A stretch of 64,000 nt of DNA from a virus: IMG/VR virus record IMGVR_UViG_3300028569_000028, positions 1 to 64,000 of that record, one strand, 5' to 3'. Of this stretch, positions 1 through 64,000 are shown in pieces. The position numbers and the translations under genes are program-made. How positions within the stretch are numbered: the first letter of the stretch is position 1; each line of letters opens with the position of its first letter. The notes below the pieces were generated by a model, which made no database searches, was not told the origin of the DNA, and saw nothing but the letters and a program-made list of their open reading frames with translations.

Positions 1-39
1 CCCCCCCCTGCTGGGCTGGCCTCGCTCGTACCTCATCCC

Positions 40-56
40 TTGGCACAACTCTTGCA
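40..56 (+). promoter_or_regulatory. sigma-54-like promoter, site 1
   Basis: TTGGCAC-AACTC-TTGCA matches the -24/-12 consensus of RpoN promoters, with GG and GC exactly 12 bases apart. It lies in a stretch of 110 bases that is much richer in GC than the rest of the window. It points rightward, but the next rightward gene starts only at 385. Activity is inferred from the consensus; no enhancer site was identified. Confidence 0.45.
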
Positions 57-94
57 CCATGCAACACTCATGCCATAGCTACGTGCCCTCCTAG

Positions 95-111
95 TTGGCA
101 CAGGACTTGCT
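95..111 (+). promoter_or_regulatory. sigma-54-like promoter, site 2
   Basis: TTGGCAC-AGGAC-TTGCT is a second perfect match to the RpoN -24/-12 consensus, 55 bases after site 1 and in the same orientation. The first 16 bases recur in inverted orientation at 949-964. The site could instead be a protein-binding repeat. Confidence 0.45.
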
Positions 112-241
112 AGTCAGCTGGCTGCCAGTAATAGTTGGCATCTTTCTCAAGCCAGTCATTCACTTCTTTCATACTAGTAACTGTTGTGATTGTTTGGTCA
201 GTTGTTCCATCAAAGATAACATAAAGCATATACTTCTCCAA
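110..241 (-). CDS. small hypothetical protein, 39-43 aa
   Basis: This is the only leftward reading frame I can support at the left end. It starts either at ATG 229, preceded by GGAGA, giving 39 aa, or at TTG 241, preceded by AGGAGAG at 251-257, giving 43 aa. The product begins (MEKY)MLYVIFDGTTDQ, is rich in Thr and ends in WQPAD. I recognise no family. It would be the first leftward gene after the late-type motif at 1104-1119, so it may head a leftward operon that continues beyond the window. Its stop overlaps sigma-54-like site 2. Confidence 0.5.
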   Translation of the reverse strand: MEKYMLYVIFDGTTDQTITTVTSMKEVNDWLEKDANYYWQPAD

Positions 242-321
242 TGTTTGTTTCTCTCCTAAGTTATAACACGGTTCCAGCCAAACGCACCAAACGTAGCAAT
301 CTCATGGGGTTATGCCATAAG

Positions 322-350
322 TTGACAGGCTGGGCGTTTACCTGTAGTAT
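322..350 (+). promoter_or_regulatory. sigma-70 promoter
   Basis: TTGACA (322-327), a 17-base spacer and TAGTAT (345-350) form a near-consensus host promoter. Transcription would start near 357, about 28 bases before the ATG at 385. With the terminator at 694 it defines a single-gene unit. Confidence 0.8.
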
Positions 351-384
351 CTAGGTTATCAACACGATGCAACAAGGGGACAAC

Positions 385-618
385 ATGAAGCTTTCATTAT
401 ACAAGTCACTGCTCACAAACAAGCGTACAGTGGTTGTTCTTAGTATTGGGAAGTGCGGTCATGAGGGCTATAGAGAAGTACAGGTAACATATCGCATGGG
501 GCACTACCAGTATCAGATAACTGAAGGCTACACTTGGTTGACAGCTGGATCATTGCCGGGAGAGAAGGGCTTGAAGAGTGTGCTGAATATATTGGAAGGG
601 AAGGCTAAGGCTTTATAA
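385..618 (+). CDS. hypothetical protein, 77 aa
   Basis: The start at ATG 385 is chosen because AAGGGGA lies just upstream; an in-frame ATG at 367 has no good ribosome site. The product is basic, with a Tyr-rich centre (VTYRMGHYQYQITEGYTW) and a C-terminal helix ending EGKAKAL. I recognise no family. The gene has its own strong promoter (322) and a strong terminator (694), which suggests high expression immediately after infection. That would fit a host-takeover protein, but this is inference. Confidence 0.7.
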   Translation: MKLSLYKSLLTNKRTVVVLSIGKCGHEGYREVQVTYRMGHYQYQITEGYTWLTAGSLPGEKGLKSVLNILEGKAKAL

Positions 619-693
619 AACATATCGAGGGAAGCTTAAGTAGTTGTTTTCACAACGTCCATATGCTTACTTTTCCCTCATTTAACCCACCCC

Positions 694-735
694 AAAGAGC
701 TTGTGCTATACATTGCGCAGGCTCTTTTCTTTTTC
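694..735 (+). terminator. rho-independent terminator
   Basis: A 13-bp stem (AAAGAGCTTGTGC 694-706 with GCGCAGGCTCTTT 715-727, two G-U pairs) and an 8-base loop are followed by a T-rich run. It ends the transcript of the 77-aa gene. Confidence 0.85.
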
Positions 736-771
736 TTCCAATTGGATGTATAAAGCTTTTTGTTTGATAAG

Positions 772-866
772 TTGACGTAACAAGTCTTAAGAGTGACGAT
801 ATTTCTTGTTTAGCTTAATCGACATGGGGCTAAACAAAGACACTTAACCTTAGAGTGTCACGTCAA
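772..866 (+). ncRNA. candidate structured RNA with four-way junction
   Basis: An outer stem TTGACGT (772-778)/ACGTCAA (860-866) encloses three arms with almost no unpaired joints: AACAAG (779-784)/CTTGTT (805-810), TGTTTAGC (807-814)/GCTAAACA (829-836), and GACACT (839-844)/AGTGTC (854-859). Arms 1 and 2 share 807-810, so they compete or use shorter stems. It is not a tRNA: no TTC-type T-loop and no CCA end. I recognise no known RNA family. It could equally act as a DNA cruciform. Confidence 0.4.
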
Positions 867-947
867 ACAAGTTTAGTTGAAGGAGAGTTTCTACCTTCAA
901 AAACCATGCCAATCGGTGGATGACATAGTGGGAATTTTTATTCCCTT

Positions 948-964
948 TGCAAGTCCTGTGCCAA
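948..964 (-). promoter_or_regulatory. sigma-54-like site 3 (inverted copy)
   Basis: Read on the - strand this is TTGGCAC-AGGAC-TTGCA. The first 16 bases are identical to site 2 at 95-110, and the -24/-12 spacing is correct. It points left, toward the 39-aa gene. A shared 16-mer in inverted orientation also fits a binding-site pair. Confidence 0.4.
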
Positions 965-1103
965 GTTAATTAGTCTTGGTCTCTGGAATTATTCTGGTTA
1001 CGTTACCTTAAACCTTTTCGGTTTACCCTCTTGTAGTGCAGAAAAAACTTGTTTAAAGATGGTCCTTTTTAGCTCTCTTTTCACGCTTTACGGAGTCACC
1101 TTC

Positions 1104-1119
1104 ATCTTATAAGGGTGTT
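1104..1119 (-). promoter_or_regulatory. late-type promoter motif, leftward copy D
   Basis: On the - strand this reads AACACCCTTATAAGAT. It shares the 12-mer AACACCCTTATA with the elements at 44573, 51593 and 58249, which precede virion gene blocks. Its leftward orientation would serve the 110-241 gene and whatever lies left of the window. Confidence 0.5.
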
Positions 1120-1256
1120 TATTCGTTGTCACTCATAAACGCTTGAAAAGCTTGAAAAGCATGTAAAAAGTTCACGGTTATTTACTTAACCCATTGCATT
1201 ATTTTACCAGTATGATACCTTCTTATTAACCGAAACACTTAACAAAGGATGAAACA

Positions 1257-1448
1257 ATGAAGTCACTTGAAACACTTAAAGCATTATCTGAATTACTTGA
1301 AAATAAAGCTCTTGTATACTTTAACGAGCTTGGCGACTTAGAGGCTTATAATCGCATCCAGATTGAGCTTAAAAGCGTTAATTCCTGTATACTTGAACTT
1401 ATGGTACAGGAACAGGAAGAGCGCATTAAACGAGCATTAATAGCTTAA
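1257..1448 (+). CDS. hypothetical protein, 63 aa
   Basis: ATG 1257 is preceded by AAAGGA. The product is almost entirely helical in composition, with Leu spaced as in a coiled coil (LETLKALSELLENKAL). It resembles small dimerising phage proteins, but no family is recognised. It is first in the rightward gene series, 12 bases before the next gene. Confidence 0.65.
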   Translation: MKSLETLKALSELLENKALVYFNELGDLEAYNRIQIELKSVNSCILELMVQEQEERIKRALIA

Positions 1449-1460
1449 TAAGGGGACATT

Positions 1461-1772
1461 ATGAATAAAGCAATATGTAATGAAGTTATAGATTATTTAA
1501 CTAATTGGAAAGAGGCATTTTTAAATGGGTCTGACTGGTCCTTTGAAAAAGAATTAGGAATTGAGTGCATTACTGACTCACTTGATGGAATAAGTGAAAA
1601 AGGTCATCCCTGTTTTGCCTCTTATTTATTTAGCCAACTAAATGACAAGGAAAAAGAGTATATCTTGAACAACTTGGATGATGATTTAGAAAGTACATGG
1701 GAAGCTTTAAAAGATGATTATGATGCGATAAAAATAGCAATGGATAATTACATAAAAAAAGGCGAGTCATGA
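1461..1772 (+). CDS. hypothetical acidic protein, 103 aa
   Basis: ATG 1461 follows AAGGGGA. The protein is acidic (DDDLESTWEALKDDYDAIK near the C-terminus) and contains several Trp. It has no membrane segment or recognised motif. Small acidic phage proteins often bind host enzymes or mimic DNA, but nothing here proves that. Its TGA overlaps the ATG of a tiny membrane ORF. Confidence 0.65.
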   Translation: MNKAICNEVIDYLTNWKEAFLNGSDWSFEKELGIECITDSLDGISEKGHPCFASYLFSQLNDKEKEYILNNLDDDLESTWEALKDDYDAIKIAMDNYIKKGES

Positions 1773-1834
1773 TTTTACTTTCATGGGTTTTAAAGGCATT
1801 AGCTTTTTATCTTTTATGTAAACTTTTTAGTTGA
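1769..1834 (+). CDS. tiny membrane peptide, 21 aa
   Basis: The start overlaps the previous stop (ATGA), indicating translational coupling. The product MILLSWVLKALAFYLLCKLF is nearly all hydrophobic, a single membrane span. Similar short membrane ORFs recur through this genome (3056, 3139, 25697). It could be spurious because it is so short. Confidence 0.35.
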   Translation: MILLSWVLKALAFYLLCKLFS

Positions 1835-1859
1835 CGCATTGAATGGAAAAGACTAAAAT
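1831..1859 (+). promoter_or_regulatory. sigma-70 promoter
   Basis: TTGACG (1831-1836), a 17-base spacer and TAAAAT (1854-1859). The predicted start is near 1866, directly before the ribosome site AAAGGGG of the gene at 1887. Confidence 0.75.
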
Positions 1860-1886
1860 AAAGCAGGACTAAAAAAGGGGAACAAA

Positions 1887-2117
1887 ATGAGATTCGGTTT
1901 TAAAATTCATTTAGATGATATTGCTCAAAAGTTAGTGGATAAGGGATTCACGAGTCAACAAATTGATTCTAATGAACTCACTAATATTGTGGCAGAACTT
2001 TTGCAGGACGAATATGATTTTTTTACTTCATTGGAAGAAGAGATGCAAAAAATCGAAAATGGTGAAATTAAGCCAAGAAATAGAGCAGAATATGACGAAT
2101 CAATCGGGGAGTTTTAA
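1887..2117 (+). CDS. hypothetical protein, 76 aa
   Basis: ATG 1887 is preceded by AAAAAGGGGAA. The product is acidic, helical and charged (LEEEMQKIENGEIKPRNRAEYDESIGEF) and has no recognised domain. It is the first gene after the promoter at 1831 and is followed after two bases by the SH3-like gene at 2120. Confidence 0.7.
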   Translation: MRFGFKIHLDDIAQKLVDKGFTSQQIDSNELTNIVAELLQDEYDFFTSLEEEMQKIENGEIKPRNRAEYDESIGEF

Positions 2118-2119
2118 TT

Positions 2120-2401
2120 ATGAATATTCAAGAATTTAAAAATGAAGTTAAGGGTAATTTTTTTAGAGCTTGCTTCGTGAAAAAGGATGGCACGTTTCGA
2201 GAAATGACTGCGCGTTTTGGAGTTAAGAAATATCTTAAGGGTGGAGAATTAAAATATTCACCTGAGGCGCATAACTATATTGTAGTTTTTGACATTGATA
2301 AAAAAGAATATCGCACTATTAACATGGATAAACTTGTTTATCTGCGTTATAATGGCAAAGAAGTAATTGGCGATAAGGCTTTACTTTACGCTTTAAACTA
2401 A
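2120..2401 (+). CDS. WYL_2/DUF2693-like SH3-fold phage protein, 93 aa
   Basis: The pattern FVKKDGTFREMTARFG ... YIVVFDIDKKEYRTINMDKLVYL matches the small Sm/SH3-like family formerly called DUF2693 (WYL_2), common in phages. These fold as a beta-barrel and probably bind nucleic acid or a protein partner; the biochemical role is unknown. Length is typical. It starts two bases after the preceding stop. Family assignment is from motif memory. Confidence 0.7.
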   Translation: MNIQEFKNEVKGNFFRACFVKKDGTFREMTARFGVKKYLKGGELKYSPEAHNYIVVFDIDKKEYRTINMDKLVYLRYNGKEVIGDKALLYALN

Positions 2402-2410
2402 GGAATTTTT

Positions 2411-2533
2411 ATGATTAAACCTATTTTAATTCTCTTTGTTTTTTCTTTACTTGTTTCAGCTTTGAAACCAAGTCCCAGTGTAAAAGAGTTAACGCAAGTA
2501 AATAAAACTTATTGCAAGGACATATGTAAATGA
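2411..2533 (+). CDS. small exported protein, 40 aa
   Basis: ATG 2411 follows AAGGA. Residues 1-18 (MIKPILILFVFSLLVSA) look like a signal peptide or membrane anchor. The short remainder contains a Cys pair (TYCKDICK). The stop overlaps the next start (ATGA, 2530). One of several tiny envelope-directed proteins in this region; function unknown. Confidence 0.5.
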   Translation: MIKPILILFVFSLLVSALKPSPSVKELTQVNKTYCKDICK

Positions 2534-2712
2534 AAAAAGAAACCACCTTAAAACTAAATAAGAGAGAATTAGAAATTATTAAAGATGCTTTAGATAATCA
2601 TAAAGTAATAGTTAAGATTAAAGCTTATAATTCAAATTCTCAGCGTAGAGAACTTGCTATAAATGAACTTTACAATATTGAAAGCATTGAAAAAAAAATA
2701 AAGGTAATATAA
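2530..2712 (+). CDS. hypothetical protein, 60 aa
   Basis: A Lys-rich, helical protein with the pattern LKLNKRELEIIKDALDNHK found in small phage proteins of unknown function. It is translationally coupled at both ends (ATGA at 2530, TAATG at 2712). No domain is recognised. Confidence 0.65.
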   Translation: MKKETTLKLNKRELEIIKDALDNHKVIVKIKAYNSNSQRRELAINELYNIESIEKKIKVI

Positions 2713-3056
2713 TGAAAACATACTTAATTGATCTTGATGGAATTGACTCTGAAATTTTTAAAAGCCTTATGGGGTTTGTCCTTACGACTGGACTTAATTT
2801 TAGAAAGGTTGACCAAAAAACAGAAAGCGGAACCGGTAGAACTCTTTTTGTAGAGCTTGCCACAAAAGGCGAAGAAACAGCTTTAAAAGCGTTTTTAGAA
2901 AAACAAAGCATTACCCCACCTATTATCATTGGGAATGCTAATAAAGCCAATTTAGCCGGTAAAAATCTGGGTGTTTTTTCTTTAGTTGAAGAACCAATTG
3001 GAAACTATTATCAGGATAAAACTACCGGCAAGAAATTTGCCATTGTGAGGAGCTAA
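2712..3056 (+). CDS. hypothetical protein, 114 aa
   Basis: The start overlaps the previous stop. The composition is mixed alpha/beta with a Gly-rich centre (ESGTGRTLFVELATKGEE). No signal peptide, membrane segment or catalytic motif is seen. Unrecognised; likely real because of tight coupling and good codon use. Confidence 0.7.
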   Translation: MKTYLIDLDGIDSEIFKSLMGFVLTTGLNFRKVDQKTESGTGRTLFVELATKGEETALKAFLEKQSITPPIIIGNANKANLAGKNLGVFSLVEEPIGNYYQDKTTGKKFAIVRS

Positions 3057-3136
3057 TGTCTAAGTTTGGATTCTTATTTTATCTTATTACTGGTTTAAGT
3101 TTGGCAATGTTAACTAATTTACTAGTAAAGCTTTAA
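3056..3136 (+). CDS. tiny membrane peptide, 26 aa
   Basis: TAATG coupling with the gene before it, and GAGGAG just upstream. The product MSKFGFLFYLITGLSLAML... is one hydrophobic span with a Lys near the C-terminus. Plausible as a membrane peptide; function unknown. Confidence 0.4.
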   Translation: MSKFGFLFYLITGLSLAMLTNLLVKL

Positions 3137-3138
3137 TT

Positions 3139-3246
3139 ATGAATAAATTGCAGAGCTTTTTATTGCTTATCGGTGTTTTTGGACTTATGATTGTGGCTGG
3201 TGGAATTGTTTATAACTTATTTATGGGAGAACTAAATGATGAATAA
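3139..3246 (+). CDS. small membrane protein, 35 aa
   Basis: Starts two bases after the preceding stop and has one strong membrane span (FLLLIGVFGLMIVAGGIVY). It ends inside the next gene's start region. It belongs to the run of short membrane ORFs between 3056 and 3246, which may act together on the inner membrane; this is inference. Confidence 0.45.
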   Translation: MNKLQSFLLLIGVFGLMIVAGGIVYNLFMGELNDE

Positions 3247-3391
3247 TGAGCAAATTGAAAACACTATTAACGAAACGTGTGACCTGCTTGACCTTGCCGT
3301 AAACGAGCAGGAAAAAAAGCTTTTAGAGGCTAAGCTTTTTGAGCTTGTAGAACAATTGAATGGGAACACTATTTATTTAACGGTGCAATAA
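3236..3391 (+). CDS. hypothetical protein, 51 aa
   Basis: ATG 3236 is chosen because GGGAGA lies six bases upstream; it overlaps the end of the 35-aa gene. The product is an acidic helical protein (EQEKKLLEAKLFELVEQLNG), perhaps a short coiled coil. Its TAA overlaps the next ATG (3391). Confidence 0.55.
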   Translation: MMNNEQIENTINETCDLLDLAVNEQEKKLLEAKLFELVEQLNGNTIYLTVQ

Positions 3392-3594
3392 TGGAAGTTG
3401 AAATAGGCGATGTTTTTAGAGATAATCATAAAAGTTACATAGAGTATCTGTTTAAAGTTGTGGAAATAATAGACCACATTCGTGTAGATTGTGAGGTTCA
3501 TTTAGCAGGTGGTTGTTTTAGACGTTCAATTGAGCATAAAAATACCTTGCTTAAAATGCAAAAGCTTTCAAGTTTAGAAAGGGAATTATTATGA
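3391..3594 (+). CDS. SH3-like small paralog A, 67 aa
   Basis: Member of a family of short paralogs in this genome (also 4847, 16463, 16675, 19559, 21630, 22087, 25380, 28271). The pattern is an N-terminal (K/E)xGD/GE strand, beta-rich core, and a C-terminus of the form (S/P)(S/L)LxxEL(L/I/F); here EIGDVF...SSLERELL. The fold suggests an SH3/KOW-like barrel. Here the codons for the tail (TTAGAAAGGGAATTATT) also provide the ribosome site of the next gene, whose ATG (3591) overlaps the stop. Function unknown. Confidence 0.65.
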   Translation: MEVEIGDVFRDNHKSYIEYLFKVVEIIDHIRVDCEVHLAGGCFRRSIEHKNTLLKMQKLSSLERELL

Positions 3595-4058
3595 ATATTT
3601 TCGTTTCCTCATCTTGTCCGATTCAATCGGCTAAATATCTCGACAATTCCAGATGCATCAAAATGTGTCTTGAATCCGCTCAACTACTTTCGACAGCGTT
3701 ACGAGTCAACGGCTATAAGGGCGATGATGTCTATAAAATAGCTCATCTTAACCATCCGAGTTCGCGCTGGTGTAGAACTACCCAAGGCAATTACAAATGG
3801 CTTTTAGAGCATTTTAAAGCGTTATGCGATGAGTATACCCGACGCACTGGAAAGATTCATGCAAGTTCTAAACTATTGCCTATTTTTGAGCGAGGCGTTA
3901 GCCTCATTCCAGTGGGTGAGCGTATGCCTTTTTCAAACAATGCAAGAAACTTGACGAAAGGTGTTGACTTTACGCATGAAACTAATGTAACATTGGCATA
4001 TCAACTTTACCTCTCAACTCGTTGGGAGAGTGATGCAAGGGAGCCAAAATGGAGCTAA
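3591..4058 (+). CDS. conserved phage protein, 155 aa
   Basis: The motifs CIKMCLESAQLLSTALR, HLNHPSSRWCR, NYKWLLEHFKALCDEYTRRTGK and the C-terminal YQLYLSTRW are those of a protein widespread in large phages, notably cyanophages and T4-like phages. It usually starts MNIF(Y/V)xD and has conserved His, Asn and Trp residues. It is sometimes loosely annotated as a DNA-repair glycosylase; I know of no proof. It is coupled to the preceding gene by TTATTATGA. Length is about usual. Confidence 0.7.
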   Translation: MNIFVSSSCPIQSAKYLDNSRCIKMCLESAQLLSTALRVNGYKGDDVYKIAHLNHPSSRWCRTTQGNYKWLLEHFKALCDEYTRRTGKIHASSKLLPIFERGVSLIPVGERMPFSNNARNLTKGVDFTHETNVTLAYQLYLSTRWESDAREPKWS

Positions 4059-4420
4059 GTATGGAAGAAATGATTAAAGAACTTTCATCCACTAGTATCA
4101 CATCGGTTGTAGGAAAAGATGGGGAGTCAGCTCTTATCTGGACTATAGAAGGGTGTAATGTAGAATTTGAAAATACTAATATAAAAGCAAATAATGACGA
4201 TATGGAGATTTTTTCATTACTTAGTAAAATGTATATTTCTAACGATTTAGAGATTATGCGAGAAATAGTCACAGGAAGATTAGGTTCAAAAACTTTTAAT
4301 TCTCAAAATAAATCAATAGGGGAGTTAGAAAATGATATTATGGTAAATCTAAAAAAACTTTATCCAGATATTAAACACTTAGTAAAATTTAAAAAAGGAG
4401 AAAACAATGGAAACAATTAA
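4049..4420 (+). CDS. hypothetical protein, 123 aa
   Basis: ATG 4049 overlaps the preceding gene by ten bases. An acidic, mainly helical protein with a short central beta segment (ESALIWTIEGCNVEFEN) and a Lys-rich C-terminus. No recognised domain. The end of the gene (AAAAAAGGAG) supplies the ribosome site for the PhaR-like gene. Confidence 0.6.
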   Translation: MELSMEEMIKELSSTSITSVVGKDGESALIWTIEGCNVEFENTNIKANNDDMEIFSLLSKMYISNDLEIMREIVTGRLGSKTFNSQNKSIGELENDIMVNLKKLYPDIKHLVKFKKGENNGNN

Positions 4421-4637
4421 GAAATTCAAAAACAGAAAGCTTTACAGCAAAACAACGAAAGGATATGTTACACTTAACTATCTGGTGGATAAGATAAGAC
4501 GTAATGAATCATTCCAAGTTGTAGAGCATGGCACTAACAACGATATAACGACTAAAACACTACGTCAGGCACTAACTACGGTTGAACTTACTGAGGATAT
4601 TATGCGAAAGGTTATTCTTGCCAATGGTTCGAATTAA
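4407..4637 (+). CDS. PhaR/PHB_acc_N-like DNA-binding protein, 76 aa
   Basis: Residues 3-55 (IKKFKNRKLYSKTTKGYVTL followed by ...DKIRRNESFQVVEHGTNNDIT) closely match the N-terminal DNA-binding domain of PhaR-type regulators of polyhydroxyalkanoate accumulation: (I)KKYxNRxLYxTxxxxYVTL, then FxVxDxxTxxDIT. In bacteria this domain represses phasin and PHB genes. Only the DNA-binding half is present; the C-terminal PHB-binding helices are absent. It may regulate phage or host genes. SD: AAAAGGAG, seven bases before the ATG. Confidence 0.8.
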   Translation: METIKKFKNRKLYSKTTKGYVTLNYLVDKIRRNESFQVVEHGTNNDITTKTLRQALTTVELTEDIMRKVILANGSN

Positions 4638-4896
4638 TTATAAGAAATTAAGCGAAAGTGTTATACAAAGCAAAGAGCTGACTTCCGTTAAGGGAGTCGG
4701 CTATTTTGTTCGTATTGACTATGAAAAAGGTTTGTGGCAGATTTTCAATGCCAAGCGTAGGAATTGCATTAAAAGCGGGACAAGCGATAATAAGAACGTT
4801 CTAAGACGCGCAGCAAGGCGAGAACTTCAAAGTTTAGGGGTAAGGCTTGAAAAAGAATTCACCGAAAAAGGATATTCAAAAACCAGAAGTGGGTGA
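4624..4896 (+). CDS. hypothetical basic protein, 90 aa
   Basis: ATG 4624 overlaps the PhaR-like gene by 14 bases; an upstream TTG at 4582 would overlap much more and is less likely. The product is strongly basic (NAKRRNCIK, VLRRAARRELQSLG), suggesting nucleic-acid binding. No family is recognised. Its 3' part overlaps the next frame by about 50 bases. Confidence 0.55.
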   Translation: MVRINYKKLSESVIQSKELTSVKGVGYFVRIDYEKGLWQIFNAKRRNCIKSGTSDNKNVLRRAARRELQSLGVRLEKEFTEKGYSKTRSG

Positions 4897-5089
4897 ATTT
4901 TATAAGTTATTTAGATATAGAGGCTTAGACTATGGGAATATTATAGAAATTTTAAAAATTGAAGGTAATGTAGCATTTTATAGAACTCTAGATGGTAGCG
5001 ATTGTGTTTATAATAGTTACTGGGATTTTATTAGTTTTACAGATGTTTTTGATAGGAAACTTACTCCACTGGAAGTCGAGCTTTTATGA
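4847..5089 (+). CDS. SH3-like small paralog B, 80 aa
   Basis: Contains the family features EVGEFYKLFRYRG...GNIIEILKIEGNVAFY and the tail TPLEVELL. A TTG at 4847 preceded by AGGGG is the best start I find; GTG 4889 would begin right at the VGE motif. The stop overlaps ATG 5086 (TTTATGA). See paralog A for the family pattern. Start uncertain. Confidence 0.5.
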   Translation: MKKNSPKKDIQKPEVGEFYKLFRYRGLDYGNIIEILKIEGNVAFYRTLDGSDCVYNSYWDFISFTDVFDRKLTPLEVELL

Positions 5090-5247
5090 TTGTATATATT
5101 CTAACAATTTCTATGGTTTATGGTTCAACTACTTATGGCTATAAGTTTATAGAGAAAGCTAATTGTGAGAAAGTAGGAAAAGACCTCACAAAAAGCTTAA
5201 AGTATTCGCAGTTTACTTGCAAAAAGAAACACCACGTTATACAATAA
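5086..5247 (+). CDS. small exported protein, 53 aa
   Basis: Translationally coupled start (ATGA). A hydrophobic N-terminus (MIVYILTISMVYGSTTYGY) looks like a signal peptide. The rest is basic with two Cys (ANCEKVG, FTCKKKHH) that could form a disulphide in the periplasm. Similar in size and style to the 53-aa Cys protein at 25222. Function unknown. Its 3' end contains the promoter for the next gene. Confidence 0.5.
   Translation: MIVYILTISMVYGSTTYGYKFIEKANCEKVGKDLTKSLKYSQFTCKKKHHVIQ
5217..5245 (+). promoter_or_regulatory. sigma-70 promoter
   Basis: TTGCAA (5217-5222), a 17-base spacer and TACAAT (5240-5245), placed inside the end of the previous small gene. The predicted start, near 5252, is just before the AGGAGG of the regulator gene at 5263. 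Confidence 0.65.
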
Positions 5248-5262
5248 AAGTAGGAGGATTTT

Positions 5263-5763
5263 ATGAACCTAATAGAAAAATTCGAGAACATGCCTTTTCA
5301 AGATGTTAAAACTTTCAACAGCATCTTTAAAAATAGCCCAATTACTGACTTTCCTTTTGACTTAGAAGTTGAGATTGGACATCTAACAACAGATAACCAA
5401 AGAAAAGTAAAAGTTGGCGAGACTATTCTATTCTTAAACCTAACGCAAAAAATCCTAGCAGGTGTTAGAAAAGTCAATAAAAATAATAAAAAGCTTGAGA
5501 AAGTTAATTTAACAACTCTTAAAACACTTCCAGCTATTTATTCAAAGCTTACCCCTACCGAATTCATGACTTATCTTGCAATTAAAGAACTAAAAGAAGT
5601 GGATAGTATCACAGCATTATCCAGAGTTATACCAATGACGACAAAAACTATTTCTACTTGTTTGATAAAGCTATCAAATTTAGGATTGATACAAAAAAAG
5701 AAAGTATCTAATGGAGATAAAACATTTTTAAAAATCGTTGACACAGGCAAACTTTTAGATTAA
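5263..5763 (+). CDS. winged-helix DNA-binding protein, 166 aa
   Basis: The C-terminal half (about residues 95-160: KLTPTEFMTYLAIKEL, then TTKTISTCLIKLSNLGLIQKKKV) has the helix-turn-helix plus wing pattern of MarR/replication-initiator-type regulators. The N-terminal 90 residues are unassigned and contain a beta-rich stretch (VKVGETILFLNLTQKIL). It has a perfect SD (AGGAGG) and its own sigma-70 promoter. A phage transcription regulator is likely; the target is unknown. Confidence 0.65.
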   Translation: MNLIEKFENMPFQDVKTFNSIFKNSPITDFPFDLEVEIGHLTTDNQRKVKVGETILFLNLTQKILAGVRKVNKNNKKLEKVNLTTLKTLPAIYSKLTPTEFMTYLAIKELKEVDSITALSRVIPMTTKTISTCLIKLSNLGLIQKKKVSNGDKTFLKIVDTGKLLD

Positions 5764-5796
5764 CATTTACTTGGGGATAATATACAGGAGGAACTT

Positions 5797-6954
5797 ATGA
5801 ATATTACACAACTTAAAACCAGCATTCCGTTTCTTATTCAATCTGGACTTGTGCCAAACATTATCGGCAAACATGGTATTGGTAAATCTTCAGTGATTGC
5901 TCAATTTGCCAAAGATAATGGCTATTCTTTCCATCCTTTCTTTCTGGGCCAAATGTCCGACACAGGCGATTTATTGGGACTTCCAGAGTTTGACCGAGAT
6001 GCTAATGGTAAAGCTATTTCAACTAATTTTATTCATCCAGCTAAGCTTCCAAAAAAGCCACGTTCGATTCTATTCTTTGATGAGCTTAATCGTGCATCAA
6101 AAGACTTGCTTCAGGCTATCTTCCAGCTTGCTCTTGAGGGTACTATTCACGACTATACTCTTCCACCAGATTCAGCGATTATCATGGCAATGAATCCAGC
6201 AACAGACGATTATTCTGTACTTGATTTTGCCGACAAAGCTTTTGCGGATCGTTTCGTTCACATTAACCTTGACCCGACTCACGAAGAGTTTCATGCTTAT
6301 ATGACTTCTCGTTATGGCACAAGTGATGTAAGTTCGTTTCTACGTCAGCAAACAAAACTTCTTGAGGAGACTGATCTTGCTCCTGTGACTCTTGAGTTTG
6401 TTAAGCCTTCAAGACGTTCATGGGATAGACTTCAAAAGCTTCAAAACACTGGAATGCCTGAGAATCTATTTAGAGAAGCTGGCATGGGTATTGTTGGAAC
6501 GGCTGCAATGATTGCTTATAGCTCTTGGAAGGAAACTCAGATAAAGATTATTGAAGGTGCTGAGATTTTAGATAATTATGCAGCGGTGAGAGAAAGATAC
6601 CTTGGCTATTTCAAGGATGTTGAATCTCCAAGAAATGACATTGTGTCTACCGTTTGTTCCAACTTTTCAGAGGAACTCACAAAGCGTCTTAAGAGCGGTA
6701 ATCTAAATCTTTCTGAAGGTAAAAATGCCGCAGCTTTCTTGCTTGACTCTCCAATTGAGAACTGCTATTCAACTCTTCTTCCTTTTAGACTTATGGAAGA
6801 ATTTACTAATGACTCAGTAATTATTGATTGCTTGCTTGAGAATAAAGAACTTGTAAATAGAGTAAAAGAAGCTAAGAAAGCAAAAGAAGCTTATTTAAAA
6901 GCAAAAGAGAAGCGAGACAACAAAAATAAACTTGATGAAGAAATACCATTTTAA
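5797..6954 (+). CDS. MoxR-family AAA+ ATPase, 385 aa
   Basis: Walker A GKHGIGKS (residues 24-31), Walker B ILFFDEL (91-97), sensor MAMNP and a downstream AAA+ lid identify a MoxR-type ATPase. The segment after Walker A (QMSDTGDLLGLPEF) is typical. MoxR proteins remodel or activate a partner carrying a VWA domain; the partner is very likely the VWA-metallopeptidase encoded at 7780. The C-terminal 50 residues are Lys/Glu-rich (KAKEKRDNKNKLDEEIPF). SD: GGAGG. In phages such pairs are widespread, but substrates are unknown. Confidence 0.85.
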   Translation: MNITQLKTSIPFLIQSGLVPNIIGKHGIGKSSVIAQFAKDNGYSFHPFFLGQMSDTGDLLGLPEFDRDANGKAISTNFIHPAKLPKKPRSILFFDELNRASKDLLQAIFQLALEGTIHDYTLPPDSAIIMAMNPATDDYSVLDFADKAFADRFVHINLDPTHEEFHAYMTSRYGTSDVSSFLRQQTKLLEETDLAPVTLEFVKPSRRSWDRLQKLQNTGMPENLFREAGMGIVGTAAMIAYSSWKETQIKIIEGAEILDNYAAVRERYLGYFKDVESPRNDIVSTVCSNFSEELTKRLKSGNLNLSEGKNAAAFLLDSPIENCYSTLLPFRLMEEFTNDSVIIDCLLENKELVNRVKEAKKAKEAYLKAKEKRDNKNKLDEEIPF

Positions 6955-6957
6955 ATC

Positions 6958-6987
6958 TTGACGCAAGAACTCTCCTTCTAGTATCAT
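6958..6987 (+). promoter_or_regulatory. sigma-70 promoter ahead of a short hairpin
   Basis: TTGACG (6958-6963), an 18-base spacer and TATCAT (6982-6987); TAGTAT with a 15-base spacer overlaps it. Start would be near 6994, only a few bases before the terminator at 6998, so most transcripts would be about 40 bases long unless the terminator is read through. Confidence 0.6.
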
Positions 6988-6997
6988 TGCGTTGTGT

Positions 6998-7033
6998 GAA
7001 GAGGCGGATTCCCCACCGCCTCTTCTTTTTTTT
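6998..7033 (+). terminator. rho-independent terminator
   Basis: A perfect 10-bp GC-rich stem, GAAGAGGCGG (6998-7007)/CCGCCTCTTC (7016-7025), is followed by eight T. It ends the MoxR transcript and also sits directly downstream of the 6958 promoter, acting as an attenuator for the next gene. Confidence 0.9.
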
Positions 7034-7044
7034 AGGAGAATAGT

Positions 7045-7770
7045 ATGATTTCAAAACTTACCCCAGAACAAGAATCTAAAATTCCTGAATATTTAAACTA
7101 TTGGCTTAGTGTTGGTTTAAGAACTGAAACAATTGATAGGGAAAGAGCTAAAGAATCTATAGATTTTCTTTATACTAAGATTTTAAAGATAGATAAGCCG
7201 AAACAATATCTTTTTTTAGACTCTCCAATGGCTTGTCAGATCTTTTTAAATAGTTCTAACCAGCTTGAGAACCAGCTTAGGAACCAGCTTGGGAACCAGC
7301 TTTGGAACCAGCTTAGGAACCGGCTTTGGAACCAGCTTGAGAACCAGCTTGAGAACCAGCTTAGGAACCAGCTTAGGAACCAGCTTTGGAACCAGCTTAG
7401 GGACCCGCTTAGGGACCAGCTTGAGAACCAGCTTGGGGACCAAAAAATGCAATTTACTTATGAATCCAAAACAAATTGGATGCAGTATTATTATTGGCAC
7501 TATTCGTTTATTTTAAACGAGCTATTTCCTGAAAAAAAGAAAGATTTTAGTTTATTTTTGGAATACTTGGAACACTCTAAGCACTACCATCACACTTATC
7601 TTTCTCCAGACATAGCGGTATTCTCTGACTTTCCTAAAACTATATCAGTAAACTCAGAAGGAAAGCTTGACAATGCGCAAGGAAAAGCTTTAGAATATAG
7701 AGATGGGTATGGCTTTTATGCTTCAAATGGTATTACAGTTAGATCATCATTAGAATTAGAGCTTTTATAA
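7045..7770 (+). CDS. NQLx-repeat protein with DUF6745-like C-terminus, 241 aa
   Basis: Residues about 72-130 are some 15 tandem four-residue units of the form (N/D)QL(E/R/G/W), encoded by 12-base DNA repeats (7260-7440). The C-terminal part (VFSDFPKTISVNSEGKLDNA followed by ALEYRDGYGFYASNGI) resembles DUF6745 proteins, which also carry such short-period repeats. The extreme C-terminus SSLELELL matches the tail of the SH3-like paralog family. Located between the MoxR and VWA genes, it may be a partner of that system; no enzymatic function is known. SD: TTAGGAG. Confidence 0.65.
   Translation: MISKLTPEQESKIPEYLNYWLSVGLRTETIDRERAKESIDFLYTKILKIDKPKQYLFLDSPMACQIFLNSSNQLENQLRNQLGNQLWNQLRNRLWNQLENQLENQLRNQLRNQLWNQLRDPLRDQLENQLGDQKMQFTYESKTNWMQYYYWHYSFILNELFPEKKKDFSLFLEYLEHSKHYHHTYLSPDIAVFSDFPKTISVNSEGKLDNAQGKALEYRDGYGFYASNGITVRSSLELELL
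7260..7440 (+). repeat. 12-base tandem coding repeats
   Basis: About 15 imperfect copies of AACCAGCTTNGG/NAG encode the NQLx array. Variation is mostly confined to the fourth codon (GAG, AGG, GGG, TGG) plus single changes, for example CGG for CAG and GACCCG for GACCAG. This is a pattern expected from slippage or recombination, and the copy number is probably unstable. Confidence 0.85.
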
Positions 7771-7779
7771 GGGGTACTT

Positions 7780-8982
7780 ATGAATAAACTTCAGCAATCA
7801 ATTATTTCTCTAATCTTCTCAGAACCTTTCTACGGACATTTGATTTCAAAGATGCGAATAACTAAAACTGATAAAATTCCTACAGCTGGAGTTTATATTA
7901 CTGATAAGATTAACCTAACTTACAATGAGGAATGGCTTGAAAGCTTAGAGCTTATCGATGTTGTGAAAGTGCTTAAGCATGAGTGTGCGCATATTTTACA
8001 AGAGCATATTACAAGAGCTAAACAGATTGGAGCAACTAGTCAAGAACTTCACAAGCGTTTTAACATTGCCACAGATGCAACTATTAATACCCACGATCTT
8101 ATTCCAACAGTTGAAAAGATTGGTGGAGTTACAATCAAAAGCCTAAATGAAATGCTTAAGGGAATGCTTGATAAAGCTAACGAAAAAGATAAAGGTAAAA
8201 GAAAGTTTAAGCCATTAGAAGAAGGAAAGCTTGCGGAGTATTATTACAACCGACTCAATGAGTTTGCAGAAGAAAATGCTGATATCCTTCCAGAGGGTGG
8301 AGGAATGGGTGAAACTATGGATGATCATTCTACTTGGGAACAATCCGAAGGGAATGAAGAAATGCAGAAAGAAATAGCAAAGCAAGCCATTAATGATGCA
8401 GTTAAAGGTGCTGGCGGTATTGGAAATTTGCCGGGAGATATTGCAGCACTTGTAAGTGATATGAATAAAAGCCAAGTTAACTGGAAACAACAGCTTAGAC
8501 AGATGTTCGTAAGTGCGCAAAAGAGTATAAAAGAATCAACAAGAAAAAGACGTAATAGACGTTATGGAATTCTCCAGCCGGGGTCAAAAAGAAAGCCTAA
8601 ATTTAAAGTTACCGTTGCAGTAGATACCTCAGGATCAATGAGTGGAGAACCTTTAAAACATGCGTGGGCTGAACTTTCCGCAATTCACAGCTCATTTACT
8701 GACATAGAGCTGATAGTAATAGAAGCCGACTGTGTTGTGCAGAATGTTTACGAATTTAATCCTAAACAAGTACCTGAATTTAAAGGAACTGGCGGCACAA
8801 GTTATTCTCCGGCAATACAAAAGGCAGCTGAACTTAAAACGGAACTACTGGTATTCATTGGAGACATGGACGCAGCGGATAAGCCAAATAAACCCAAGTT
8901 CCCTGTTGTTTGGTGCGTAACTGGAAATTCAAATCCTCCTGCCGACTTTGGAAAAGTTGTAAGAATAGAGGTAGGTAAATAA
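7780..8982 (+). CDS. VWA domain/metallopeptidase-like protein (DUF2201 type), 400 aa
   Basis: An N-terminal zinc-peptidase-like domain carries HECAH (residues 67-71) and downstream FNIATDATIN. A C-terminal VWA-like domain carries the MIDAS motif DTSGS (282-286) and a later TGGTSY loop. This is the DUF2201 architecture that pairs with MoxR ATPases. It probably binds a metal and a target under control of the ATPase at 5797. SD: AAGGGG, eight bases before ATG. An endonuclease gene follows immediately (TAATG), with a remnant-like copy of this gene's C-terminus beyond it (9560-9637). Confidence 0.85.
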   Translation: MNKLQQSIISLIFSEPFYGHLISKMRITKTDKIPTAGVYITDKINLTYNEEWLESLELIDVVKVLKHECAHILQEHITRAKQIGATSQELHKRFNIATDATINTHDLIPTVEKIGGVTIKSLNEMLKGMLDKANEKDKGKRKFKPLEEGKLAEYYYNRLNEFAEENADILPEGGGMGETMDDHSTWEQSEGNEEMQKEIAKQAINDAVKGAGGIGNLPGDIAALVSDMNKSQVNWKQQLRQMFVSAQKSIKESTRKRRNRRYGILQPGSKRKPKFKVTVAVDTSGSMSGEPLKHAWAELSAIHSSFTDIELIVIEADCVVQNVYEFNPKQVPEFKGTGGTSYSPAIQKAAELKTELLVFIGDMDAADKPNKPKFPVVWCVTGNSNPPADFGKVVRIEVGK

Positions 8983-9560
8983 TGGAAGAGTGGAAGGAAT
9001 TTAGAAAAGGATACTCAATATCTAATCACGGAAGAGTTAGAAATGACGAGACTATGAAAATTAGAAAATTAAGTATAAGAAGAAGCTACTTATCTATTTA
9101 CATTGTGGATAAAAACTACGTAGTTCATAGGCTAGTAGCAAGTTATTTTTTAGAAAAAAGTAACTCAGATTTTAATGTGGTAAATCACTTAGATAGTAAT
9201 AGGTTAAACAATCACTATACAAATTTAGAATGGACCGATGTTAAAGGTAATACAAAGCATTGTTATGATAAAAAACGACACACTTCAATATGGTCAGAAG
9301 AGTTTAAAAGGAAAAGAGCAAAACCAAATGTACCTGCCAAAGCTCGCAAGCGTTATTTACCAATAGGAGTTAAAAAAATAAAGCAAAAAACTAAAGATAA
9401 GTACGTGGCTCAGATAGGAAATAATGAAAAGGGGCTAGTTTACCTAGGTATATATGATACTATAGAAGAAGCTTATAAAAAAATAAAAGACTGGTACTTT
9501 AATACTTATGGAGTATATCCTATGGAAAATTTCACCTACAATCTTAAGGACTCGGTTTAA
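8982..9560 (+). CDS. HNH homing endonuclease (NUMOD4/HNH_3/AP2-like), 192 aa
   Basis: The N-terminal WKEFRKGYSISNHGRVRN is a NUMOD4-type motif. The HNH core is VHRLVASYF...VVNHLDSNRLNNHYTNLEW. The C-terminus (KYVAQIGNNEKGLVYLGIYD) resembles AP2-type DNA-binding repeats. Such genes are mobile, cut intron-less alleles and are copied into the break. It overlaps the VWA stop codon by one base and is followed by a fragment similar to the VWA C-terminus, consistent with insertion near the 3' end of that gene. Confidence 0.85.
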   Translation: MEEWKEFRKGYSISNHGRVRNDETMKIRKLSIRRSYLSIYIVDKNYVVHRLVASYFLEKSNSDFNVVNHLDSNRLNNHYTNLEWTDVKGNTKHCYDKKRHTSIWSEEFKRKRAKPNVPAKARKRYLPIGVKKIKQKTKDKYVAQIGNNEKGLVYLGIYDTIEEAYKKIKDWYFNTYGVYPMENFTYNLKDSV

Positions 9561-9637
9561 TGTTCAAAGTTGGCGTTAGAAACTCCCCTCCTCCAGCTAC
9601 TTTTGGTAGAGTTATTTACTTGGAGAATTGTAAATGA
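9560..9637 (+). pseudogene. displaced C-terminal remnant of the VWA gene
   Basis: The 25-codon frame reads ...RNSPPPATFGRVIYLENCK. The intact VWA protein ends ...GNSNPPADFGKVVRIEVGK. Shared positions are NS, PPA, FG, V, E and final K, and the DNA is similar over about 70 bases. It has TAATG coupling to the endonuclease gene, so it could still be translated as a short peptide. Best explained as the original 3' end left behind after the HNH gene inserted with its own version of the flank. Confidence 0.6.
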
Positions 9638-9765
9638 TAGAAAAAACTAAAGAAGTAGCTTCCAAAACTATATTTGTTTTGCTTATACTTAACATAATTG
9701 TCTTGCTAATTGCCAAGGGTTTTAGCTTGACAGTTATAGAAAATGTTAAAAGTAAGTTGAAATAA
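9634..9765 (+). CDS. small membrane protein, 43 aa
   Basis: Coupled start (ATGA). Contains one long membrane span (IFVLLILNIIVLLIA) flanked by Lys, and is likely N-in or C-in anchored in the inner membrane. Unrecognised. The stop overlaps the promoter of the lipoprotein gene. Confidence 0.5.
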   Translation: MIEKTKEVASKTIFVLLILNIIVLLIAKGFSLTVIENVKSKLK

Positions 9766-9785
9766 TTTTGAAACAGTGCTAAAAT
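9757..9785 (+). promoter_or_regulatory. sigma-70 promoter
   Basis: TTGAAA (9757-9762), a 17-base spacer and TAAAAT (9780-9785). It gives the collagen-like lipoprotein gene an independent transcript with a leader of about 50 bases. Confidence 0.7.
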
Positions 9786-9844
9786 TTAAACAAGTTTAAG
9801 ATGTTAAAACATTAAGAACTTATTACCAAAAAGGGAGAATTATT

Positions 9845-10579
9845 ATGCGGTACTTGTTAATTACTTTACTGTTAGTTTCATGCGGCAAAGATGGAAAGAA
9901 TGGGAGAAGTGGAGTTGACGGTAAGGATGGATTGAATGGACACTCTCTTACTTCTCAGATCAACATTGCATCTGTTTTGGAATGCTCTACTGGTGGACAA
10001 AGACTTGATATTTATTTAGATATGAATGATAATTTCTCTACGGATGAATATGACTTATATCTTAATAGTTTAGTTGCTTGTAATGGTATAAATGGAATTG
10101 ACGGAGAAGATGGTAATGATGGTTTTGATGGTAGAGATGGAGCTATTGGACTTCAAGGAGAACGAGGAGAGCAAGGACCGCCCGGATTAGAAGGTAAGGT
10201 TGGACCTCAAGGTTTAGATGGAATGCAAGGTCCACAAGGAATCCATGGCATTCAAGGTGCTGTAGGAGAACGTGGAGAAGTTGGTCCAAGGGGATTGCAA
10301 GGGAATGAAGGTGCTAATGGTGCTAATGGATTAGATGGTAAAGATGGTAGTAGTGGGGCAGTTATATCATCATATGTGTCCTCAAATTGTACGCCAATTT
10401 CAGGTACAAGTCTCTTCGTAAAGCCTAACTCAAGTAACTCCGCTGTGTACTCAACAGGCACTTGTTCGGGTTCTAGTAAGTTATATGAAATTGAAAATGG
10501 TACTTCTCTTTTCTTGGATTCTAACATACTAGCTATTAAACTAACTACAGGTGGAATTAGAGTTATTAAGTTCAATTAA
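9845..10579 (+). CDS. collagen-like lipoprotein, 244 aa
   Basis: The signal peptide ends in the lipobox LLVSC (Cys 14 would be lipidated). Gly-X-Y triplets run in two blocks, about residues 15-31 and 80-175 (GERGEQGPPGLEGKVGPQGL). Between them lies a segment ECSTGGQRLDIYLDMNDNFS...VACNG that resembles the DUF7151 calcium-binding-like motif of bacterial lipoproteins. The C-terminal 65 residues are a small beta domain with two Cys. It is most likely displayed on the envelope of infected cells or prophage hosts and may block superinfection or mediate adhesion. SD: AAGGGAG. Confidence 0.8.
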   Translation: MRYLLITLLLVSCGKDGKNGRSGVDGKDGLNGHSLTSQINIASVLECSTGGQRLDIYLDMNDNFSTDEYDLYLNSLVACNGINGIDGEDGNDGFDGRDGAIGLQGERGEQGPPGLEGKVGPQGLDGMQGPQGIHGIQGAVGERGEVGPRGLQGNEGANGANGLDGKDGSSGAVISSYVSSNCTPISGTSLFVKPNSSNSAVYSTGTCSGSSKLYEIENGTSLFLDSNILAIKLTTGGIRVIKFN

Positions 10580-10831
10580 TATGAGCAAACCTGTGAACTG
10601 TTGGCAGGGATTCGAATGACTCAGAGTAGGCTTGGATTGGAACCTTCGATTAGGTATCAAGTACGGCTGACGAGACAGTGTAGCGGGGCGGGAGTTTGTT
10701 AGTTTGATAACCGCAGCGAACAACCTTAAACTATCGTTACCGTGTCACATACGGATTGAACTTGAATGTGCTAGACGCTATAGGGTTTGGAGTTGTGAGG
10801 TGGCGGCTCGCTTTTTTTAGGAGAACTAAGC
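10580..10831 (+). ncRNA. 250-base gap, possible structured RNA
   Basis: No reading frame here is convincing. The stretch is richer in G and C than its neighbours, with small hairpins such as CCGT/ACGG around 10740-10754. Possible long-range pairings are CCGC (10711-10714) with GCGG (10803-10806) and ACAAC (10720-10724) with GTTGT (10792-10796). It ends in GCTCGCTTTTTTT (10806-10818), which looks like the tail of a weak terminator. It may be an untranslated RNA or the remains of a deleted gene. Confidence 0.35.
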
Positions 10832-11008
10832 ATGAGAATTGCTTTAAAATATGTAAAGAAAAATGAACATGGTATAATCCCTTATTACTACGACGATGAT
10901 TCTCTTAAAGGGGTTAGCATCATGGGGGTAAGACGGGGGTATATTTTTCTACTTAAATACTTTAGTGAGGAAGCTAAGCAGTTTCTTTTAATTAAGTTTA
11001 AACGATAG
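10832..11008 (+). CDS. hypothetical protein, 58 aa
   Basis: ATG 10832 follows AGGAG. The product is basic and aromatic (IIPYYYDDDSLKGVSIMGVRRGYIF) with a hydrophobic C-terminal half. No family is recognised. It follows the 250-base non-coding gap and may depend on it for expression. Confidence 0.55.
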   Translation: MRIALKYVKKNEHGIIPYYYDDDSLKGVSIMGVRRGYIFLLKYFSEEAKQFLLIKFKR

Positions 11009-11016
11009 GAAGTAAT

Positions 11017-11109
11017 ATGAACCTCAAAGAAATCAAAGACGCAGCTAGACAGGCTTTCCGAGATCAGCAATTACAAGATACTGAAAGTGGAGTGCCGGAC
11101 AAGTATTAA
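11017..11109 (+). CDS. hypothetical peptide, 30 aa
   Basis: AGGAAG precedes ATG 11017. A hydrophilic helical peptide (MNLKEIKDAARQAFRDQQ). Real existence is supported only by the ribosome site and tight spacing (8 and 16 bases to its neighbours). Confidence 0.4.
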   Translation: MNLKEIKDAARQAFRDQQLQDTESGVPDKY

Positions 11110-11125
11110 AAGAGATAGGTGAAGA

Positions 11126-11371
11126 ATGAACATCAACGGAACATGCCCTCACTGTAACGCAAGCTTAGACGGTGACTTAGTTATCAACTATCCACTTAGC
11201 CAAGGCAAATCAAGGGAAGAAGCTTTAGCTTATGCAGCAAGTTATACTGGCTGGGAAGAGCATGGGGAAGATAATCGATGGGGTAGAGCAGTTGCTTTGT
11301 ATTGCATGGACAGGGATCGTACAATAGGGTATAGGTGCCCTGATTGTAATGAGACTTGGGAGAGGAAGTAA
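11126..11371 (+). CDS. zinc-ribbon protein, 81 aa
   Basis: Two Cys pairs, CPHC (residues 8-11) and CPDC near the C-terminus, form a probable zinc ribbon around a conserved acidic and aromatic middle (GWEEHGEDNRWGRAVALYCMD). Such small phage proteins are common and unassigned. Its TAA overlaps the next ATG. Confidence 0.65.
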   Translation: MNINGTCPHCNASLDGDLVINYPLSQGKSREEALAYAASYTGWEEHGEDNRWGRAVALYCMDRDRTIGYRCPDCNETWERK

Positions 11372-11859
11372 TGCCACGACATCATTGGGGAGATGAAGAT
11401 TTTGATTGGGACTCGCTATATAAAGCAGAGCGTGAGCTTAACCATATAATGAAAAGGTATGGTAGAATTGGCGTACACTCAAAAGAGAAGTACGGCACTC
11501 TTCGATTTTCCATTTACTTCTGCAATGGCACTCTCCATTCATTCACTCATCCCGGCTACGTATATTCTCAGTATCCAAAATGGCTTTGGTCATTCGATGT
11601 AATTAATAAGCCACTCAAGTATATTTATCCAATCATTAACTTCTGGCAGAAGCTTGTGTTCCAATATGCTTTCACTACAGTATGTGCTAAGTATCCGCAT
11701 ATACGCAAAGAAATTATTAGTGACGCTCCAAAAGAATTACTTCCTTGCGAACTTGCTATAGAGTGTGCTAAAATGTGGAGTAACAGTTGTAGTTTTTGTA
11801 AAAAAATGTCTACAACCGATCATTACAAGTGTCCTCATTGTGGAGAATTGAAAAGATAA
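11371..11859 (+). CDS. conserved phage protein with zinc-binding C-terminus, 162 aa
   Basis: Start at ATG 11371 (TAATG, SD GAGAGGAAG). The N-terminal part contains IGVHSKEKYGTLRFSIYF, a signature I associate with small phage proteins of unknown function. The C-terminus has two CxxC pairs (CSFC ... CPHC), probably a zinc knuckle. It is paired with the preceding zinc-ribbon gene. Confidence 0.6.
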   Translation: MPRHHWGDEDFDWDSLYKAERELNHIMKRYGRIGVHSKEKYGTLRFSIYFCNGTLHSFTHPGYVYSQYPKWLWSFDVINKPLKYIYPIINFWQKLVFQYAFTTVCAKYPHIRKEIISDAPKELLPCELAIECAKMWSNSCSFCKKMSTTDHYKCPHCGELKR

Positions 11860-11986
11860 TGGAGCCGTTTAAGTTGCGACAATTTGTCACGACCTCATTC
11901 TAGATAAACGGTAGGTGCTTGAAATCGGTTCAAGTTAAATGATGGCACAAACCAGCAGCCTTTAAGTCCTTTTATAGGAGGAAGAA
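11860..11986 (+). ncRNA. candidate structured leader RNA
   Basis: An outer stem CCGTTTA (11865-11871)/TAAACGG (11905-11911) encloses an inner hairpin GTTGCGACA (11873-11881)/TGTCACGAC (11885-11893, one mismatch). A second hairpin CTTGAA (11918-11923)/TTCAAG (11929-11934) follows. The element ends about 50 bases before the ribosome site AGGAGG of the next gene. It is not a recognised riboswitch or tRNA. Confidence 0.4.
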
Positions 11987-12166
11987 GTGAAAACTACTAT
12001 ATCAAAGTACGCTAGTTACATCAACGTAAAAGAATGGGACGATTCCTTCCGTCCTCTTAAAACCAAAGAACTTGCTAATGGTATTTACTTAGACTACAAT
12101 AAAGATGGAGAGCTTGTTGGTATTGAAATACTTTCAGAGCTTGTACCAGAGTATTATAAGGAATAA
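11987..12166 (+). CDS. DUF2283-like protein, 59 aa
   Basis: GTG start preceded by AGGAGG. The pattern NGIYLDYNKDGELVGIEIL is the core of DUF2283-type small proteins, found in toxin-antitoxin-like and phage contexts; the function is unknown. The structured leader upstream may control it. Confidence 0.6.
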   Translation: MKTTISKYASYINVKEWDDSFRPLKTKELANGIYLDYNKDGELVGIEILSELVPEYYKE

Positions 12167-12168
12167 GA

Positions 12169-12396
12169 ATGACTAAATACAAAATAGCAGAAGTAGCCGT
12201 TGAAATTAAAGACAATGGCGAGGTACTGTACTGGGTGTATTGTGCTGGCACGTTTCCTGAGCAAGGTGGTAGGGCGTTTACTTACGGTAACTTCGGCACT
12301 CCCAATCTGGAACAATCGCTGGATAAGATGAAGAGTATACTGCTTAAAGACCAAGCTCTTATATTAGAGAAAGTAAAGGGACAAGTGGATGAATGA
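12169..12396 (+). CDS. hypothetical protein, 75 aa
   Basis: ATG 12169 lies two bases after the preceding stop, with AAGGAATAAG upstream. Beta-rich N-terminus (KIAEVAVEIKDNGEVLYWVYC) and helical C-terminus. Unrecognised. It overlaps the next gene by eight bases. Confidence 0.6.
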   Translation: MTKYKIAEVAVEIKDNGEVLYWVYCAGTFPEQGGRAFTYGNFGTPNLEQSLDKMKSILLKDQALILEKVKGQVDE

Positions 12397-12697
12397 GTAT
12401 AAGCCTGATAGATGGATTATATTAAAGATAACTAATGGCGAAAAAGTTATATACAAAGTTATGGGTGGTTGGTATGGTGGCTATTTAGGAGCTGATAGCT
12501 GGCGTATGAATAGCGGCATAACTAAAGTTGAACTTGATGTAGGTACTTACAACTTCCATGGACACAGCGGAAGCGTTTACTTGTGCCACAAGAATAGTTA
12601 CGGTACAACAGTATTTATGAGTTCAGCATTGCCTGATAGCGATAATGTACAAATACTCCCTGATTCTGATTTCACTACATTGCTGGAGAAGCTATGA
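12389..12697 (+). CDS. hypothetical phage protein, 102 aa
   Basis: The pattern RWIILKI...IYKVMGGWYGGYLGADSWRMNSGI occurs in small proteins of large phages with unknown function. A central YNFHGHSGSVYLC segment is Cys/His-containing. Translationally coupled with both neighbours. Confidence 0.65.
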   Translation: MNEYKPDRWIILKITNGEKVIYKVMGGWYGGYLGADSWRMNSGITKVELDVGTYNFHGHSGSVYLCHKNSYGTTVFMSSALPDSDNVQILPDSDFTTLLEKL

Positions 12698-12858
12698 CAG
12701 AAATACTCTACGACCTAATAAATAACGAGCTGCTTCTTTTCACTGGAGCGTTTGAAGTTGATGTAAAAACAAAAACCATGACTTTATACTTGCAAACTAA
12801 TCGTAAACGTATTAAAATAATTAATGCGAGTCAACTCACTCACATAGGATGGTTATGA
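12694..12858 (+). CDS. hypothetical protein, 54 aa
   Basis: ATGA overlap with the gene before it. Small beta-rich protein (LLLFTGAFEVDVKTKTMTLYL). No domain recognised. Its stop overlaps the next start. Confidence 0.5.
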   Translation: MTEILYDLINNELLLFTGAFEVDVKTKTMTLYLQTNRKRIKIINASQLTHIGWL

Positions 12859-13061
12859 AAGTAATTGAACAAGTAAAGCTACAAAAAGATATTAAAGTTC
12901 CTTTTAATGTTTGGCGCATGTTTAGTGAGCAATGTGAGTTTATTAACATTGCTGGAAGTCAAGCCTCACTTGGAGGGGATTTTGGAACAACTGAAGAACT
13001 AAGAGAAGCTGTTAAGTTTTATGTTGAGCAGCTAGGTGGAACTGTTAAGTGGGGTAAGTAG
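12855..13061 (+). CDS. hypothetical protein, 68 aa
   Basis: ATG 12855 is preferred (AGGA five bases upstream, ATGA overlap); ATG 12849 is the alternative. Helical C-terminus (TTEELREAVKFYVEQLGG). Unrecognised. It is directly coupled to the transglycosylase gene. Confidence 0.55.
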   Translation: MKVIEQVKLQKDIKVPFNVWRMFSEQCEFINIAGSQASLGGDFGTTEELREAVKFYVEQLGGTVKWGK

Positions 13062-13420
13062 TGTTTACTTCCTGTATTCTGTTCTATTCATTCCTTGCTG
13101 GGATCGATCCACAGTTAACTCAAGCAGTTATACAAGTTGAAAGCAGGGGAGATCCTTATGCTGTTGGAAAGCTTGATGATTCTGGCTTAATGCAAATTCG
13201 TCACAGGTTCGTCCCAGAAACTCAACAACAACTATTCCAAGGCTGTACCAACATTAAGCGGGGCGTTGCTCTTTTAAAGCAAGCAAGAGAAAAATGTAAG
13301 CACAAGTTAGACAATACTTGGCTTGTATGTTACAATGTAGGTTTGAAAGGAGGCTCTAAGATTCGTTACCCAAGTAGTTTTATTTACTACAAAAAAGTTA
13401 TGTCTGAGATGAAAAAATAA
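13061..13420 (+). CDS. lytic transglycosylase-like protein, 119 aa
   Basis: Short hydrophobic leader (FTSCILFYSFLAG), then the SLT/goose-lysozyme fold: catalytic Glu 27 in QVESRGDPYAVG, DSGLMQI, and a later NVGLKGG. This enzyme class cleaves the glycan of peptidoglycan without water. A leader suggests Sec or signal-arrest export, so it may act in lysis or in remodelling during infection. GTG start overlapping the preceding stop by one base. Confidence 0.75.
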   Translation: MFTSCILFYSFLAGIDPQLTQAVIQVESRGDPYAVGKLDDSGLMQIRHRFVPETQQQLFQGCTNIKRGVALLKQAREKCKHKLDNTWLVCYNVGLKGGSKIRYPSSFIYYKKVMSEMKK

Positions 13421-13421
13421 A

Positions 13422-13450
13422 TTGAAAAAGCTAACATTGTTTGATATATT
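13422..13450 (+). promoter_or_regulatory. sigma-70 promoter
   Basis: TTGAAA (13422-13427), a 17-base spacer and TATATT (13445-13450) directly ahead of the ribonucleotide reductase gene. Start would be near 13457. Confidence 0.75.
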
Positions 13451-13477
13451 ATAAACCTAGATTGTAATGGGGGTTAT

Positions 13478-15334
13478 GTGGAAAAAAGCGTTAAAGTTAT
13501 GTCGGACATCACAGTTTTTTCAAAGTATGCTAAATTTAATAAAAATGAAAACAGAAGAGAGACTTGGGAAGAAATTTGCATTCGCAATAGAGATATGCAT
13601 ATTAAAAAATACCCGCAATTAGAAGCTGAGATTCGTCAAGTTTATACCGACTTTGTAATTCCTAAAAAAGTTCTTCCATCAATGCGTTCAATGCAGTTTG
13701 GAGGAAAGCCTATCGAAATTAGTCCTAACCGTATTTTTAACTGCGCTTATGCTCCAGCAGATAGCCACTTAATCTTTTCTGAAGCAATGTTTCTTTTGCT
13801 AGGGGGGACAGGACTTGGATATTCTGTACAACGACATCATGTTGAAAAAATTGGGGAAGTTGTTAAGCCGGGAAGACCTAGACGTTTTCTTATTGAAGAC
13901 TCAATTCAAGGCTGGGCTGAAGCTGTAAAAAAACTTATGGAAGCTTATTTTAAAGGTAAATCTTTGCCTGTGTTTGACTTTTCCGACATTAGAGCTAAAG
14001 GAGCTGAGCTTGTGACTTCAGGGGGTAAAGCTCCGGGTCCAGAACCACTCAAGACTTGCTTGTTTAATCTTCAACGTATTCTTGATAGAAAGCAGATTGG
14101 AGATAAGCTTGGAACTTTAGAAGTTCACGACCTACTTTGTTTTGTAGCCGATGCGGTACTATCTGGTGGAATTCGTAGAGCAGCTTTAATATCTCTCTTT
14201 GATGTTGATGACGAAGATATGCTGACTTGCAAGTTTGGAAGCTGGTGGGAGCTTAATCCACAACGAGGAAGATCTAATAACTCAGCGGTTGTAATTCGCC
14301 ATAAAGTAACTGAAAGTACTTTTAAAGGTTTGTGGGAGAAAATTAAAGCTTCTGGTTCTGGAGAGCCGGGGTTGTACTTTTCAAACAATGCAGACTGGGG
14401 AACAAATCCATGCTGTGAAATCGCTCTGCGTCCATTCCAATTCTGTAATTTGACAGAAATTAACGCATCTGATATTGTAGATCAAGTTGACTTAAATGCT
14501 CGTGCCAAAGCTGCTGCATTTATTGGAACGCTCCAAGCAAGTTACACAGATTTCTACTACTTGCGAGATATTTGGCAGAAGACAACTGAGAAGGATGCTT
14601 TGATTGGAGTTGGTATTACTGGCATTGCTTCTGGAGTTATTCTACCGCTAGACTTAAATAAAGCCTCTAACGTTGTAAAGGAAGAAAATGCTAGGATTGC
14701 GGATATTATCGGCATTAATCATGCTGCTAGGACTACTTGTGTTAAGCCATCTGGTACAACATCGCTTGTTGTCGGGAGTAGTAGCGGTATCCATGCTTGG
14801 CATTCTGAGTATTATATTAGAAATATACGCTTTGGTAAAAACGAAACAATCTACAAATATCTTGCAGCCAATCACCCAGAAATCGTACAAGACGAATTCT
14901 TTAAACCGCACGAACAAGCCGTAGTAGGCATTCCAGTTAAAGCTCCAGAGAACGCTATTTTCCGCACAGAATCGGCTATTGAACTTCTGGAGCGAATTAA
15001 GAAATTCTCTTTAGAGTGGGTAAAGCCGGGACATAGAAAAGGCGATAATACACATAATGTTTCAGCTACTATTTCAGTTGGAGAAGACGAGTGGGACATT
15101 GTTGGGCAGTGGATGTGGGAAAATAGACATTGCTATAATGGACTTTCTGTCCTTCCAAGAAATGAGCATAGTTATCAACAACCCCCATTTGAAGAATGTT
15201 CCAAAGAGAAATTTGAAGAGTTGTATAAAAGTCTTAAGAATGTTGACTTGACAAAAGTTATTGAGATGAGCGATAATACAGATCTAAGCGGAGAGCTTGC
15301 TTGTGCAAATGGTGTATGTGAAGTTAATTTTTAA
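13478..15334 (+). CDS. nrdJ: adenosylcobalamin-dependent ribonucleotide reductase (class II), 618 aa
   Basis: Reduces ribonucleotides to deoxyribonucleotides for phage DNA synthesis. Expected cysteines are present: Cys 89 in FNCAYAPAD and Cys 323 in FQFCNL form the redox pair. Cys 312 in NPCCEIA is the thiyl site, with E314 and the 11-residue spacing found in the Lactobacillus enzyme. The C-terminal shuttle pair is Cys 609/Cys 614 (CANGVC). It is shorter than the 739-aa Lactobacillus protein. GTG start with SD GGGGG. Class II needs no oxygen and no second subunit but needs B12 from the host. Confidence 0.9.
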   Translation: MEKSVKVMSDITVFSKYAKFNKNENRRETWEEICIRNRDMHIKKYPQLEAEIRQVYTDFVIPKKVLPSMRSMQFGGKPIEISPNRIFNCAYAPADSHLIFSEAMFLLLGGTGLGYSVQRHHVEKIGEVVKPGRPRRFLIEDSIQGWAEAVKKLMEAYFKGKSLPVFDFSDIRAKGAELVTSGGKAPGPEPLKTCLFNLQRILDRKQIGDKLGTLEVHDLLCFVADAVLSGGIRRAALISLFDVDDEDMLTCKFGSWWELNPQRGRSNNSAVVIRHKVTESTFKGLWEKIKASGSGEPGLYFSNNADWGTNPCCEIALRPFQFCNLTEINASDIVDQVDLNARAKAAAFIGTLQASYTDFYYLRDIWQKTTEKDALIGVGITGIASGVILPLDLNKASNVVKEENARIADIIGINHAARTTCVKPSGTTSLVVGSSSGIHAWHSEYYIRNIRFGKNETIYKYLAANHPEIVQDEFFKPHEQAVVGIPVKAPENAIFRTESAIELLERIKKFSLEWVKPGHRKGDNTHNVSATISVGEDEWDIVGQWMWENRHCYNGLSVLPRNEHSYQQPPFEECSKEKFEELYKSLKNVDLTKVIEMSDNTDLSGELACANGVCEVNF

Positions 15335-15345
15335 TTAGGAGATTT

Positions 15346-15471
15346 ATGAAAACATTTACTATTATATTCCTTCTAGGATTCTTTGTATCTTGTGCCAGTA
15401 ATCAGGATAAGCCTGTGGTAAAAGAAGAACCGGCACGACCATATACAGACTATCCAAATTTTTACAGATAA
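15346..15471 (+). CDS. small lipoprotein, 41 aa
   Basis: Signal peptide with lipobox FFVSC (Cys 16) followed by a short polar, Pro-rich tail. SD TTAGGAG. The size and Pro content resemble o-spanins (Rz1-like), but no partner i-spanin overlaps it. Function uncertain. Confidence 0.6.
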   Translation: MKTFTIIFLLGFFVSCASNQDKPVVKEEPARPYTDYPNFYR

Positions 15472-15492
15472 ACTTTAACTTTGAAGGTTCCC

Positions 15493-16485
15493 TTGGGCAT
15501 TGATGTATCATTTTCTGCTTTAGACTGCTTTGAACAATGCTCGGAGAAGTATAGACTTCGTTATAGAGAACGGCTAACCTCTGAGAAAATTCCAAGTCCT
15601 TTGTTCTTTGGTACAGCTATTGATGCTGCGGTTGAACTTTTTCTACTAAAGAGAAAGGTAAATCTAACCGAGAAAGAACTTGACTTGCTTCTGAATGAAA
15701 ATGCATATTCAATGTTTGACAAAACCATGCGAGAGCAGAATGGTGCATTACTTGAAAGGAATCCTTTGTGTGAGTATTTCTATTCTGACTTTGATCCAAA
15801 CATCCTACTGGCTGAAGATTTTAAAGCACTTACAAAATCCTATCCAAGTATTACAGACTGGGAAGAATTCTTTGCCTATTGTAAAAAAAGCATAAAAACC
15901 CATGGAGAGCTTAAGCCGGGATCAAAAATTGCTTTTAATAACCTATGTTGGCTTAGCCTTTATCGAAAGGGCGAAATGATGCTTAAGGCTTATGAAAGAG
16001 ACATTCTTCCAGAGATTCAAGAAGTATTCGATATTCAAAAAGAAGTTCAGCTATTAAATGAATCTGGAGATCGACTAAGGGGTAAAATTGACTTTATTGC
16101 GAGTTTTAAAGATGATCCTAGCGCAAAGTTCATTATTGATAACAAAACCTCCTCAGAAGCTTATAAAGCAGATTCTGTGGCAAACAGCACTCAGCTTGCT
16201 ATTTACTGCGAAGCTGAGGCTTGTGATAGAGCTAGTTACGTTGTTATGGAAAAAAAGATGCGACTTAAAGAGCCAAAAGCAAGAACCCAGCTTATAAAAG
16301 ACATTATCTCTAATGAGCATAAGCAGAAAACATTTGACATTATAGAACAAAAGCTTAATAATATAGCCTGTGCAGAGTTTCATAAAAAGGACTCTCCAAA
16401 AGAATGCCACTTTTTCGGCAAGCCTTGCGAGTTTTTTAATTTATGCTGGCATGGGAGAATGGATGGGATCAAAAAGAAAAATTAA
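15493..16485 (+). CDS. PD-(D/E)XK nuclease, Cas4/RecB-like, 330 aa
   Basis: I favour TTG 15493, since GAAGG lies five bases upstream; TTG 15481 is possible. The nuclease core is RLRGKIDFIASF...KFIIDNKTSS (Asp, then D-x-K). An N-terminal Cys pair (CFEQCSEKY) and C-terminal Cys (CHFFGKPCEFFNLC) suggest the iron-sulphur cluster of Cas4/AddB-type exonucleases. It likely resects DNA ends for the ERF annealing protein encoded nearby. Confidence 0.75.
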   Translation: MGIDVSFSALDCFEQCSEKYRLRYRERLTSEKIPSPLFFGTAIDAAVELFLLKRKVNLTEKELDLLLNENAYSMFDKTMREQNGALLERNPLCEYFYSDFDPNILLAEDFKALTKSYPSITDWEEFFAYCKKSIKTHGELKPGSKIAFNNLCWLSLYRKGEMMLKAYERDILPEIQEVFDIQKEVQLLNESGDRLRGKIDFIASFKDDPSAKFIIDNKTSSEAYKADSVANSTQLAIYCEAEACDRASYVVMEKKMRLKEPKARTQLIKDIISNEHKQKTFDIIEQKLNNIACAEFHKKDSPKECHFFGKPCEFFNLCWHGRMDGIKKKN

Positions 16486-16678
16486 AGTTGGAGATAATGT
16501 CCTTTGTATACAGGAATTACACGTGCCTAAATTTATTGGACATGTTTGGAAAGTTATAGAAATAGATACAGATAATGGTTTATATTACTGTATTAATCAT
16601 AATATGATAGAGCTTGAGTATGTTTTTCGTTTGGAGGAAATTGCTATAAATTCATCATTAATAAGGGAGTTATTGTGA
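16463..16678 (+). CDS. SH3-like small paralog C, 71 aa
   Basis: Start ATG 16463 with GGGAG upstream; overlaps the nuclease gene by 23 bases. Family pattern: IKVGDNVLCI...GHVWKVIEID and tail NSSLIRELL. The tail codons (AATAAGGGAGTTATT) form the ribosome site for the next paralog, whose GTG (16675) overlaps the stop. Function unknown. Confidence 0.6.
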   Translation: MGSKRKIKVGDNVLCIQELHVPKFIGHVWKVIEIDTDNGLYYCINHNMIELEYVFRLEEIAINSSLIRELL

Positions 16679-16842
16679 CTTTTAAAAAAGGTGATAAAAT
16701 TATAGACTTACCAAGTGGTAGGATATTCATAATTAAATATATGTTAGACAAAAAGCCCGTTGTTAATAATGGAGAATTTGATTTTCCACTTAGACTGGAA
16801 GTTGTTATAAAATGGAGTCCCTTAATGGAGGAATTGATATGA
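16675..16842 (+). CDS. SH3-like small paralog, 55 aa
   Basis: GTG start overlapping the preceding TGA. FKKGDKIIDL...GRIFIIKYML and tail SPLMEELI follow the family pattern. Its tail codons (TTAATGGAGGAATTGAT) are the ribosome site of the next gene (ATG 16839). It is in direct tandem with paralog C, suggesting local duplication. Confidence 0.6.
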   Translation: MTFKKGDKIIDLPSGRIFIIKYMLDKKPVVNNGEFDFPLRLEVVIKWSPLMEELI

Positions 16843-17177
16843 GCGATTTAGAGAAGAAGTCCAAGAAAGAGCTATTGGACATTATTGACCAGCTTAAAGA
16901 AAAGCTAGGAGAGATGCAAGGAGTTGAAGCTAAGCAAGAATCTTTAGAGCAAAGTTTGCCGGGAGTTGGCTTATCTGTTATTCAAGACAGAGATGGACTT
17001 TTCAAGATTCTGGAAATTTCATTTGACTTTGATTCAAAAGCCGCTACAATTACAAGTGTGACAAATGCCAACTCAACTGGGTATGACTATGCACTTTATG
17101 ATGCAAAGAAATTCTTGGTAGAACGAATTATGCATAAGTCTAATATTAACCATTTAAAGGAGAAAAAAAATGGATAA
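16839..17177 (+). CDS. hypothetical protein, 112 aa
   Basis: ATG 16839 with GGAGG seven bases upstream. An N-terminal coiled coil (LEKKSKKELLDIIDQLKEKL) is followed by a small alpha/beta domain. It sits next to the 84-aa gene and the ERF gene, so a recombination or replication accessory role is possible, but no family is recognised. Confidence 0.6.
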   Translation: MSDLEKKSKKELLDIIDQLKEKLGEMQGVEAKQESLEQSLPGVGLSVIQDRDGLFKILEISFDFDSKAATITSVTNANSTGYDYALYDAKKFLVERIMHKSNINHLKEKKNG

Positions 17178-17424
17178 GGAATTTGCTAAACGTCTTAAAA
17201 AGCTTGTGCCGGAAGATGGTGGATTTGATCTAAGTTTCAACCTATCTAACTCAGGTCAAGCTGGTAAGGTTGCATCTACTTTAAATCTTACAATCTTTTC
17301 AGCTGGTAAAGAAGGTAAAGGTCCAATCATTACAAAGAAAGTATCTATTCCAGCAATTGCTGCAACTATTGCCGAAGCTAATATTATTGCTTTGGAAGAT
17401 ACTCTAAGTCTGTTGGGGGTATAG
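17170..17424 (+). CDS. hypothetical protein, 84 aa
   Basis: Overlaps the preceding gene by eight bases, with SD AAAGGAGA. Contains a beta-hairpin-rich region (FDLSFNLSN...STLNLTIFSAG) and an Ala-rich helix. Unrecognised. The HNH gene follows after four bases, so the natural downstream neighbour was probably the ERF gene. Confidence 0.6.
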   Translation: MDKEFAKRLKKLVPEDGGFDLSFNLSNSGQAGKVASTLNLTIFSAGKEGKGPIITKKVSIPAIAATIAEANIIALEDTLSLLGV

Positions 17425-17428
17425 TTAA

Positions 17429-18013
17429 GTGGACTTCCAAAAGAGAGAAAGCTTTAGAATAAATGTAATCTCCATGTTGGAAACAATATACGGTTTGGGT
17501 GAAGTCTGGGCATTTCACCCAAGTTTTTTAAACATACTAGTATCTAATACAGGAAAAGCAAAAAACGCACTTACTGGAACTGAGTTTTCTATAAGAAAAA
17601 CTTGGCAGGGGTATTGCGTTTGTAGTATTCCTACATTTCATACTACTGGAGTTAAAAAATCAAAAAGTTATTTAGTTCATAGATTAGTAGCAGAAACATT
17701 TTTTACTTTTTTGGTAAATGCAAAAGATTATGAAGTTAATCACATTTCTGGAGATAAATCAGATAATAGTGTTTATAATTTAAATTGGATGACTAGACAA
17801 GAAAATCTCCAACATGCTAGAGATACTGGACTATTTAAATCGTGTTTTGGCTCAGCAAATGGTAGATTTAAGCATTTAGATTCTGATTTGAAAGATATTG
17901 TGGATTTAAAAAAACTAGGCTATACTTATACGGAGATTGCAAAATCGTATAATTTGAAGCCAACTTATATGTCTACCCTATTAAAAAGGAGGGGATTTTT
18001 ATGTCAGGATTAA
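17429..18013 (+). CDS. HNH homing endonuclease with helix-turn-helix tail, 194 aa
   Basis: HNH_3-type core: VHRLVAETFF...EVNHISGDKSDNSVYNLNWMT. The C-terminal segment (LGYTYTEIAKSYNLKPTYMS) is a helix-turn-helix that likely gives sequence specificity. GTG start. It lies between the 84-aa gene and the ERF gene, whose ribosome site (AAAAAGGAGG) is inside this gene's last codons. Confidence 0.8.
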   Translation: MDFQKRESFRINVISMLETIYGLGEVWAFHPSFLNILVSNTGKAKNALTGTEFSIRKTWQGYCVCSIPTFHTTGVKKSKSYLVHRLVAETFFTFLVNAKDYEVNHISGDKSDNSVYNLNWMTRQENLQHARDTGLFKSCFGSANGRFKHLDSDLKDIVDLKKLGYTYTEIAKSYNLKPTYMSTLLKRRGFLCQD

Positions 18014-18621
18014 TTTACAAAAAAATGTCAGAGGTTATGCGAGACATTGGATCTATTGGGAAAGATCAAAAAAATCAAGCTCAAGGATTTAAATTTAGAG
18101 GTATTGATCAATTTGTTAATTCTCTTTACCCAGCATTAACAAAACATGGAGTTTTTATGGCTCCTCGTTGTGTTAGTGAACAACATGAACTTAAAGAAGT
18201 TACTAGAGGTTCTGGTAAGGCTGGAGTGGATAAGCACGTTACAATTATGATGGAGTACGACTTCTTTGCTGAAGATGGTTCAAAAGTAACTGTCGGACCT
18301 ATTCCTGCCGAAGGTTTGGATTCTGGGGATAAAGCTACAAATAAAGCTCTTTCAGCAGCTCTTAAGTATGCTCTTATTCAAACATTTGCTATTCCAACAG
18401 AGGATATGGCAGAGGCTGATTTGGAAAGTCCAGAAATTGGAAAACGCTTTTCAGCAAATGTCACGGTTACAACAATTTCAGCTCCCGTAACGAATAATGT
18501 TGCTAAGCTTGAAGAAAAGCCTGTAGAATCAACTCCAGCTGCGAGTCGTGGTTCGTTTCGTAAGAATCCCGCTAAAGACGTTGCGAATTCAGGAGCAACA
18601 ATTCCCTCAGGAGATCTATAA
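18001..18621 (+). CDS. erf: ERF-type single-strand annealing protein, 206 aa
   Basis: FKFRGIDQFVNSLYPALTKHG near the N-terminus and GLDSGDKATNKALSAALKYA in the middle are hallmarks of the ERF family. These proteins anneal complementary single strands in phage recombination and genome circularisation. The Ser/Pro-rich C-terminus (about residues 155-206) is a flexible tail. With the PD-(D/E)XK nuclease at 15493 it forms a probable recombination pair. Confidence 0.88.
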   Translation: MSGLIYKKMSEVMRDIGSIGKDQKNQAQGFKFRGIDQFVNSLYPALTKHGVFMAPRCVSEQHELKEVTRGSGKAGVDKHVTIMMEYDFFAEDGSKVTVGPIPAEGLDSGDKATNKALSAALKYALIQTFAIPTEDMAEADLESPEIGKRFSANVTVTTISAPVTNNVAKLEEKPVESTPAASRGSFRKNPAKDVANSGATIPSGDL

Positions 18622-18977
18622 TGGAAAATGCTGGTAAAGTTATCTCTAAGAAAGAAGTAACAGAAACGCTTGTGAGAAACATTGTTTCAGATCAAGCTGA
18701 GTTTAAAGAAGTAAAGCAAGAACTTCGCCATGGGCAGAAAGATAGGCTTATGGATGCTATGACTAACTATCCCTTGCTTGATGAGGACTTCGATGAGTCT
18801 GAGCCTGAGCTTAGAACTGCCTTTGTAATTTGGAAGCGCATTTCAGATAGCTTGGTTGCTCTTGGAACAGAAGCAGCGATTGAGGGTATTATTAATGGTT
18901 TTGCAAGAAGTCAACAAACAAACGAAGCCAATGGCTTAACAGAAGGAGCAGCAAATGTCGAAACAACAGAAGGGTAA
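18621..18977 (+). CDS. hypothetical protein, 118 aa
   Basis: TAATG coupling to ERF. Acidic, helical, with a disordered acidic C-terminus (ANGLTEGAANVETTEG), the style of single-strand-binding accessory proteins. No fold is recognised. Overlaps the next gene by 23 bases. Confidence 0.6.
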   Translation: MENAGKVISKKEVTETLVRNIVSDQAEFKEVKQELRHGQKDRLMDAMTNYPLLDEDFDESEPELRTAFVIWKRISDSLVALGTEAAIEGIINGFARSQQTNEANGLTEGAANVETTEG

Positions 18978-19296
18978 GTATGCTACAGTTGGAAGTCTAA
19001 TTTTCCAATCTCAATTCGATGAGGAAGGTAATAGACTAGAAGGCGAATACAAGACCGATGATAAAGGTCGTAAGCTATATGCACTTAAACTTGATAAAAA
19101 CACGGAAGTAATTATCAATGGTGTAAATATGTCTGGAAAAGTTCTTTATGTTTCTCGTCCAGAAACAAAGCTTACACGACTTCTCGACAAGGGAGTTATT
19201 GATAAAAAAGAATTTGATAAGAAGGTTGCTGACTTTGGTCCGGGTGGACGACTAGAGTTTGTCCAGATGGAAATTGTTGCTGATCTTGAGAAATAA
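18955..19296 (+). CDS. hypothetical protein, possibly SSB-like, 113 aa
   Basis: A beta-rich centre (KLYALKLDKNTEVIINGVNM) and location after ERF suggest a DNA-binding role, perhaps a single-strand-binding protein, but no OB-fold signature is clear. SD: GAAGGAG. A terminator follows immediately. Confidence 0.5.
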   Translation: MSKQQKGKYATVGSLIFQSQFDEEGNRLEGEYKTDDKGRKLYALKLDKNTEVIINGVNMSGKVLYVSRPETKLTRLLDKGVIDKKEFDKKVADFGPGGRLEFVQMEIVADLEK

Positions 19297-19299
19297 AAA

Positions 19300-19328
19300 A
19301 AGGGGGCTGAAAAGCCCCTTTCTTCTTT
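19300..19328 (+). terminator. rho-independent terminator
   Basis: Stem GGGGCT (19303-19308)/AGCCCC (19313-19318) with a GAAA tetraloop, extended by A-T pairs and followed by TTTCTTCTTT. It closes the recombination block. Confidence 0.85.
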
Positions 19329-19337
19329 GGAGTTTTC

Positions 19338-19562
19338 ATGAAGTTTAAAATTGGACCTTTTCGACAAGCACATAAAACGTTTGTACAAGAGAGATATATA
19401 AAAGATGGTATGGATTCTTTAGCTTTATATTGTGCTGTTAGTTTATGTCCAGTAATTGCAGCTTATACCTATTGTCAAGAAATCGATCCAGATAATTCTG
19501 AGTTGACGAGAAGAATTGAAAGTGTTAAGCTTTTTTATGGAATCGAAGAGGTAGAAGAATGA
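19338..19562 (+). CDS. hypothetical protein, 74 aa
   Basis: ATG 19338 with GGAG eight bases upstream. Helical, containing a short hydrophobic Cys-rich stretch (LALYCAVSLCPVIAAYTYC). Could be membrane-associated. The stop overlaps the next ATG (GAATGA). Confidence 0.55.
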   Translation: MKFKIGPFRQAHKTFVQERYIKDGMDSLALYCAVSLCPVIAAYTYCQEIDPDNSELTRRIESVKLFYGIEEVEE

Positions 19563-19768
19563 AGCCGGGAAGATATATTATTTTAGAAAAAACTGCGTTC
19601 TGGGTTCATTCTGATTTTGACATGTTGGATATTTTAGAAATAACCGAGAAAGAAATAAAGTATGAGTATGTTGGAGATAAGGATAAGATTGTAAGGTGTA
19701 GGTATTATGTAGAATTTATACAACTTAAACTTGCTCCGCATTCACCACTAATGGAAGAATTAATTTAG
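19559..19768 (+). CDS. SH3-like small paralog D, 69 aa
   Basis: KPGRYIILEKT...DMLDILEITEKEIKYEYVG and tail SPLMEELI follow the family pattern. Unlike most members, a separate ribosome site (TTTAGGAG) lies after its stop, yet the tail is kept. That suggests the tail matters in the protein itself. Confidence 0.6.
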   Translation: MKPGRYIILEKTAFWVHSDFDMLDILEITEKEIKYEYVGDKDKIVRCRYYVEFIQLKLAPHSPLMEELI

Positions 19769-19775
19769 GAGAATT

Positions 19776-20807
19776 ATGATTGAAACGAAGGAAAAAATAC
19801 AAATGACTAACTTCAATGATAAAAGAAAGCAACAGATGGGTGTGCGTTCAATGGCAGACCTTCGTCGTTCCGGTAAGGTAACTGGGGGACTTAATACAAA
19901 GCTTTTTGTAAACGGTCCTGTAGAGTTTGACTGCTTAAAAAATCAATGGAGCAGGCAGGAAATGCTTGGAGTTATCGGAGATTCTGGAGTAGGAAAATCA
20001 GAAGTAGTGCTTTGTTTTTTTAAAGAGATTCTTTTGAACAATCCTAATTCTTGTGCGGTATATGTTTCTCTTGAAATGACTGACGAGAAAATTTCCCAGC
20101 GTTGGTACAAGCTAACAGAAGATTGTCCTGAAGTTTCGGAAAGACTATATGTAATTTCTCGCTACGACGAAAATGGTAAAAGTCGAGAAGTTTCTATGGG
20201 CTGGATTAAGAAAGAGCTTGTTAAGTATCGTGAAGTCATTGGAGATGTTGTTTCGTTTGCCATTGACCATATTCACTGCTTAGGAGAGAATGACCCTTCT
20301 ACTCTAAACTCGATTATGATTACGTTAAAAGAAATGGCAGTGGAGATGAATGCTTTTGGAATTGCCATGGCACAAGTTAATAAAGGCGCAGGACAGAAGG
20401 GCGAAGTTCCTCTGGATTCGGATGCAGTACTTGGATGTTCACAATTCAAATATATTTGTAGTGACATTATGCAAATTCACCGTCCTATTTTAAGGCTAGA
20501 GGAAGATGCCAAGATGTCAATAATGGGTTGGGGCTATTGCAAGATTCGAGAGGCTGATAAAGCTGATAAAGTTAAGCGTGGTCAAAACAAGCTTCTGGCT
20601 TATGACATTGACACTCGAAGTTTCAAGAAGATGTCTACTCCAGAGTATTCTACTTTTAAGCTATATTATAATGAGCTTTTAGAAATGAAATCTGCGGAAG
20701 AAAAACACAAGAGCTTTACTTATGACTTGGTGAAAGAAGTTGTGAGTCCAAATGGAAAGGTTGTTATAATTACAGAGAAGTTTAGTGGAGATTCGGGGGA
20801 TTTATAA
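19776..20807 (+). CDS. replicative helicase, DnaB/RecA-like ATPase, 343 aa
   Basis: Walker A GDSGVGKS (residues 68-75), Walker B FAIDHIHCL and the motif AMAQVNKG identify a RecA-fold ATPase of the DnaB-helicase class without the N-terminal primase-binding domain. It should unwind DNA ahead of the family B polymerase encoded at 22314. It overlaps the primase-like gene by one base. SD: AGGAG. Confidence 0.82.
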   Translation: MIETKEKIQMTNFNDKRKQQMGVRSMADLRRSGKVTGGLNTKLFVNGPVEFDCLKNQWSRQEMLGVIGDSGVGKSEVVLCFFKEILLNNPNSCAVYVSLEMTDEKISQRWYKLTEDCPEVSERLYVISRYDENGKSREVSMGWIKKELVKYREVIGDVVSFAIDHIHCLGENDPSTLNSIMITLKEMAVEMNAFGIAMAQVNKGAGQKGEVPLDSDAVLGCSQFKYICSDIMQIHRPILRLEEDAKMSIMGWGYCKIREADKADKVKRGQNKLLAYDIDTRSFKKMSTPEYSTFKLYYNELLEMKSAEEKHKSFTYDLVKEVVSPNGKVVIITEKFSGDSGDL

Positions 20808-21658
20808 TGAAGCTTAGTATTTTTTCTAAGGTAAACTACCTACCAAAGAATAAAGATGATAAGATTGCCCAGTCTAAACTTGCGTCTAATCCTAACCTTC
20901 CACAAGTAATTGAGATTACTACTGATGAGGATTTGATTAAGGCTGTAACATCTTATGGATGGAGTCCGAGTATTTTCTCAAGCTTTAGACATAATGATAA
21001 TTTTATTTCTACTGACTTTATGAGCTTAGACGTTGATTCTGGGTTAACTATAGAAGAAGCTGAGAAGCGTGTGCAAAGACTTGGAGTGGCTTGCTTATGC
21101 CTTCCAAGTCCGAGCTTTACCCCAGAGTTTCATAAGTTCCGACTAATATTTCCACTGGCTAAGACTATTCTTAACAAAGATGACTTTGATGCTACGTGGG
21201 ATTGGTTACAAGAACAATTACCAGAACTTGACGCACAATGCTCTGACTATGCTCGTTGGTACGCTCCTTCCAAGATGGAAGCTGGCTTTTGGCAAGATGG
21301 AGAATTCCTTATGCCAAAGAAAGCTCCACAAGCTGTAGCAAGTTCCCTAAGCCACGCAGAAGCTCAGGTAATTGTCCCAGAAGAGCTTTCAGAGATTGTT
21401 AAGCTTTTGTATGGCAAAGAACGAGAAACCATTTCTGAGTCTGTGGAGTTCTTTCTAACTAATGCAGGGACAGGATTGCCGGGACTCTGGATCAATGCGC
21501 TAAATAGTTGCACCTTCTCTCTTGCCTTATCTGGGGTTGATGATACAATAATTGAGGAAGTCATTGATAAGATTTCTCCAGAACCTTTGGATAAGCGCGA
21601 CCTATACCAAATTAACAGGGCTATACGAGATGGAAAAAAAGCTAGAGAAAAGATGTAA
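20807..21658 (+). CDS. primase-like protein (archaeo-eukaryotic primase type), 283 aa
   Basis: The motif pattern SLDVDSGLTIEEAE (D-x-D) followed by PSPSFTPEFHKFRLIFPL and later DYARWYAP is that of small phage AEP-type primases, which make RNA primers. The C-terminal about 90 residues are a separate helical domain resembling PriCT modules. It is transcribed with the helicase and polymerase. Confidence 0.7.
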   Translation: MKLSIFSKVNYLPKNKDDKIAQSKLASNPNLPQVIEITTDEDLIKAVTSYGWSPSIFSSFRHNDNFISTDFMSLDVDSGLTIEEAEKRVQRLGVACLCLPSPSFTPEFHKFRLIFPLAKTILNKDDFDATWDWLQEQLPELDAQCSDYARWYAPSKMEAGFWQDGEFLMPKKAPQAVASSLSHAEAQVIVPEELSEIVKLLYGKERETISESVEFFLTNAGTGLPGLWINALNSCTFSLALSGVDDTIIEEVIDKISPEPLDKRDLYQINRAIRDGKKAREKM

Positions 21659-21851
21659 GGTGGATGATTTTAAGGTTGGCTCCAAGTACCGTTGTGGTTT
21701 ACATACCTTTTATGTAACTAATATTGACAGCATACACGGATGTGTGTATATTAAGTGGATTAAAGATAATGCTCAAGGTCTTATTTATCTTGGTAGTGAG
21801 TTCTATTCCTATGAAGTTCCACTATCATCCTTAGAAAAGGAGTTACTTTGA
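21630..21851 (+). CDS. SH3-like small paralog E, 73 aa
   Basis: FKVGSKYRCGLHTFYVTNID...VYIKWIK and tail LSSLEKELL. ATG 21630 overlaps the primase gene; GTG 21660, directly before the VGS motif, is an equally possible start. The tail codons (TTAGAAAAGGAGTTACT) are the ribosome site for TTG 21848, which overlaps this stop. Confidence 0.6.
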   Translation: MEKKLEKRCKVDDFKVGSKYRCGLHTFYVTNIDSIHGCVYIKWIKDNAQGLIYLGSEFYSYEVPLSSLEKELL

Positions 21852-22099
21852 AAGACTCGCTAATTGACTATAATGATATATCATTTGAAAACCTAACTAT
21901 GAAAATGGATCTTGAAGGACTTAGCGATGATATATTACTAGAAGAGTGTAATTTTATATTAAGCGGTCAATATGAAAGTGAACTTATGGATAACGTACTT
22001 GCCAATTACTTTAAAACCGGTAGCATTAGTAAACAAGAGCGTATGGTAGCAGAAGCTCTTTATATACTAGCTAACGGAGAACTTGCATGGGAAATTTAA
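21848..22099 (+). CDS. hypothetical protein, 83 aa
   Basis: TTG start coupled to paralog E. Acidic, helical (LSDDILLEECNFILSGQYESEL). Unrecognised. Its 3' end overlaps paralog F, whose ribosome site GGAG lies within it. Confidence 0.55.
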   Translation: MKDSLIDYNDISFENLTMKMDLEGLSDDILLEECNFILSGQYESELMDNVLANYFKTGSISKQERMVAEALYILANGELAWEI

Positions 22100-22317
22100 A
22101 AGTTGGCGATGATATTATAGTTACAAAAGTATTGTGTATTGCTACAGCAATAAAAGCTAAATCAATAATTGGAACTAAACATAAAATTATTCAATTAGAT
22201 TTTGTAGATTTTATAAGCTTCCAATTTCAAACGTATCCGTATCAGATATTAGTAAAAGGTACTACTTTCTGGGTGGAAGGAATTCCTTACAGTTCTTTAA
22301 TGGAGGAGTTATTTTGA
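22087..22317 (+). CDS. SH3-like small paralog F, 76 aa
   Basis: LKVGDDIIVTKVLC... and tail YSSLMEELF. Tail codons TTAATGGAGGAGTTATT provide the ribosome site for the polymerase, which starts at TTG 22314 inside the stop. So the polymerase is translated by coupling with this small gene. Confidence 0.62.
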   Translation: MGNLKVGDDIIVTKVLCIATAIKAKSIIGTKHKIIQLDFVDFISFQFQTYPYQILVKGTTFWVEGIPYSSLMEELF

Positions 22318-24778
22318 AAGATTCTTATCATATTTCTGATAGCATTGCTTATTCCGAATTACGTTCTCTTATATTAGAGGACAAGGAACCTTTTCAACTC
22401 AAGCCTGATAAAATTGAAACAAAAGATTACGAGTTTACATTCGCAGAAACTTATAAGCCTTTTCTAAAAGAATTACAGTATCAAGATGATATCATTTTTG
22501 GTAAAGATAAAACTTTAGAAATTGTGGCTATTGAATTGCAAGATAATAATGCCATTCTATTCAAACTGGATGGTTCTGTAGAGGTACGTCCAGCTAAGTT
22601 TTGGCTTTTATCATCAACAAAGATCGACCTTAATTTTAAAAGACTGGAAGGTAATCTCCATTACAAGTACATTAGGTATTTCTCATCTTATGAGCAATTC
22701 TGCAAATATATGCAAATGTTTATGGGTATGAGAAAAGATGTCTATGGTGTATGGAATGCTCGTGAGCAATTTATGCTTCACGAAGGAATAACGCTTTATA
22801 AGGGACTTCAGCCACAGGATTTAGGTGTACTGGCTTTTGATATTGAGTCTGATGGATTAACAAAGCATTCCGGTAGCCAAGTTTATCTTATTACAAATAG
22901 CTATCGCAAAAAAGACCTGCATATTAAAAAGCACTTCAGACTCGACCATTACAAAGATTGTGGCGAACTTATTGATGCTTGGACTGAATGGCTAAGAGAA
23001 ATTGATCCAGATATTATTAACTTCTGGAACGGATATGGTTATGACTTACCCTATCTTGAGCATGTTGCAGGACTTTATGACACAAGCCTAAAGCTTGGGC
23101 GTGATGGTTCAAATGTCCAATTTAAGAAGAAAGCCTCTCAGAAGCGCGTGGACGGAAATACAAGTTGGGACTACTTTAAAGCTCATATCTATGGTAGACA
23201 AATTATTGATGGTCAATTTGTAGCATTAAACTATGGCGTTGGTAAGGGATATCCAAGTTGGGGGTTAAAGCCTATCGCTGAAGCTGAAGGCTTTGTTACG
23301 CCTGATAGACAATTCTATGATGCTTCTCAAATTCATAAAAACTGGGGAATTCCAGAAGAGCGTGAGAAAATTATCCAGTATGGTATCGATGACTCAGAGG
23401 ATACAATTAATTTATACTTCCGAATGATTACTTCCTATTTTTATACAGCTGTATCAACAGCTATGCCATTTGAAGAAATGCTACAAGGAGCTACTGGTAA
23501 ATGGGTAAATTCAGTTCTTGTGCGGGGATATCTCCAGCGTGGATATTCTATTCCTAAAGCTTCTGAACCGCAAAGAGTAGCTGGTGGTATGAGTTATGGA
23601 ATTCCGGGAATCTATTCCAATGTTCTAAAGTATGATGCTGCCAGTTACTATCCTAGCACTATCCTAAGTTTAATATTCACAATTCAGAAAAAGATCCTGA
23701 CAATATATTTGTTAAGACTGTAAAATACTTTACCGAAGCTCGACTAAATAATAAGAAGCTATTTAAAGAAACTGGAGATAAGTATTATGATGATTTACAG
23801 GCTGCTGGTAAAATCTTCATTAACTCAAGTTATGGAGTTTTAGGGACTCCCGGCTTGAACTTTAACTCTTTTGAACACGCAGCAGAAATTACCCGATGTT
23901 GCAGAGCTGGACTTAGCAAGGCTGTAATCTGGGCAACAGGTTATGATATTACTCACTGGTGGAAAGAATATAAGGAAGAACAAGATTATGAAGACTTTTC
24001 TCACATTGATATACAAACTAAAGTTAGCTTTGATAATATGCCTAGAAATAATTACATCCTTGTTAACCTCGATACCGACTCACTCTCTTTCGCTAAAAAT
24101 GACCACAGCAGCTTTTCTGAGGAAGAGAAGCGAAGTATTGAAGAGCAACTTAAAGGAATAATGTATTGCGATTGGGAAGACGATGGTGAATATGACCGAG
24201 TGATTGTTTCCAAGGCTAAGAACTATGTTTTACTTCCCAAGGGTGAAAAGAAGTTTAAAACTAAAGGTTCAAGCTTTGTTGATAGTAAGAAAGAACCGGC
24301 ATTGTTATCTATGCTCCAAGAACTTCTTAAGAGCTTGGTTTTTAATGAAGGAAAGGAGCTGGAGGTTTATAATAGGTATTGCAAAGAAACCTTAGCCATT
24401 TCAAATATTTCTCGTTGGGCTGTAAAAAAGTCTGTGACTAAAAAGCTGTTAACTGGAACTAGGAAAAATGAAACTAAGGTTTTAGAAGCTTTAGACTCGG
24501 ATGCTAGAGAAGGTGATAAAGTTTGGGTTTATAACGCAGTTGATGGAGAGGTTCAAGTTGAAGCAAAAGGTGAACTTCAGTTCTACAAGGATGGTCGTCC
24601 CAAGATGGAAGCAAACCGAGTTCTTAGAAATGTAAAACGCTTTGATGGAAATTATGACAAGGATCATTATTTAAGCAGAGTTTATGCCACTATAAGAATT
24701 TTAGAAAATGTTCTTGATATGTCACAGTTCTTGGATTACTCTAAACCTAAGAATGCTAAACTCAAGGAGAGTTTGTGA
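22314..24778 (+). pseudogene. family B DNA polymerase, one-base frameshift
   Basis: Two frames, 22314-23723 and a second ending at 24778, together make one polymerase of about 821 aa if one base is restored near 23670-23675. Exonuclease motifs: FDIESDG, NGYGYDLPYL, YGIDDSEDT. Polymerase motifs: DAASYYPSTI (A), KIFINSSYG (B), DTDS (C). Motif A is in the first frame, B and C in the second. The sequence AGTTTAATATTCAC would read on as SLNIHN if it had one more A. Either an assembly error, a true inactivating deletion or ribosomal shifting. Everything else is intact, so the loss is recent or artefactual. Confidence 0.85.
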
Positions 24779-25173
24779 TATTAGTGTCTAAAGAAAAGAT
24801 TAAAAAATGGAATAGTTATAGAAGTAGAGCTTTAAAGAAAAATATACCTTTTACATTAAGTGAAGATTTATTTTTTATAGCACTTCATACTCAATGTTTT
24901 ATTTGCGGAAAAAACGGTCAGAACAATGAGTTAGGTTTAGATAGACTTAACAATAATTCTGGATATATATCAGGAAATATAGCCCCTTGTTGTTGGGAAT
25001 GCAATAGAGTTAAAAGTAACCTAAGTGGTAAGGATTTTCTTAAGTGGTTAAAAAGACTACAACCAAAACATCCCTTAATAACAAAAGGTCATTGTCAACC
25101 TAAAGGCTATTTGAATGGTCAATTTGTTTATATTGATATAAAAATAAATCCTGAATTATTAAAACAAATATAA
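24775..25173 (+). CDS. HNH endonuclease with zinc site, 132 aa
   Basis: CFICG (CxxC), GLDRLNNNSGYISGNIAPCC and CCWECN form an HNH nuclease with a structural zinc. GTG start with AGGAG six bases upstream, overlapping the polymerase stop. Likely a free-standing homing endonuclease located behind the polymerase gene. Confidence 0.8.
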   Translation: MILVSKEKIKKWNSYRSRALKKNIPFTLSEDLFFIALHTQCFICGKNGQNNELGLDRLNNNSGYISGNIAPCCWECNRVKSNLSGKDFLKWLKRLQPKHPLITKGHCQPKGYLNGQFVYIDIKINPELLKQI

Positions 25174-25174
25174 C

Positions 25175-25204
25175 TTGACATATAATTTCGCTTTAGTGTA
25201 AACT
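25175..25204 (+). promoter_or_regulatory. sigma-70 promoter
   Basis: TTGACA (25175-25180), an 18-base spacer and TAAACT (25199-25204). It serves the small-gene block starting at 25222. Confidence 0.6.
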
Positions 25205-25221
25205 GCCCGATAGGAGCTATC

Positions 25222-25383
25222 GTGGAAATACTACAAACAATCGCTTTACTGTGTCAACTTAGTGGAGCTGGAGTTTATGCAGAAGAAGCACAGCTACGCT
25301 GTCAAAAGTATTATGTTAAATGTTTAGACCCACTTAATGCTGGCTATAAAACCTTAGCCAAATGTATACTGGAGAAAAAATGA
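25222..25383 (+). CDS. small Cys-containing protein, 53 aa
   Basis: GTG start with TAGGAG upstream. N-terminal hydrophobic part (ILQTIALLCQLSGAGVYA) may be a signal peptide; four Cys in total could form disulphides. Ends ATGA-coupled to the next gene. Compare the 53-aa protein at 5086. Function unknown. Confidence 0.5.
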   Translation: MEILQTIALLCQLSGAGVYAEEAQLRCQKYYVKCLDPLNAGYKTLAKCILEKK

Positions 25384-25700
25384 ACTTAAAAATTGGCGAT
25401 AAAGTAAAAATGACAAAGAAAGGCTTTAAATTCTACGGCAATATAGAAATCACATTCGATATGAATCAAATTGATGGAAAGATGATTTATGAGCATTTTG
25501 AATCAGCTCTTTGTGAATCCAAAGCTATTCATGGTATTGGTACTGTTAAAAGATTCAACGATCTAAACGAACCTTATGTTCTTTGGGAAAATAGTTTAGA
25601 TGGAATAAGGTATTTCTACACTCACTACTTTGAACTAAAAGATGTAAGAAAGCTTAATTTCTTTGACAGACTTAAAGCTAAACTAAAGAGTTTACTATGA
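25380..25700 (+). CDS. SH3-like small paralog G, 106 aa
   Basis: ATG 25380 (SD GGAG, ATGA overlap). LKIGDKVKMTKKG...GIGTVKRFNDLNEPYVLWEN is a clear KOW/SH3-like pattern and the longest member of the family. The tail LKAKLKSLL is a diverged version of the shared C-terminus. Function unknown. Confidence 0.55.
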   Translation: MNLKIGDKVKMTKKGFKFYGNIEITFDMNQIDGKMIYEHFESALCESKAIHGIGTVKRFNDLNEPYVLWENSLDGIRYFYTHYFELKDVRKLNFFDRLKAKLKSLL

Positions 25701-25852
25701 TTATTTTGCTTAAACTAGCACTTAGCTTTTTCATTGGTAAAGTTATTGGGAAGTATTGCCATAAAAATGAACTTAGCCCATTTTTGGGTATTGCGTTAAC
25801 TGTAGCGTGTGTTCTTGCTACTTGTGTAATAATTGATAAGATGATTTTATGA
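25697..25852 (+). CDS. small membrane protein, 51 aa
   Basis: ATGA coupled at both ends. Two hydrophobic segments (LLKLALSFFIGKVIG and LGIALTVACVLATCVII) separated by a charged loop: a hairpin in the inner membrane. Class II holin topology is possible, since the spanin-like and lysis-type genes lie nearby. Confidence 0.5.
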   Translation: MIILLKLALSFFIGKVIGKYCHKNELSPFLGIALTVACVLATCVIIDKMIL

Positions 25853-26274
25853 AGCAATATTTAAACTATGTACTTGTTGGAGTTATTGCTTTAGTAGTTG
25901 GTAGATTTGTATTACAACCAAAGCCTAAAACTATTGAAGTTGTTAGGTACGTGGAAAAGAAAGAAGAAACTAAGAAGACAAAGAAAATCACAAAGACTAA
26001 AGAACGCAAGAATCCAGATGGAAGTTCCCAGACTGAAGTAGAAGTTGTCGAAGATTCTACTAGTAACTCTTCATCAACTATTACTTCTGAAAAAACAAAG
26101 GTTATTTCTAAAGGCATATCAGTTGGTATACTCGCTCTAAAAGACTTGGATAAGTTCTCAGAAAAGCTTGAGTATGGCGCAGTTGTGTCTGTCCCAGTAT
26201 TAGGTAGCTTGTCTATAATTGGTTCAGCTGATACCACAAAACGAGTTGGTTTAGGCTTAGCTTTGGAGTTTTAA
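25849..26274 (+). CDS. membrane-anchored protein with charged stalk, 141 aa
   Basis: One N-terminal span (LNYVLVGVIALVVGRFVL), then a Lys/Glu-rich stalk (about residues 30-75) and a small beta domain ending GLGLALEF. Anchor plus periplasmic stalk resembles an inner-membrane spanin, but the aromatic end and beta content also fit an envelope protein. Follows the two-span membrane gene. Confidence 0.5.
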   Translation: MKQYLNYVLVGVIALVVGRFVLQPKPKTIEVVRYVEKKEETKKTKKITKTKERKNPDGSSQTEVEVVEDSTSNSSSTITSEKTKVISKGISVGILALKDLDKFSEKLEYGAVVSVPVLGSLSIIGSADTTKRVGLGLALEF

Positions 26275-26471
26275 TGGGTTGGTGGGATGATCCTAATTAT
26301 GATTCCAAGAAGAAGGAAGAGAACGAATCTGCTCTACCTTGGGACAAACAAATGTGTCACCATGATTGGAAAGCTGTTGTGCTAATAAGAACTACAGTAT
26401 ATAATTGTATACGTTGTGATGTTAAAAAAGAAGACTTCGAAGCTTGGGAAAAGAAGCGACGAGGCTTTTAA
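26274..26471 (+). CDS. small zinc-binding protein, 65 aa
   Basis: MCHHDWKAVVLIRTTVYNCIRCDVKKED contains Cys-His-His plus CxxC, a likely zinc site; the pattern is seen in small phage proteins. TAATG coupling. Confidence 0.6.
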   Translation: MGWWDDPNYDSKKKEENESALPWDKQMCHHDWKAVVLIRTTVYNCIRCDVKKEDFEAWEKKRRGF

Positions 26472-26480
26472 AGGAACTAT

Positions 26481-26582
26481 ATGTCAGATTCAATTGGAAG
26501 TGTTTGTAATAAAGAAGAGTGTAAGGGTACAGAATATACCTGTGCTTGTCAGAAGTGTGAAAAAAACTCAGAAGAAGGATAG
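26481..26582 (+). CDS. Cys-rich peptide, 33 aa
   Basis: ATG 26481 with AAAGGAAC upstream. Five Cys (VCNKEEC, TCACQKC) suggest one metal site. Supported by spacing and coupling (TAGTG) to the next GTG start. Confidence 0.45.
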   Translation: MSDSIGSVCNKEECKGTEYTCACQKCEKNSEEG

Positions 26583-26842
26583 TGAAAGGTTCAGAGCTTC
26601 TGGAGTTTATTAAGAACAATAATTTAGAAAATGAAGAAATAACTATTGAGTATTTTTCTTGGGAAAGAAAACAAAAATATTGCGGAAAATGTAATTGCAT
26701 TGTAAACTTGAATAGGTTTCACAAAGGAACTTCTGGGCTTGATCCAGATAAATCATCTTTCTATAGATACATATGTAGAGAGTGTTTAAATAAGTCTGCT
26801 TTTCATAAGAAATATAAAAAGAAAGAGGAACTGGGAATATGA
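26582..26842 (+). CDS. zinc-finger protein, 86 aa
   Basis: GTG start. CGKCNCIVNLNRFHKG...YICRECLNK gives two CxxC pairs around a conserved FHK, as in small HNH-related or recombination-associated phage proteins. No catalytic HNH triad is complete. Confidence 0.55.
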   Translation: MKGSELLEFIKNNNLENEEITIEYFSWERKQKYCGKCNCIVNLNRFHKGTSGLDPDKSSFYRYICRECLNKSAFHKKYKKKEELGI

Positions 26843-27462
26843 ATAGTTATTTTGATAAGTTCGGAAGACTTCATCACAAGCCTTGCATCAACGGAGAACC
26901 CGCTGGAAACAATGGCTGGATTTACTCCGCCTACTTCCATAAAAGTAAAGGGAGTCTTAACTCTATCCTACTAAATGAATGCTTTAGAGATTGTGTGAAA
27001 AAACATCCAAATGGTCAGCTTTATACAAATAGACATCCAGATGGATATAGCAAGGTTCCTCAGTCTCGTGACGAAATTCTTGGCATGGCTTCTCTTGGAT
27101 TCCTTCACCCAATGCATCTAAACGGCTGGAACTTTAGCCCTTACCCTATCCCACCCTTTAGCTTGAAAACGCTTATAAAGCAAGTTTTGGAGCTTAAGGG
27201 ACAGCACAGAAATTATTTCTGGAAGAATGACTTGTCCCAGATTTACCGCTTTGCTTTTTCTGTTCCTTTACAAGATAGAGCTTTTCTGTTAGAATGCTTT
27301 GGAGAAACGAGAAGAATATCTTATTTCTTTTATAAAGCTATTGCTTTTCTTGATGCCAAATTTGGTAAGCCTAAGAATGGCATTCCTTGGCTTAAGTATG
27401 GTGGAGAAGAGAGAAGACGAGTAATGCAAGCTGAGTTTCCAGAAGGACATCCGTTGAGGTAA
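26839..27462 (+). CDS. conserved phage protein of unknown function, 207 aa
   Basis: Aromatic-rich and hydrophilic: HPMHLNGWNFSPYPIPPFSL, NYFWKNDLSQIYRFAFSVPLQDR. Proteins with this GMASLGFLHPMHLNGWNF-type signature occur in tailed phages without assigned function. No signal peptide or catalytic motif is recognised. Overlaps the preceding stop (ATGA). Confidence 0.55.
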   Translation: MNSYFDKFGRLHHKPCINGEPAGNNGWIYSAYFHKSKGSLNSILLNECFRDCVKKHPNGQLYTNRHPDGYSKVPQSRDEILGMASLGFLHPMHLNGWNFSPYPIPPFSLKTLIKQVLELKGQHRNYFWKNDLSQIYRFAFSVPLQDRAFLLECFGETRRISYFFYKAIAFLDAKFGKPKNGIPWLKYGGEERRRVMQAEFPEGHPLR

Positions 27463-27464
27463 TT

Positions 27465-27704
27465 ATGATTAAGTTTAAAGCATTTATTTATCGCTTTTCA
27501 AACATCTTCGGACTTTACATTTATCTGGCTCAGAAAGAAGAAGACGCCTATATTAATAGCTTAGGTGAAGATGCAGATTTTTTAAGCTCTGGACTTTGGC
27601 AAGCATGTAATGGATTTACAACTATCCTTACATATAAACAACCCTTCTTTAAATCTCTTGTATCCAAAACAAAACATGCTTTTGATTTCAGGAGCTATAA
27701 ATGA
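27465..27704 (+). CDS. hypothetical protein, 79 aa
   Basis: ATG 27465 two bases after the previous stop, with GAGG upstream. Aromatic, mixed composition (FIYRFSNIFGLYIYLAQKEEDAYINSL split at residue 16 by charge). Unrecognised. Stop overlaps the next ATG. Confidence 0.55.
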   Translation: MIKFKAFIYRFSNIFGLYIYLAQKEEDAYINSLGEDADFLSSGLWQACNGFTTILTYKQPFFKSLVSKTKHAFDFRSYK

Positions 27705-28102
27705 TTAGCTGGCAAGAAATTCTAGGCACTTATAAAGAAGCAGACATCCCCAAAGAACATTTGGACAATCTTAGAATTTTGCATAAAAAGATGAATGAAG
27801 TTAGAAAGCAGTACGCTAAGCCGATGACTCCTACCAGCATATATCGAAGTATGGCTGATCATTTGCGTATTTATAAAGAACTTGGCATAACTGACAAGGC
27901 TAAGATTCCAATGAAGTCAAAGCATTTAAGTGGAGAAGCTATTGATATCTCCGATAAAGATGGTGAGCTGATGATTTGGTGCAAGAGTAATGTACTTATA
28001 CTGGAAAGTGTCGGTTTATGGTGCGAAGAGAAAGATGACAAGAAAAGAGTTCACTTCCAGATAGTTCCTCCTAAAAGCGGTAATAGATTCTTTCTTCCAT
28101 AG
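27701..28102 (+). CDS. peptidase M15-like endolysin/carboxypeptidase, 133 aa
   Basis: KSKHLSGEAIDISD (His 75, Asp 82) and VHFQ (His 118) are the zinc ligands of the M15 D-Ala-D-Ala peptidase fold, used by many phage endolysins to cut the peptide part of peptidoglycan. No signal peptide, so release would need a holin. Best candidate for the main endolysin in this window. Confidence 0.75.
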   Translation: MISWQEILGTYKEADIPKEHLDNLRILHKKMNEVRKQYAKPMTPTSIYRSMADHLRIYKELGITDKAKIPMKSKHLSGEAIDISDKDGELMIWCKSNVLILESVGLWCEEKDDKKRVHFQIVPPKSGNRFFLP

Positions 28103-28139
28103 TATTGACAAACTTTATTTATCATGAGAGACTGCTAAA

Positions 28140-28271
28140 ATGAATTCTGAAGACTACCACAGCCAACGAATTAAGTTACAAGTGTTACAGGCAAAATTAC
28201 AATTTTTACAAGTTGTAATTCAAGTTACTACATTGGCGGCTACTTTAATACTTCTTGGGAATAAGCTATAA
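28140..28271 (+). CDS. small membrane protein, 43 aa
   Basis: Gln-rich amphipathic N-terminus (LQVLQAKLQFLQVVIQ) and a C-terminal hydrophobic segment (VTTLAATLILLG). Coupled by TAATG to the next gene. Placed after the M15 gene, it could be a holin-type helper; weak evidence. Confidence 0.45.
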   Translation: MNSEDYHSQRIKLQVLQAKLQFLQVVIQVTTLAATLILLGNKL

Positions 28272-28570
28272 TGGTCACTATGATAGTTGTTGGAATTTTG
28301 TTGACAATTAATATGTTTTTAATGCATATTGAGTATCTAGGAAAGGCGTATAGCTGGACTTATAAAAAACTCATGAGACCAAAATTTGAATCAGGTGAAC
28401 TTGTAATGATAGGAAATATAGAATTTAAAGTTATGTATGTGACAAAAAACCATAGACCGTACACTTATTATTGTACGCCAGTTAGTTATAAAAAGATGTA
28501 CTTCGTAGATAATTATTACCACGAATCTCAAATCAAAAAGAAGACTGGTTTATTAAAGGAATTAGAATGA
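28271..28570 (+). CDS. membrane-anchored SH3-like paralog H, 99 aa
   Basis: An N-terminal span (TMIVVGILLTINMFLM) is joined to the family domain: KFESGELVMIGNIEFKVMYVTKNHRPYT... and tail GLLKELE. The tail codons TTAAAGGAATTAGA carry the ribosome site of the exonuclease gene (ATGA overlap at 28567). The only family member with a membrane anchor. Confidence 0.55.
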   Translation: MVTMIVVGILLTINMFLMHIEYLGKAYSWTYKKLMRPKFESGELVMIGNIEFKVMYVTKNHRPYTYYCTPVSYKKMYFVDNYYHESQIKKKTGLLKELE

Positions 28571-29355
28571 GCAAACAGAATTGGAGTAAACCTCAGATTA
28601 ATTTTGTAATTACCCAACATAAGAGAGGATTTTCTAGAAAGGAAATTACTTATAAGTTTAATAATAGATTTCCTGAAAGCATTAGAACTCAAGATTCAAT
28701 TAAGCATTGCATTGATATACATGGGGTAAGTGTAGAAAAGTATATTCCTAAAGTTCTCATTATTGACATTGAGACAAAACCAATGCTTGCTAAAGTTTGG
28801 GGCTTGTTCGATCAAAACATCGCTTTAAACCAAATTGTAGATGAAGGTGGTATATTCTCGTGGAGTGCTAAATGGCTTGATTCTAAAGAAGTTATGTATA
28901 AAGATGTCAAAGGTAATAAGAAAAAAGAAAAAGAATTACTTAAGCCTATGTGGAAGCTAATGGATGAAGCTGATATTATTATCGGTCAAAACAGTAATAG
29001 CTTTGATATTAAAAAACTAAATGCTAAGTTTTTAGAATATAAGCTTGGATCTCCTAGTGAGTATAAAAAGATAGATACGATGCTAATGGCAAAGAAACAT
29101 TTTAAGTTTGTTTCTAATAAGTTGGAGTACATGTCTAAAAAGTTTTGCAAAATCAAGAAATTAGCACATAGTAAATTTCCGGGGTTTTCTTTGTGGGATG
29201 AATGTGAGAAAGGGAACTTACAAGCTTGGAAAGAGATGAGGCTTTACAATATGGCTGATGTAGAAGCCACAGAAGAACTCTTTTTAGTATTGTCTGAGTT
29301 TGATAAATCAGAAGTAGTAACGAGTGCTTTAAGAGCTTATAAAAACAGAGGCTAA
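28567..29355 (+). CDS. RNase H-fold 3'-5' exonuclease-like protein, 262 aa
   Basis: DIET (Asp 67, Glu 69), then QNSNSFDIKKLNAKF and YNMADVEATEELF give the three acidic motifs of the DnaQ/RNase_H_2 superfamily. The N-terminal 50 residues (SKPQINFVITQHKRGFSRKE) look like a DNA-binding helical domain. Probably a phage exonuclease in replication or host DNA degradation. Confidence 0.75.
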   Translation: MSKQNWSKPQINFVITQHKRGFSRKEITYKFNNRFPESIRTQDSIKHCIDIHGVSVEKYIPKVLIIDIETKPMLAKVWGLFDQNIALNQIVDEGGIFSWSAKWLDSKEVMYKDVKGNKKKEKELLKPMWKLMDEADIIIGQNSNSFDIKKLNAKFLEYKLGSPSEYKKIDTMLMAKKHFKFVSNKLEYMSKKFCKIKKLAHSKFPGFSLWDECEKGNLQAWKEMRLYNMADVEATEELFLVLSEFDKSEVVTSALRAYKNRG

Positions 29356-29356
29356 T

Positions 29357-29701
29357 ATGGCTGGTAAAAAGTTCGTGACAAGAATTATAAAAGGAGCCGA
29401 ATGGCACTTCTACTTGGAGTCTGCTACCGTTTATAAGCGCAAGCATGGTTCTGACTCTGATGCTATTACTTATATTAAAGAACGTGAAGTTTACTTTAAT
29501 GCCGCTGAGTTTGACACTAACTGTGTGCGTCATGAATTGTTCCATATTTACATAGCTGAGAGCAATACTAACTCTTCTCCAGATTTTACAAAGGATGACA
29601 TGGAAGATTTAAGTGCTGAAATTGTTGGGGAATTTGGACCTCTAATAGTTCATGAAGCTGACTTTATTCACAACAAACTTGTAGTATTGAATAGAAAATG
29701 A
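29357..29701 (+). CDS. HExxH metallopeptidase-like protein, 114 aa
   Basis: RHELFHIYI places His 59, Glu 60, His 63 in a zinc-peptidase motif; a following acidic stretch may give the third ligand. The size is typical of minimal ImmA/SprT-like phage proteins of unknown target. Starts two bases after the previous stop. Confidence 0.62.
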   Translation: MAGKKFVTRIIKGAEWHFYLESATVYKRKHGSDSDAITYIKEREVYFNAAEFDTNCVRHELFHIYIAESNTNSSPDFTKDDMEDLSAEIVGEFGPLIVHEADFIHNKLVVLNRK

Positions 29702-29937
29702 AATTAATAGCAAAACTTGTATTTAAAATACATAGACTTATTTATAAGTACCCAACTAAATCTGAGATTAGACTTGCTTTAGCAGTTATACCTTTTGATA
29801 GATTTGAATTGACAGAAAGTGTAGGTATATTGTATCTTTGTGAGAGTTCTATTGAAGAAGTTGGAGATTGGTTTAGTATGGATGAGAAAGCAGTTATTAA
29901 AGAATTAAATACTTTAGCAGACAAGGTTAAACTATGA
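29698..29937 (+). CDS. hypothetical protein, 79 aa
   Basis: ATGA coupled. Helical, with a possible helix-turn-helix (SSIEEVGDWFSMDEKAVIKE). Could be a small regulator. Unrecognised. Confidence 0.5.
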   Translation: MKLIAKLVFKIHRLIYKYPTKSEIRLALAVIPFDRFELTESVGILYLCESSIEEVGDWFSMDEKAVIKELNTLADKVKL

Positions 29938-30353
29938 TTGAAACTATTTTTGGTTCAGTAGATATAGGAGATAGAGTTCAGTTTGATTATCCAACTGGAG
30001 TAAAAACTGGGGTTATCAAAAGTGTAACTCCTACACTAAGTAGCATTTCTGTTTCTATTTATTGTACTGATAGATCTGGAGGACACACTCTGTCAGTTCC
30101 TCATTATAATATCACTAAGATTCTTTCAGTAGAGGATACTTCTATTACCACACAAGAAGAAATTAAGAAACCTGCCAGATATAATAAGAAGGGTAAGCTT
30201 GAGTGCTGGGACGTAGTTCTTGACCAAGAGATGAATTTCTTGGAAGGCTCAGTTCTTAAATACCTTTGGCGTTATAAAGAAAAGAATGGAATTCATGACT
30301 TACAAAAAGCTAAAGTTTATATTGACAAGATTATTGAAGAGTTAAAGAAATGA
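29934..30353 (+). CDS. SH3-like domain plus DUF3310, 139 aa
   Basis: The C-terminus CWDVVLDQEMNFLEGSVLKY...DLQKAKVYIDKIIEEL is DUF3310, common in phages and sometimes labelled nucleotide kinase without proof. The N-terminus VDIGDRVQFDYPTGVKTGVI is SH3-like, similar in style to the small paralog family. This fusion links that fold to a nucleotide-metabolism-type module. Confidence 0.7.
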   Translation: MIETIFGSVDIGDRVQFDYPTGVKTGVIKSVTPTLSSISVSIYCTDRSGGHTLSVPHYNITKILSVEDTSITTQEEIKKPARYNKKGKLECWDVVLDQEMNFLEGSVLKYLWRYKEKNGIHDLQKAKVYIDKIIEELKK

Positions 30354-30526
30354 CATTAATTAAATGTACCACTAGCTTTTTAATTGGCTTTTATATTAGT
30401 TTTGTAATAACATTATCTATAACTGGCTATGTCATGGTTACAGAATTTGTATCCAAAGCTAGTTTAAGAACAAAAATTGTTTATATTGACGGGAAGGTGT
30501 ACGATGTTAAAGAGAAGCGAAATTGA
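30350..30526 (+). CDS. small membrane protein, 58 aa
   Basis: ATGA coupled. One span (FLIGFYISFVITLSITGYVMV) followed by a basic periplasmic or cytoplasmic tail. Overlaps the next gene by 23 bases, which supports tight packing but leaves some doubt. Confidence 0.45.
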   Translation: MTLIKCTTSFLIGFYISFVITLSITGYVMVTEFVSKASLRTKIVYIDGKVYDVKEKRN

Positions 30527-30719
30527 AGGTATTTACTATTCTAATAAAACTGGGAGAATGTTCGAAGCTGTATCTGATGGGCATGGCTATGTAATTACTA
30601 GATATTGTGATGATGCCAGTCCTCAGTTTGGACCATGTGTTGTAGATTATATTTTTAGAATGCACCATTTTATGGATATATATGAAACTATAATTAGTTA
30701 TACAGAAGATGACAATTAA
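30504..30719 (+). CDS. hypothetical protein, 71 aa
   Basis: ATG 30504 with GGAAGG seven bases upstream. Small alpha/beta protein (GIYYSNKTGRMFEAVSDG...YVITRYCDD). Unrecognised. Coupled by TAATG to the next gene. Confidence 0.55.
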   Translation: MLKRSEIEGIYYSNKTGRMFEAVSDGHGYVITRYCDDASPQFGPCVVDYIFRMHHFMDIYETIISYTEDDN

Positions 30720-31267
30720 TGTTTATCACTATTCTTACTTTGTGTATTATCTATCTAGCTTATTTATACATAAGCCAATTAGTAAAGCATAAAGAACTTA
30801 TCATTGGGTATAAGAATCAGGTAGAATCGTATAAAAAGCTTGTGCCGGATGTTGGAGCAATTGTACCTATATCGCACTTTAGGGAAGTCGTTGACAATAA
30901 GACCTTCCAGTTAAATAAAACTGAGGCTCAGCTATTGCTAGTTGAAAAAGAACTTCAAGAGCTTAAGTCTCAACAGCAAAGTAAAAGCGTTAGGCTTGGC
31001 TTAATCTCAGAATGTGTCTTGCCTTTTCACAGCGATTTCAAGTATAATGTTAAAGATCTTGTTCCAGTATTTAGACCCATAGACTACATTGTGTTTGCTG
31101 AAGATGAAATTGTATTTTTGGAAATAAAGATTGGGACTAGCCATCTTAGTGAAAAACAAAGGAACATACGTAATTTAGTCCAACAGGGTAAAGTTAGGTT
31201 CGAAGAGCATCGTGTCAATGAAACTGGATATTCCATAAAGGAGAATCATGGGAAGACGCAAAGCTAA
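30719..31267 (+). CDS. membrane-anchored Holliday-junction-resolvase-like nuclease, 182 aa
   Basis: A membrane span (residues 3-20) and a coiled coil (about 60-90) precede a nuclease domain with RPIDYIVFAE (Asp 122), FLEIKIG (Glu 135, Lys 137) and SEKQRNIRNLVQQGKVRFEE. This is the signature of the endonuclease family related to archaeal Holliday junction resolvases. It likely cuts branched DNA near the membrane. SD is weak; TAATG coupling. Confidence 0.75.
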   Translation: MFITILTLCIIYLAYLYISQLVKHKELIIGYKNQVESYKKLVPDVGAIVPISHFREVVDNKTFQLNKTEAQLLLVEKELQELKSQQQSKSVRLGLISECVLPFHSDFKYNVKDLVPVFRPIDYIVFAEDEIVFLEIKIGTSHLSEKQRNIRNLVQQGKVRFEEHRVNETGYSIKENHGKTQS

Positions 31268-31523
31268 TCTGGAATTAGAATATGAACTTGAACGTCAAAT
31301 CAAGGACTTAAAAGAGCAGAATGCTAAATTAAAAAAGTTGTTGCGTGAAAAAGAAAAGACTGTTAAAGTAGAAAAGAAGGACAAGCCTATTGAAAAGGCT
31401 AAGCCTGTTGAAAAAGAATGTCCTAAATGTGGAGCTAAGATTAAATCTTCTGAACTTCCAATGGGGTATTTAGAATTATGTTCGGTTGGTTGTGGATACA
31501 GGGCAGTTACTAAAAAAAAATAA
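31248..31523 (+). CDS. coiled-coil zinc-knuckle protein, 91 aa
   Basis: N-terminal coiled coil (LELEYELERQIKDLKEQNAK), Lys-rich middle, then CPKCGAKI...CSVGCGY as a zinc knuckle. AAGGAG before ATG. Overlaps the resolvase gene and may be its partner. Confidence 0.6.
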   Translation: MGRRKANLELEYELERQIKDLKEQNAKLKKLLREKEKTVKVEKKDKPIEKAKPVEKECPKCGAKIKSSELPMGYLELCSVGCGYRAVTKKK

Positions 31524-31532
31524 AGAGGTATT

Positions 31533-31937
31533 ATGACAAAAGATAAAGGTATTCGAGTTTCTGTAGAGCAGATAATTAACAGCGATTCTTTAAACGCCTC
31601 CAATTCTGACTGGATAACTCCTAAAAAAGCAACCCTACTATCTGGAAATGCTGGTACTTTAGTTGAAGCTGAAGAAGGCGGGATGTATCTGATTCCAATG
31701 GGTTTATGGTTTAGAAGTGATTTATATAATAAAGGACTACCTCAGGTTAGTGAGTTTAATAAACTTCAGGATTTAGGGCTTACTATTATAAAAGACAAGA
31801 TTGTAAGGCATGAAGCAAAAACAGAACAAAAAGAAGTGAGTGATAATGGACAAGCGATTCGAAGCCAAGATAATGTCAGCTCTAAGAAAGTTAACAAAAC
31901 AATGGCCACCAATATTAAAAGCGAAACGAAAGACTAA
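31533..31937 (+). CDS. hypothetical protein, 134 aa
   Basis: ATG 31533 with AGAGG upstream. Folded part about residues 1-95 (NAGTLVEAEEGGMYLIPMGL); the C-terminal 40 residues are polar and overlap the next gene in another frame. Unrecognised. Confidence 0.5.
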   Translation: MTKDKGIRVSVEQIINSDSLNASNSDWITPKKATLLSGNAGTLVEAEEGGMYLIPMGLWFRSDLYNKGLPQVSEFNKLQDLGLTIIKDKIVRHEAKTEQKEVSDNGQAIRSQDNVSSKKVNKTMATNIKSETKD

Positions 31938-32241
31938 AGTAGGTCCAGAGCTTCATAAATGTCCTTTGTGTGAGCAATTGGTTTATACTGGCAAAAGAGC
32001 TATTGAAGTAATTCAAATCGACCATCCTAGTGTCATTGCTGGACGTATGGACGTAGACCATCGAATTCCAATCATAGAGATTCAAGAATCTGGAAAAGAA
32101 AAAGATTGGAACTCTATAATATCTAGGATGTTTTGTGAAGAAGATAATTTGCAATCGATTTGTTCTAAATGTCACCTAGAAAAGACAAAAAAAGAAAGAA
32201 CAGAGAGAGCTTTAGCGAGGAAGAATGGTACAAAAAGATAA
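31846..32241 (+). CDS. HNH endonuclease, 131 aa
   Basis: CPLCEQL (CxxC), MDVDHRIPIIE, NLQSICSKCHLEKTKKE form a classic HNH nuclease with a structural zinc. ATG 31846 is chosen. It overlaps the previous gene by 92 bases. Its 3' end overlaps the GIY-YIG gene, and the C-terminus (ERALARKNGTKR) may be a replacement for the original one now at 32973-33044. Confidence 0.72.
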   Translation: MDKRFEAKIMSALRKLTKQWPPILKAKRKTKVGPELHKCPLCEQLVYTGKRAIEVIQIDHPSVIAGRMDVDHRIPIIEIQESGKEKDWNSIISRMFCEEDNLQSICSKCHLEKTKKERTERALARKNGTKR

Positions 32242-32983
32242 GATTTATATAGTATACTGCACTACAAATATTATTAATAATAAGAAATACATTGGAGTTC
32301 ATGGATGTTTTAGTTTAACGGATGGATATATTGGAAGCGGTTATGCTTTAAAAGAGGCTATTAAAAAGTATGGTAAAGATAGTTTTTCTAGAGAGGTTTT
32401 ATTTACATTTAAAACAGAGGAAGAAGCTTATAAGAAAGAGCAGGAGCTAGTTGGGGTTGATAAAGTAAATAATATTGACTATTATAATATGTCAGTCGGT
32501 GGTAGAGTTCCTAAAAATATTTCACAAGAATCTAAAGATAAATGGATAAGTAAACTTAAAGGAAGAAAAAGCAAATCAAAACTAAAAATAAAAGTTAAGG
32601 CTACTCATATTAGAACGTTAGAAGTCAGAGAGTTTGATTCTATTTTAGAATGCTCTCGGGTTTTAAATTTATCATATTCTGCAATTTTAAAAGTATGTAA
32701 ACGTCGATATGGAATGACTCATTGTAGAGAATGGACATTTGAAACAAGTAAATATGGAAAGTCCCTACCTGTAAAAAATAAAGATACTTTGGGTATAGAT
32801 ATCCAGCGTGGTAAGTATGTAGCTAGTTTTGGAAAGAAAGTATTAGGGAGATATAATACGATTGAAGATTCAGTGGAGTCTCAATTAAACTTCGTTAAAT
32901 CATTCAATCCTAAAAATAAAGCTCAAAGTTCTTTAAAAAAGAAATATGAAATGTACTTAAGCTCCTTTCCAAAGAGAAGCTAA
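32225..32983 (+). CDS. GIY-YIG homing endonuclease, 252 aa
   Basis: IYIVYCTTN...KKYIGVHG and GYIGSG make the GIY-YIG catalytic module (about residues 5-100). Next comes a NUMOD1-like segment (EFDSILECSRVLNLSYSAI) and an AP2-like C-terminus (GKYVASFGKKVLGRYN). Like SegA-type enzymes it is a mobile gene, here overlapping the 3' end of an HNH gene. Fragment-like coding sequence continues just after its stop. Confidence 0.85.
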   Translation: MVQKDKIYIVYCTTNIINNKKYIGVHGCFSLTDGYIGSGYALKEAIKKYGKDSFSREVLFTFKTEEEAYKKEQELVGVDKVNNIDYYNMSVGGRVPKNISQESKDKWISKLKGRKSKSKLKIKVKATHIRTLEVREFDSILECSRVLNLSYSAILKVCKRRYGMTHCREWTFETSKYGKSLPVKNKDTLGIDIQRGKYVASFGKKVLGRYNTIEDSVESQLNFVKSFNPKNKAQSSLKKKYEMYLSSFPKRS

Positions 32984-33044
32984 GTTCTTGGAAAGAGGTG
33001 GATTTGCCACTGGAGTAGTATTAATTGGAGACTGTAAGAAATAA
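32973..33044 (+). pseudogene. possible displaced C-terminus of the HNH gene
   Basis: In a frame offset from the GIY-YIG gene, the bases read REAKFLERGGFATGVV...GDCKK and a stop. The segment has normal coding character and aligns loosely with the end of the 131-aa HNH protein (ERALARKNG). It mirrors the arrangement at 8982-9637, where a homing gene separates another protein from a remnant C-terminus. Weaker case than that one. Confidence 0.35.
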
Positions 33045-33047
33045 TTA

Positions 33048-33076
33048 TTGTTTTTTCTTACGGAGTTTGGTATAGT
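33048..33076 (+). promoter_or_regulatory. sigma-70 promoter ahead of a short hairpin
   Basis: TTGTTT (33048-33053), a 17-base spacer and TATAGT (33071-33076). The transcript would begin near 33083, at hairpin ACAAAC (33083-33088)/GTTTGT (33095-33100), which is followed by a T-rich run: an attenuator-like arrangement. Confidence 0.6.
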
Positions 33077-33120
33077 ATTATTACAAACAATAGCGTTTGT
33101 TTATTTTTATTGGAGTTTTC

Positions 33121-33891
33121 ATGAATAAGGTTTTACTAATTCTATTATGTATTTGTTCTACAGCTATAGCTAAAAATGACGATATTACGCTAACGGAAGA
33201 TAATTTTGTTTCATTCAATCGACAAGTTAGCGATGAGTATACTTCTAAGAAAACTCTTGAGATTATTAAAAAAGCTAAAAAGGGAATTCCTCTATATTTA
33301 GTACTTGATACTCCGGGCGGATCGGTAAGTGCAGGATTAGCCTTTATTGATGCTGTTAAGAGTTTAAAAGTTCCCGTACACACCATTACAATCTTTGCTG
33401 CTTCTATGGGATACCAAATGGTACAGGAACTCGGAACTCGATACATTACATCATCTGGAACTCTTATGAGTCATAGAGGTGCGGTTGGAGGTTTATCTGG
33501 GCAAGTGCCGGGAGAGCTTAATTCTCGACTAAACCATATCCAGTCCATTCTAAATGGAATGTCTACCAGAGCTGCTGCTAGAGTTGGTATGAGTAAGAAA
33601 GCTTATGACGATGCTATCGTTAATGAATTGTGGGTTTCTGGGGAAGAGGCTGTTGCTTCAAAACATGCTGATAAGCTAGTAAGTATTCAGTGTGAAAAAT
33701 CTTTAACTGATGGAACCTATACTGAAGAAATGTTTACCATCTTTGGTAAAGTAACAATTGTATTTTCTAAATGTCCTTTGATTTCATCTCCTATTAGTTT
33801 TTCTTTTGGAAAAGAAGTAAAATCTGAAGATATGAAAAAAGTAAAAAGAGTCATTGAATTAAAGAAGAAGAATATTAATTTGACTTTTTAA
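33121..33891 (+). CDS. secreted ClpP-like serine protease, 256 aa
   Basis: A Sec signal peptide (residues 1-17, ending STAIA) precedes a ClpP/crotonase-fold domain: oxyanion motif DTPGGSVSAG, catalytic Ser 95 in FAASMG and His 118 in MSHRG. Classical ClpP is cytoplasmic; this one is predicted to act in the periplasm or membrane, more like SppA/NfeD-type relatives. Start at ATG 33121 with TTGGAG upstream. The C-terminal 40 residues are Lys-rich. It may process an envelope protein during infection. Confidence 0.75.
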   Translation: MNKVLLILLCICSTAIAKNDDITLTEDNFVSFNRQVSDEYTSKKTLEIIKKAKKGIPLYLVLDTPGGSVSAGLAFIDAVKSLKVPVHTITIFAASMGYQMVQELGTRYITSSGTLMSHRGAVGGLSGQVPGELNSRLNHIQSILNGMSTRAAARVGMSKKAYDDAIVNELWVSGEEAVASKHADKLVSIQCEKSLTDGTYTEEMFTIFGKVTIVFSKCPLISSPISFSFGKEVKSEDMKKVKRVIELKKKNINLTF

Positions 33892-33898
33892 GGAATAT

Positions 33899-34285
33899 AT
33901 GGGAAAGTCTATTGAAGAACTGTTGAAACTTATTGAACAAAAGCCTAAGAATGCAAAGAAGGCTAGAGAAGATAATAAGGATGTACTTGAGTTTATTAAA
34001 GAATTTGGAGTAGAGTCAGGTACACAATCAGTTCCCAATTACTTAATTTTTTATATTTATAGATCAATCTGGAGAGCTGACCAACCAAAAAGAAAGGCTA
34101 AGAAAATAACTTTCTTCCAGACTTTTAGTAAGCACTTTCCAGATTATCGAAAAAATAACCAGCGTTTCTATATGTTAAAAGAAGAATTATTTGATGTTAA
34201 TGAGGAGCTGCTAACTGCTGCAAAACAATATGATAAACAATACTGGCAAAATAAAAAAACACAGAAAAAAGTTCCAACACCTTAG
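33899..34285 (+). CDS. hypothetical basic protein, 128 aa
   Basis: SD TAAGGAATAT. Lys-rich helical protein (KPKNAKKAREDNKDVLEFIKEF; later QPKRKAKKITFFQTFSKHF). Could bind DNA. Its position before a packaging-type gene is suggestive but no terminase small-subunit signature is certain. Overlaps the next frame. Confidence 0.55.
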   Translation: MGKSIEELLKLIEQKPKNAKKAREDNKDVLEFIKEFGVESGTQSVPNYLIFYIYRSIWRADQPKRKAKKITFFQTFSKHFPDYRKNNQRFYMLKEELFDVNEELLTAAKQYDKQYWQNKKTQKKVPTP

Positions 34286-34784
34286 AAAAAATGGAGCTAG
34301 AGTGCATAGACAAGATTTTATAGAATCTACTTATATTCACGGAATTGTCAATGTTAATGGAGAGCAAGTAATTCGCCCTCTAAACATAGAAGAAAGACAG
34401 TTCTTGGATGACTACTATAAAGAATTTGTTCATGGCACTTTTGTAACGGATAAAGAATCTACTAAGCTTTTTAAAATAGCTAAGAAACTTTCTAAAAAAC
34501 CAGACAATGTGAAATTTTTTGAAGATAACGGTTTTTACCCAGAAGAAGTTGAACGAGCAGTAAACTCCTTTAATGAGAAGAGTAAGCGTCTTGGAAATAT
34601 GGCTTGTGACTTTTGGCAACAACGAGACATAAACTCAGATGATTATAAGCGTAGGTTTGATATACAGAACAATGCTTCTAAAGGATTGCAGTTGGAATCT
34701 TTTGAGGATATCCAGTATATATCTAATGTAGATGATTTTGTAGATACAATTATTGAAGACCTAATTACGGAAAGCGAGGAATAA
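34230..34784 (+). CDS. hypothetical phage protein, 184 aa
   Basis: Basic N-terminus (KHRKKFQHLRKNGARVHRQD) then YIHGIVNVNGEQVIRPLNIEE, with an acidic helical C-terminus. I have seen the K-N-G-A-R-x-H-R-x-D pattern in phage proteins of unknown function. ATG 34230 has a poor ribosome site; GTG 34302, with GGAG upstream, is an alternative start. Confidence 0.55.
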   Translation: MINNTGKIKKHRKKFQHLRKNGARVHRQDFIESTYIHGIVNVNGEQVIRPLNIEERQFLDDYYKEFVHGTFVTDKESTKLFKIAKKLSKKPDNVKFFEDNGFYPEEVERAVNSFNEKSKRLGNMACDFWQQRDINSDDYKRRFDIQNNASKGLQLESFEDIQYISNVDDFVDTIIEDLITESEE

Positions 34785-34975
34785 TGTCTAAAACTGTAGT
34801 TATTAAAAAAGACGAAGAAACACAAGAACACTATTTTGATATGAAAGACTTGGAAGATTTGTTTGAAGATCCATCATTAATCGACCAATACTCTATGGAG
34901 TTGCGAGATGATGGTTCTATACTTCTTGAGTTTTTTGACAAAGACAATAACAAAATTTTACCAAATAAAGTATGA
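34784..34975 (+). CDS. hypothetical acidic protein, 63 aa
   Basis: TAATG coupling. Very acidic (DEETQEHYFDMKDLEDLFED). Stop overlaps the ClpX-like gene. It could be an adaptor or substrate tag for that ATPase, but only position supports this. Confidence 0.55.
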   Translation: MSKTVVIKKDEETQEHYFDMKDLEDLFEDPSLIDQYSMELRDDGSILLEFFDKDNNKILPNKV

Positions 34976-35898
34976 AAACTCCTGAACAAATAAAGTTGGA
35001 ACTAGACGAATACGTTATTGGACATGAAAAAACCAAGCGTTCTATGTCAGTTGCGGCTTATAATCACTTTAAGAGAATGGCTGGAAGTAACATTAAAAAA
35101 AGTAATGTACTTTTAATGGGACCGACTGGATGCGGAAAAACATACATGGTTTCTATTCTAGCTAAAATTCTAGGAGTTAACTTTCTTACAAGCGACGCTA
35201 CTCAATTTACCTCATCTGGATATCAAGGTAGGAGCGTCGAGGAGTTAATCACAGACATCATTGGTGTTTGTGAGGATGATGAAAAGAAAGCTAGTAAAGC
35301 TATTATATACATTGATGAAATTGATAAGCTTAGAAAAAAAGACTCCGCTGGTTCTGGTCCAGATGTTAACGGTCTTGGAGTTCAACAATCACTACTAAAA
35401 CTTTTGGAAGGGAGTGATGTACCTTATATTTCTAAATATTCTCAAAATGGAGAATATGATAAAAAGATGAATACTAAAGATATTATGTTTATATGTTCTG
35501 GAGCTTTTGTTGGTCTTGAATCAACTTCAATACCGCATCTAATTGATTTTGGAATGATCCCAGAGTTTTTAGGAAGATTTTCTGTAATTACCCAACTTCA
35601 AGAGCTTAAGTTTGATGATTATAAAAAAATCCTTAAAGACTCTAAAGGTTCGATTCTAAATTCATTTCGTGAGTGGTTTTCAAGTGAAAAAATTGAGCTT
35701 GTGGTCGATGACAGTGCTCTTAATATCATTGCACAAAAAGCCATTGAAAAAGGTCTTGGAGCTAGAGGATTACACAGCGTTCTTGACGAAGCTTTATTAA
35801 ATGCTCAATTTGAAGCCCCTAGTTTGACTAACAAGCCAAAACAATTTATACTTGACGCTAGTGTTGTAATGACAGGAAAATCTAAATGGGTTTACTAA
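34972..35898 (+). CDS. ClpX-like AAA+ unfoldase lacking the ClpP loop, 308 aa
   Basis: Walker A GPTGCGKT (50-57), pore loop GYQG (83-86, GYVG in ClpX), Walker B IIYIDEIDK (111-119), and GRF with an Arg finger after MIPEFLGRF. The N-terminal zinc domain of ClpX is absent. The segment after SGAFVGLES runs straight into FGMIPEFLGRF, so the insertion that carries the IGF loop used to dock ClpP is missing. It is therefore expected to remodel proteins without ClpP. Confidence 0.82.
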   Translation: MKTPEQIKLELDEYVIGHEKTKRSMSVAAYNHFKRMAGSNIKKSNVLLMGPTGCGKTYMVSILAKILGVNFLTSDATQFTSSGYQGRSVEELITDIIGVCEDDEKKASKAIIYIDEIDKLRKKDSAGSGPDVNGLGVQQSLLKLLEGSDVPYISKYSQNGEYDKKMNTKDIMFICSGAFVGLESTSIPHLIDFGMIPEFLGRFSVITQLQELKFDDYKKILKDSKGSILNSFREWFSSEKIELVVDDSALNIIAQKAIEKGLGARGLHSVLDEALLNAQFEAPSLTNKPKQFILDASVVMTGKSKWVY

Positions 35899-35908
35899 AA
35901 GGAAGATT

Positions 35909-36169
35909 ATGAGCTATAGCATTGATGGAAAAATTGCAAATCAAAGTACAGTCTTAAGATTATCTGGAAAAGTATCCTGTGCTAAATGTTGTAAGAGTAT
36001 TAAAGCTCCGGAATTAGCTATAGTAAATAATTCTGCAACGAAACAAATATTTGACTGTGCTAGTTACATTGGAACAGAGCATTTCGTTTATGAGAGTAAA
36101 AGTGGCACAGCTGTTATTTATTGCTCAGAATATTGCAGAAACAAGCACAATCATAGATTTAACAAATGA
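35909..36169 (+). CDS. zinc-binding protein, 86 aa
   Basis: AGGAAG before ATG 35909. CAKCCKSI near residue 24 and a C-terminal YCSEYCRNKHNHRF resemble MYM/TRASH-type treble-clef zinc sites. Could interact with the neighbouring ClpX-like protein, replacing its missing zinc domain; this is speculation. Confidence 0.55.
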   Translation: MSYSIDGKIANQSTVLRLSGKVSCAKCCKSIKAPELAIVNNSATKQIFDCASYIGTEHFVYESKSGTAVIYCSEYCRNKHNHRFNK

Positions 36170-36357
36170 AAAGAAGTGAGATGATTGACATTCTTAATAA
36201 TGCTATCAACTCTAATCTCTACCAAGATTACTATTTTAGCGAAGATATGCTGGAAGAAGTCTTGCTTGCAATAGAAGAAGCGGGAATGTTGCCTCCAAGG
36301 TGTGAACTTATTAAATTAGGCATATCGGATAATGCTTGGGAGCCTGAGAGTGAATAA
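36166..36357 (+). CDS. hypothetical protein, 63 aa
   Basis: ATGA coupled. The pattern EVLLAIEEAGMLPPRCELIKLG...NAWEPE is typical of a small phage protein of unknown function. Acidic and helical. Confidence 0.6.
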   Translation: MKRSEMIDILNNAINSNLYQDYYFSEDMLEEVLLAIEEAGMLPPRCELIKLGISDNAWEPESE

Positions 36358-36901
36358 CGCTAATCTACCCCCTATTCGGGTTTATGTCTGGGACTATTTC
36401 CTTTTTGACTGCGACTCTAATAAAGAAGGCAAAACTGGTGGACATTTAGTGTCTGTCCGAGCAAGACAGAATCAAGCCCTTCAATTTAACGTCATTTTGG
36501 ACACAGGTGCTCTTTTCACTGGACTTCCTGCCCATGCTATTACCTTTAGAGAAGACCTAAGTAATGGCAAATTAGAGCTTCCTGATGCTCAGATGTGGGA
36601 CTGTATTAGCGATGACGTAGAAGTGTTCTGTATGGAAAGTTTACGATATGCTGAATGCGAAGTTCGTCCCAGTATAATTGGAGCAAAATTAGGTACTTAT
36701 CTTTTCACAGTTGATTTTGTTGGGGGAGGCTATTCTAGGCATCCCACTCACTGGAAAATGCTTCATGCTGTTCAGACTTTGGATGGCTATTTTATGCTGT
36801 ATCCGCAATATAGAATTACTTTCTTGGATAAAGCTTTGTATGAAGATAAAGAACTTCCGCAGTATAAAGCAAATTCAAAACATTGGATTGTGGGTTCATG
36901 A
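36350..36901 (+). CDS. conserved phage protein, 183 aa
   Basis: GTG 36350 with GGGAG eight bases upstream is the best start. Beta-rich, with NVILDTGALFTGLPAHAI followed by acidic loops. The D-T-G-A segment recalls aspartic-protease-like folds, but I do not see a reliable match. Ends ATGA-coupled to a membrane gene. Confidence 0.55.
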   Translation: MNNANLPPIRVYVWDYFLFDCDSNKEGKTGGHLVSVRARQNQALQFNVILDTGALFTGLPAHAITFREDLSNGKLELPDAQMWDCISDDVEVFCMESLRYAECEVRPSIIGAKLGTYLFTVDFVGGGYSRHPTHWKMLHAVQTLDGYFMLYPQYRITFLDKALYEDKELPQYKANSKHWIVGS

Positions 36902-37056
36902 AAGACTTTACTTGGGGAACTTTAATTTGTTGCTTATTTTTAGCTTTTATGTTAGGGTTTTTAGCATGTCACAAGCTTTATAGTGGGCTTGAGGAGGAAA
37001 GTGATGCTAACTACGATTTTACTAGGCGGATTGACTCATCACTTTCTAGGAAGTAG
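36898..37056 (+). CDS. small membrane protein, 52 aa
   Basis: One hydrophobic segment (TLICCLFLAFMLGFLAC) with an acidic C-terminal tail, coupled by ATGA. The LGFLAC ending might serve as a lipobox, with Cys 24 as acceptor. Overlaps the next gene by 53 bases in another frame. Confidence 0.45.
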   Translation: MKDFTWGTLICCLFLAFMLGFLACHKLYSGLEEESDANYDFTRRIDSSLSRK

Positions 37057-37411
37057 CCTTCCATATTGCAATAGAGTTAATAACTTTGGATCAATTGTAA
37101 ATCCATATGCTGTTGTAATGAAGGGTATAGAAGATCTAAAAGCTGGATTTATTTTAGGCACAGACTCAGCTTGTGGTACAATTGTAGGTCCAGTTTCTAG
37201 TTTTAAGCTTAGCGATAACGTAGATTTTATTGCCGGAGCTTACAATACAAACTTTAGGGAATTTAATAAGTTAGGAATTAAACCGTCTAATATAGTAGGA
37301 CTAACTCCAATGATTGGAATAAATTACAAAGTTAAGCTTACTAAAAGCATAAGTTTGGATAACATCATTTCTTTTGGAATAGTTTCACACGCAGTAAGTT
37401 TCAGCTTCTAG
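37004..37411 (+). CDS. predicted outer-membrane beta-barrel protein, 135 aa
   Basis: ATG 37004 with GAGGAGG upstream. An N-terminal leader (LTTILLGGLTHHFLGSS) is followed by alternating beta strands (FIAGAYNTNFREFN, MIGINYKVKLTKSISLDNII) and a C-terminal Phe (VSFSF), the usual barrel-insertion signal. Possibly a superinfection-exclusion or envelope-modifying protein. Last rightward gene; its stop overlaps the last leftward gene. Confidence 0.6.
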   Translation: MLTTILLGGLTHHFLGSSLPYCNRVNNFGSIVNPYAVVMKGIEDLKAGFILGTDSACGTIVGPVSSFKLSDNVDFIAGAYNTNFREFNKLGIKPSNIVGLTPMIGINYKVKLTKSISLDNIISFGIVSHAVSFSF

Positions 37412-37677
37412 AAAAACATCTTAGCTACGCCAAAAATGAACATAGCAGCTGAAGATAAAGCTCCAATAACTTTAAGACTTGCATCCATTAAAGCGATATG
37501 CTTTTTAACTGGAACCATTTCTTGGCGAATAAGTTCAATATTTTCTTCTGCCAAGGATGTACGGTAAATGTGATGTTCTAAGTCTTTTGCCTGTCTAGCA
37601 AGGGTGACGTCAATACTGGAGAGTTTTTCATCAACTTTGTCTAACTTCTCTTCAATCTTTGTAAGCTGCTCTTTCAT
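37408..37677 (-). CDS. coiled-coil protein with C-terminal membrane anchor, 89 aa
   Basis: N-terminal coiled coil (LTKIEEKLDKVDEKLSSID...), a mixed helix, and a hydrophobic end (VIGALSSAAMFIFGVAKMFF). Similar tail-anchored coiled-coil proteins near virion genes are often called holin-like or are linked to lysis timing. SD AAAGGGAATGTC. Last gene of the leftward block. Confidence 0.6.
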   Translation of the reverse strand: MKEQLTKIEEKLDKVDEKLSSIDVTLARQAKDLEHHIYRTSLAEENIELIRQEMVPVKKHIALMDASLKVIGALSSAAMFIFGVAKMFF

Positions 37678-37691
37678 GACATTCCCTTTTT

Positions 37692-39758
37692 TTAAGCTGG
37701 ACCTTTTAGCATTAACGGTACTTCTTCTTCTGTTTCTTTCTTATCTTTAAGCTTACGCAATAATTCTCGAAAAGCTGGTTGCTGGTTTAGTCCAAAAAGG
37801 ATAGCTTCTTTCTGAGAAGCTGGAGCATCTACAATTTGGCTTAGAACACGGCTATATTCTTGGGAAGCTTTGTCTGGAGAAGCTTGCATAGATTGAAGAA
37901 CAGAAGCTATTTCAGAAGGATTGTCGGCTTTTAAAGTTTTTTTATAAACATTATATTGAGAACCTGCTTGTCCTCTTTCTAAACGCCTCAAAGCTTCTGA
38001 GCTAAAGTCTACCTCAGTTGGCTGCTCATAAAATTCTTTTGCTGGTTTAATAAAGGCTTCTCCAGCTGCTTTAGTTGCTGGAACAACACCTTTTTCTAGC
38101 TCTTTTTTACCGGCTACATAAGCTCCTGTAACATCTGTAAATGGGATTGGATTGATAACTTCACCTGCAGTAACGCCTAATTTTTCTACACCTTCTAATC
38201 CAGCTTCTTCGGCTCCTTTGTAAGCCATGCCCCCAGCAACTAAAGCACCTAGCGGTCCTAGAATTTTTGATGCTTTTGCGGCTGTTTTATAAAGTCCTGA
38301 GCCTTTAGCTAAAGAAGCTGCTTCTTGTATTTTGGTTCCGGTTGGTATTAGTGGCACTGTAGACAATGCTCCCAATGCTCCCCCTACTCCACCAACAGCA
38401 GATCCTGCGCCAAGTGCAGCTAATGTTTTTAATCTAGTTACTCCCGGTAAATCTTTTGCCTCTTTTACTGTTTTTTTAATTCCCGATAACGGAAACTCTG
38501 TTTGAAATCTATCCATATTTACTGGAAGCATGTCGCTCTGAAGCGGAACATTAAGCTCTACTTGTAATTCTTGAGCTTGATTAATATATTTATTTAACCT
38601 ATTAATCTCTTTATCATTTCCTGTTTTATATAGGTTTTCTATTTTTTTATCATTTGTAATTTTAATATTACCTTCAGTATCTAAGCCTAATCCGAACTCC
38701 CTCATTCCTTTTTCAAGCTGTATAGCTTTTTGAGATTGAGCCTGTCCTTTTTTATATCCCTCAGCCCCTTCTAAATCTTTTAAATAGTTAGAAACGTTTC
38801 TAGCAATTTCTTGTTTAAATTTTTCAGCTTCACTTGGAGCAGCTAGGTAACTTAGTTGGTCTTGTAAACCTCTAACATAACTTGCTAAATTCTCAGGTGA
38901 TATGGAGCCTGTTTTTAAAAAGTCTATTTCTTTTCTTAAAGCTTCTCCTAATTCTTTTTGTATTTTTTTATTAGCTAGTTCTGGACGAGCCTGTAAAAGC
39001 TCTCCCGGAATATTAGTAGATTTTTCAAAATCCTTTAAAGTTGGAGGAATAGATTCGGTAGGACTTTTTGCTAATTCTGGAATAGTTTCTGAAAGTTTTG
39101 AATTAACATTTTTCAATTCTTGAGATAATGTATTAATTTCTTTATTTCTTTCTATTGATTCAATGCCAGATTCTTGAATTTTTAATAATTTATTTTTTAG
39201 TATTTCTTGTTCATCTAATAAACTTTGTAATTCTGAAGCTTTTTTAGAAGGAACTTTTTTAGCTTGTGGCATTTCTTCTGGAGCAAGTTCCATTACTGGA
39301 CCTTTGGTAATATCCCCCAGTTCTGGTATAATTTCTTGACCGCTAATAGGAGCTAAACCTTTAAGACTTTCAACTCCACGCTTTCTAGCTTCAAAGCCAG
39401 CTTGTCTTGTTTGTTGTGTTAGTTCTTGAAATTTATCTAAAAGATCTGAGAATGACCTAGCTTTTTTGTAATCTTCCGGGGCTTCAGATATAGTTTTCAT
39501 TTGTTGAGGAGTTAACACTCCAACTTTTTCTAAAGCGTATTGTCCTGCTCCAGAAACTCCTCTACGCAAAGCTTCTGTTGCTAAACCACCTGTTATTGCT
39601 GCGGTTTTTATTTTAGGTTGTTCAGATATAGGTTCCTGTTTTGTAACTACTGTTTCATTTACATCTTCTGTATCTTCAAAAGCAGGTAATGATTCTGTTT
39701 GATCAAAACTTGGTAATTCCTCAGTATCTTCAAAAGCTGGAAGTTTTTCATTTGCCAT
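37692..39758 (-). CDS. large internal virion/ejection-type protein, 688 aa
   Basis: N-terminal acidic repeats (LPAFEDTEELPSFDQTESLP) are followed by a long helical, coiled-coil-rich region and two Gly/Ala-rich hydrophobic stretches (LGAGSAVGGVGGALGAL and LGPLGALVAGGMAY). Gly-zipper segments that can cross membranes are typical of podovirus ejection proteins. There is no sequence family I can name. It lies three bases after the 416-aa gene. Confidence 0.6.
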   Translation of the reverse strand: MANEKLPAFEDTEELPSFDQTESLPAFEDTEDVNETVVTKQEPISEQPKIKTAAITGGLATEALRRGVSGAGQYALEKVGVLTPQQMKTISEAPEDYKKARSFSDLLDKFQELTQQTRQAGFEARKRGVESLKGLAPISGQEIIPELGDITKGPVMELAPEEMPQAKKVPSKKASELQSLLDEQEILKNKLLKIQESGIESIERNKEINTLSQELKNVNSKLSETIPELAKSPTESIPPTLKDFEKSTNIPGELLQARPELANKKIQKELGEALRKEIDFLKTGSISPENLASYVRGLQDQLSYLAAPSEAEKFKQEIARNVSNYLKDLEGAEGYKKGQAQSQKAIQLEKGMREFGLGLDTEGNIKITNDKKIENLYKTGNDKEINRLNKYINQAQELQVELNVPLQSDMLPVNMDRFQTEFPLSGIKKTVKEAKDLPGVTRLKTLAALGAGSAVGGVGGALGALSTVPLIPTGTKIQEAASLAKGSGLYKTAAKASKILGPLGALVAGGMAYKGAEEAGLEGVEKLGVTAGEVINPIPFTDVTGAYVAGKKELEKGVVPATKAAGEAFIKPAKEFYEQPTEVDFSSEALRRLERGQAGSQYNVYKKTLKADNPSEIASVLQSMQASPDKASQEYSRVLSQIVDAPASQKEAILFGLNQQPAFRELLRKLKDKKETEEEVPLMLKGPA

Positions 39759-39760
39759 AA

Positions 39761-41011
39761 TTAATCCACGAATCTTATTGGTTTTAAAGTAGTTGTATCA
39801 TATTCTACAGTTCTTCCACTCTTTTTATCTTTTCTAAGAAGTGTTTGAGATTTAGTTGTAGTTGGTTGTTCTTGTTGTTGCAAAACTAAATCTGGACGAA
39901 TAGTTTCTTTAACCTCGCCTTCTGACATTTTAGTACGCTTAGTACCTTGTTTTGCATATACGTTTAATCTATCTTGTAAATCTCTTTGTCCTGCTTTTTC
40001 AAAAGTATTGGCAAGTTGATTCATAAATTTTTTATTATTCTCAGTTAATGTACCAGTAGCAAGCTCTTGTGCAGCTTGTTGTAATCTATCTAAAACTGCT
40101 CTACTTCCACCAAATACGCTAACATCTTGGTCTGTTAATGTTCCAACTTCTCCAGATGCTCTTGCTGCAAAACGCTTAGCAGCCTCTGCTCCAATTGGGT
40201 TGTTTTCAGAAAGAAAATCTCTCATAGTTCTTGCAGAAGCCATTCTTTCTTCTGCTTTTACAACTTGTTTATCTTTATTAAAAGATTCCTGCAAATTCTT
40301 TACTTTATCATATTCAAATTTATCTTCTCTAAACTGTCTGGACTCTTCTTTCCCAGCCCCCATCCTTTCAACTTGCTTTCCATATAGTCTGTTCTTTTCT
40401 TCCATTGCTTGAATGCGTTGTTTTTCTAATTCTCTTTTAGCTGTAGAAGATTCACCTATAGCTAATTGCTTATATTGATCCATCAATGCTTGTCTTCTAG
40501 CAGCAACATCACTTTGAATCTCTGGAGCTGTTGCAAACATATCAGCAACTTTACCCAATCCAGCACCTTGCTGAACTTGTACTCCCGGAGCTTTAACATT
40601 CATTTGACCTTGAGCATTAAGATACGTAGCTAACGCATCCCCAATACTTCCGCCAACTTTTAGCATTCTATCACGACTTCTGGCATCTTCCAAGCTTTGC
40701 TGATCTTTTCCAAGCATTTTTTGATACTCAGCAATTAAAGCTTCTGACTTTGACATTGTAGTTTTTGTGTCATCTGTGTCATCTTTAGCTGGAGGAGCTG
40801 GGGCTTTTGGGGCAGTTGAGGATTTAGTACTTTTTTGTGTATCTATTTTTGGAGCTACAATTGGAGCAACTTGTGGAACAACAACTTCTGGAGCTTGCAT
40901 AGATAGCTGAGCAAGTTCTTCTGGAGTTAATGGAGCATTATCTTCTTGTGCTCCAAAAGCACTCATTAGCTCATTATTATTTAGCTGATCTAAAAAAATG
41001 TTTTTAGCCAT
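39761..41011 (-). CDS. structural protein, coiled-coil rich, 416 aa
   Basis: A disordered Pro/Ala-rich N-terminus (APIVAPKIDT, APKAPAPPAKDDTDD) is followed by helical Gln/Lys/Glu-rich coiled coils. DVSVFGGSRAVLDRLQQAAQ in the middle is more ordered. Part of the three-gene set with 688 and 320 aa, likely internal virion proteins. Confidence 0.55.
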   Translation of the reverse strand: MAKNIFLDQLNNNELMSAFGAQEDNAPLTPEELAQLSMQAPEVVVPQVAPIVAPKIDTQKSTKSSTAPKAPAPPAKDDTDDTKTTMSKSEALIAEYQKMLGKDQQSLEDARSRDRMLKVGGSIGDALATYLNAQGQMNVKAPGVQVQQGAGLGKVADMFATAPEIQSDVAARRQALMDQYKQLAIGESSTAKRELEKQRIQAMEEKNRLYGKQVERMGAGKEESRQFREDKFEYDKVKNLQESFNKDKQVVKAEERMASARTMRDFLSENNPIGAEAAKRFAARASGEVGTLTDQDVSVFGGSRAVLDRLQQAAQELATGTLTENNKKFMNQLANTFEKAGQRDLQDRLNVYAKQGTKRTKMSEGEVKETIRPDLVLQQQEQPTTTKSQTLLRKDKKSGRTVEYDTTTLKPIRFVD

Positions 41012-41022
41012 ATTATTTATTC

Positions 41023-41985
41023 CTATTTCAATTTATTCATGTAAAAATCATCATAAGGATTAGCTGCAGTATCTCCACCATAACCACTCATTGCTGTTTG
41101 AGTTCCAGCTCCTGCGGCTGCACTTTTACCATAAGCTCCCATACCAGCAGCACCTACTGTACCTGCTAAGTTTAACATAGCTCCAGTTTGAGCTTGCTTA
41201 GCTTGTTGAGCCGCTGCCGCCTGTTTTTGCAAATTATCCGCCATTGAAGTTTGTGCCCCAGAGACTCCAGTAGCTTTTGCCATTTCCATTCGAAACTGTT
41301 CAGGAATTAAACCTTTATTTGCTATTTCCATTTGATTTCTTGTAGCAGTTCCCATATTTGCGATATTTTGTTTTTGTTGTATATTAAATAAATTAATAGC
41401 TTCTCTTGCTCTTTTATTTTCTAAATTAATTTCATCAGCTCTGGTAGCTTTCTGTCCAGCAAGTCCGAGTTGTTGTTGTTGCATTCCAGAAGCCATATTT
41501 GATTGTTGTCCTAAAGCTGCCATTCTTGCTTGTTGAGCTTGAGCTGCTGTTTGTAAAGCAACATCCCTTCCACTTTGACCTGCACCTTGAACTGCTTGTG
41601 CCTGAAGAGCTAACTTCTGTCCTTGACCAAGAGTTGGATCTTCTTTAAGTTGCTGTAAACGAGCTTGTTCTGAGCCGGCAATTCTACCAAGTCCTTCTTC
41701 TAAGTTTAATCTAGATTGAGCATCAAGTCCACCAGCTTCTGTAACTCCAGTAATTCCTTCTAATGCTGCCATTTGTGCAGCTTGAAGTCTTGGGTCCATT
41801 GCAATTTCTTCAAATCTGGATGGTCCTAATGCTTCAGCTTCCAATTGTCCTACAAGTTCTGGAGCTTCCAATGCAATTTTTTGAGCTTCAATTGTTGGAA
41901 TACCGATAGCTTCTAGACGGGCAATGTTGTCTCGCATAAGCTTGTTGGCTGATTTCATTTCACTTTTTCCAGCATTTTTACTCAT
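41023..41985 (-). CDS. structural protein, Ala/Gln-rich helical, 320 aa
   Basis: Long Ala/Gln/Met-rich helices (AQQARMAALGQQSNMASGMQ) and a Gly/Ala end (LNLAGTVGAAGMGAYGKSAA). Composition matches ejection proteins in other phages, and it lies between the GNAT-like gene and the 416-aa gene. Overlaps the GNAT-like gene by eight bases. Confidence 0.55.
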   Translation of the reverse strand: MSKNAGKSEMKSANKLMRDNIARLEAIGIPTIEAQKIALEAPELVGQLEAEALGPSRFEEIAMDPRLQAAQMAALEGITGVTEAGGLDAQSRLNLEEGLGRIAGSEQARLQQLKEDPTLGQGQKLALQAQAVQGAGQSGRDVALQTAAQAQQARMAALGQQSNMASGMQQQQLGLAGQKATRADEINLENKRAREAINLFNIQQKQNIANMGTATRNQMEIANKGLIPEQFRMEMAKATGVSGAQTSMADNLQKQAAAAQQAKQAQTGAMLNLAGTVGAAGMGAYGKSAAAGAGTQTAMSGYGGDTAANPYDDFYMNKLK

Positions 41986-42334
41986 ATCTCACACCTCTAT
42001 TATAAATTATCTGATAAACATCTTCGTAATTATGTTGCATTCCAAAAAGCCTACAAAGATGCGCAGTTCTTTGTTGGGTAAACTCAGAAGTGCTTTTACT
42101 TATTTGAGCAGAAATTGTTTTACATTCTTTTTGTTTAGCAATTTCTTCTACTTTAGTTGCTAATTCTTTCCACTTATCTCTACCCCTTGCTAGAGGAGTT
42201 ACGTACATTTCTATAATTTTTATACATTTAACTGGACCAATTTCCTGTAGCTCATAAGTTACAAAGCTATCTTCATCCTCTAAGGTTTCCCAGTTAACCG
42301 TTTCTTTAACAAACTCTGCGTATAGACTAGCCAT
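41978..42334 (-). CDS. GNAT-like protein, 118 aa
   Basis: A beta-alpha pattern with IIEMYVTPLARGRDKWKELA and a C-terminal YNRGVRYE looks like a reduced acetyltransferase (GNAT) fold, which occurs beside internal virion genes in several podoviruses. The usual acetyl-CoA loop (Q/RxxGxG/A) is degenerate here (LARGRDKW), so catalysis is uncertain. Adjacent stop/start with the 740-aa gene. Confidence 0.5.
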   Translation of the reverse strand: MASLYAEFVKETVNWETLEDEDSFVTYELQEIGPVKCIKIIEMYVTPLARGRDKWKELATKVEEIAKQKECKTISAQISKSTSEFTQQRTAHLCRLFGMQHNYEDVYQIIYNRGVRYE

Positions 42335-44556
42335 TAACTTTGCCTACGCAATAAATCCGTTAAAGCTGCAGTTCTTGCTCTTGTTGCTTCTGTATCAACA
42401 ATATTAGCTCTATTTTCAAATCCTTGACCTTGTAGAAATTGAGCATATTTATTTTGTAAATCTTGAATTGCTAAATCTTTTGCTATTGCAGAACCATAAG
42501 CTTTCATCTCTCCAGTATTAATACCGCCTATAGCTCCTCCGATTCCTCGTAAAGCACTGCCTATAGCTCCGCTAGAGCTTCCGCCAACATTAGAGATAGC
42601 TCCTCCAACTTTTGAGCGAGCATCTTGAACTCCTGTTGCAATAGTTCCTAATCCTTTAATTCCTAATTTTTCTTCTAGTTCTTTTGCAAGATCAGTATAC
42701 AATTGAGTTGTGTCTAAAGTATTAGCCCCTGCGAATCCCCCAACAGCTCCTCCTATTGCAGCTCCTATACCAGCACCAATAGGACCAGTTCCAGTCATAG
42801 CACCAATACTAGCCCCTGTACTAGCTCCTGCACCAACACCTTCTAGTGCCGATCCGCCAATTCCTTCTTGTATATCTCTACTAGTTGATGTAGCACCTAA
42901 ATATTTATTAAGCAAGTCTTTATCTGACAGTAGAGATTTTATCCCTTCTGTACCTTCTGCACCAACATCGTACCCAGCTTGACGAAGCATGTCAGATACA
43001 TTCCCTTCAACAGATGCACCGTATGTTTTTGTTTTTTTACCATATACATTACCACGAGATACTTTCTTTTCTCCCGTTCCTGTTAATGTAGCTCCCTCGG
43101 CTGCAGTTTTAAATCCTTGCTGAGATTCATTTAACAACCTTCTAAAAGACTCGACATCTAAGGAAGATGATAAATCCTGAGTTCCGGCTTTTGATAAATC
43201 GCTATATGTTAAATCTTTTTGTAATTCTCTTGAAATATCTGTACCAGCAAGTTGTTGTAATGCAAGTTGTCTAGAAAGTTCATCTTTAGTAATAAGTTTA
43301 GCACGTTCTGCTTCAGCAGCTTTGATATCTTCTGGACGAATGTTATAAAGTCCCTCACCCGCTCCAATTCCTAAAACAGCAGCTTCTTCTGCAGATAATT
43401 CCCATTGTGGCTTAGTTTTAGTTGCTAATGATTGTTTAAAATACTCTGGAAGTCTATCCCACTCTGTTTGATAAACTGGATTACCTGCTGTATCTACAAT
43501 TTGCTTTCCTGCAGAATCAAGTTTTGCAATTTTATTGCCTTGCGTATCAACTGCTGGAGTTTTAATTAAATCATCAATTCTTTTTTCTGTAGCTTGTTCT
43601 TCTACAGCTCTTGCTCCAGTAAACTCTTGTCTTGCTCCAGATCGAATCCCTTCAATTACGGCTTGTCTTTGTACTGCCTCATTGGTGGAAAGATTCTGAG
43701 CAGCTTGTAAAGCTTCTTGAGCTTTAGCAGCTGGTTGAGCTTGTTCTTGTAGTTGTTTAACGCCTTGCTGAGATGCGTTTAAAAGAAGAGCATCAAGCTT
43801 TGACACACCCCTTCCATATTCTCTCGTTCTACCAAATACATCTTTTAAAAGCTGCTCTCTACCTAACGCAGTCTGAGTCTTTTGTGCCGCTTCCTGAGCT
43901 GTTCTAGCTTTCTGAGATGCTTGTTCGTAAAGCCCCGCTTGCTGAAGAGAAGCCGGTCCTTGATATTGAGCATTAATAATTTCAGCAAAACGCTGTTGTT
44001 GTTCTGGAGTGAAATATTGTTGAGCTTGAGCTTGTGGCTGAGTTGGTGCTTGAGTGGGGGTTGGAATAGCTGGAGCTTGTCCTTCTACTAATGCTGCAGC
44101 TTGTGTTTGTGGTTGTGGTTGTGGAGCTTGATAAGTCGCTCCTCTAGCAGTTCCAACAATACCTTTAGCTTCTTGTGCAGCTGTTTCCATACTCTTGATG
44201 GAGCCAGCTTCCATTCGTCTTCCAAACGCTTCCTGAGCTTGTTGTGTGCCTTTTTGAGCACCTGCTCCAAGTTTCTGAACCTGTTGAGTAGCGGCTTGAG
44301 CAACACGCTGTTGCCCTCCACTTTGAGCGGCTTGTAAATAATTTTTTAAATTGGAAAAAGTGCCAGTTCCAGCTTTAGGCTGTTTTGGCATTGGCATTGA
44401 TGATTGGGATGGTTGACTCGCTCCAATAGTTGCTGGAGCGGAGGAAGCCTGTTGAGGCTGTTGTTCTTCGGGCTGTGGTTGACCAGCCATGCCTTGACCT
44501 AGTGCTTGGCTTGTACCTTGACCTTGTTGTTGTTCTTCGTCTTTTACAATAGCCAT
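42334..44556 (-). CDS. large internal virion protein with Gly-zipper segment, 740 aa
   Basis: The first 190 residues are Gln/Pro/Ala-rich and probably disordered. A Gly-zipper region (GASIGAMTGTGPIGAGIGAA) near residue 595 could insert into membrane. It is first in a block after a late-type promoter (44573-44587), with GAGG upstream of ATG. Likely an ejection or channel-forming protein. Confidence 0.6.
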   Translation of the reverse strand: MAIVKDEEQQQGQGTSQALGQGMAGQPQPEEQQPQQASSAPATIGASQPSQSSMPMPKQPKAGTGTFSNLKNYLQAAQSGGQQRVAQAATQQVQKLGAGAQKGTQQAQEAFGRRMEAGSIKSMETAAQEAKGIVGTARGATYQAPQPQPQTQAAALVEGQAPAIPTPTQAPTQPQAQAQQYFTPEQQQRFAEIINAQYQGPASLQQAGLYEQASQKARTAQEAAQKTQTALGREQLLKDVFGRTREYGRGVSKLDALLLNASQQGVKQLQEQAQPAAKAQEALQAAQNLSTNEAVQRQAVIEGIRSGARQEFTGARAVEEQATEKRIDDLIKTPAVDTQGNKIAKLDSAGKQIVDTAGNPVYQTEWDRLPEYFKQSLATKTKPQWELSAEEAAVLGIGAGEGLYNIRPEDIKAAEAERAKLITKDELSRQLALQQLAGTDISRELQKDLTYSDLSKAGTQDLSSSLDVESFRRLLNESQQGFKTAAEGATLTGTGEKKVSRGNVYGKKTKTYGASVEGNVSDMLRQAGYDVGAEGTEGIKSLLSDKDLLNKYLGATSTSRDIQEGIGGSALEGVGAGASTGASIGAMTGTGPIGAGIGAAIGGAVGGFAGANTLDTTQLYTDLAKELEEKLGIKGLGTIATGVQDARSKVGGAISNVGGSSSGAIGSALRGIGGAIGGINTGEMKAYGSAIAKDLAIQDLQNKYAQFLQGQGFENRANIVDTEATRARTAALTDLLRRQS

Positions 44557-44572
44557 ATGTATTTTTCCTCTG

Positions 44573-44587
44573 TAATATAAGGGTGTT
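44573..44587 (-). promoter_or_regulatory. late-type promoter motif, site A
   Basis: On the - strand this reads AACACCCTTATATTA, followed by CAGAGG. The same element precedes the gene blocks at 51568 and 58237. There is no -35 hexamer; the upstream sequence is only AT-rich. It lies 17 bases ahead of the 740-aa gene. Confidence 0.65.
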
Positions 44588-44967
44588 AAATGGCATTTTT
44601 CACATTCAACACAATATCAATTACTTATAACTATTGCCAGTCTCACAAAGTTATGCTATATTTGTGAACGGAGACTAACATCTCCTCTTTTTGCTCTTTT
44701 GGACCGTGAAATAGAGAGTTTACAAGCGAACTCGATATATGAGCCGGTGTAGGAAACGAAATACTCAACTAGGTGTCGTAAAACCACTAAGTACCTAGCG
44801 GAAAGCCAGAGAGTTAAACAAAACAACTTATAGACTTGGGGTTTTGTAGAAAAGAGAAATTCAGGTTAAAAGCCCCAGCCTTATCCCCAATTAGCTAAAA
44901 AGCACATTAAGGATTTGGTTTTACTAAAAAGAGATTTAAGCTCTATATAAGTGAAACTATGTCAAAA
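44588..44967. other. non-coding gap between virion blocks
   Basis: No reading frame is convincing. It contains a rightward sigma-70-like promoter (44634-44662) and, just after it, a small hairpin (GGAGA/TCTCC, 44670-44685) followed by T-rich sequence. Other inverted repeats include CTAGGT/ACCTAG around 44770-44800. On the leftward strand, AGAG/CTCT plus TTTTT near 44937-44955 may be a weak terminator for the 135-aa gene. It may encode an antisense or regulatory RNA. Confidence 0.5.
44634..44662 (+). promoter_or_regulatory. rightward sigma-70 promoter, extended -10
   Basis: TTGCCA (44634-44639), a 17-base spacer and TATATT (44657-44662) preceded by TGC, an extended -10. It points against the virion genes. 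Nothing coding lies downstream on this strand, so the product would be an RNA antisense to the 135-aa gene or stopped at the hairpin at 44670. Confidence 0.55.
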
Positions 44968-45375
44968 TTACTGAATAAGCTCCAGCGTTAACCTATACTT
45001 TACTCCAGTAGTAAATCCCACCCCATAATTAATCTTAACAATGCCATTGCCTTGAAAGCTCCAGTCAAGATATGGAACCTGAGAAATTCTTGAAGCATTA
45101 GTAATGTTTTGAATCTTTCCAATGTGAAGCATTGAAACAAAGCTTAAGTTCGTTACAATACTAGCATTTCCAACAGGCTTGCCTGTAGAATCAAAGCTAA
45201 TATCAATGTTAACTTTGGCACGAGCTAAATTATCAAAATCAAGTTGACCATTTACAACTTGGTATATTTCATCAGCAAATTCATTATAAGAACCAGCAAC
45301 TCCCTCAATAACTTCTTGAGCTTCTTTGCTGTAATCCTCTGGAATAATTCTTCGAATATCACTTAACTTTGGCAT
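44968..45375 (-). CDS. virion-block protein, 135 aa
   Basis: Starts MPKLSDIRRIIPEDY. Helical N-terminus and beta-rich C-terminus (KVNIDISFDSTGKPVGNAS...RLTLELIQ). Immediately follows the 1528-aa gene (shared base at 45375). Similar small proteins often fit between tail or neck components; no family is recognised. Confidence 0.6.
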   Translation of the reverse strand: MPKLSDIRRIIPEDYSKEAQEVIEGVAGSYNEFADEIYQVVNGQLDFDNLARAKVNIDISFDSTGKPVGNASIVTNLSFVSMLHIGKIQNITNASRISQVPYLDWSFQGNGIVKINYGVGFTTGVKYRLTLELIQ

Positions 45376-48300
45376 TATCTATAGCCTCTAGAAGATACTT
45401 CTCTAGGCTGTAAAGAAACTCCAATGAGTTTCCATTCTTCTCTGGCATTAATATGTCTGAATTGCACATGCAAATAGCGACAGCGAGATTTATCTCTTGG
45501 TATGAGAGTCCTAACTGGAACTTCATTTCCCTCTCCGCCATAAGTTACATCTGCCCAACTATATCCATCCCAGTATCCCGGACCTTTTCCAAAGAATTCT
45601 ACAGAAGCAAAGTCATACGACCTATCAGATGAGTAAGCAACAATGCCTCCCCAAAAGTTATTCTGGTCAAAGATAAAAGTTCCCTCGGATACTTGCTTTG
45701 TCATTTCAGGCTTACCAAAATGTTGTGGAGCGTACTGCACAAGACATTTAATAGCTTTAAAGAAACTTACGTTTCCTTGAATGAACTTGTTCATGAATTT
45801 TAAAGTAACAGTGTTAAATCTTGGATTAACTACTGTAACAAGTGCTTCATAAGTTAAAAGGTCTGTAGCAAGTTTGTAATTTTTAAACCCAGTTGCGGCA
45901 ATTGTACTATTAAGATAATTAATAATGTCGTTGTAATCATCTCTAAGCTCTATAAGAGAATTAGAGTTTGAACTTGCTGGAACCATAATTCCATCAGAGT
46001 TAAGCTTTGCAACAAGCTGCACCAACTTAGCCGCTAAGCTATCTCCAGTTACTGCCTTAAGTGTTGAGTAATAATTATTGGAATTAAGAATGTCTCTATC
46101 CAGTTTCTTAAGAAGTCTGTTATATTTGTTAATATCCACATACTGAGTTTGTACTAAGACATCTCCAGCTTCGAGTTCAGCTACGGAAGAAATAATAACG
46201 GTTAAGTCATTAATTGCTCCAGCACTAATACTTCTAATAATTTCTCTATCAGATTGGTCTTGTCTTTCTAAGTTTTTTCTTTCTTTAAGAACATAAGGTC
46301 TACTAGAGGAATCTCCTAAATAAATTTTATCATCATTAGGATTTACCACTCCACAGTTAGCTGGCTTTGTCCAACGAGTCCATGCTCTTGTAAATGTATT
46401 GTATCTAAAAGCTTGAGTAGCATAGTTATCTGTTGTTTTTTCTGGAAGCCATATAATGTAACATCTATCAGATTCAGAAGCCATTCCCCAGCTCATAAGC
46501 TTATAATTAAACTTAGCGTTGGCGATTTCCTGTATCTTGTTTTCAATATTTCTGGAGATAATACCCACCCCAGTCTCTGACACAGTTACTACACCTTGGC
46601 TAGTAAGCACATAAATGAGGTTATTGAGGTTTGTGGCTGTATCTGGAGCAAAGGTAAGGGCAGAGGAGTCAGACAGTCTCACGCTGAAATTTGGAGCAGC
46701 TGAGCCTGATATAATATAAACTCCATCTTCTTTAAGGACAACAAGGCTATCTCTTAACGCCATAATGCGTTGAATGGCTTTATCTTTTGGTCCAATGTCG
46801 ATATAGTTAACTAAAGGCACTGCTTCTGGCTGATTTATCTTTGAAAAGTAAATTCTATTTCTATTTGAAGAATTATCTGATACAACATCAGCTGGGAAAA
46901 TAATTGCTTGATCAAAAGCAGAGTAAGTTGTTGTAGAGCTAAAACCTGTAATTGTTAGAGAAGTTGTAGTTGGAGTTGTAGCAACAGTTTTTCTTCCAGA
47001 TAAAATAGTGGCAGAAGTTGTTGGTTTAATAAATACATAAACATCTTGATTCGGAAGTAATTCGTGAGCCGCTGTAGTATTAATAGTAGTAGGAGCTGTA
47101 ACATTAGAAATCGTCTTAACAACTGGAATAGATGGTTCAAATACGGCAGTAGTTGTTGCATGACTGAATCCTAGAAATACTGGGTCATCAAGCAAGTTCT
47201 TAGCTTCTAAAACAATAATACCCGGTAGGTCATTTGGACCAGATAGGTAGAAAGCTGTAACTGGAGAAGAAGCATCTTTATTAATGATTCTTTCAAGTGA
47301 CCTTGCTGTATCTTCTACTGAAAGTCCTTGAGAGGCTAATCCAGATAAAAGCACTTCGTTTGCTGCAGCATTTTCTCCAAGTCCTTCTTGAAACACAGTA
47401 GGAGTTACCCAGCTCACTGCGGCAACTGACTGGGTTACGGCACTAGCGTTACCGTTGTCGGTATAAGTAAGCCTTATTACCCCAGAGCCAATATCTGTTG
47501 CTTCAAAATCTGGAATGTCAAAGAATGCACTTATGAATGCGTCAACTGAACCTTGGGTTGTATTGTCATAGCCTTCTAAAGCAACTCTTAAAAGAATAGA
47601 AGAATCATTACTTGGAGCTTCAGAGTCGTGTAATATATTAGCTGTACCGACTGCAGAGCTTAAGTCTATTGCTGTCCCATTCACCGTTAAAGATAGTTTA
47701 AAGACGTTATCACTTATTCTTATGGCATAGTACGTGCCAGCTGTTAAACCAGCAGGTAAGCTTGCTCCAGAGATTGCTACTTTGTCGTTTGTTGCTAAGC
47801 CGTGTGCAGCTATGGTAATTTCTTCTGTTGTTGCATTTACTGCAGTATCTGTAAAGCTAAAGCTAACAGTACCCTTATCAAACCAGACTCTATACTTAAC
47901 TCTATCTTGAGCTGACATTACATCGAAATAAGATCCTCCAGTTGTCTCAGCTTTTTTCTTAGCTGTGAAATCTACAATTTCATTCCTTCCAACAAAAGTG
48001 TAAGTTCTAACAATTTGAGAATTAGCGATGTATAATTTAGAAACTCCAGAAGTGAACTGGCTTACAGAAAGTAAATTGAATTGAACTCTATGCCTTTCTT
48101 TTGTATTGGCATAGAAAGCTGAGCCTTTAAACACAGCAACATCATGCGCTACTGGAGGAGCTTCATTTGACTGAAGAGAACCTTCGCCAGTTACAGGATT
48201 ATTATAAAGAAATAACCCACCTTGTCTAAATGTTTCTGGAACAATGTCGCTAAAAGTAATGCTTGATGGAATTGGAGAAGAATCTTCAACGACTGCATAT

Positions 48301-49961
48301 TCTGCAATCTTCTGGAACTCTTCACCCGGATCGATGTCGTTAAGCGTTAAGCCTGTAGCTACTGTAATAAAAGCTGTTCTATAAATTTCATAGAAATAAG
48401 TTCTATCATTATTGGTGATGATTTCTGAAGGAACTGTAAAGCTTAGAGATGTGTTAGCCGGAATTCCTGTAGCAGTTTGACCATCAAATACTTTTGAAAC
48501 AGTTATAAGTGATGAATCGATATTTCCAGCTGATGCGTCAAGTACGTTACCGCCATCAATGTTTGTAACGGTAACTTCTGTTGAGGTAGTGCTAACGCTA
48601 ACATCAGATACAAGAGAAATTGTTTCGGCAATCTTTGCCATGTAATTTTCTTTTGACTTATTAGAGATTTTATAAATCTCAACTTCTCGTAAATCTCTAC
48701 CAACTAGACTTGTATCCGTTGGGGCAACGTCTGTCCCAGAAATATTAAACCAGCAAGCGAATTTATTTGTTGGAGAGTCGAAAGTAAAATAATTAGAATT
48801 AAATAATCCTGAATAAATATTAGAAACGCCTTCAATTTTTGTTAAACTTATAGCAGACCCACTTGAAGTGGCTGATAATTGAAATGTATCTGTAGTAACG
48901 TTTACTATGTAGTATGTATTTGCTTTGTTTATTTCTTTTGGAATAATTCCATAAAGTCTAACTTTTGTATTGTTTGTATACCCATGCGAAGTTACTGTTA
49001 TAGTTTTTCCAACATTGGTACTCTCTACAATACCGCCAGTTCCTGTAGCTGTTATATCAATTTCAGAACCTTCGATTGTATTCTTAAGCTTGATTTTATT
49101 AGTATCTACTCGTATAACGTAATAATTACCAGCTGATAACCCCGTAGGTAATACTAAAGCTCCGGCTGATAGTTTTATTAAGTCATTTGTTTGAAAGTTA
49201 TGATCGACTGCACCAGTTGTAAGATTTATAGTATTTGTTGTAATATTAACATCGGCTGTTACAAATGGAAATTCAATACCACCAGAGAGAGCAGTTGTGG
49301 AGTCGAATTGTTTATGAATTCCTGCACCAGCAGTAGTTACGGCAATACTAAACTCTTCCCCAACATTTATATCATTAGAAGTATTTGTTAAAACATATCT
49401 AGAACTTGGAACGCCACGGTTAATATTACCATTGGCATCTTTTTTAGCCCAAAGAACTTTATACCCAACTTTTGATTGAGCTGGAAGAAAACCAGACTCG
49501 GAAGGAACAATAACGCCTTCTAAGCTTAGAGCTTTAACTGCTCCAGCATTTGTGATAAAACCAGCAGAAGTTGTAAAGTCACTGGCAGAAGTTGCCGAGA
49601 TTTTTTTAATGCCTTCGCTTGTTGTAAAATACAGGTTTGAGTTAAGCTCGAAATATTTAATTCTAAGCCTTTCCACAAGCTCAGAATAGACTCCAGAAAA
49701 GTTTAGGAAGGTTCCATTACCATCAGAGTCGAAACTTAATTTATTTGAGAAATGGCGAAGAATACGCCCTTTATAAGTGAGTAGTTGTTTTACAACAGTG
49801 TCATCATCTGTTTTATTTCCAAACTCTCCAAAGCCTCGTCTACTCTGAATTACGTTGTCAAAATCAATGACGCAGTTATCAAGAATTTCAGCGGCTCCAT
49901 CTGGTCTTGCGAGTTCGTTTGGACTTGTTACCAAGCCTCGGTTGATAGTTAGTACAGACAC
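45375..49961 (-). CDS. very large tail nozzle/stabilisation-type protein, 1528 aa
   Basis: The N-terminus NRGLVTSPNELARPDGAAEI...CVIDFDNVIQSRRGFG and a central RIYFSKINQPEAVPLVNYID and VVLKEDGVYIIS resemble the beta-propeller tail nozzle or stabilisation proteins of podoviruses. About three small repeated domains are inserted (near residues 236-311, 315-378 and 690-770). They have the form HGLxTNDKVxISGxxLPxGL...YYxIxVxxxxFKL, known from phage fibres. It is unusually long for this class. Followed three bases downstream of the 399-aa gene. Confidence 0.6.
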   Translation of the reverse strand: MSVLTINRGLVTSPNELARPDGAAEILDNCVIDFDNVIQSRRGFGEFGNKTDDDTVVKQLLTYKGRILRHFSNKLSFDSDGNGTFLNFSGVYSELVERLRIKYFELNSNLYFTTSEGIKKISATSASDFTTSAGFITNAGAVKALSLEGVIVPSESGFLPAQSKVGYKVLWAKKDANGNINRGVPSSRYVLTNTSNDINVGEEFSIAVTTAGAGIHKQFDSTTALSGGIEFPFVTADVNITTNTINLTTGAVDHNFQTNDLIKLSAGALVLPTGLSAGNYYVIRVDTNKIKLKNTIEGSEIDITATGTGGIVESTNVGKTITVTSHGYTNNTKVRLYGIIPKEINKANTYYIVNVTTDTFQLSATSSGSAISLTKIEGVSNIYSGLFNSNYFTFDSPTNKFACWFNISGTDVAPTDTSLVGRDLREVEIYKISNKSKENYMAKIAETISLVSDVSVSTTSTEVTVTNIDGGNVLDASAGNIDSSLITVSKVFDGQTATGIPANTSLSFTVPSEIITNNDRTYFYEIYRTAFITVATGLTLNDIDPGEEFQKIAEYAVVEDSSPIPSSITFSDIVPETFRQGGLFLYNNPVTGEGSLQSNEAPPVAHDVAVFKGSAFYANTKERHRVQFNLLSVSQFTSGVSKLYIANSQIVRTYTFVGRNEIVDFTAKKKAETTGGSYFDVMSAQDRVKYRVWFDKGTVSFSFTDTAVNATTEEITIAAHGLATNDKVAISGASLPAGLTAGTYYAIRISDNVFKLSLTVNGTAIDLSSAVGTANILHDSEAPSNDSSILLRVALEGYDNTTQGSVDAFISAFFDIPDFEATDIGSGVIRLTYTDNGNASAVTQSVAAVSWVTPTVFQEGLGENAAANEVLLSGLASQGLSVEDTARSLERIINKDASSPVTAFYLSGPNDLPGIIVLEAKNLLDDPVFLGFSHATTTAVFEPSIPVVKTISNVTAPTTINTTAAHELLPNQDVYVFIKPTTSATILSGRKTVATTPTTTSLTITGFSSTTTYSAFDQAIIFPADVVSDNSSNRNRIYFSKINQPEAVPLVNYIDIGPKDKAIQRIMALRDSLVVLKEDGVYIISGSAAPNFSVRLSDSSALTFAPDTATNLNNLIYVLTSQGVVTVSETGVGIISRNIENKIQEIANAKFNYKLMSWGMASESDRCYIIWLPEKTTDNYATQAFRYNTFTRAWTRWTKPANCGVVNPNDDKIYLGDSSSRPYVLKERKNLERQDQSDREIIRSISAGAINDLTVIISSVAELEAGDVLVQTQYVDINKYNRLLKKLDRDILNSNNYYSTLKAVTGDSLAAKLVQLVAKLNSDGIMVPASSNSNSLIELRDDYNDIINYLNSTIAATGFKNYKLATDLLTYEALVTVVNPRFNTVTLKFMNKFIQGNVSFFKAIKCLVQYAPQHFGKPEMTKQVSEGTFIFDQNNFWGGIVAYSSDRSYDFASVEFFGKGPGYWDGYSWADVTYGGEGNEVPVRTLIPRDKSRCRYLHVQFRHINAREEWKLIGVSLQPREVSSRGYR

Positions 49962-49964
49962 AGC

Positions 49965-51164
49965 TTACCACCTTCTATTGCGTCGCCCTAGAGTGTTCAG
50001 TGTATTTACCAGAGGTGAATGCCTAGACTTAATCTTCTGCATTGCACCTTCAACTCTATTGTCGAGAAATGTTGCAGCATCTTTTTCCATTGTGGCAAGT
50101 TTTCTTTCTGCAGATTGTTTATTTTGCTCATCGCCCATTGCTTCCAAACAAGCAACAGCAACTCGCTGTGCTAAAATAGGATGGAGTTCTGTGGGGATAT
50201 TTGGAACAAATGTTTCCTCTGCAAGCGTTATATAAGAGCCTACAATAAGATCTGGAATATCTGTTGCTACAAAGCTTATTTGTTTAGATACTTGATTGAT
50301 TGCGTTAAAACGCTTATCATAATGAATTATTTTATTTGGGGATACATTTTGAACAAAGTCAAAGAAATTATTCTGGAGAAATATAGCTGGAAGAGTAGAT
50401 AGTGTTAGTCGTTTAACACTTAGTGCAGCATTGAAATTTCCACCGATAGATCCAACAGAAGAAGTAGTAAATTTAACACTAAAAGTATTTGCATCAATAA
50501 CATTAATTTCATGGAATCCATCCACAGAAGGAGTTGTATTAGCCCCAGAAATTTGAACAAGTTGTTTATTAGTAAGTCCATGACTAACACTTGTAAATGT
50601 GGTTTCTGTTCCAGAGACTATGTTTGTAAAAGCTCCAGTCTTAGGATTAATCTGGTCAATTTCAGAAGTCTGTGCAATACTAATAATGGTACTGCCAGCA
50701 GATTCTATTACTAAATGGTTAGGACGCATATAGAAATACATGCGAAGTTTCATTCTATCATTTGCATCAAAGTTAGAAAGAATTACATCGTTGTTTTCTA
50801 AATAAAAGCCACGGTTATTAATGTACGTTGTGGTGTTTGTGAAATCTGAAATTTCACCTAAAGAATATCTATGCATTTCAAAAATATTATCATTTTCATC
50901 AATAAGAGCTACATCACGCATTTTATTCCCATGCGCTCTAGAAGGAATAGCATATCTCTTTTTCCCCCCTATTAATGGAAGGTCGATATAGTAAATGAGA
51001 TGCTCTTCGTGCATTCTTTGTATAAGCGGCACAAGTCCAATATTGACTTCTTCTGTAGCCATTCTTAATAAATCTTCATCGGTAAAAGACTCTTGAGAAT
51101 TGGGTATGAATGCGCGTCGCTTAATACTGCGAATTAAATCGCCAGTTTTTAAAATGCTACTCAT
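49965..51164 (-). CDS. neck/tail-connector-type protein, 399 aa
   Basis: The N-terminus LKTGDLIRSIKRRAFIPNSQ, then TDEDLLRMATEEVNIGLVPL, and IYYIDLPLIGGKKRYAIPSR suggest an adaptor-type protein. The region about 185-250 carries one copy of the fibre-type domain (VSHGLTNKQLVQISGA...). Precedes the nozzle-like gene in the same order as neck and tail genes in other podoviruses. The assignment is positional. Confidence 0.5.
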   Translation of the reverse strand: MSSILKTGDLIRSIKRRAFIPNSQESFTDEDLLRMATEEVNIGLVPLIQRMHEEHLIYYIDLPLIGGKKRYAIPSRAHGNKMRDVALIDENDNIFEMHRYSLGEISDFTNTTTYINNRGFYLENNDVILSNFDANDRMKLRMYFYMRPNHLVIESAGSTIISIAQTSEIDQINPKTGAFTNIVSGTETTFTSVSHGLTNKQLVQISGANTTPSVDGFHEINVIDANTFSVKFTTSSVGSIGGNFNAALSVKRLTLSTLPAIFLQNNFFDFVQNVSPNKIIHYDKRFNAINQVSKQISFVATDIPDLIVGSYITLAEETFVPNIPTELHPILAQRVAVACLEAMGDEQNKQSAERKLATMEKDAATFLDNRVEGAMQKIKSRHSPLVNTLNTLGRRNRRW

Positions 51165-51178
51165 TTTATAGCCTTATA

Positions 51179-51568
51179 TTACTTTCCTAGTTTCTTCTTC
51201 AGCATTTCGAACATTGCTTCCATTTCTTCTGGAGACATTTCCGAGGCATCTTCTTCCGCTTCCATTTCTGGAGACTCTTCTTCAGAATCCTCAGAAGCTT
51301 GACAAAGAGGACAGCCTTTGCCTTTACACTTAGGACAAGACTCATCTTCTGATTCTTCGCCATTACCTTCTTGGCTAGATTTCATCTGCATAATCTTCTC
51401 AGCCATAGAAAGTCCTTTTTTAAGACCTTCTGGAGAGTCAGACATAACAGATACTTTTTTCATGCCTTTTTTGCCAATCATGTCTTTCATTGGAGAATAC
51501 ATGTCATTTGACATTTCTTTTGAAAGTTCTTTGAGCATCTCAGACTTAGCTTTTGCTTTCTTTTCCAT
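51179..51568 (-). CDS. acidic Met-rich protein with zinc knuckle, 129 aa
   Basis: Lys/Met-rich helical N-terminus, then CPKCKGKGCPLC (a zinc-binding repeat of DnaJ style) inside a Glu/Ser-rich region, and a helical Met/Glu end (PEEMEAMFEMLKKKLGK). Highly acidic and probably unfolded: a scaffold- or chaperone-like composition. First gene after late-type motif B. Confidence 0.6.
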   Translation of the reverse strand: MEKKAKAKSEMLKELSKEMSNDMYSPMKDMIGKKGMKKVSVMSDSPEGLKKGLSMAEKIMQMKSSQEGNGEESEDESCPKCKGKGCPLCQASEDSEEESPEMEAEEDASEMSPEEMEAMFEMLKKKLGK

Positions 51569-51592
51569 AGTTTATAGCTCCTTTGTGCCACA

Positions 51593-51607
51593 TAATATAA
51601 GGGTGTT
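51593..51607 (-). promoter_or_regulatory. late-type promoter motif, site B
   Basis: AACACCCTTATATTA on the - strand, identical to site A over 15 bases. It lies 25 bases before the 129-aa gene and about 55 bases after a leftward terminator, so it restarts transcription of the neck and nozzle block. Confidence 0.7.
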
Positions 51608-51662
51608 ATTTGTTAATTTATTAATATTATTAATTATTTATGTAAAAACAAAGAGTTAGAAA

Positions 51663-51692
51663 AGAAAAAGGCCCCTATATGGAGCCCTTTTA
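51663..51692 (-). terminator. leftward rho-independent terminator
   Basis: On the - strand, AAAAGGGCTCC and GGGGCCTTTTT pair over 11 positions (with G-U pairs) around ATATA and end in TTTTTCTTTTC. It closes the tail-fibre block just after the 281-aa gene. The mirrored A-run makes it potentially bidirectional. Confidence 0.8.
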
Positions 51693-51695
51693 TTA

Positions 51696-52541
51696 TTAAT
51701 CTTGTTGATAAATTTCAAACTTACTGATTCGTATTATGTCGGAGCTAGATGCGCCTACAAAATTAAAAGATAGATTATAGTAACCCGGACCACCATCGGC
51801 AACACCCGGACCACCATCGGCAAGTCTTGTTAAATCAAACTCATGATAACCATTTGCTGCAACCGATGCTAAAATTTGTGCCGTTGTAGCTGTAAGTGCT
51901 GATTCTGCTCCATGATCTGTCCAATAAATTGCGTAAGTTCCAGATCCTTCAATAGAATCAACGTAAAGTCTAACTTTCAAGTTACTAGATTTTGTCTCAG
52001 TAGTTATAGCTGCTGATCTAGGATAAATAATTCCATAGTTATTTTCTCCTACGATATCAAAACCAACTTGAATTAATTTTCCTTCTTGTAAGTTACTACT
52101 CCCAGTAGTATTCTCGTGTACCGCAGGGGCAGAGTATGAATTATTAATAAACATTCTAGTATGGTAAAGACTTAAATTAGAAGGCGGTTGAGATGATTGA
52201 AAATTAATATCAAATTCGGAAGCCTGAACTTCAGATCTTGGTATTTCTAAAAATCCACCATCAAAGTCTAATATTACCAATTTTTGAATTTCAAACGAAT
52301 CTCTAGCTTGATTTGAAACTAAAAAAGACCCCACTGGAGTAGATAAAGTTGCGTCAAATTCAACAATTTCATACTGACTTCCAGAAGAACTTTTATACAC
52401 CACATTAACTCTGTACCAATTACTAGAGTCAGAAAAATAAGAATCTGCAACAACCATAGCATGTTGCAAAAGCTCAGATTTAGAAAGAGTAAAAGCGGCA
52501 GTTTGTCCTTTATAAGTGGACGGTTTTGTTATTATAGCCAT
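51696..52541 (-). CDS. tail-fibre accessory protein, 281 aa
   Basis: The N-terminal about 120 residues (IITKPSTYKGQTAAFTLSKS...) are clearly homologous to the 144-aa protein at 53545. The C-terminal half is a beta-rich jelly-roll-type domain (STALTA-type loops; SFNFVGASSSDIIRISKFEI). A short duplication GGPGVADGGPG occurs near the end. Probably a receptor-binding or fibre-tip protein. Confidence 0.6.
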   Translation of the reverse strand: MAIITKPSTYKGQTAAFTLSKSELLQHAMVVADSYFSDSSNWYRVNVVYKSSSGSQYEIVEFDATLSTPVGSFLVSNQARDSFEIQKLVILDFDGGFLEIPRSEVQASEFDINFQSSQPPSNLSLYHTRMFINNSYSAPAVHENTTGSSNLQEGKLIQVGFDIVGENNYGIIYPRSAAITTETKSSNLKVRLYVDSIEGSGTYAIYWTDHGAESALTATTAQILASVAANGYHEFDLTRLADGGPGVADGGPGYYNLSFNFVGASSSDIIRISKFEIYQQD

Positions 52542-52552
52542 TTTTATTCTCC

Positions 52553-53524
52553 TTAAACTTTAATAATTAGACGAAGATTAGCATTTGTATCTGGACTTGG
52601 AATATTAAAAGTAGTAGAGCCGTTTCCAGACCCGTAAGAAACTCCAATCAATGTAAAAAGAGCAGAGTATGTTGATCTGCTAACAGCAGAACCATCACAT
52701 AAAAGCCACCCAGAAGGAGCCGAGGAACCAGCATATATCTGTATTACTCCTACTGGAATAAGTCCACTTGTTGCAACTATAGAATCTGCGTAGGACTTTG
52801 CAGAATTTAGAGTTGTAACATCAGCTGCTAGTCTAGTAACCTCTTCTGTAGCTATAATTGCCGCAAAGTCCATTAGTTTAGACTCTGTATAAGACTTTGC
52901 CGAGTTTAGAGTTGTAACATCAGCTGCTATTCTAGTATTTACTTCTTCAGTTAAACTAGTAGATAAAGCAGTATCGGCTGCTAGTCTAGTAACCTCTTCT
53001 GTAGCCAAAGCTGCCCAAAACGGCCATACTTTGGAATCTGCGTAAGACTTTGCCGAGTTTAGAGTCGTAACATCAGCAGCAGTTCTATTACTTACTTCTT
53101 GACTTAAACTTGTAGATAAAGCAGTATCAGCTGCTAGTCTAGTAACCTCTTCTGTAGCTATAATTGCCGCAAAGTCCATTAGTTTAGACTCTGTATAAGA
53201 CTTTGCAGAATTTAGAGTTGTTGTATCTGCAGAATTTCTCGCAGAAACCTCAGAGCTAATTTCAGAATCAGTGTAAGACTTTGCGGAATTTAAAGTATTC
53301 GTATCTGCTGTTTGTCTGTTTGTAACTTCAGAACTTAAAGCAGAATCTAAACTTGATAATTCGCTTATAACCTCTGATTTTTTTTGATCGGCATAAGCCT
53401 TTAGAGGAGCTTCCAGAGTACTAGCCTTTATAGACTTCGATACTCCACCAGTGGAAACAAGTAGTAAGTCATCGGCACTAAGGCTCGTGACTTTTTCGGA
53501 TAACTGTGATAATTTTTTATTCAT
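52553..53524 (-). CDS. tail fibre with collar domain, 323 aa
   Basis: N-terminal LSQLSEKVTSLSADDLLLVS, a shaft made of repeats of the form TLNSAKSYTESKLMDFAAII and ATEEVTRLAADTALSTSL, and a C-terminal phage tail collar domain (GVIQIYAGSSAPSGWLLCDG ... SYGSGNGSTTFNIP). Two repeat units are nearly identical at the DNA level, so recombination can change shaft length. Confidence 0.75.
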   Translation of the reverse strand: MNKKLSQLSEKVTSLSADDLLLVSTGGVSKSIKASTLEAPLKAYADQKKSEVISELSSLDSALSSEVTNRQTADTNTLNSAKSYTDSEISSEVSARNSADTTTLNSAKSYTESKLMDFAAIIATEEVTRLAADTALSTSLSQEVSNRTAADVTTLNSAKSYADSKVWPFWAALATEEVTRLAADTALSTSLTEEVNTRIAADVTTLNSAKSYTESKLMDFAAIIATEEVTRLAADVTTLNSAKSYADSIVATSGLIPVGVIQIYAGSSAPSGWLLCDGSAVSRSTYSALFTLIGVSYGSGNGSTTFNIPSPDTNANLRLIIKV

Positions 53525-53544
53525 TATTTACTCCGTTTGTATTA

Positions 53545-53979
53545 CTATAGTACTAAGAATTCTTCAGATTCTAATAAAAGAGCAGCTCCATCTTCTAGTA
53601 ATAGTACAAACTCTTCACTTTCCGAGCCAGTATAAAGTTCTAGATCAAAATCTAACGTATTCAAATCATTTCTTTCTAATTTTAAAATTTCACCGTCAAG
53701 ATCAACAATTACCAAAGATTCAATCTGGAATGATGTTCTTGCTTTTTCAGAAGCAGAAAACATCCCATACATAAAACCATCAGCTGAGTCAAAATTAACA
53801 ATAATTCTCTGATTTCCTTCGGTGCTTTTATAGTTAAGATAAACTTTATGCCACTTGGAAAAACTAGAAAATTGTAAATTAGAAGATACGATATGATTAT
53901 TTATTAGATTTGTTTTAAAAAGGGTAATTTCTACAGGAGTGCCTTTATAAATAACACTTGGTTTTGATATAATAGACAT
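53545..53979 (-). CDS. short paralog of the 281-aa fibre protein, 144 aa
   Basis: Aligns with the first about 120 residues of the 281-aa protein: IISKPSVIYKGTPVEITLFK versus IITKPSTYKGQTAAFTLSK, and IESLVIVDLDGEILKLERND versus IQKLVILDFDGGFLEIPRSE. The C-terminus is a short duplicated acidic tail (EEFVLLLEDGAALLLESEEF). Likely a truncated or alternative fibre module. Confidence 0.6.
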   Translation of the reverse strand: MSIISKPSVIYKGTPVEITLFKTNLINNHIVSSNLQFSSFSKWHKVYLNYKSTEGNQRIIVNFDSADGFMYGMFSASEKARTSFQIESLVIVDLDGEILKLERNDLNTLDFDLELYTGSESEEFVLLLEDGAALLLESEEFLVL

Positions 53980-54028
53980 TTTTTATTCCTTAAAAATAGA
54001 GGGGACTTACGTCCCCTCCCCCAATAAA

Positions 54029-56839
54029 TTAGTAGTAGTAAGTTATGAAAATGCTATCGCCTTCTTCAATTTTTTCTTCACCGCTTGGGTTAGCAAAAGA
54101 ATTGATCCAAGTAAGACGAGTTTTACCGCCAACAACGCTGACAGTATAATCTTCATCTTTATGAACAGAAAGACGATTTACACAAACAATAAGAGAATTA
54201 GCAACTACTTCTCTTTCAAGTTCAATGTAGCCAAGTTCAGAACTAATAACAGTTTTTTGTTTACCAAAAGCTTTAGCTTCGATAACATCCAAACGTTGAT
54301 CTAGAGCTTCTTCAGCAGAAGTTGCTCTTGAAACTTCATTAGAAACAGAACCTTCTACAGCTGTAATATCACTTTCTGCAGTGGTCATACGACCTTCTAG
54401 AGATGTGATATTTTGTTCAGCATTAAGCATTTGAGATTGAAGAGTAGAAACGTCAGACTCTACTTCGTCCATACGGCCTTCAAGAGCAACAACGTCACCC
54501 TCAGCAGTATCCATACGGCCTTCAAGAGCTACAATATCGCCCTCAGCAGTATCCATTCTACCTTCAAGAGCTACTACATCTCCTTCAGCAGTTGTAAGTC
54601 TAGAATTAAGTCCAGACTCTACACCCATAGCTCTTATTTCTTCGTCATCAATAGCAGACTGAAGAGAAGCTTCTACGCCCATAGCACGAGACATCTCTGA
54701 GCTAACAGCACTTGTTCTATCAGAAATTTCTTGAGTAATTTGAGATTGTAAAGAACCCTCAACTCCCATAGCTCTAGTTTCTTCAGAATCAATATTACCT
54801 TGAAGAGTTTGTTCTGCACTTTCAGCACGAGACTCCTCAGAATCGATCTGAGATTGTAGAGAACCTTCCACACCCATTGCACGAGATTCTTCAGAATCAA
54901 TTTGAGACTGCAAAGATCCCTCAACGCCCATAGCGCGAGTTTCTTCTGCATCGATATTATCTTGAAGAACTTGTTCTGCACTTTCAGCGCGAGACTCTTC
55001 TGAATCAATTTGAGACTGTAAAGACCCTTCAATACCTGTTGCACGAGTTACTTCTGCATCAATTGCATCTTGAAGATCTTGTTCAGCAGCTTGAGCACGA
55101 GCTACTTCCTCTCCTAGAGCAGAAGAAGAACCTGTACCTAGAGCAGAAATTGCTCCTTGTAGGCTAGAATCTGCAGACTGGAAAGCAGCAATTACTTCTG
55201 TCAATGAATCAAGAGCAGCTGGATCAACATTACTTAGAATATTGTTGATTTGGTTTTGTAGACCTTGGTCAGCAGAAATACGAGCTGATTCTTCAGAATC
55301 AATCTGAGATTGCAAAGACCCTTCTACGCCCATAGCTCTAGTTTCTTCAGAATCAATTTGACCCTGTAGAGAACCTTCTACACCCATAGCACGAGACATT
55401 TCTTGAGAAACAGCATCTTCTCTGTCAGAAACTTCTTGAGTAACTTGGTTTTGAAGCTTACTGATACCTTCTACTAGAGAATCAGTAGAAACTACTTCTC
55501 CAGACATTTCAACATCAAGAAGAGAAAGCTCAGATTGCTGAACTCTTTCTTCAGTAAAGAACTTATTAACCATTCCTTCTTGTACGTTATCACTGTTAAT
55601 AGCGAAATCGCCATTAGCAAAAGTAACGCTTAATCCAGCATTTGGATCAGAAGATAAAGAAACATCGCCTAACTGGATTGTATTACCAGAAAGGAATAGA
55701 TCTTTAAATTTCTTGGTAGAAGAACCTAAATCATAAGCTTCATCTGTATCTGGGATAATGCTTCCAGAAATATTTCCAAGTTTTGTTTGAACTCTTTCAT
55801 TTGTGAAGTAAAGGTTAGACCCTTCAACTACTTCACTAGTAGTAAGATCATCAATTTGCTGTTGTAAAGAACCTTCGACACCCATAGCACGAGTTTCTTC
55901 AGAAGAAACCGCTGTAATTCTGTCAGAAACTTCTTGATCAAGAGCATCTTGAATAGACTCTTCCACACCCATAGCACGAGACATTTCTGAACTAACAGCA
56001 GATGTTCTGTCAGAAACTTCTTGCGTGATTTGACTTTGTAGAGAACCCTCAACTCCCATAGCACGAGACATCTCTGAGCTAACAGCAGATGTTCTATCTG
56101 AGATTTCTTGAGTGATTTGACCCTGTAGAGAACCTTCTACGCCCATAGCACGAGTTTCTTCAGAATCAATTTCTTCCTGAAGACCTTGCTCAGCAGATTG
56201 AGCACGAGAAACTTCAGATGTAATTTGAGACTGTAGAGAACCTTCTACGCCCATTGCGCGAGTTTCTTCGTCTTCAATTTTACCATCAAGAACGATATCA
56301 GCAGCTTCACGAGCTGACTCTTCAGAGTCAATATTAGACTGGAGAGTTGATTCAGCAGTTTGAGCACGAGAAATTTCTTCTCCCAAAGCTGATGTTGAAC
56401 CAGTTCCCAATGCTGATATTGCATCTACTAAGTTTTGATCGGCTTGTTGGAAAGCTTGTACAACTTCTGTCAAAGAATCTAGGGCACCCGGATCTACGTT
56501 ACTCAAAATATTGTTAATTTGAGATTGTAGACCTGCATCTCCAGCAATACGTGAAGTTTCTTCTGCATTTAGAGCTGACTGTAAAGAACCTTCTGCAGCA
56601 ACTGCACGAGACTCTTCTGTTTCAAGAGCACTTTCAAGATCTGATCTTAATTCATCTACTTGAGATTTAAAGGCAATTTCTTGCCCTTTGGACAATACTT
56701 CACCATCTGAACCAAGCTTCAAGAGTTCAATCTCTCCAGCTGGGCCTTCAATTCGTAAAGATTGGCCACTTAGAAGTTTAATTTTCGATCCGTCAACGGC
56801 ATCGTTTTTAATAAACTTCTTTTTAATTTGTTGAGCCAT
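54029..56839 (-). CDS. long coiled-coil tail fibre, 936 aa
   Basis: N-terminal attachment part (about 1-70), then a shaft of more than a dozen units with the motif ETRAMGVEGSLQSQI. Two larger duplicated blocks contain ILSNVDPxALDSLTEV (about residues 112 and 515). DTAEGDIVALEGRM repeats lie near the C-terminus. It ends with a small beta domain (DYTVSVVGGKTRLTW...FITYYY). The shaft is predicted to be a trimeric coiled coil. SD AAGGGGAG. Confidence 0.75.
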   Translation of the reverse strand: MAQQIKKKFIKNDAVDGSKIKLLSGQSLRIEGPAGEIELLKLGSDGEVLSKGQEIAFKSQVDELRSDLESALETEESRAVAAEGSLQSALNAEETSRIAGDAGLQSQINNILSNVDPGALDSLTEVVQAFQQADQNLVDAISALGTGSTSALGEEISRAQTAESTLQSNIDSEESAREAADIVLDGKIEDEETRAMGVEGSLQSQITSEVSRAQSAEQGLQEEIDSEETRAMGVEGSLQGQITQEISDRTSAVSSEMSRAMGVEGSLQSQITQEVSDRTSAVSSEMSRAMGVEESIQDALDQEVSDRITAVSSEETRAMGVEGSLQQQIDDLTTSEVVEGSNLYFTNERVQTKLGNISGSIIPDTDEAYDLGSSTKKFKDLFLSGNTIQLGDVSLSSDPNAGLSVTFANGDFAINSDNVQEGMVNKFFTEERVQQSELSLLDVEMSGEVVSTDSLVEGISKLQNQVTQEVSDREDAVSQEMSRAMGVEGSLQGQIDSEETRAMGVEGSLQSQIDSEESARISADQGLQNQINNILSNVDPAALDSLTEVIAAFQSADSSLQGAISALGTGSSSALGEEVARAQAAEQDLQDAIDAEVTRATGIEGSLQSQIDSEESRAESAEQVLQDNIDAEETRAMGVEGSLQSQIDSEESRAMGVEGSLQSQIDSEESRAESAEQTLQGNIDSEETRAMGVEGSLQSQITQEISDRTSAVSSEMSRAMGVEASLQSAIDDEEIRAMGVESGLNSRLTTAEGDVVALEGRMDTAEGDIVALEGRMDTAEGDVVALEGRMDEVESDVSTLQSQMLNAEQNITSLEGRMTTAESDITAVEGSVSNEVSRATSAEEALDQRLDVIEAKAFGKQKTVISSELGYIELEREVVANSLIVCVNRLSVHKDEDYTVSVVGGKTRLTWINSFANPSGEEKIEEGDSIFITYYY

Positions 56840-56857
56840 TCGCTCTCCCCTTGTTGT

Positions 56858-57226
56858 TTAGTACTGAATAATCAGTACATCTGTTTCTTCTAAGAATCCA
56901 TCCAGTCCTAGGTCACTCCATGATATTTTATTTCCAATTACCTGATAGTCTATATCGTTTAACTGAGAAATTCCTCCATATATATCAATAGTAACAGCAC
57001 TAGATACTAAGGGTGTTTGCGCAAGCGTCACAAATTTGTTATTTATATCAGCTTGAGTTAATTGAATTTTTTCAACAACAGAGCCTCCAATAGGAAAACC
57101 TCCTGCTGAAACTCCATCACCCCCGTAAAATGCTTTTTTATCTACATCATAAACTACTTCGCTGCCTTGTAAAACAAGAGCAATTCTTTGAAGCGTTGTA
57201 ATCTTAGGTGCTTTAAATATCGCCAT
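56858..57226 (-). CDS. fibre adaptor protein, 122 aa
   Basis: The C-terminal about 70 residues (QLTQADINNKFVTLAQTP...DYQVIGNKISWSDLGLDGFL...LIIQY) resemble the end domain of the 936-aa fibre and other phage adaptor domains. N-terminus APKITTLQRIALVLQGSEVV is typical of tail-attachment modules. Overlaps the 62-aa gene by 14 bases. Confidence 0.55.
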   Translation of the reverse strand: MAIFKAPKITTLQRIALVLQGSEVVYDVDKKAFYGGDGVSAGGFPIGGSVVEKIQLTQADINNKFVTLAQTPLVSSAVTIDIYGGISQLNDIDYQVIGNKISWSDLGLDGFLEETDVLIIQY

Positions 57227-57401
57227 CGTAAACTCTTAAGCCTTGGTCAATTTGGGAAGAATCTATACTCCTATCCCCCATATCAATCTGGATATCACTT
57301 TCTAGTGTATCTCCCATATCGATATCGGCTAACTCGGCAAACGTTTCAGGAGGCTCTGTCCAAACAATTTCGGCTTTAAATTGGTCAAATTTCCAAGGCA
57401 T
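57213..57401 (-). CDS. hypothetical virion-block protein, 62 aa
   Basis: Acidic, with repeated DMGD motifs (ELADIDMGDTLESDIQIDMG). Adjacent to the 278-aa gene (shared base 57401). Unrecognised; probably a small connector. Confidence 0.55.
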   Translation of the reverse strand: MPWKFDQFKAEIVWTEPPETFAELADIDMGDTLESDIQIDMGDRSIDSSQIDQGLRVYDGDI

Positions 57402-58237
57402 TAATACCTCGTCTTTTGAACGGATACTATTAGTTTTTTTGTTGAGTCTACGTAAGTAACTAAAACGTCTTGCACTACTTGTGTATTATATTTATAACTA
57501 TAAAGTTCGCTTATATTACTTGGAAATGTAGTGGCAATTTCATCCCACAAAACTTCATTTGGAGGAACGGTAGCTTCTTCTCTATGTTCAAACTGTCCTG
57601 TAAATAAATTAAACCTATAGTTTTTTAAAGTTTGACCTTTATAAACGGGATTAGAATTATCATAGTCAATCTGAATAAATCCAACTAATTCCTGTGCACC
57701 GCTTGTATTAGTTATTGTAAAGCCTGTGCCAAAATTGCTAGAGCTTGTCACAAGCCCAAGTCCGGCAGTTCTAATGTCCACAACAGAATTCGTCCTAGAA
57801 GCTGTAAAATCGTCTTTAAACAGCGTATTGAGCGTCAGGGATACTGCCATAGCAATTACTGAAGAAGGATCATTAGCGTTAATTTGAATCTCAATAGGAG
57901 TGGAATTCTGTGGAGCTGGATCTACCCCAAAATTATCAACGTTAAACCAAATGTGAAATGGCTTATTATCTGGAGCTGAGAAAAGTTTAATGTATGTATT
58001 TTGTAAAGAGCCAACTACGTCTGAAACACAACCTAGTGTTGTTTTGTGAGACTCAGAGCCTCTAAAATAAGAAACTTCAATTGGCTGGTTATCTAAATTA
58101 TAATCAGCTCTAAAGTGTGTATAATAGCTTGAAATTACTGATCTGGTATCGGTTGTGCGAATAGATTGTCCATGAAAGTCATGAACTTCTTTAACTATAA
58201 GGCCGGGATCATATTGGGAATTTTTATTATTAGCCAT
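57401..58237 (-). CDS. tail-associated protein, 278 aa
   Basis: Beta-rich: SYYTHFRADYNLDNQPIEVS near the N-terminus, KPFHIWFNVDNFGVDPAP and IEIQINANDPSSVIAMAVS in the middle. The middle pattern (value, then AxxVAxxLxxAL, then DDFTAS...VDIRTAGLG) is common in phage virion proteins of unknown role. First gene after late-type motif C, with GAGG before ATG. Confidence 0.6.
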   Translation of the reverse strand: MANNKNSQYDPGLIVKEVHDFHGQSIRTTDTRSVISSYYTHFRADYNLDNQPIEVSYFRGSESHKTTLGCVSDVVGSLQNTYIKLFSAPDNKPFHIWFNVDNFGVDPAPQNSTPIEIQINANDPSSVIAMAVSLTLNTLFKDDFTASRTNSVVDIRTAGLGLVTSSSNFGTGFTITNTSGAQELVGFIQIDYDNSNPVYKGQTLKNYRFNLFTGQFEHREEATVPPNEVLWDEIATTFPSNISELYSYKYNTQVVQDVLVTYVDSTKKLIVSVQKTRY

Positions 58238-58248
58238 TAAAACCTCTG

Positions 58249-58263
58249 TTATATAAGGGTGTT
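58249..58263 (-). promoter_or_regulatory. late-type promoter motif, site C
   Basis: On the - strand AACACCCTTATATAA, followed by CAGAGG, which is also the ribosome site of the 278-aa gene. Only about 12 bases separate the motif from the start codon. If TATATA were a bacterial -10, the transcript would start inside the ribosome site; this favours a different polymerase or start rule. Confidence 0.65.
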
Positions 58264-58293
58264 TTTTTACGTATTTCTAAGTACTTAAAAACA

Positions 58294-61200
58294 CTACACA
58301 GAGGTCGTTATAGCTCTAAATTTAATAATTCCAGATACAAAACCAGTATAATTCAAAGATGTATATTGAATTTGCCCAGTGTTAGTTATATTAAAAATAA
58401 CTCCTGTGGCATCTCCTTTGGTGCTGATTGAGTAATCCCACTCCGAGCCTTTCTGTATACCTTCTAGTTCAAAGACCTCAAATAGGTCAGTAGTAGCATC
58501 TACAGACACCGAAATAAGAGCTTTGAAAGATCTAACAACAGCATTATTAAAAGTGAATCCAGTTATACTTTCAGGAACAACCTGAGAGTTAGAAAAAGAA
58601 TAGCTTCCTTCACTGAGATCGCCCGGAGATATACCAGCACTTACCAAAGCGTCTACCTGAGCTTTTGTGTAGTAACGAATATCTCCACGAGCATCTGTAT
58701 GATACTGAATGTGGTCGTCGTTACTAAGTCCAGAAAGAAGTCCATGACTTGTTGCAACACCAGCTGGGGTATAAAGCTGAGTGCCTCTAAAATCAACATA
58801 AGATCCACCATTTATAGATCTTGTTCTAGCCTTTGGTGTATTTGTGTAAGTATTAGCAGTTTCAAAAACAACACTACCGAGAGCTACAAATTCAGCAAAT
58901 GGTAAGCCAGATAAACTGGTAATTTCAGTACTTGCAGCAAGTCTAGCAGCTGTAACATTTCCGTACTCAGCAATACCTTGAATTGCTATAATTGGAGTTT
59001 CTTTATCATTTGTGCCAAATAAATGCACAAGAACAAAAGCATTATTAGCAACTTCTGTTAATTGCCAAGAACCTGAAATTAATTGATTATAAGGTAATCT
59101 TCCAGAAACTCCAGTATATCCAGCCGTTCCGCTATAAATAACTGGAAAGGAATCTGCAGCTTTTTTACGCCACAAGGTTCCTTGTCTAAATAAAACAGGA
59201 ATTTGTGTTTCTGCGGGTAGAGTTAAAAGTAAATCCTCGTCACGAATTGTACCTTCGTCTGCTGTAAATTGAGCATGAGTTGCTAAGCTACCATCGCCAT
59301 TAACTACGAAGTTTTCTAAAGCCAAACCAGATAAGTATTGCGCTCCAAAAACTGTGTGGAGATAACTGTGAGTTTCTCCATCCATTACTAAGCCGTGTCT
59401 TTCTTCTGCAAAGTATGAATGAGTATTTGTATCTGTATTCCAGTAAACAATAGACAATAAAGCATTTTCTTTAAATAATACAGAACCGCCAACTTGAGTA
59501 GTAGAAAGAACTCCAGAAGCGTTATAATAAATAAAATGATTTCCAGCCAAGTTAGGAATTTGTATAGTTTCGGCAGAGGTTTTTGTAAACTTTATACCTC
59601 TTACATAGAATTCAAAAGAAGCTCCAACTGGAGCAATAGTGAAAGTTCTATCTGGACCAGAATCGCTAAAACTTGTCGTAGATTCTGTTCTTGTGGCAAA
59701 ACCAGTTGGTTCATTAGTTACTGTATTCTGAGCTTCTCTTCTAGCAGCAAGTTCATCTAAATGAGCTTTAATTGTTGAACCGTCGGCAACATCCCAATAA
59801 GCAGGAACTGCTTGTTGATTTGCTAAATCATCAGAATCTAAAACAACTACATTTGTTTGTCCGTTGACAGAAAGTACTGGAGCTGCAGAAATTTCAACAT
59901 AAATGCTTCCAGACCAGCGATAACATAGATTTGTGTCAAGAGCAATATAAATCTTACCAGTTTCTCCAGTTATAGGAAAAGCTGCTAAATTAGCATATTC
60001 CACAACATCATCAACATAACTTGGAAGGTAGGTTGAGTCAATTTTAGCTAGAGAGTTTAGTGGAGCAACTCCATTAGCTACACCTTTTTGAGAAACAGAA
60101 ATCTTATTAGCGGCTAATTGATCTAAAGCTCCCGCTACGTTAGATACAGCTGGAGACCAGTTTCCTGAAACTCCCATTTTATATCCAGCATCAGTAGCTG
60201 TTGGTCCAAATACTGTCCTAGTTCCGGTTAATGTATCTGAAACTTCTCCTCTATGAACATTTATTAATTGATAAAAACAAGTTCCTGTTTTATTTATACT
60301 AATAAAAGATAAATCTATTTTTTGCAAAGAAGCATTAGCAATACTAATAAAGTTTGTTGCGGTTAAGTTTGCTGTTGAATTAAAAAATCCCGTCTGAGCG
60401 AATCCCCACATTCCAGTAATTGCTAAAGCCCCTGCAGTATGTGTAATTCCGTAAATTCCATATGTGTCATACATTGCTACAGCAACATTTGCACTATTTA
60501 CAATAACATTTGCGTAACCAAGTTTACAACGATACATTCCTATCGTAGTTCCAGCTACTGGAGTTCCTGCAATATTGAGAGTTCCTTCAATTGTACAATC
60601 TACAAACTCAATAAAATTTCTATAAGTACTTGTTAAATTTACACCAGTTCCAGCTAATCCAGCAACTGAACCATTTACAAACGCACAGTTCTCAAATAAA
60701 TGTCTTCCGGGAGTATCGTTGATAACTAAAGCGTATCCAGAAGTTGGAGCAAATTCAATATCTTGTACACGAACTCTATTAGTTTGAGTTCCTGTAATAG
60801 TTAAACTTCCTATTATTTTAAATGGTCCAGAATTAGTATTGTTTCTAACAGCTGGCATAATATATAAATTGGAAACTGCATTACTTACTGTGATGTTTTC
60901 CACCATAGTAATATCATTTTTTAAATGAATTAAAATTGCTGTATTTCCACCAATATTCTGTAACTGCGCTGCGTTTACTGCTGCTTGAACTGTTTTAAAC
61001 GGCTTGTAAGGAGAACCATCTACCACAGTTCCAATATAGTCATAATTAACGTGTAATTCATGGTAATAAGTAGAAGCATCTAATTGATTTTGTACTGATG
61101 TAGAAGCTGCGTCTACATAAGTTTTAACAGCTTTTTGAGAAGGATAAAGTGTATCTGAATTTCCAGCTAATGTTCCATCTACTGATTTATTAGCAGTATC

Positions 61201-61785
61201 TTCTTTAGCATTTAAAGCTGTTTGAGTGGCTGTTGAAATTGGCTTATCTAAGTCGCTTGTATTATCAACATTTCCAAGACCAATATCATTGGGTGAAACA
61301 TAATCTGTAACTTGAAGCCAATTTGCTGGATAAGCTACTGGATTATAACCAGCTGCTCCAATTGCTATAATCATTCTAAATGAAGCACCATTAAACATTA
61401 CACCGTCACCAACAGTATATGTTACTCCATTATTATAATCACCAGTCCAACTAACATCAGTAATTAAATCTAAAGCTGCTTGGGTAGCTGTAGAAATTGG
61501 CTTGTCTAAATCACTTGTATTATCAACTTGGTCTAGGCCAATGTCGGACTTGTCCAGAACAACGTCACCAACTTGTGTGTTGACTGAAGTAACTTCTGAT
61601 GGAGAAATTTCAACGTAAGAAGTTCCATTCCATTTATAAAGCTTTTCTGTGTCAGCTGCTAAATAGATTTTACTTAATTGTCCTACTAATGGAAAAGAAG
61701 AAAGGTCGGCATATTCTTGAAAGCCGGTTCCGCCTCCCCCTCCAGAAATTGAAATATATCCAAGTCTAATTGCGGTATGAGCCAT
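58294..61785 (-). CDS. giant tail spike/fibre with beta-helix, 1163 aa
   Basis: After the N-terminal GGGGG linker come two copies of a fibre motif (YADLSSFPLVGQLSKIYLAA and IGLDQVDNTSDLDKPISTAT; the second ends VNGQTNVVVLDSDDL). Next is a stretch that looks like a right-handed beta-helix (about residues 255-500: HLKNDITMVENITVSNAVSN, HLFENCAFVNGS). The C-terminal half is beta-rich, with LYTPAGVATSHGLLSGLSND. Likely the receptor-binding spike, possibly acting on surface polysaccharide. No catalytic residues can be assigned. Confidence 0.7.
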   Translation of the reverse strand: MAHTAIRLGYISISGGGGGTGFQEYADLSSFPLVGQLSKIYLAADTEKLYKWNGTSYVEISPSEVTSVNTQVGDVVLDKSDIGLDQVDNTSDLDKPISTATQAALDLITDVSWTGDYNNGVTYTVGDGVMFNGASFRMIIAIGAAGYNPVAYPANWLQVTDYVSPNDIGLGNVDNTSDLDKPISTATQTALNAKEDTANKSVDGTLAGNSDTLYPSQKAVKTYVDAASTSVQNQLDASTYYHELHVNYDYIGTVVDGSPYKPFKTVQAAVNAAQLQNIGGNTAILIHLKNDITMVENITVSNAVSNLYIMPAVRNNTNSGPFKIIGSLTITGTQTNRVRVQDIEFAPTSGYALVINDTPGRHLFENCAFVNGSVAGLAGTGVNLTSTYRNFIEFVDCTIEGTLNIAGTPVAGTTIGMYRCKLGYANVIVNSANVAVAMYDTYGIYGITHTAGALAITGMWGFAQTGFFNSTANLTATNFISIANASLQKIDLSFISINKTGTCFYQLINVHRGEVSDTLTGTRTVFGPTATDAGYKMGVSGNWSPAVSNVAGALDQLAANKISVSQKGVANGVAPLNSLAKIDSTYLPSYVDDVVEYANLAAFPITGETGKIYIALDTNLCYRWSGSIYVEISAAPVLSVNGQTNVVVLDSDDLANQQAVPAYWDVADGSTIKAHLDELAARREAQNTVTNEPTGFATRTESTTSFSDSGPDRTFTIAPVGASFEFYVRGIKFTKTSAETIQIPNLAGNHFIYYNASGVLSTTQVGGSVLFKENALLSIVYWNTDTNTHSYFAEERHGLVMDGETHSYLHTVFGAQYLSGLALENFVVNGDGSLATHAQFTADEGTIRDEDLLLTLPAETQIPVLFRQGTLWRKKAADSFPVIYSGTAGYTGVSGRLPYNQLISGSWQLTEVANNAFVLVHLFGTNDKETPIIAIQGIAEYGNVTAARLAASTEITSLSGLPFAEFVALGSVVFETANTYTNTPKARTRSINGGSYVDFRGTQLYTPAGVATSHGLLSGLSNDDHIQYHTDARGDIRYYTKAQVDALVSAGISPGDLSEGSYSFSNSQVVPESITGFTFNNAVVRSFKALISVSVDATTDLFEVFELEGIQKGSEWDYSISTKGDATGVIFNITNTGQIQYTSLNYTGFVSGIIKFRAITTSV

Positions 61786-61787
61786 AA

Positions 61788-62144
61788 CTAGTGCCTTTGT
61801 TTAGCAGCGTAAAATATTCTTGTAACGTCTAATGCACCAGAAACGACATCTACCTTAACTCTGGCAAATAAAGCTCCAGAACCAGCAATGTCCCAAATGT
61901 GAGAGCCTGATGCATCTGTTATAGCTTGTGTCGATTCTACAATGTCAGCAAAATTTATATTGTCTGAGGAAATTTGTAAAATAAGACTCATGGCAGGAGA
62001 AACGCCATTGTCATAGTTAACTTGAATGGAAAACTCGCTTTCTCTGTCATCCAAAGAAAACGCTGGAGAAACCCATGTAGCATTAACAGTTTCTGGTCCA
62101 TCCAATATCTCTTTGAGGCGAATTGCATCTAAAATAAAGCTCAT
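61788..62144 (-). CDS. virion-block protein, 118 aa
   Basis: Beta-rich: VSPAFSLDDRESEFSIQVNY, MSLILQISSDNINFADIVES, ARVKVDVVSGALDVTRIFYA. This discoidin-like pattern (statistical-difference or SDNxxF motif) is common in phage fibre accessory proteins. Two bases before the spike gene in the transcription direction. Confidence 0.55.
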   Translation of the reverse strand: MSFILDAIRLKEILDGPETVNATWVSPAFSLDDRESEFSIQVNYDNGVSPAMSLILQISSDNINFADIVESTQAITDASGSHIWDIAGSGALFARVKVDVVSGALDVTRIFYAAKQRH

Positions 62145-62422
62145 TTTTCTTCCTCTTTTTTATCAAATTCTATTCTACCCTTGTCTGCAGTCATTCTTCT
62201 TCCTAAATATGCAAACAAACATCCAAAAAATAAATAATTAGCAGCATCTAAGTCAACAGTTCCCAGAATTTTAGTAACCTTCCCAATTTGTCCAAGAAGT
62301 GCTGTATTAAAAGATATGAAAGCAAAAGTAGCAGTTATGGAAGGCTTACCATCAACCCTTATCATTGGTAATGGTATTCCATACTGGTTCATTTTCTTAA
62401 ACAATTCCTTTATCTTTTCCAC
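62141..62422 (-). CDS. membrane protein, holin-like, 93 aa
   Basis: Two hydrophobic stretches (ITATFAFISFNTALLGQIG and AANYLFFGCLFAYLGR) with a charged C-terminus (DKKEEEK). Size, topology and neighbourhood fit a class II holin, but holin families are too diverse for a firm call. Coupled to both neighbours by overlapping codons. Confidence 0.5.
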   Translation of the reverse strand: MEKIKELFKKMNQYGIPLPMIRVDGKPSITATFAFISFNTALLGQIGKVTKILGTVDLDAANYLFFGCLFAYLGRRMTADKGRIEFDKKEEEK

Positions 62423-62907
62423 TATCTCTTACCTTTTTTCCAGTCTTCAAAAGAATAAACTTTAGCTGAAACAATAGTGTGGTTATCATAAAGCTTTGTA
62501 ACAGCTCTTAAATAACCCCGGTAAGCTCTATAATCTTTCTTTTCTTCCGTTGAAATTGCACAATCAGCAAGTTGCGTCCAGTCAGTCATTGCTAAAAGCT
62601 GCGTTCTTTTTCTTCTAAAGATCTTCCAAATATCTTCTACTGAGTTAGGAGAAGCTTCTTCAATCTTAAGCTCAACGCCTTCTGTAAGCTTGTAATACCT
62701 TACAATATTACCATCAACAAGTTCCGTTTTTTCATCCACTACAAATGGTTGATTTTCTGGAGTTATATAACTTTCTTCAACCCACTTGGAAATTCCATTC
62801 CAATGTCCAAAAGCTAAATGATAGTCTCTATAAAGCTGGGCAAGTTCTGAAGTTTCAAATTCATGCACTTGCTCAATATCGCCTTGACGAACAATAAGCT
62901 TGTGCAT
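62422..62907 (-). CDS. tail assembly chaperone-like protein, 161 aa
   Basis: The C-terminal segment RRKRTQLLAMTDWTQLADCA...YRAYRGYLR is the signature of the phage tail assembly chaperone family (Phage_tail_APC), often encoded next to fibre genes to help fibres fold or attach. The N-terminal half is variable, as usual in the family. Confidence 0.72.
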   Translation of the reverse strand: MHKLIVRQGDIEQVHEFETSELAQLYRDYHLAFGHWNGISKWVEESYITPENQPFVVDEKTELVDGNIVRYYKLTEGVELKIEEASPNSVEDIWKIFRRKRTQLLAMTDWTQLADCAISTEEKKDYRAYRGYLRAVTKLYDNHTIVSAKVYSFEDWKKGKR

Positions 62908-62917
62908 GAATTAATCC

Positions 62918-63403
62918 TTACTTAATAATTGCTTCTCTAGCCATTTGTCTTTGCTGCAATAGCTCTTGGAATTCCTCTCCAGATAAGCTTGTAGCTAAAC
63001 CTATATCTTGCTGATCGCGATGGCGTAGAACTTTCCAATCATTTCCATCAAGAAAAGCTTGTGCTTCTGCATTTGCTTTTTCTTGCTCAAGCTGAGAAGT
63101 TATGTCAACAATCTCAACTTCGTAGCTGCCCGGAATATGCATTTCCTGCATTTCATGTTGAGCTGGAACAATTTCTACATCTTGAAACTGTGGAGGATCA
63201 AATGATTCTCCGTTTTCATCAAGTACTTCTTGAGATTCAAGAACTGCTGGAGAAATTTCTACTTGCTGTTGAATTGTCTGGGCTGGTTCGCCAAAACTTT
63301 TCATGCCTTCGTGGTGAGAAAGCCAAGCTTGCGCCTCTTCCTGTGAAGGAAAAGACGCTTGGTTAGTAATTTGATCTTGTTTTTTTATTGATATTTTAAT
63401 CAT
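62918..63403 (-). CDS. hypothetical fibre-cluster protein, 161 aa
   Basis: Gln/Glu-rich with repeated valine-glutamate strands (QDVEIVPAQHEMQEMHIPGS). The C-terminal WKVLRHRDQQDIGLATSLSG...QELLQQRQMAREAI resembles the end of fibre-assembly (chaperone-type) proteins. Sits between a fibre gene and the chaperone-like gene. SD AAGGA. Confidence 0.5.
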   Translation of the reverse strand: MIKISIKKQDQITNQASFPSQEEAQAWLSHHEGMKSFGEPAQTIQQQVEISPAVLESQEVLDENGESFDPPQFQDVEIVPAQHEMQEMHIPGSYEVEIVDITSQLEQEKANAEAQAFLDGNDWKVLRHRDQQDIGLATSLSGEEFQELLQQRQMAREAIIK

Positions 63404-63405
63404 AA

Positions 63406-64000
63406 TTAATTCCTTCCACCAATATTAGTTTTTGTAATTGAAAATTGGTTCCATATGTTATTAGAAATTAAAGCTACCGCTCCTGAATTATTATGAAAAG
63501 TAGACATACTAAGGATATCATTCTTCTTTAAATAAATTATATCAGAATTTCCTCCTCCTACATTTGTAGTACCCGCTACTATAGATCGACGAGTACTCAC
63601 TACTACTCCATTCTTTACAAAACTCACGTCCACAACTAATCCAGTAGTCCAAGAAGTACTGGCATACAATATATTACCATTTACTTGATAATATCCGGCT
63701 TCTGGTGCAGTAAATACTCCAGTCGCATTATTCAAACTTGCATTCGTATCAAAAGATTTAGCTGAGTCATACGTAATAGTCGTTGGAGTAGATGCTGGAA
63801 TACTTTGTCCACTACTTTGAACGCCTCTCGCACTTACACGCTCAATATTCATGCCAGTTAAAGCTGGATTCTTGCTTGCGTTGATTACGAGGTAGCCGGA
63901 AGTTTGTGTTGAAATATCATCGAAATAGAATCGACTATCTGTATAAGTTGTATTGGCTACAGCTCCTGCATCGACTATCAAAACCCCTGTTACTTCATTA
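63406..64000 (-). CDS. C1q-like fibre protein, 5' end outside the window
   Basis: The frame is open to the right edge (NEVTGVLIVDAG...), so the true start lies beyond 64000. The C-terminal about 120 residues (ITYDSAKSFDTNASLNNATG, FTAPEAGYYQVNGNI, NNIWNQFSITK) match the C1q/TNF-like jelly roll of phage fibre tips, which usually bind receptors as trimers. Partial. Confidence 0.7.
   Translation of the reverse strand, partial: NEVTGVLIVDAGAVANTTYTDSRFYFDDISTQTSGYLVINASKNPALTGMNIERVSARGVQSSGQSIPASTPTTITYDSAKSFDTNASLNNATGVFTAPEAGYYQVNGNILYASTSWTTGLVVDVSFVKNGVVVSTRRSIVAGTTNVGGGNSDIIYLKKNDILSMSTFHNNSGAVALISNNIWNQFSITKTNIGGRN

Follow-up and report, generated by a model that had tools for sequence, protein, structure and literature searches.

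Copies and positions of the element

How a phage seizes the transcription of its late genes is a classic question, and the known answers are recognisable polymerases or sigma factors. The question is raised here by a 12-mer, AACACCCTTATA, which occurs four times in a 64,000-base window (the whole stretch of DNA analysed, bases 1-64000 of the 80,011-bp viral record G000) and which an earlier note had read as a phage-specific late promoter. In this genome, early and replication genes run rightward and virion genes leftward from ~37.4 kb. The four copies were found where they had been reported, all of them on the minus strand, and are listed below with the genes that follow three of them.

44576..44587, minus strand: element A, putative late promoter, AACACCCTTATA; start predicted at 44571 (A), giving a 15-nt leader
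42334..44556, minus strand: first gene after site A, for a 740-aa protein of the virion block that has weak Gly-zipper matches
51596..51607, minus strand: element B, putative late promoter, AACACCCTTATA; start predicted at 51591 (G), giving a 23-nt leader
51662..51691, minus strand: terminator-like hairpin just upstream of site B, read from the sequence
51179..51568, minus strand: 129-aa gene, first in the operon after site B
49965-51164: adaptor gene (SU10_adaptor-like), in the operon of the 129-aa gene
58252..58263, minus strand: element C, putative late promoter, AACACCCTTATA; start predicted at 58247 (A), giving a 10-nt leader (AGAGGTTTTA-ATG)
57401..58237, minus strand: 278-aa gene, first after site C
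1108..1119, minus strand: element D, putative late promoter, AACACCCTTATA; start predicted at 1103 (G), followed by no protein gene

A search of the rest of the genome, as the earlier note had proposed, added two more copies beyond the window (G000:C1, 68682-68693 and 74157-74168, both minus), giving six exact copies on the virion strand and none on the plus strand. The expectation for the minus strand under a second-order Markov model was 0.0044, counts by which a chance repeat is ruled out, and the reversed 12-mer, taken as a control, had 0 copies genome-wide. All six copies sit in noncoding gaps; copies within genes or on the early strand, which had been named as evidence against a promoter, were looked for and none was seen. 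Five of the six stand at the head of a leftward virion operon, 15-31 nt before its first gene; that sites A, B and C precede such operons had been noted already. The operon after site B holds, besides the 129-aa gene, the adaptor and a 1528-aa protein. The copy at 1108-1119 is followed by no gene and heads a structured RNA that had been missed.

Moreover, a weight matrix built from the exact sites and the sites of one close relative revealed four weaker copies on the minus strand (77685-77698, 76412-76425, 70494-70507 and 66912-66925), which are situated at further operon heads, that of the small terminase gene among them. Thus, nine of the ten exact and weaker sites mark leftward operons, six of these nine lying 15-31 nt before the start codon, and hardly any leftward virion or packaging operon of the genome is without a site at its head. 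A terminator-like hairpin directly precedes the copy at 51596, as previously noted, and a second one, beyond the window, directly precedes that at 68682, which corrects the earlier count of one. AACACCCTTATA is very probably a promoter, and the set is very likely one of late promoters.

Conservation of positions and drift of letters

Relatives were gathered with the terminase and other proteins as queries. No near-identical phages were found, and the nearest named terminase was that of a phage of Silvanigrella (29%). Close relatives, with terminases 82-91% identical, carry [AG]CACCCTTATA ahead of the same genes as G000, and the same element was found at the same genes in G001, G002, G004 and G007. 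Furthermore, the positions were kept with other letters in G011 (AGCAACCTTATA), G017 and G019 (TTTAACAACTATA), G009 (TTTAACAACTA) and G018 (TTAACCTATAAT), and another lineage variant, TTTACTATTAGTAT, was found in G014. In several distant relatives the element is carried by the portal, 170-aa, 129-aa and 740-aa genes, and for G008 a single CACCCCTATA was found, with no clear motif set. Three phage contigs derived from metagenome-assembled genomes (MAGs), looked at only after the pattern had been formed, showed TTAACAAGTTATA, TTTAACAAATAT/TTAACAAGTATATA and TTTAACAAGTA at the same genes. The three MAG contigs with relatives were binned to Bacteroidales, Bacteroidia and Proteobacteria. The 740-aa gene was also the first gene at the equivalent place in relatives, with their own motif.

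Kept places together with drifting letters are what a promoter with a phage-specific reader should look like, since the places would be fixed by the operons and the letters would be free to co-evolve with the reader. The earlier reading as a phage-specific late promoter is supported by this pattern and by the fixed pyrimidine-purine step that follows the element (see below). As the letters change by lineage and the places stay, the factor-site pair would offer a ready test of co-evolving specificity.

Predicted start site and geometry

In 38 distinct sites of the close clade, information was found in the block, the conservation of this core being built in by the construction of the search, in a few AT positions before it and in positions 4 and 5 after TATA. 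No -35 signal was detected in these sites, every position between -50 and -6 relative to the core carrying <0.35 bit, in agreement with the earlier note. A pyrimidine at +4 and a purine at +5 after TATA were present in 8/8 sites of the phage itself, 7/7 of G002, 6/6 of G001, 6/6 of G004 and 7/7 of G011, that is, in 34/34 sites of five genomes, among which orthologous sites are not independent of one another. For the phage and G011 taken together (15/15), this regularity was reached by 0 of 20,000 shuffles. Two weaker sites of the phage outside the 8/8 count (70494 and 66912) agreed with the step by eye, the step came one base later in 6/8 sites of G017, and its spacing was blurred in G009 and G019.

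The purine of the step is most likely the +1. The element would then extend from about -16 to -5, followed by N3-Y and then R as the +1, with no -35, and the TATA block would occupy -8 to -5, nearer to the start than the -10 box of sigma-70. Leaders under these predicted starts would be short. The start codon at site C is indeed close, as had been pointed out, the distance from TATA to ATG being 14 bases and not about 12, and the predicted 10-nt leader begins with the Shine-Dalgarno sequence AGAGG. At site 77685, a conserved gene of 57-59 aa has the first base of its ATG at the predicted +1 and an in-frame TAG just before it (TAG GAT ATG), so that its message would be leaderless; two sites of G011 likewise read TATAnnnnATG. 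The late-promoter code predicts where late transcripts start, leaders that are very short or lacking and, at site D, a new structured RNA.

A probable structured RNA downstream of site D

The site at 1108-1119 faces a 640-base gap among the early genes, with no leftward gene downstream.

757..1103, minus strand: conserved structured RNA with element D at its head, ~345 nt, 3' boundary approximate

The sequence downstream of the site is conserved in G003 (76%) and G001 (71%), the conservation starts at the predicted +1 (GAAGGTGACTCC), and the indels in the region are not multiples of three. The phage's own sequence folded better than its shuffles (z -3.8), one of five control segments reaching -2.9. 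A covariance model of the 3' part picked up a fourth sequence, in L154 (E 2e-20), which also has AACACCCTTATAGTGTG upstream. Over the four sequences, 95.2% of the cells pair and compensatory changes occur in 41 of 93 pairs, compared with 15.8 in shuffles (0/500 reach 41) and at most 6 when the structure is slid. The structures were derived from the same alignments used for the counting, which biases these numbers in their favour; even so, the compensatory excess is large enough to argue for a real RNA.

In the corresponding gap of G002, G007 and G004, a different RNA was found with similar covariation (28 of 129 pairs vs. 10.7 expected), whose first base is likewise the predicted +1 of a late site, here a degenerate one. 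Moreover, a late site in a gap of this kind was found in G009, G017 and G019, closely followed by shared ACCGTTAAAAAA-like text, and a weak match to the model of the 3' part was obtained in G009, elsewhere in the genome (L046 6357-6461, E 0.036). Rfam gave no match at the gathering threshold for the window and the loci of three relatives, nor any at E<=1 for positions 1-1400, in sequence or structure.

Element D seems to switch on a structured RNA, which probably belongs to the late programme and appears to be a new family with no counterpart in Rfam. The large structured phage RNAs GOLLD and ROOL are known, and the expression of GOLLD rises during lysis (PMC12286853). The RNA of element D is likewise large, structured and phage-borne, and a late role is plausible by analogy with GOLLD. 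It differs from both in having no Rfam match, in its size (about 345-470 nt) and in that no tRNAs lie near it (none in the window).

Which polymerase reads the element

The preferred reading is that this phage uses AACACCCTTATA as its late promoter, read by the host RNA polymerase with a phage specificity factor, which is reasonably probable as a whole; that the reader is a redirected host polymerase is held with moderate confidence. A phage-encoded factor would be produced before the late stage and, with no recognisable sigma domain, would be carried by the host RNA polymerase to AACACCCTTATA, in the manner of phiEco32 gp36 or T4 gp55. The polymerase so redirected would transcribe almost all of the leftward operons for virion and packaging genes, together with one structured RNA. 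T4 late promoters, TATAAATA, are read with gp55; they too have a single element near -10 and no -35 and serve late genes only, whereas the element described here has an upstream CACCC block and no gp55-like gene was found.

Another parallel is provided by two cultured phages, phiEco32, with middle/late promoters of gp36 (tAATGTAtA), and 7-11, with late promoters of gp47 (GTAAtg-16-aCTA), where the promoters of the phage sigma holoenzymes occupy similar genome positions with a different consensus (PMC8948821). As in phiEco32, a single short element with no -35 stands upstream of the late operons, and as in both phages the genome layout is similar, with the virion genes on one strand, the promoter positions are kept and the consensus is lineage-specific; host polymerase plus phage factor is also the model favoured for G000. 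On the other hand, the consensus is not tAATGTAtA but AACACCCTTATA or its lineage variants, the predicted start comes 5 bases after the element instead of 6-8, no gp36 homologue was detectable and the first 45 kb of phiEco32 show hardly any similarity at the protein level.

The search for a polymerase or sigma gene that the earlier note had proposed gave no T7-type polymerase. The Pfam family RNA_pol (PF00940) had no match in G000, G002, G009 or G008, in a run in which the T7 and N4 controls matched, and the motif-C signature (hydrophobic-HD(S/G/A)) was conserved in no ORF >350 aa across 8 genomes. Sigma70_r2 (PF04542) likewise gave nothing, in a search that was only weakly positive for phiEco32 gp36 (19 bits) and whose sensitivity would not extend to a diverged sigma, and phmmer with gp36 found no homologue. 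The clade, with its clear late-promoter code, thus lacks both polymerase and sigma by the searches run. Because neither domain was found, the host polymerase with an unrecognised factor, as in phiEco32 and 7-11, is favoured.

A highly diverged single-subunit phage RNA polymerase of the T7, N4 or mitochondrial type, which the earlier note had named beside a phage sigma factor, is an unlikely reader. T7-type promoters end in CACTATAG, with the start directly after TATA. The compact block ending in TATA is shared with T7, SP6 and N4 promoters, the TTTAACAACTATAG of relatives resembles the CACTATAG end, conserved letters go on past TATA, and TATA at -8 to -5 from the predicted start would suit such an enzyme as well. 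However, the start, as predicted from the sequence signature, lies 5 bases past TATA, unlike T7, and the PF00940 and motif-C scans of the phage and its relatives were negative. Moreover, the conserved non-virion proteins >250 aa mostly have other identities (exonuclease, helicase, DNA polymerase and ClpP), and the best-conserved large protein, of 1528 aa, is encoded after the adaptor gene, a place that would suit a tail protein, its family having neither the motif-C signature nor a PDB match.

A multisubunit enzyme was also considered for comparison, as the late promoters of the AR9 non-virion RNA polymerase read AACA-(6N)-TA/G, with the final A/G as the start (PMC5312081). The AACA-CCCTTA-TA of G000 fits this string; however, its +1 is predicted 5 bases further on, the relatives G017 and G018 break the spacing, and DFDID/NADFDGD-like multisubunit catalytic motifs were conserved in none of the ORFs >350 aa covered by a motif search.

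Ordinary host promoters, with an extended -10 element read by a primary or alternative host sigma factor, are quite improbable. Some copies do read TATAAT (G002 24045 and G018) and the upstream sequence is AT-rich, but the -35 signal is absent, an invariant CACCC block is fused to TTATA, the start is predicted just 5 bases after TATA, the consensus drifts with phage lineage and the copies occupy the virion strand only. Alternatively, the element may act in RNA processing, or be bound as DNA by a protein (in an operator, packaging or replication site), and not be a promoter. The place before operon heads would fit RNA processing as well, but this alternative is rendered less likely still by the hairpins directly preceding two copies, by the fixed step with its coinciding ATG and by the homology of the structured RNA beginning at the predicted +1.

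Candidate specificity factors

Under the preferred reading of a host polymerase with a phage factor, two non-virion proteins of unknown function, encoded side by side just before the late block and present in 8/8 genomes, were taken as candidates for their position and conservation.

33899..34285, plus strand: 128-aa protein, predicted winged helix, candidate late specificity factor; in 8/8 genomes compared
34230..34784, plus strand: 184-aa mostly helical protein, second candidate factor; always adjoins 33899-34285

The first was predicted by AlphaFold2 as a winged helix (mean pLDDT 80), and Foldseek returned many winged-helix regulators among its top matches, none significant in PDB. For the second, the predicted structure and fold search gave no match, its one hit to a gp55 complex (7d7c) being at noise level. 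Searches by tblastn with the G008 and G017 members found no homologues in named phages, and neither protein resembles a known factor in sequence or fold. They are the best candidates for the reader's factor, as candidates only, and the first to try.

As a tentative picture of the whole, this uncultivated podovirus-like lineage may combine a fast-evolving late promoter, a non-sigma host-polymerase factor (possibly the winged-helix protein) and a new large structured late RNA made from the same promoter. A scan of the early region for sigma-70 promoters was uninformative (66 found vs. 57.9 expected). Finally, the ClpP gene adjoins the winged-helix gene at 33899-34285.

RNA and small gene at predicted late promoters

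The following features were found at predicted late promoters, the elements heading almost all leftward virion operons:
757-1103 (-), conserved structured RNA of ~345 nt, with the outlying late site at its head
G000:C1 77507-77680 (-, full-record coordinates), conserved gene of 57-59 aa, outside the window, further along the record

Homologues of the RNA were present in loci L121, L122 and L154 of relatives, and a second type, differing from it, appeared in L041, L113 and L116; no family for the structured RNA at 757-1103 (-) was found in Rfam. The ATG of the small gene occupied the same position as the predicted late start site, and its message is predicted from the sequence to be leaderless.

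Repeats and other genes

Within the virion block (minus strand), AAGCTGGTTC appeared 11 times and CTCGTGCTATGG six times, both on the virion strand only, and these copies are perhaps internal repeats of tail proteins. Moreover, a 241-aa protein (7045-7770) had NQL(E/R/G/W) repeats, its homologue being longer in the relative genome G008. The latter also harboured two arrays of the 15-base repeat GCCCGAATTATAATT, both within ORFs (L049 12493-12913 and L050 12077-12317), which would give five-residue repeats if translated.

Furthermore, the family B DNA polymerase was apparently split into two ORFs (22314-23723 and 23855-24778), as opposed to the single ORF of relatives G008, G011 and G018. Finally, the two candidate late specificity factor genes were located between phage-encoded genes for a ClpP-like protease and a ClpX-like ATPase (33097-33891 and 34972-35898).
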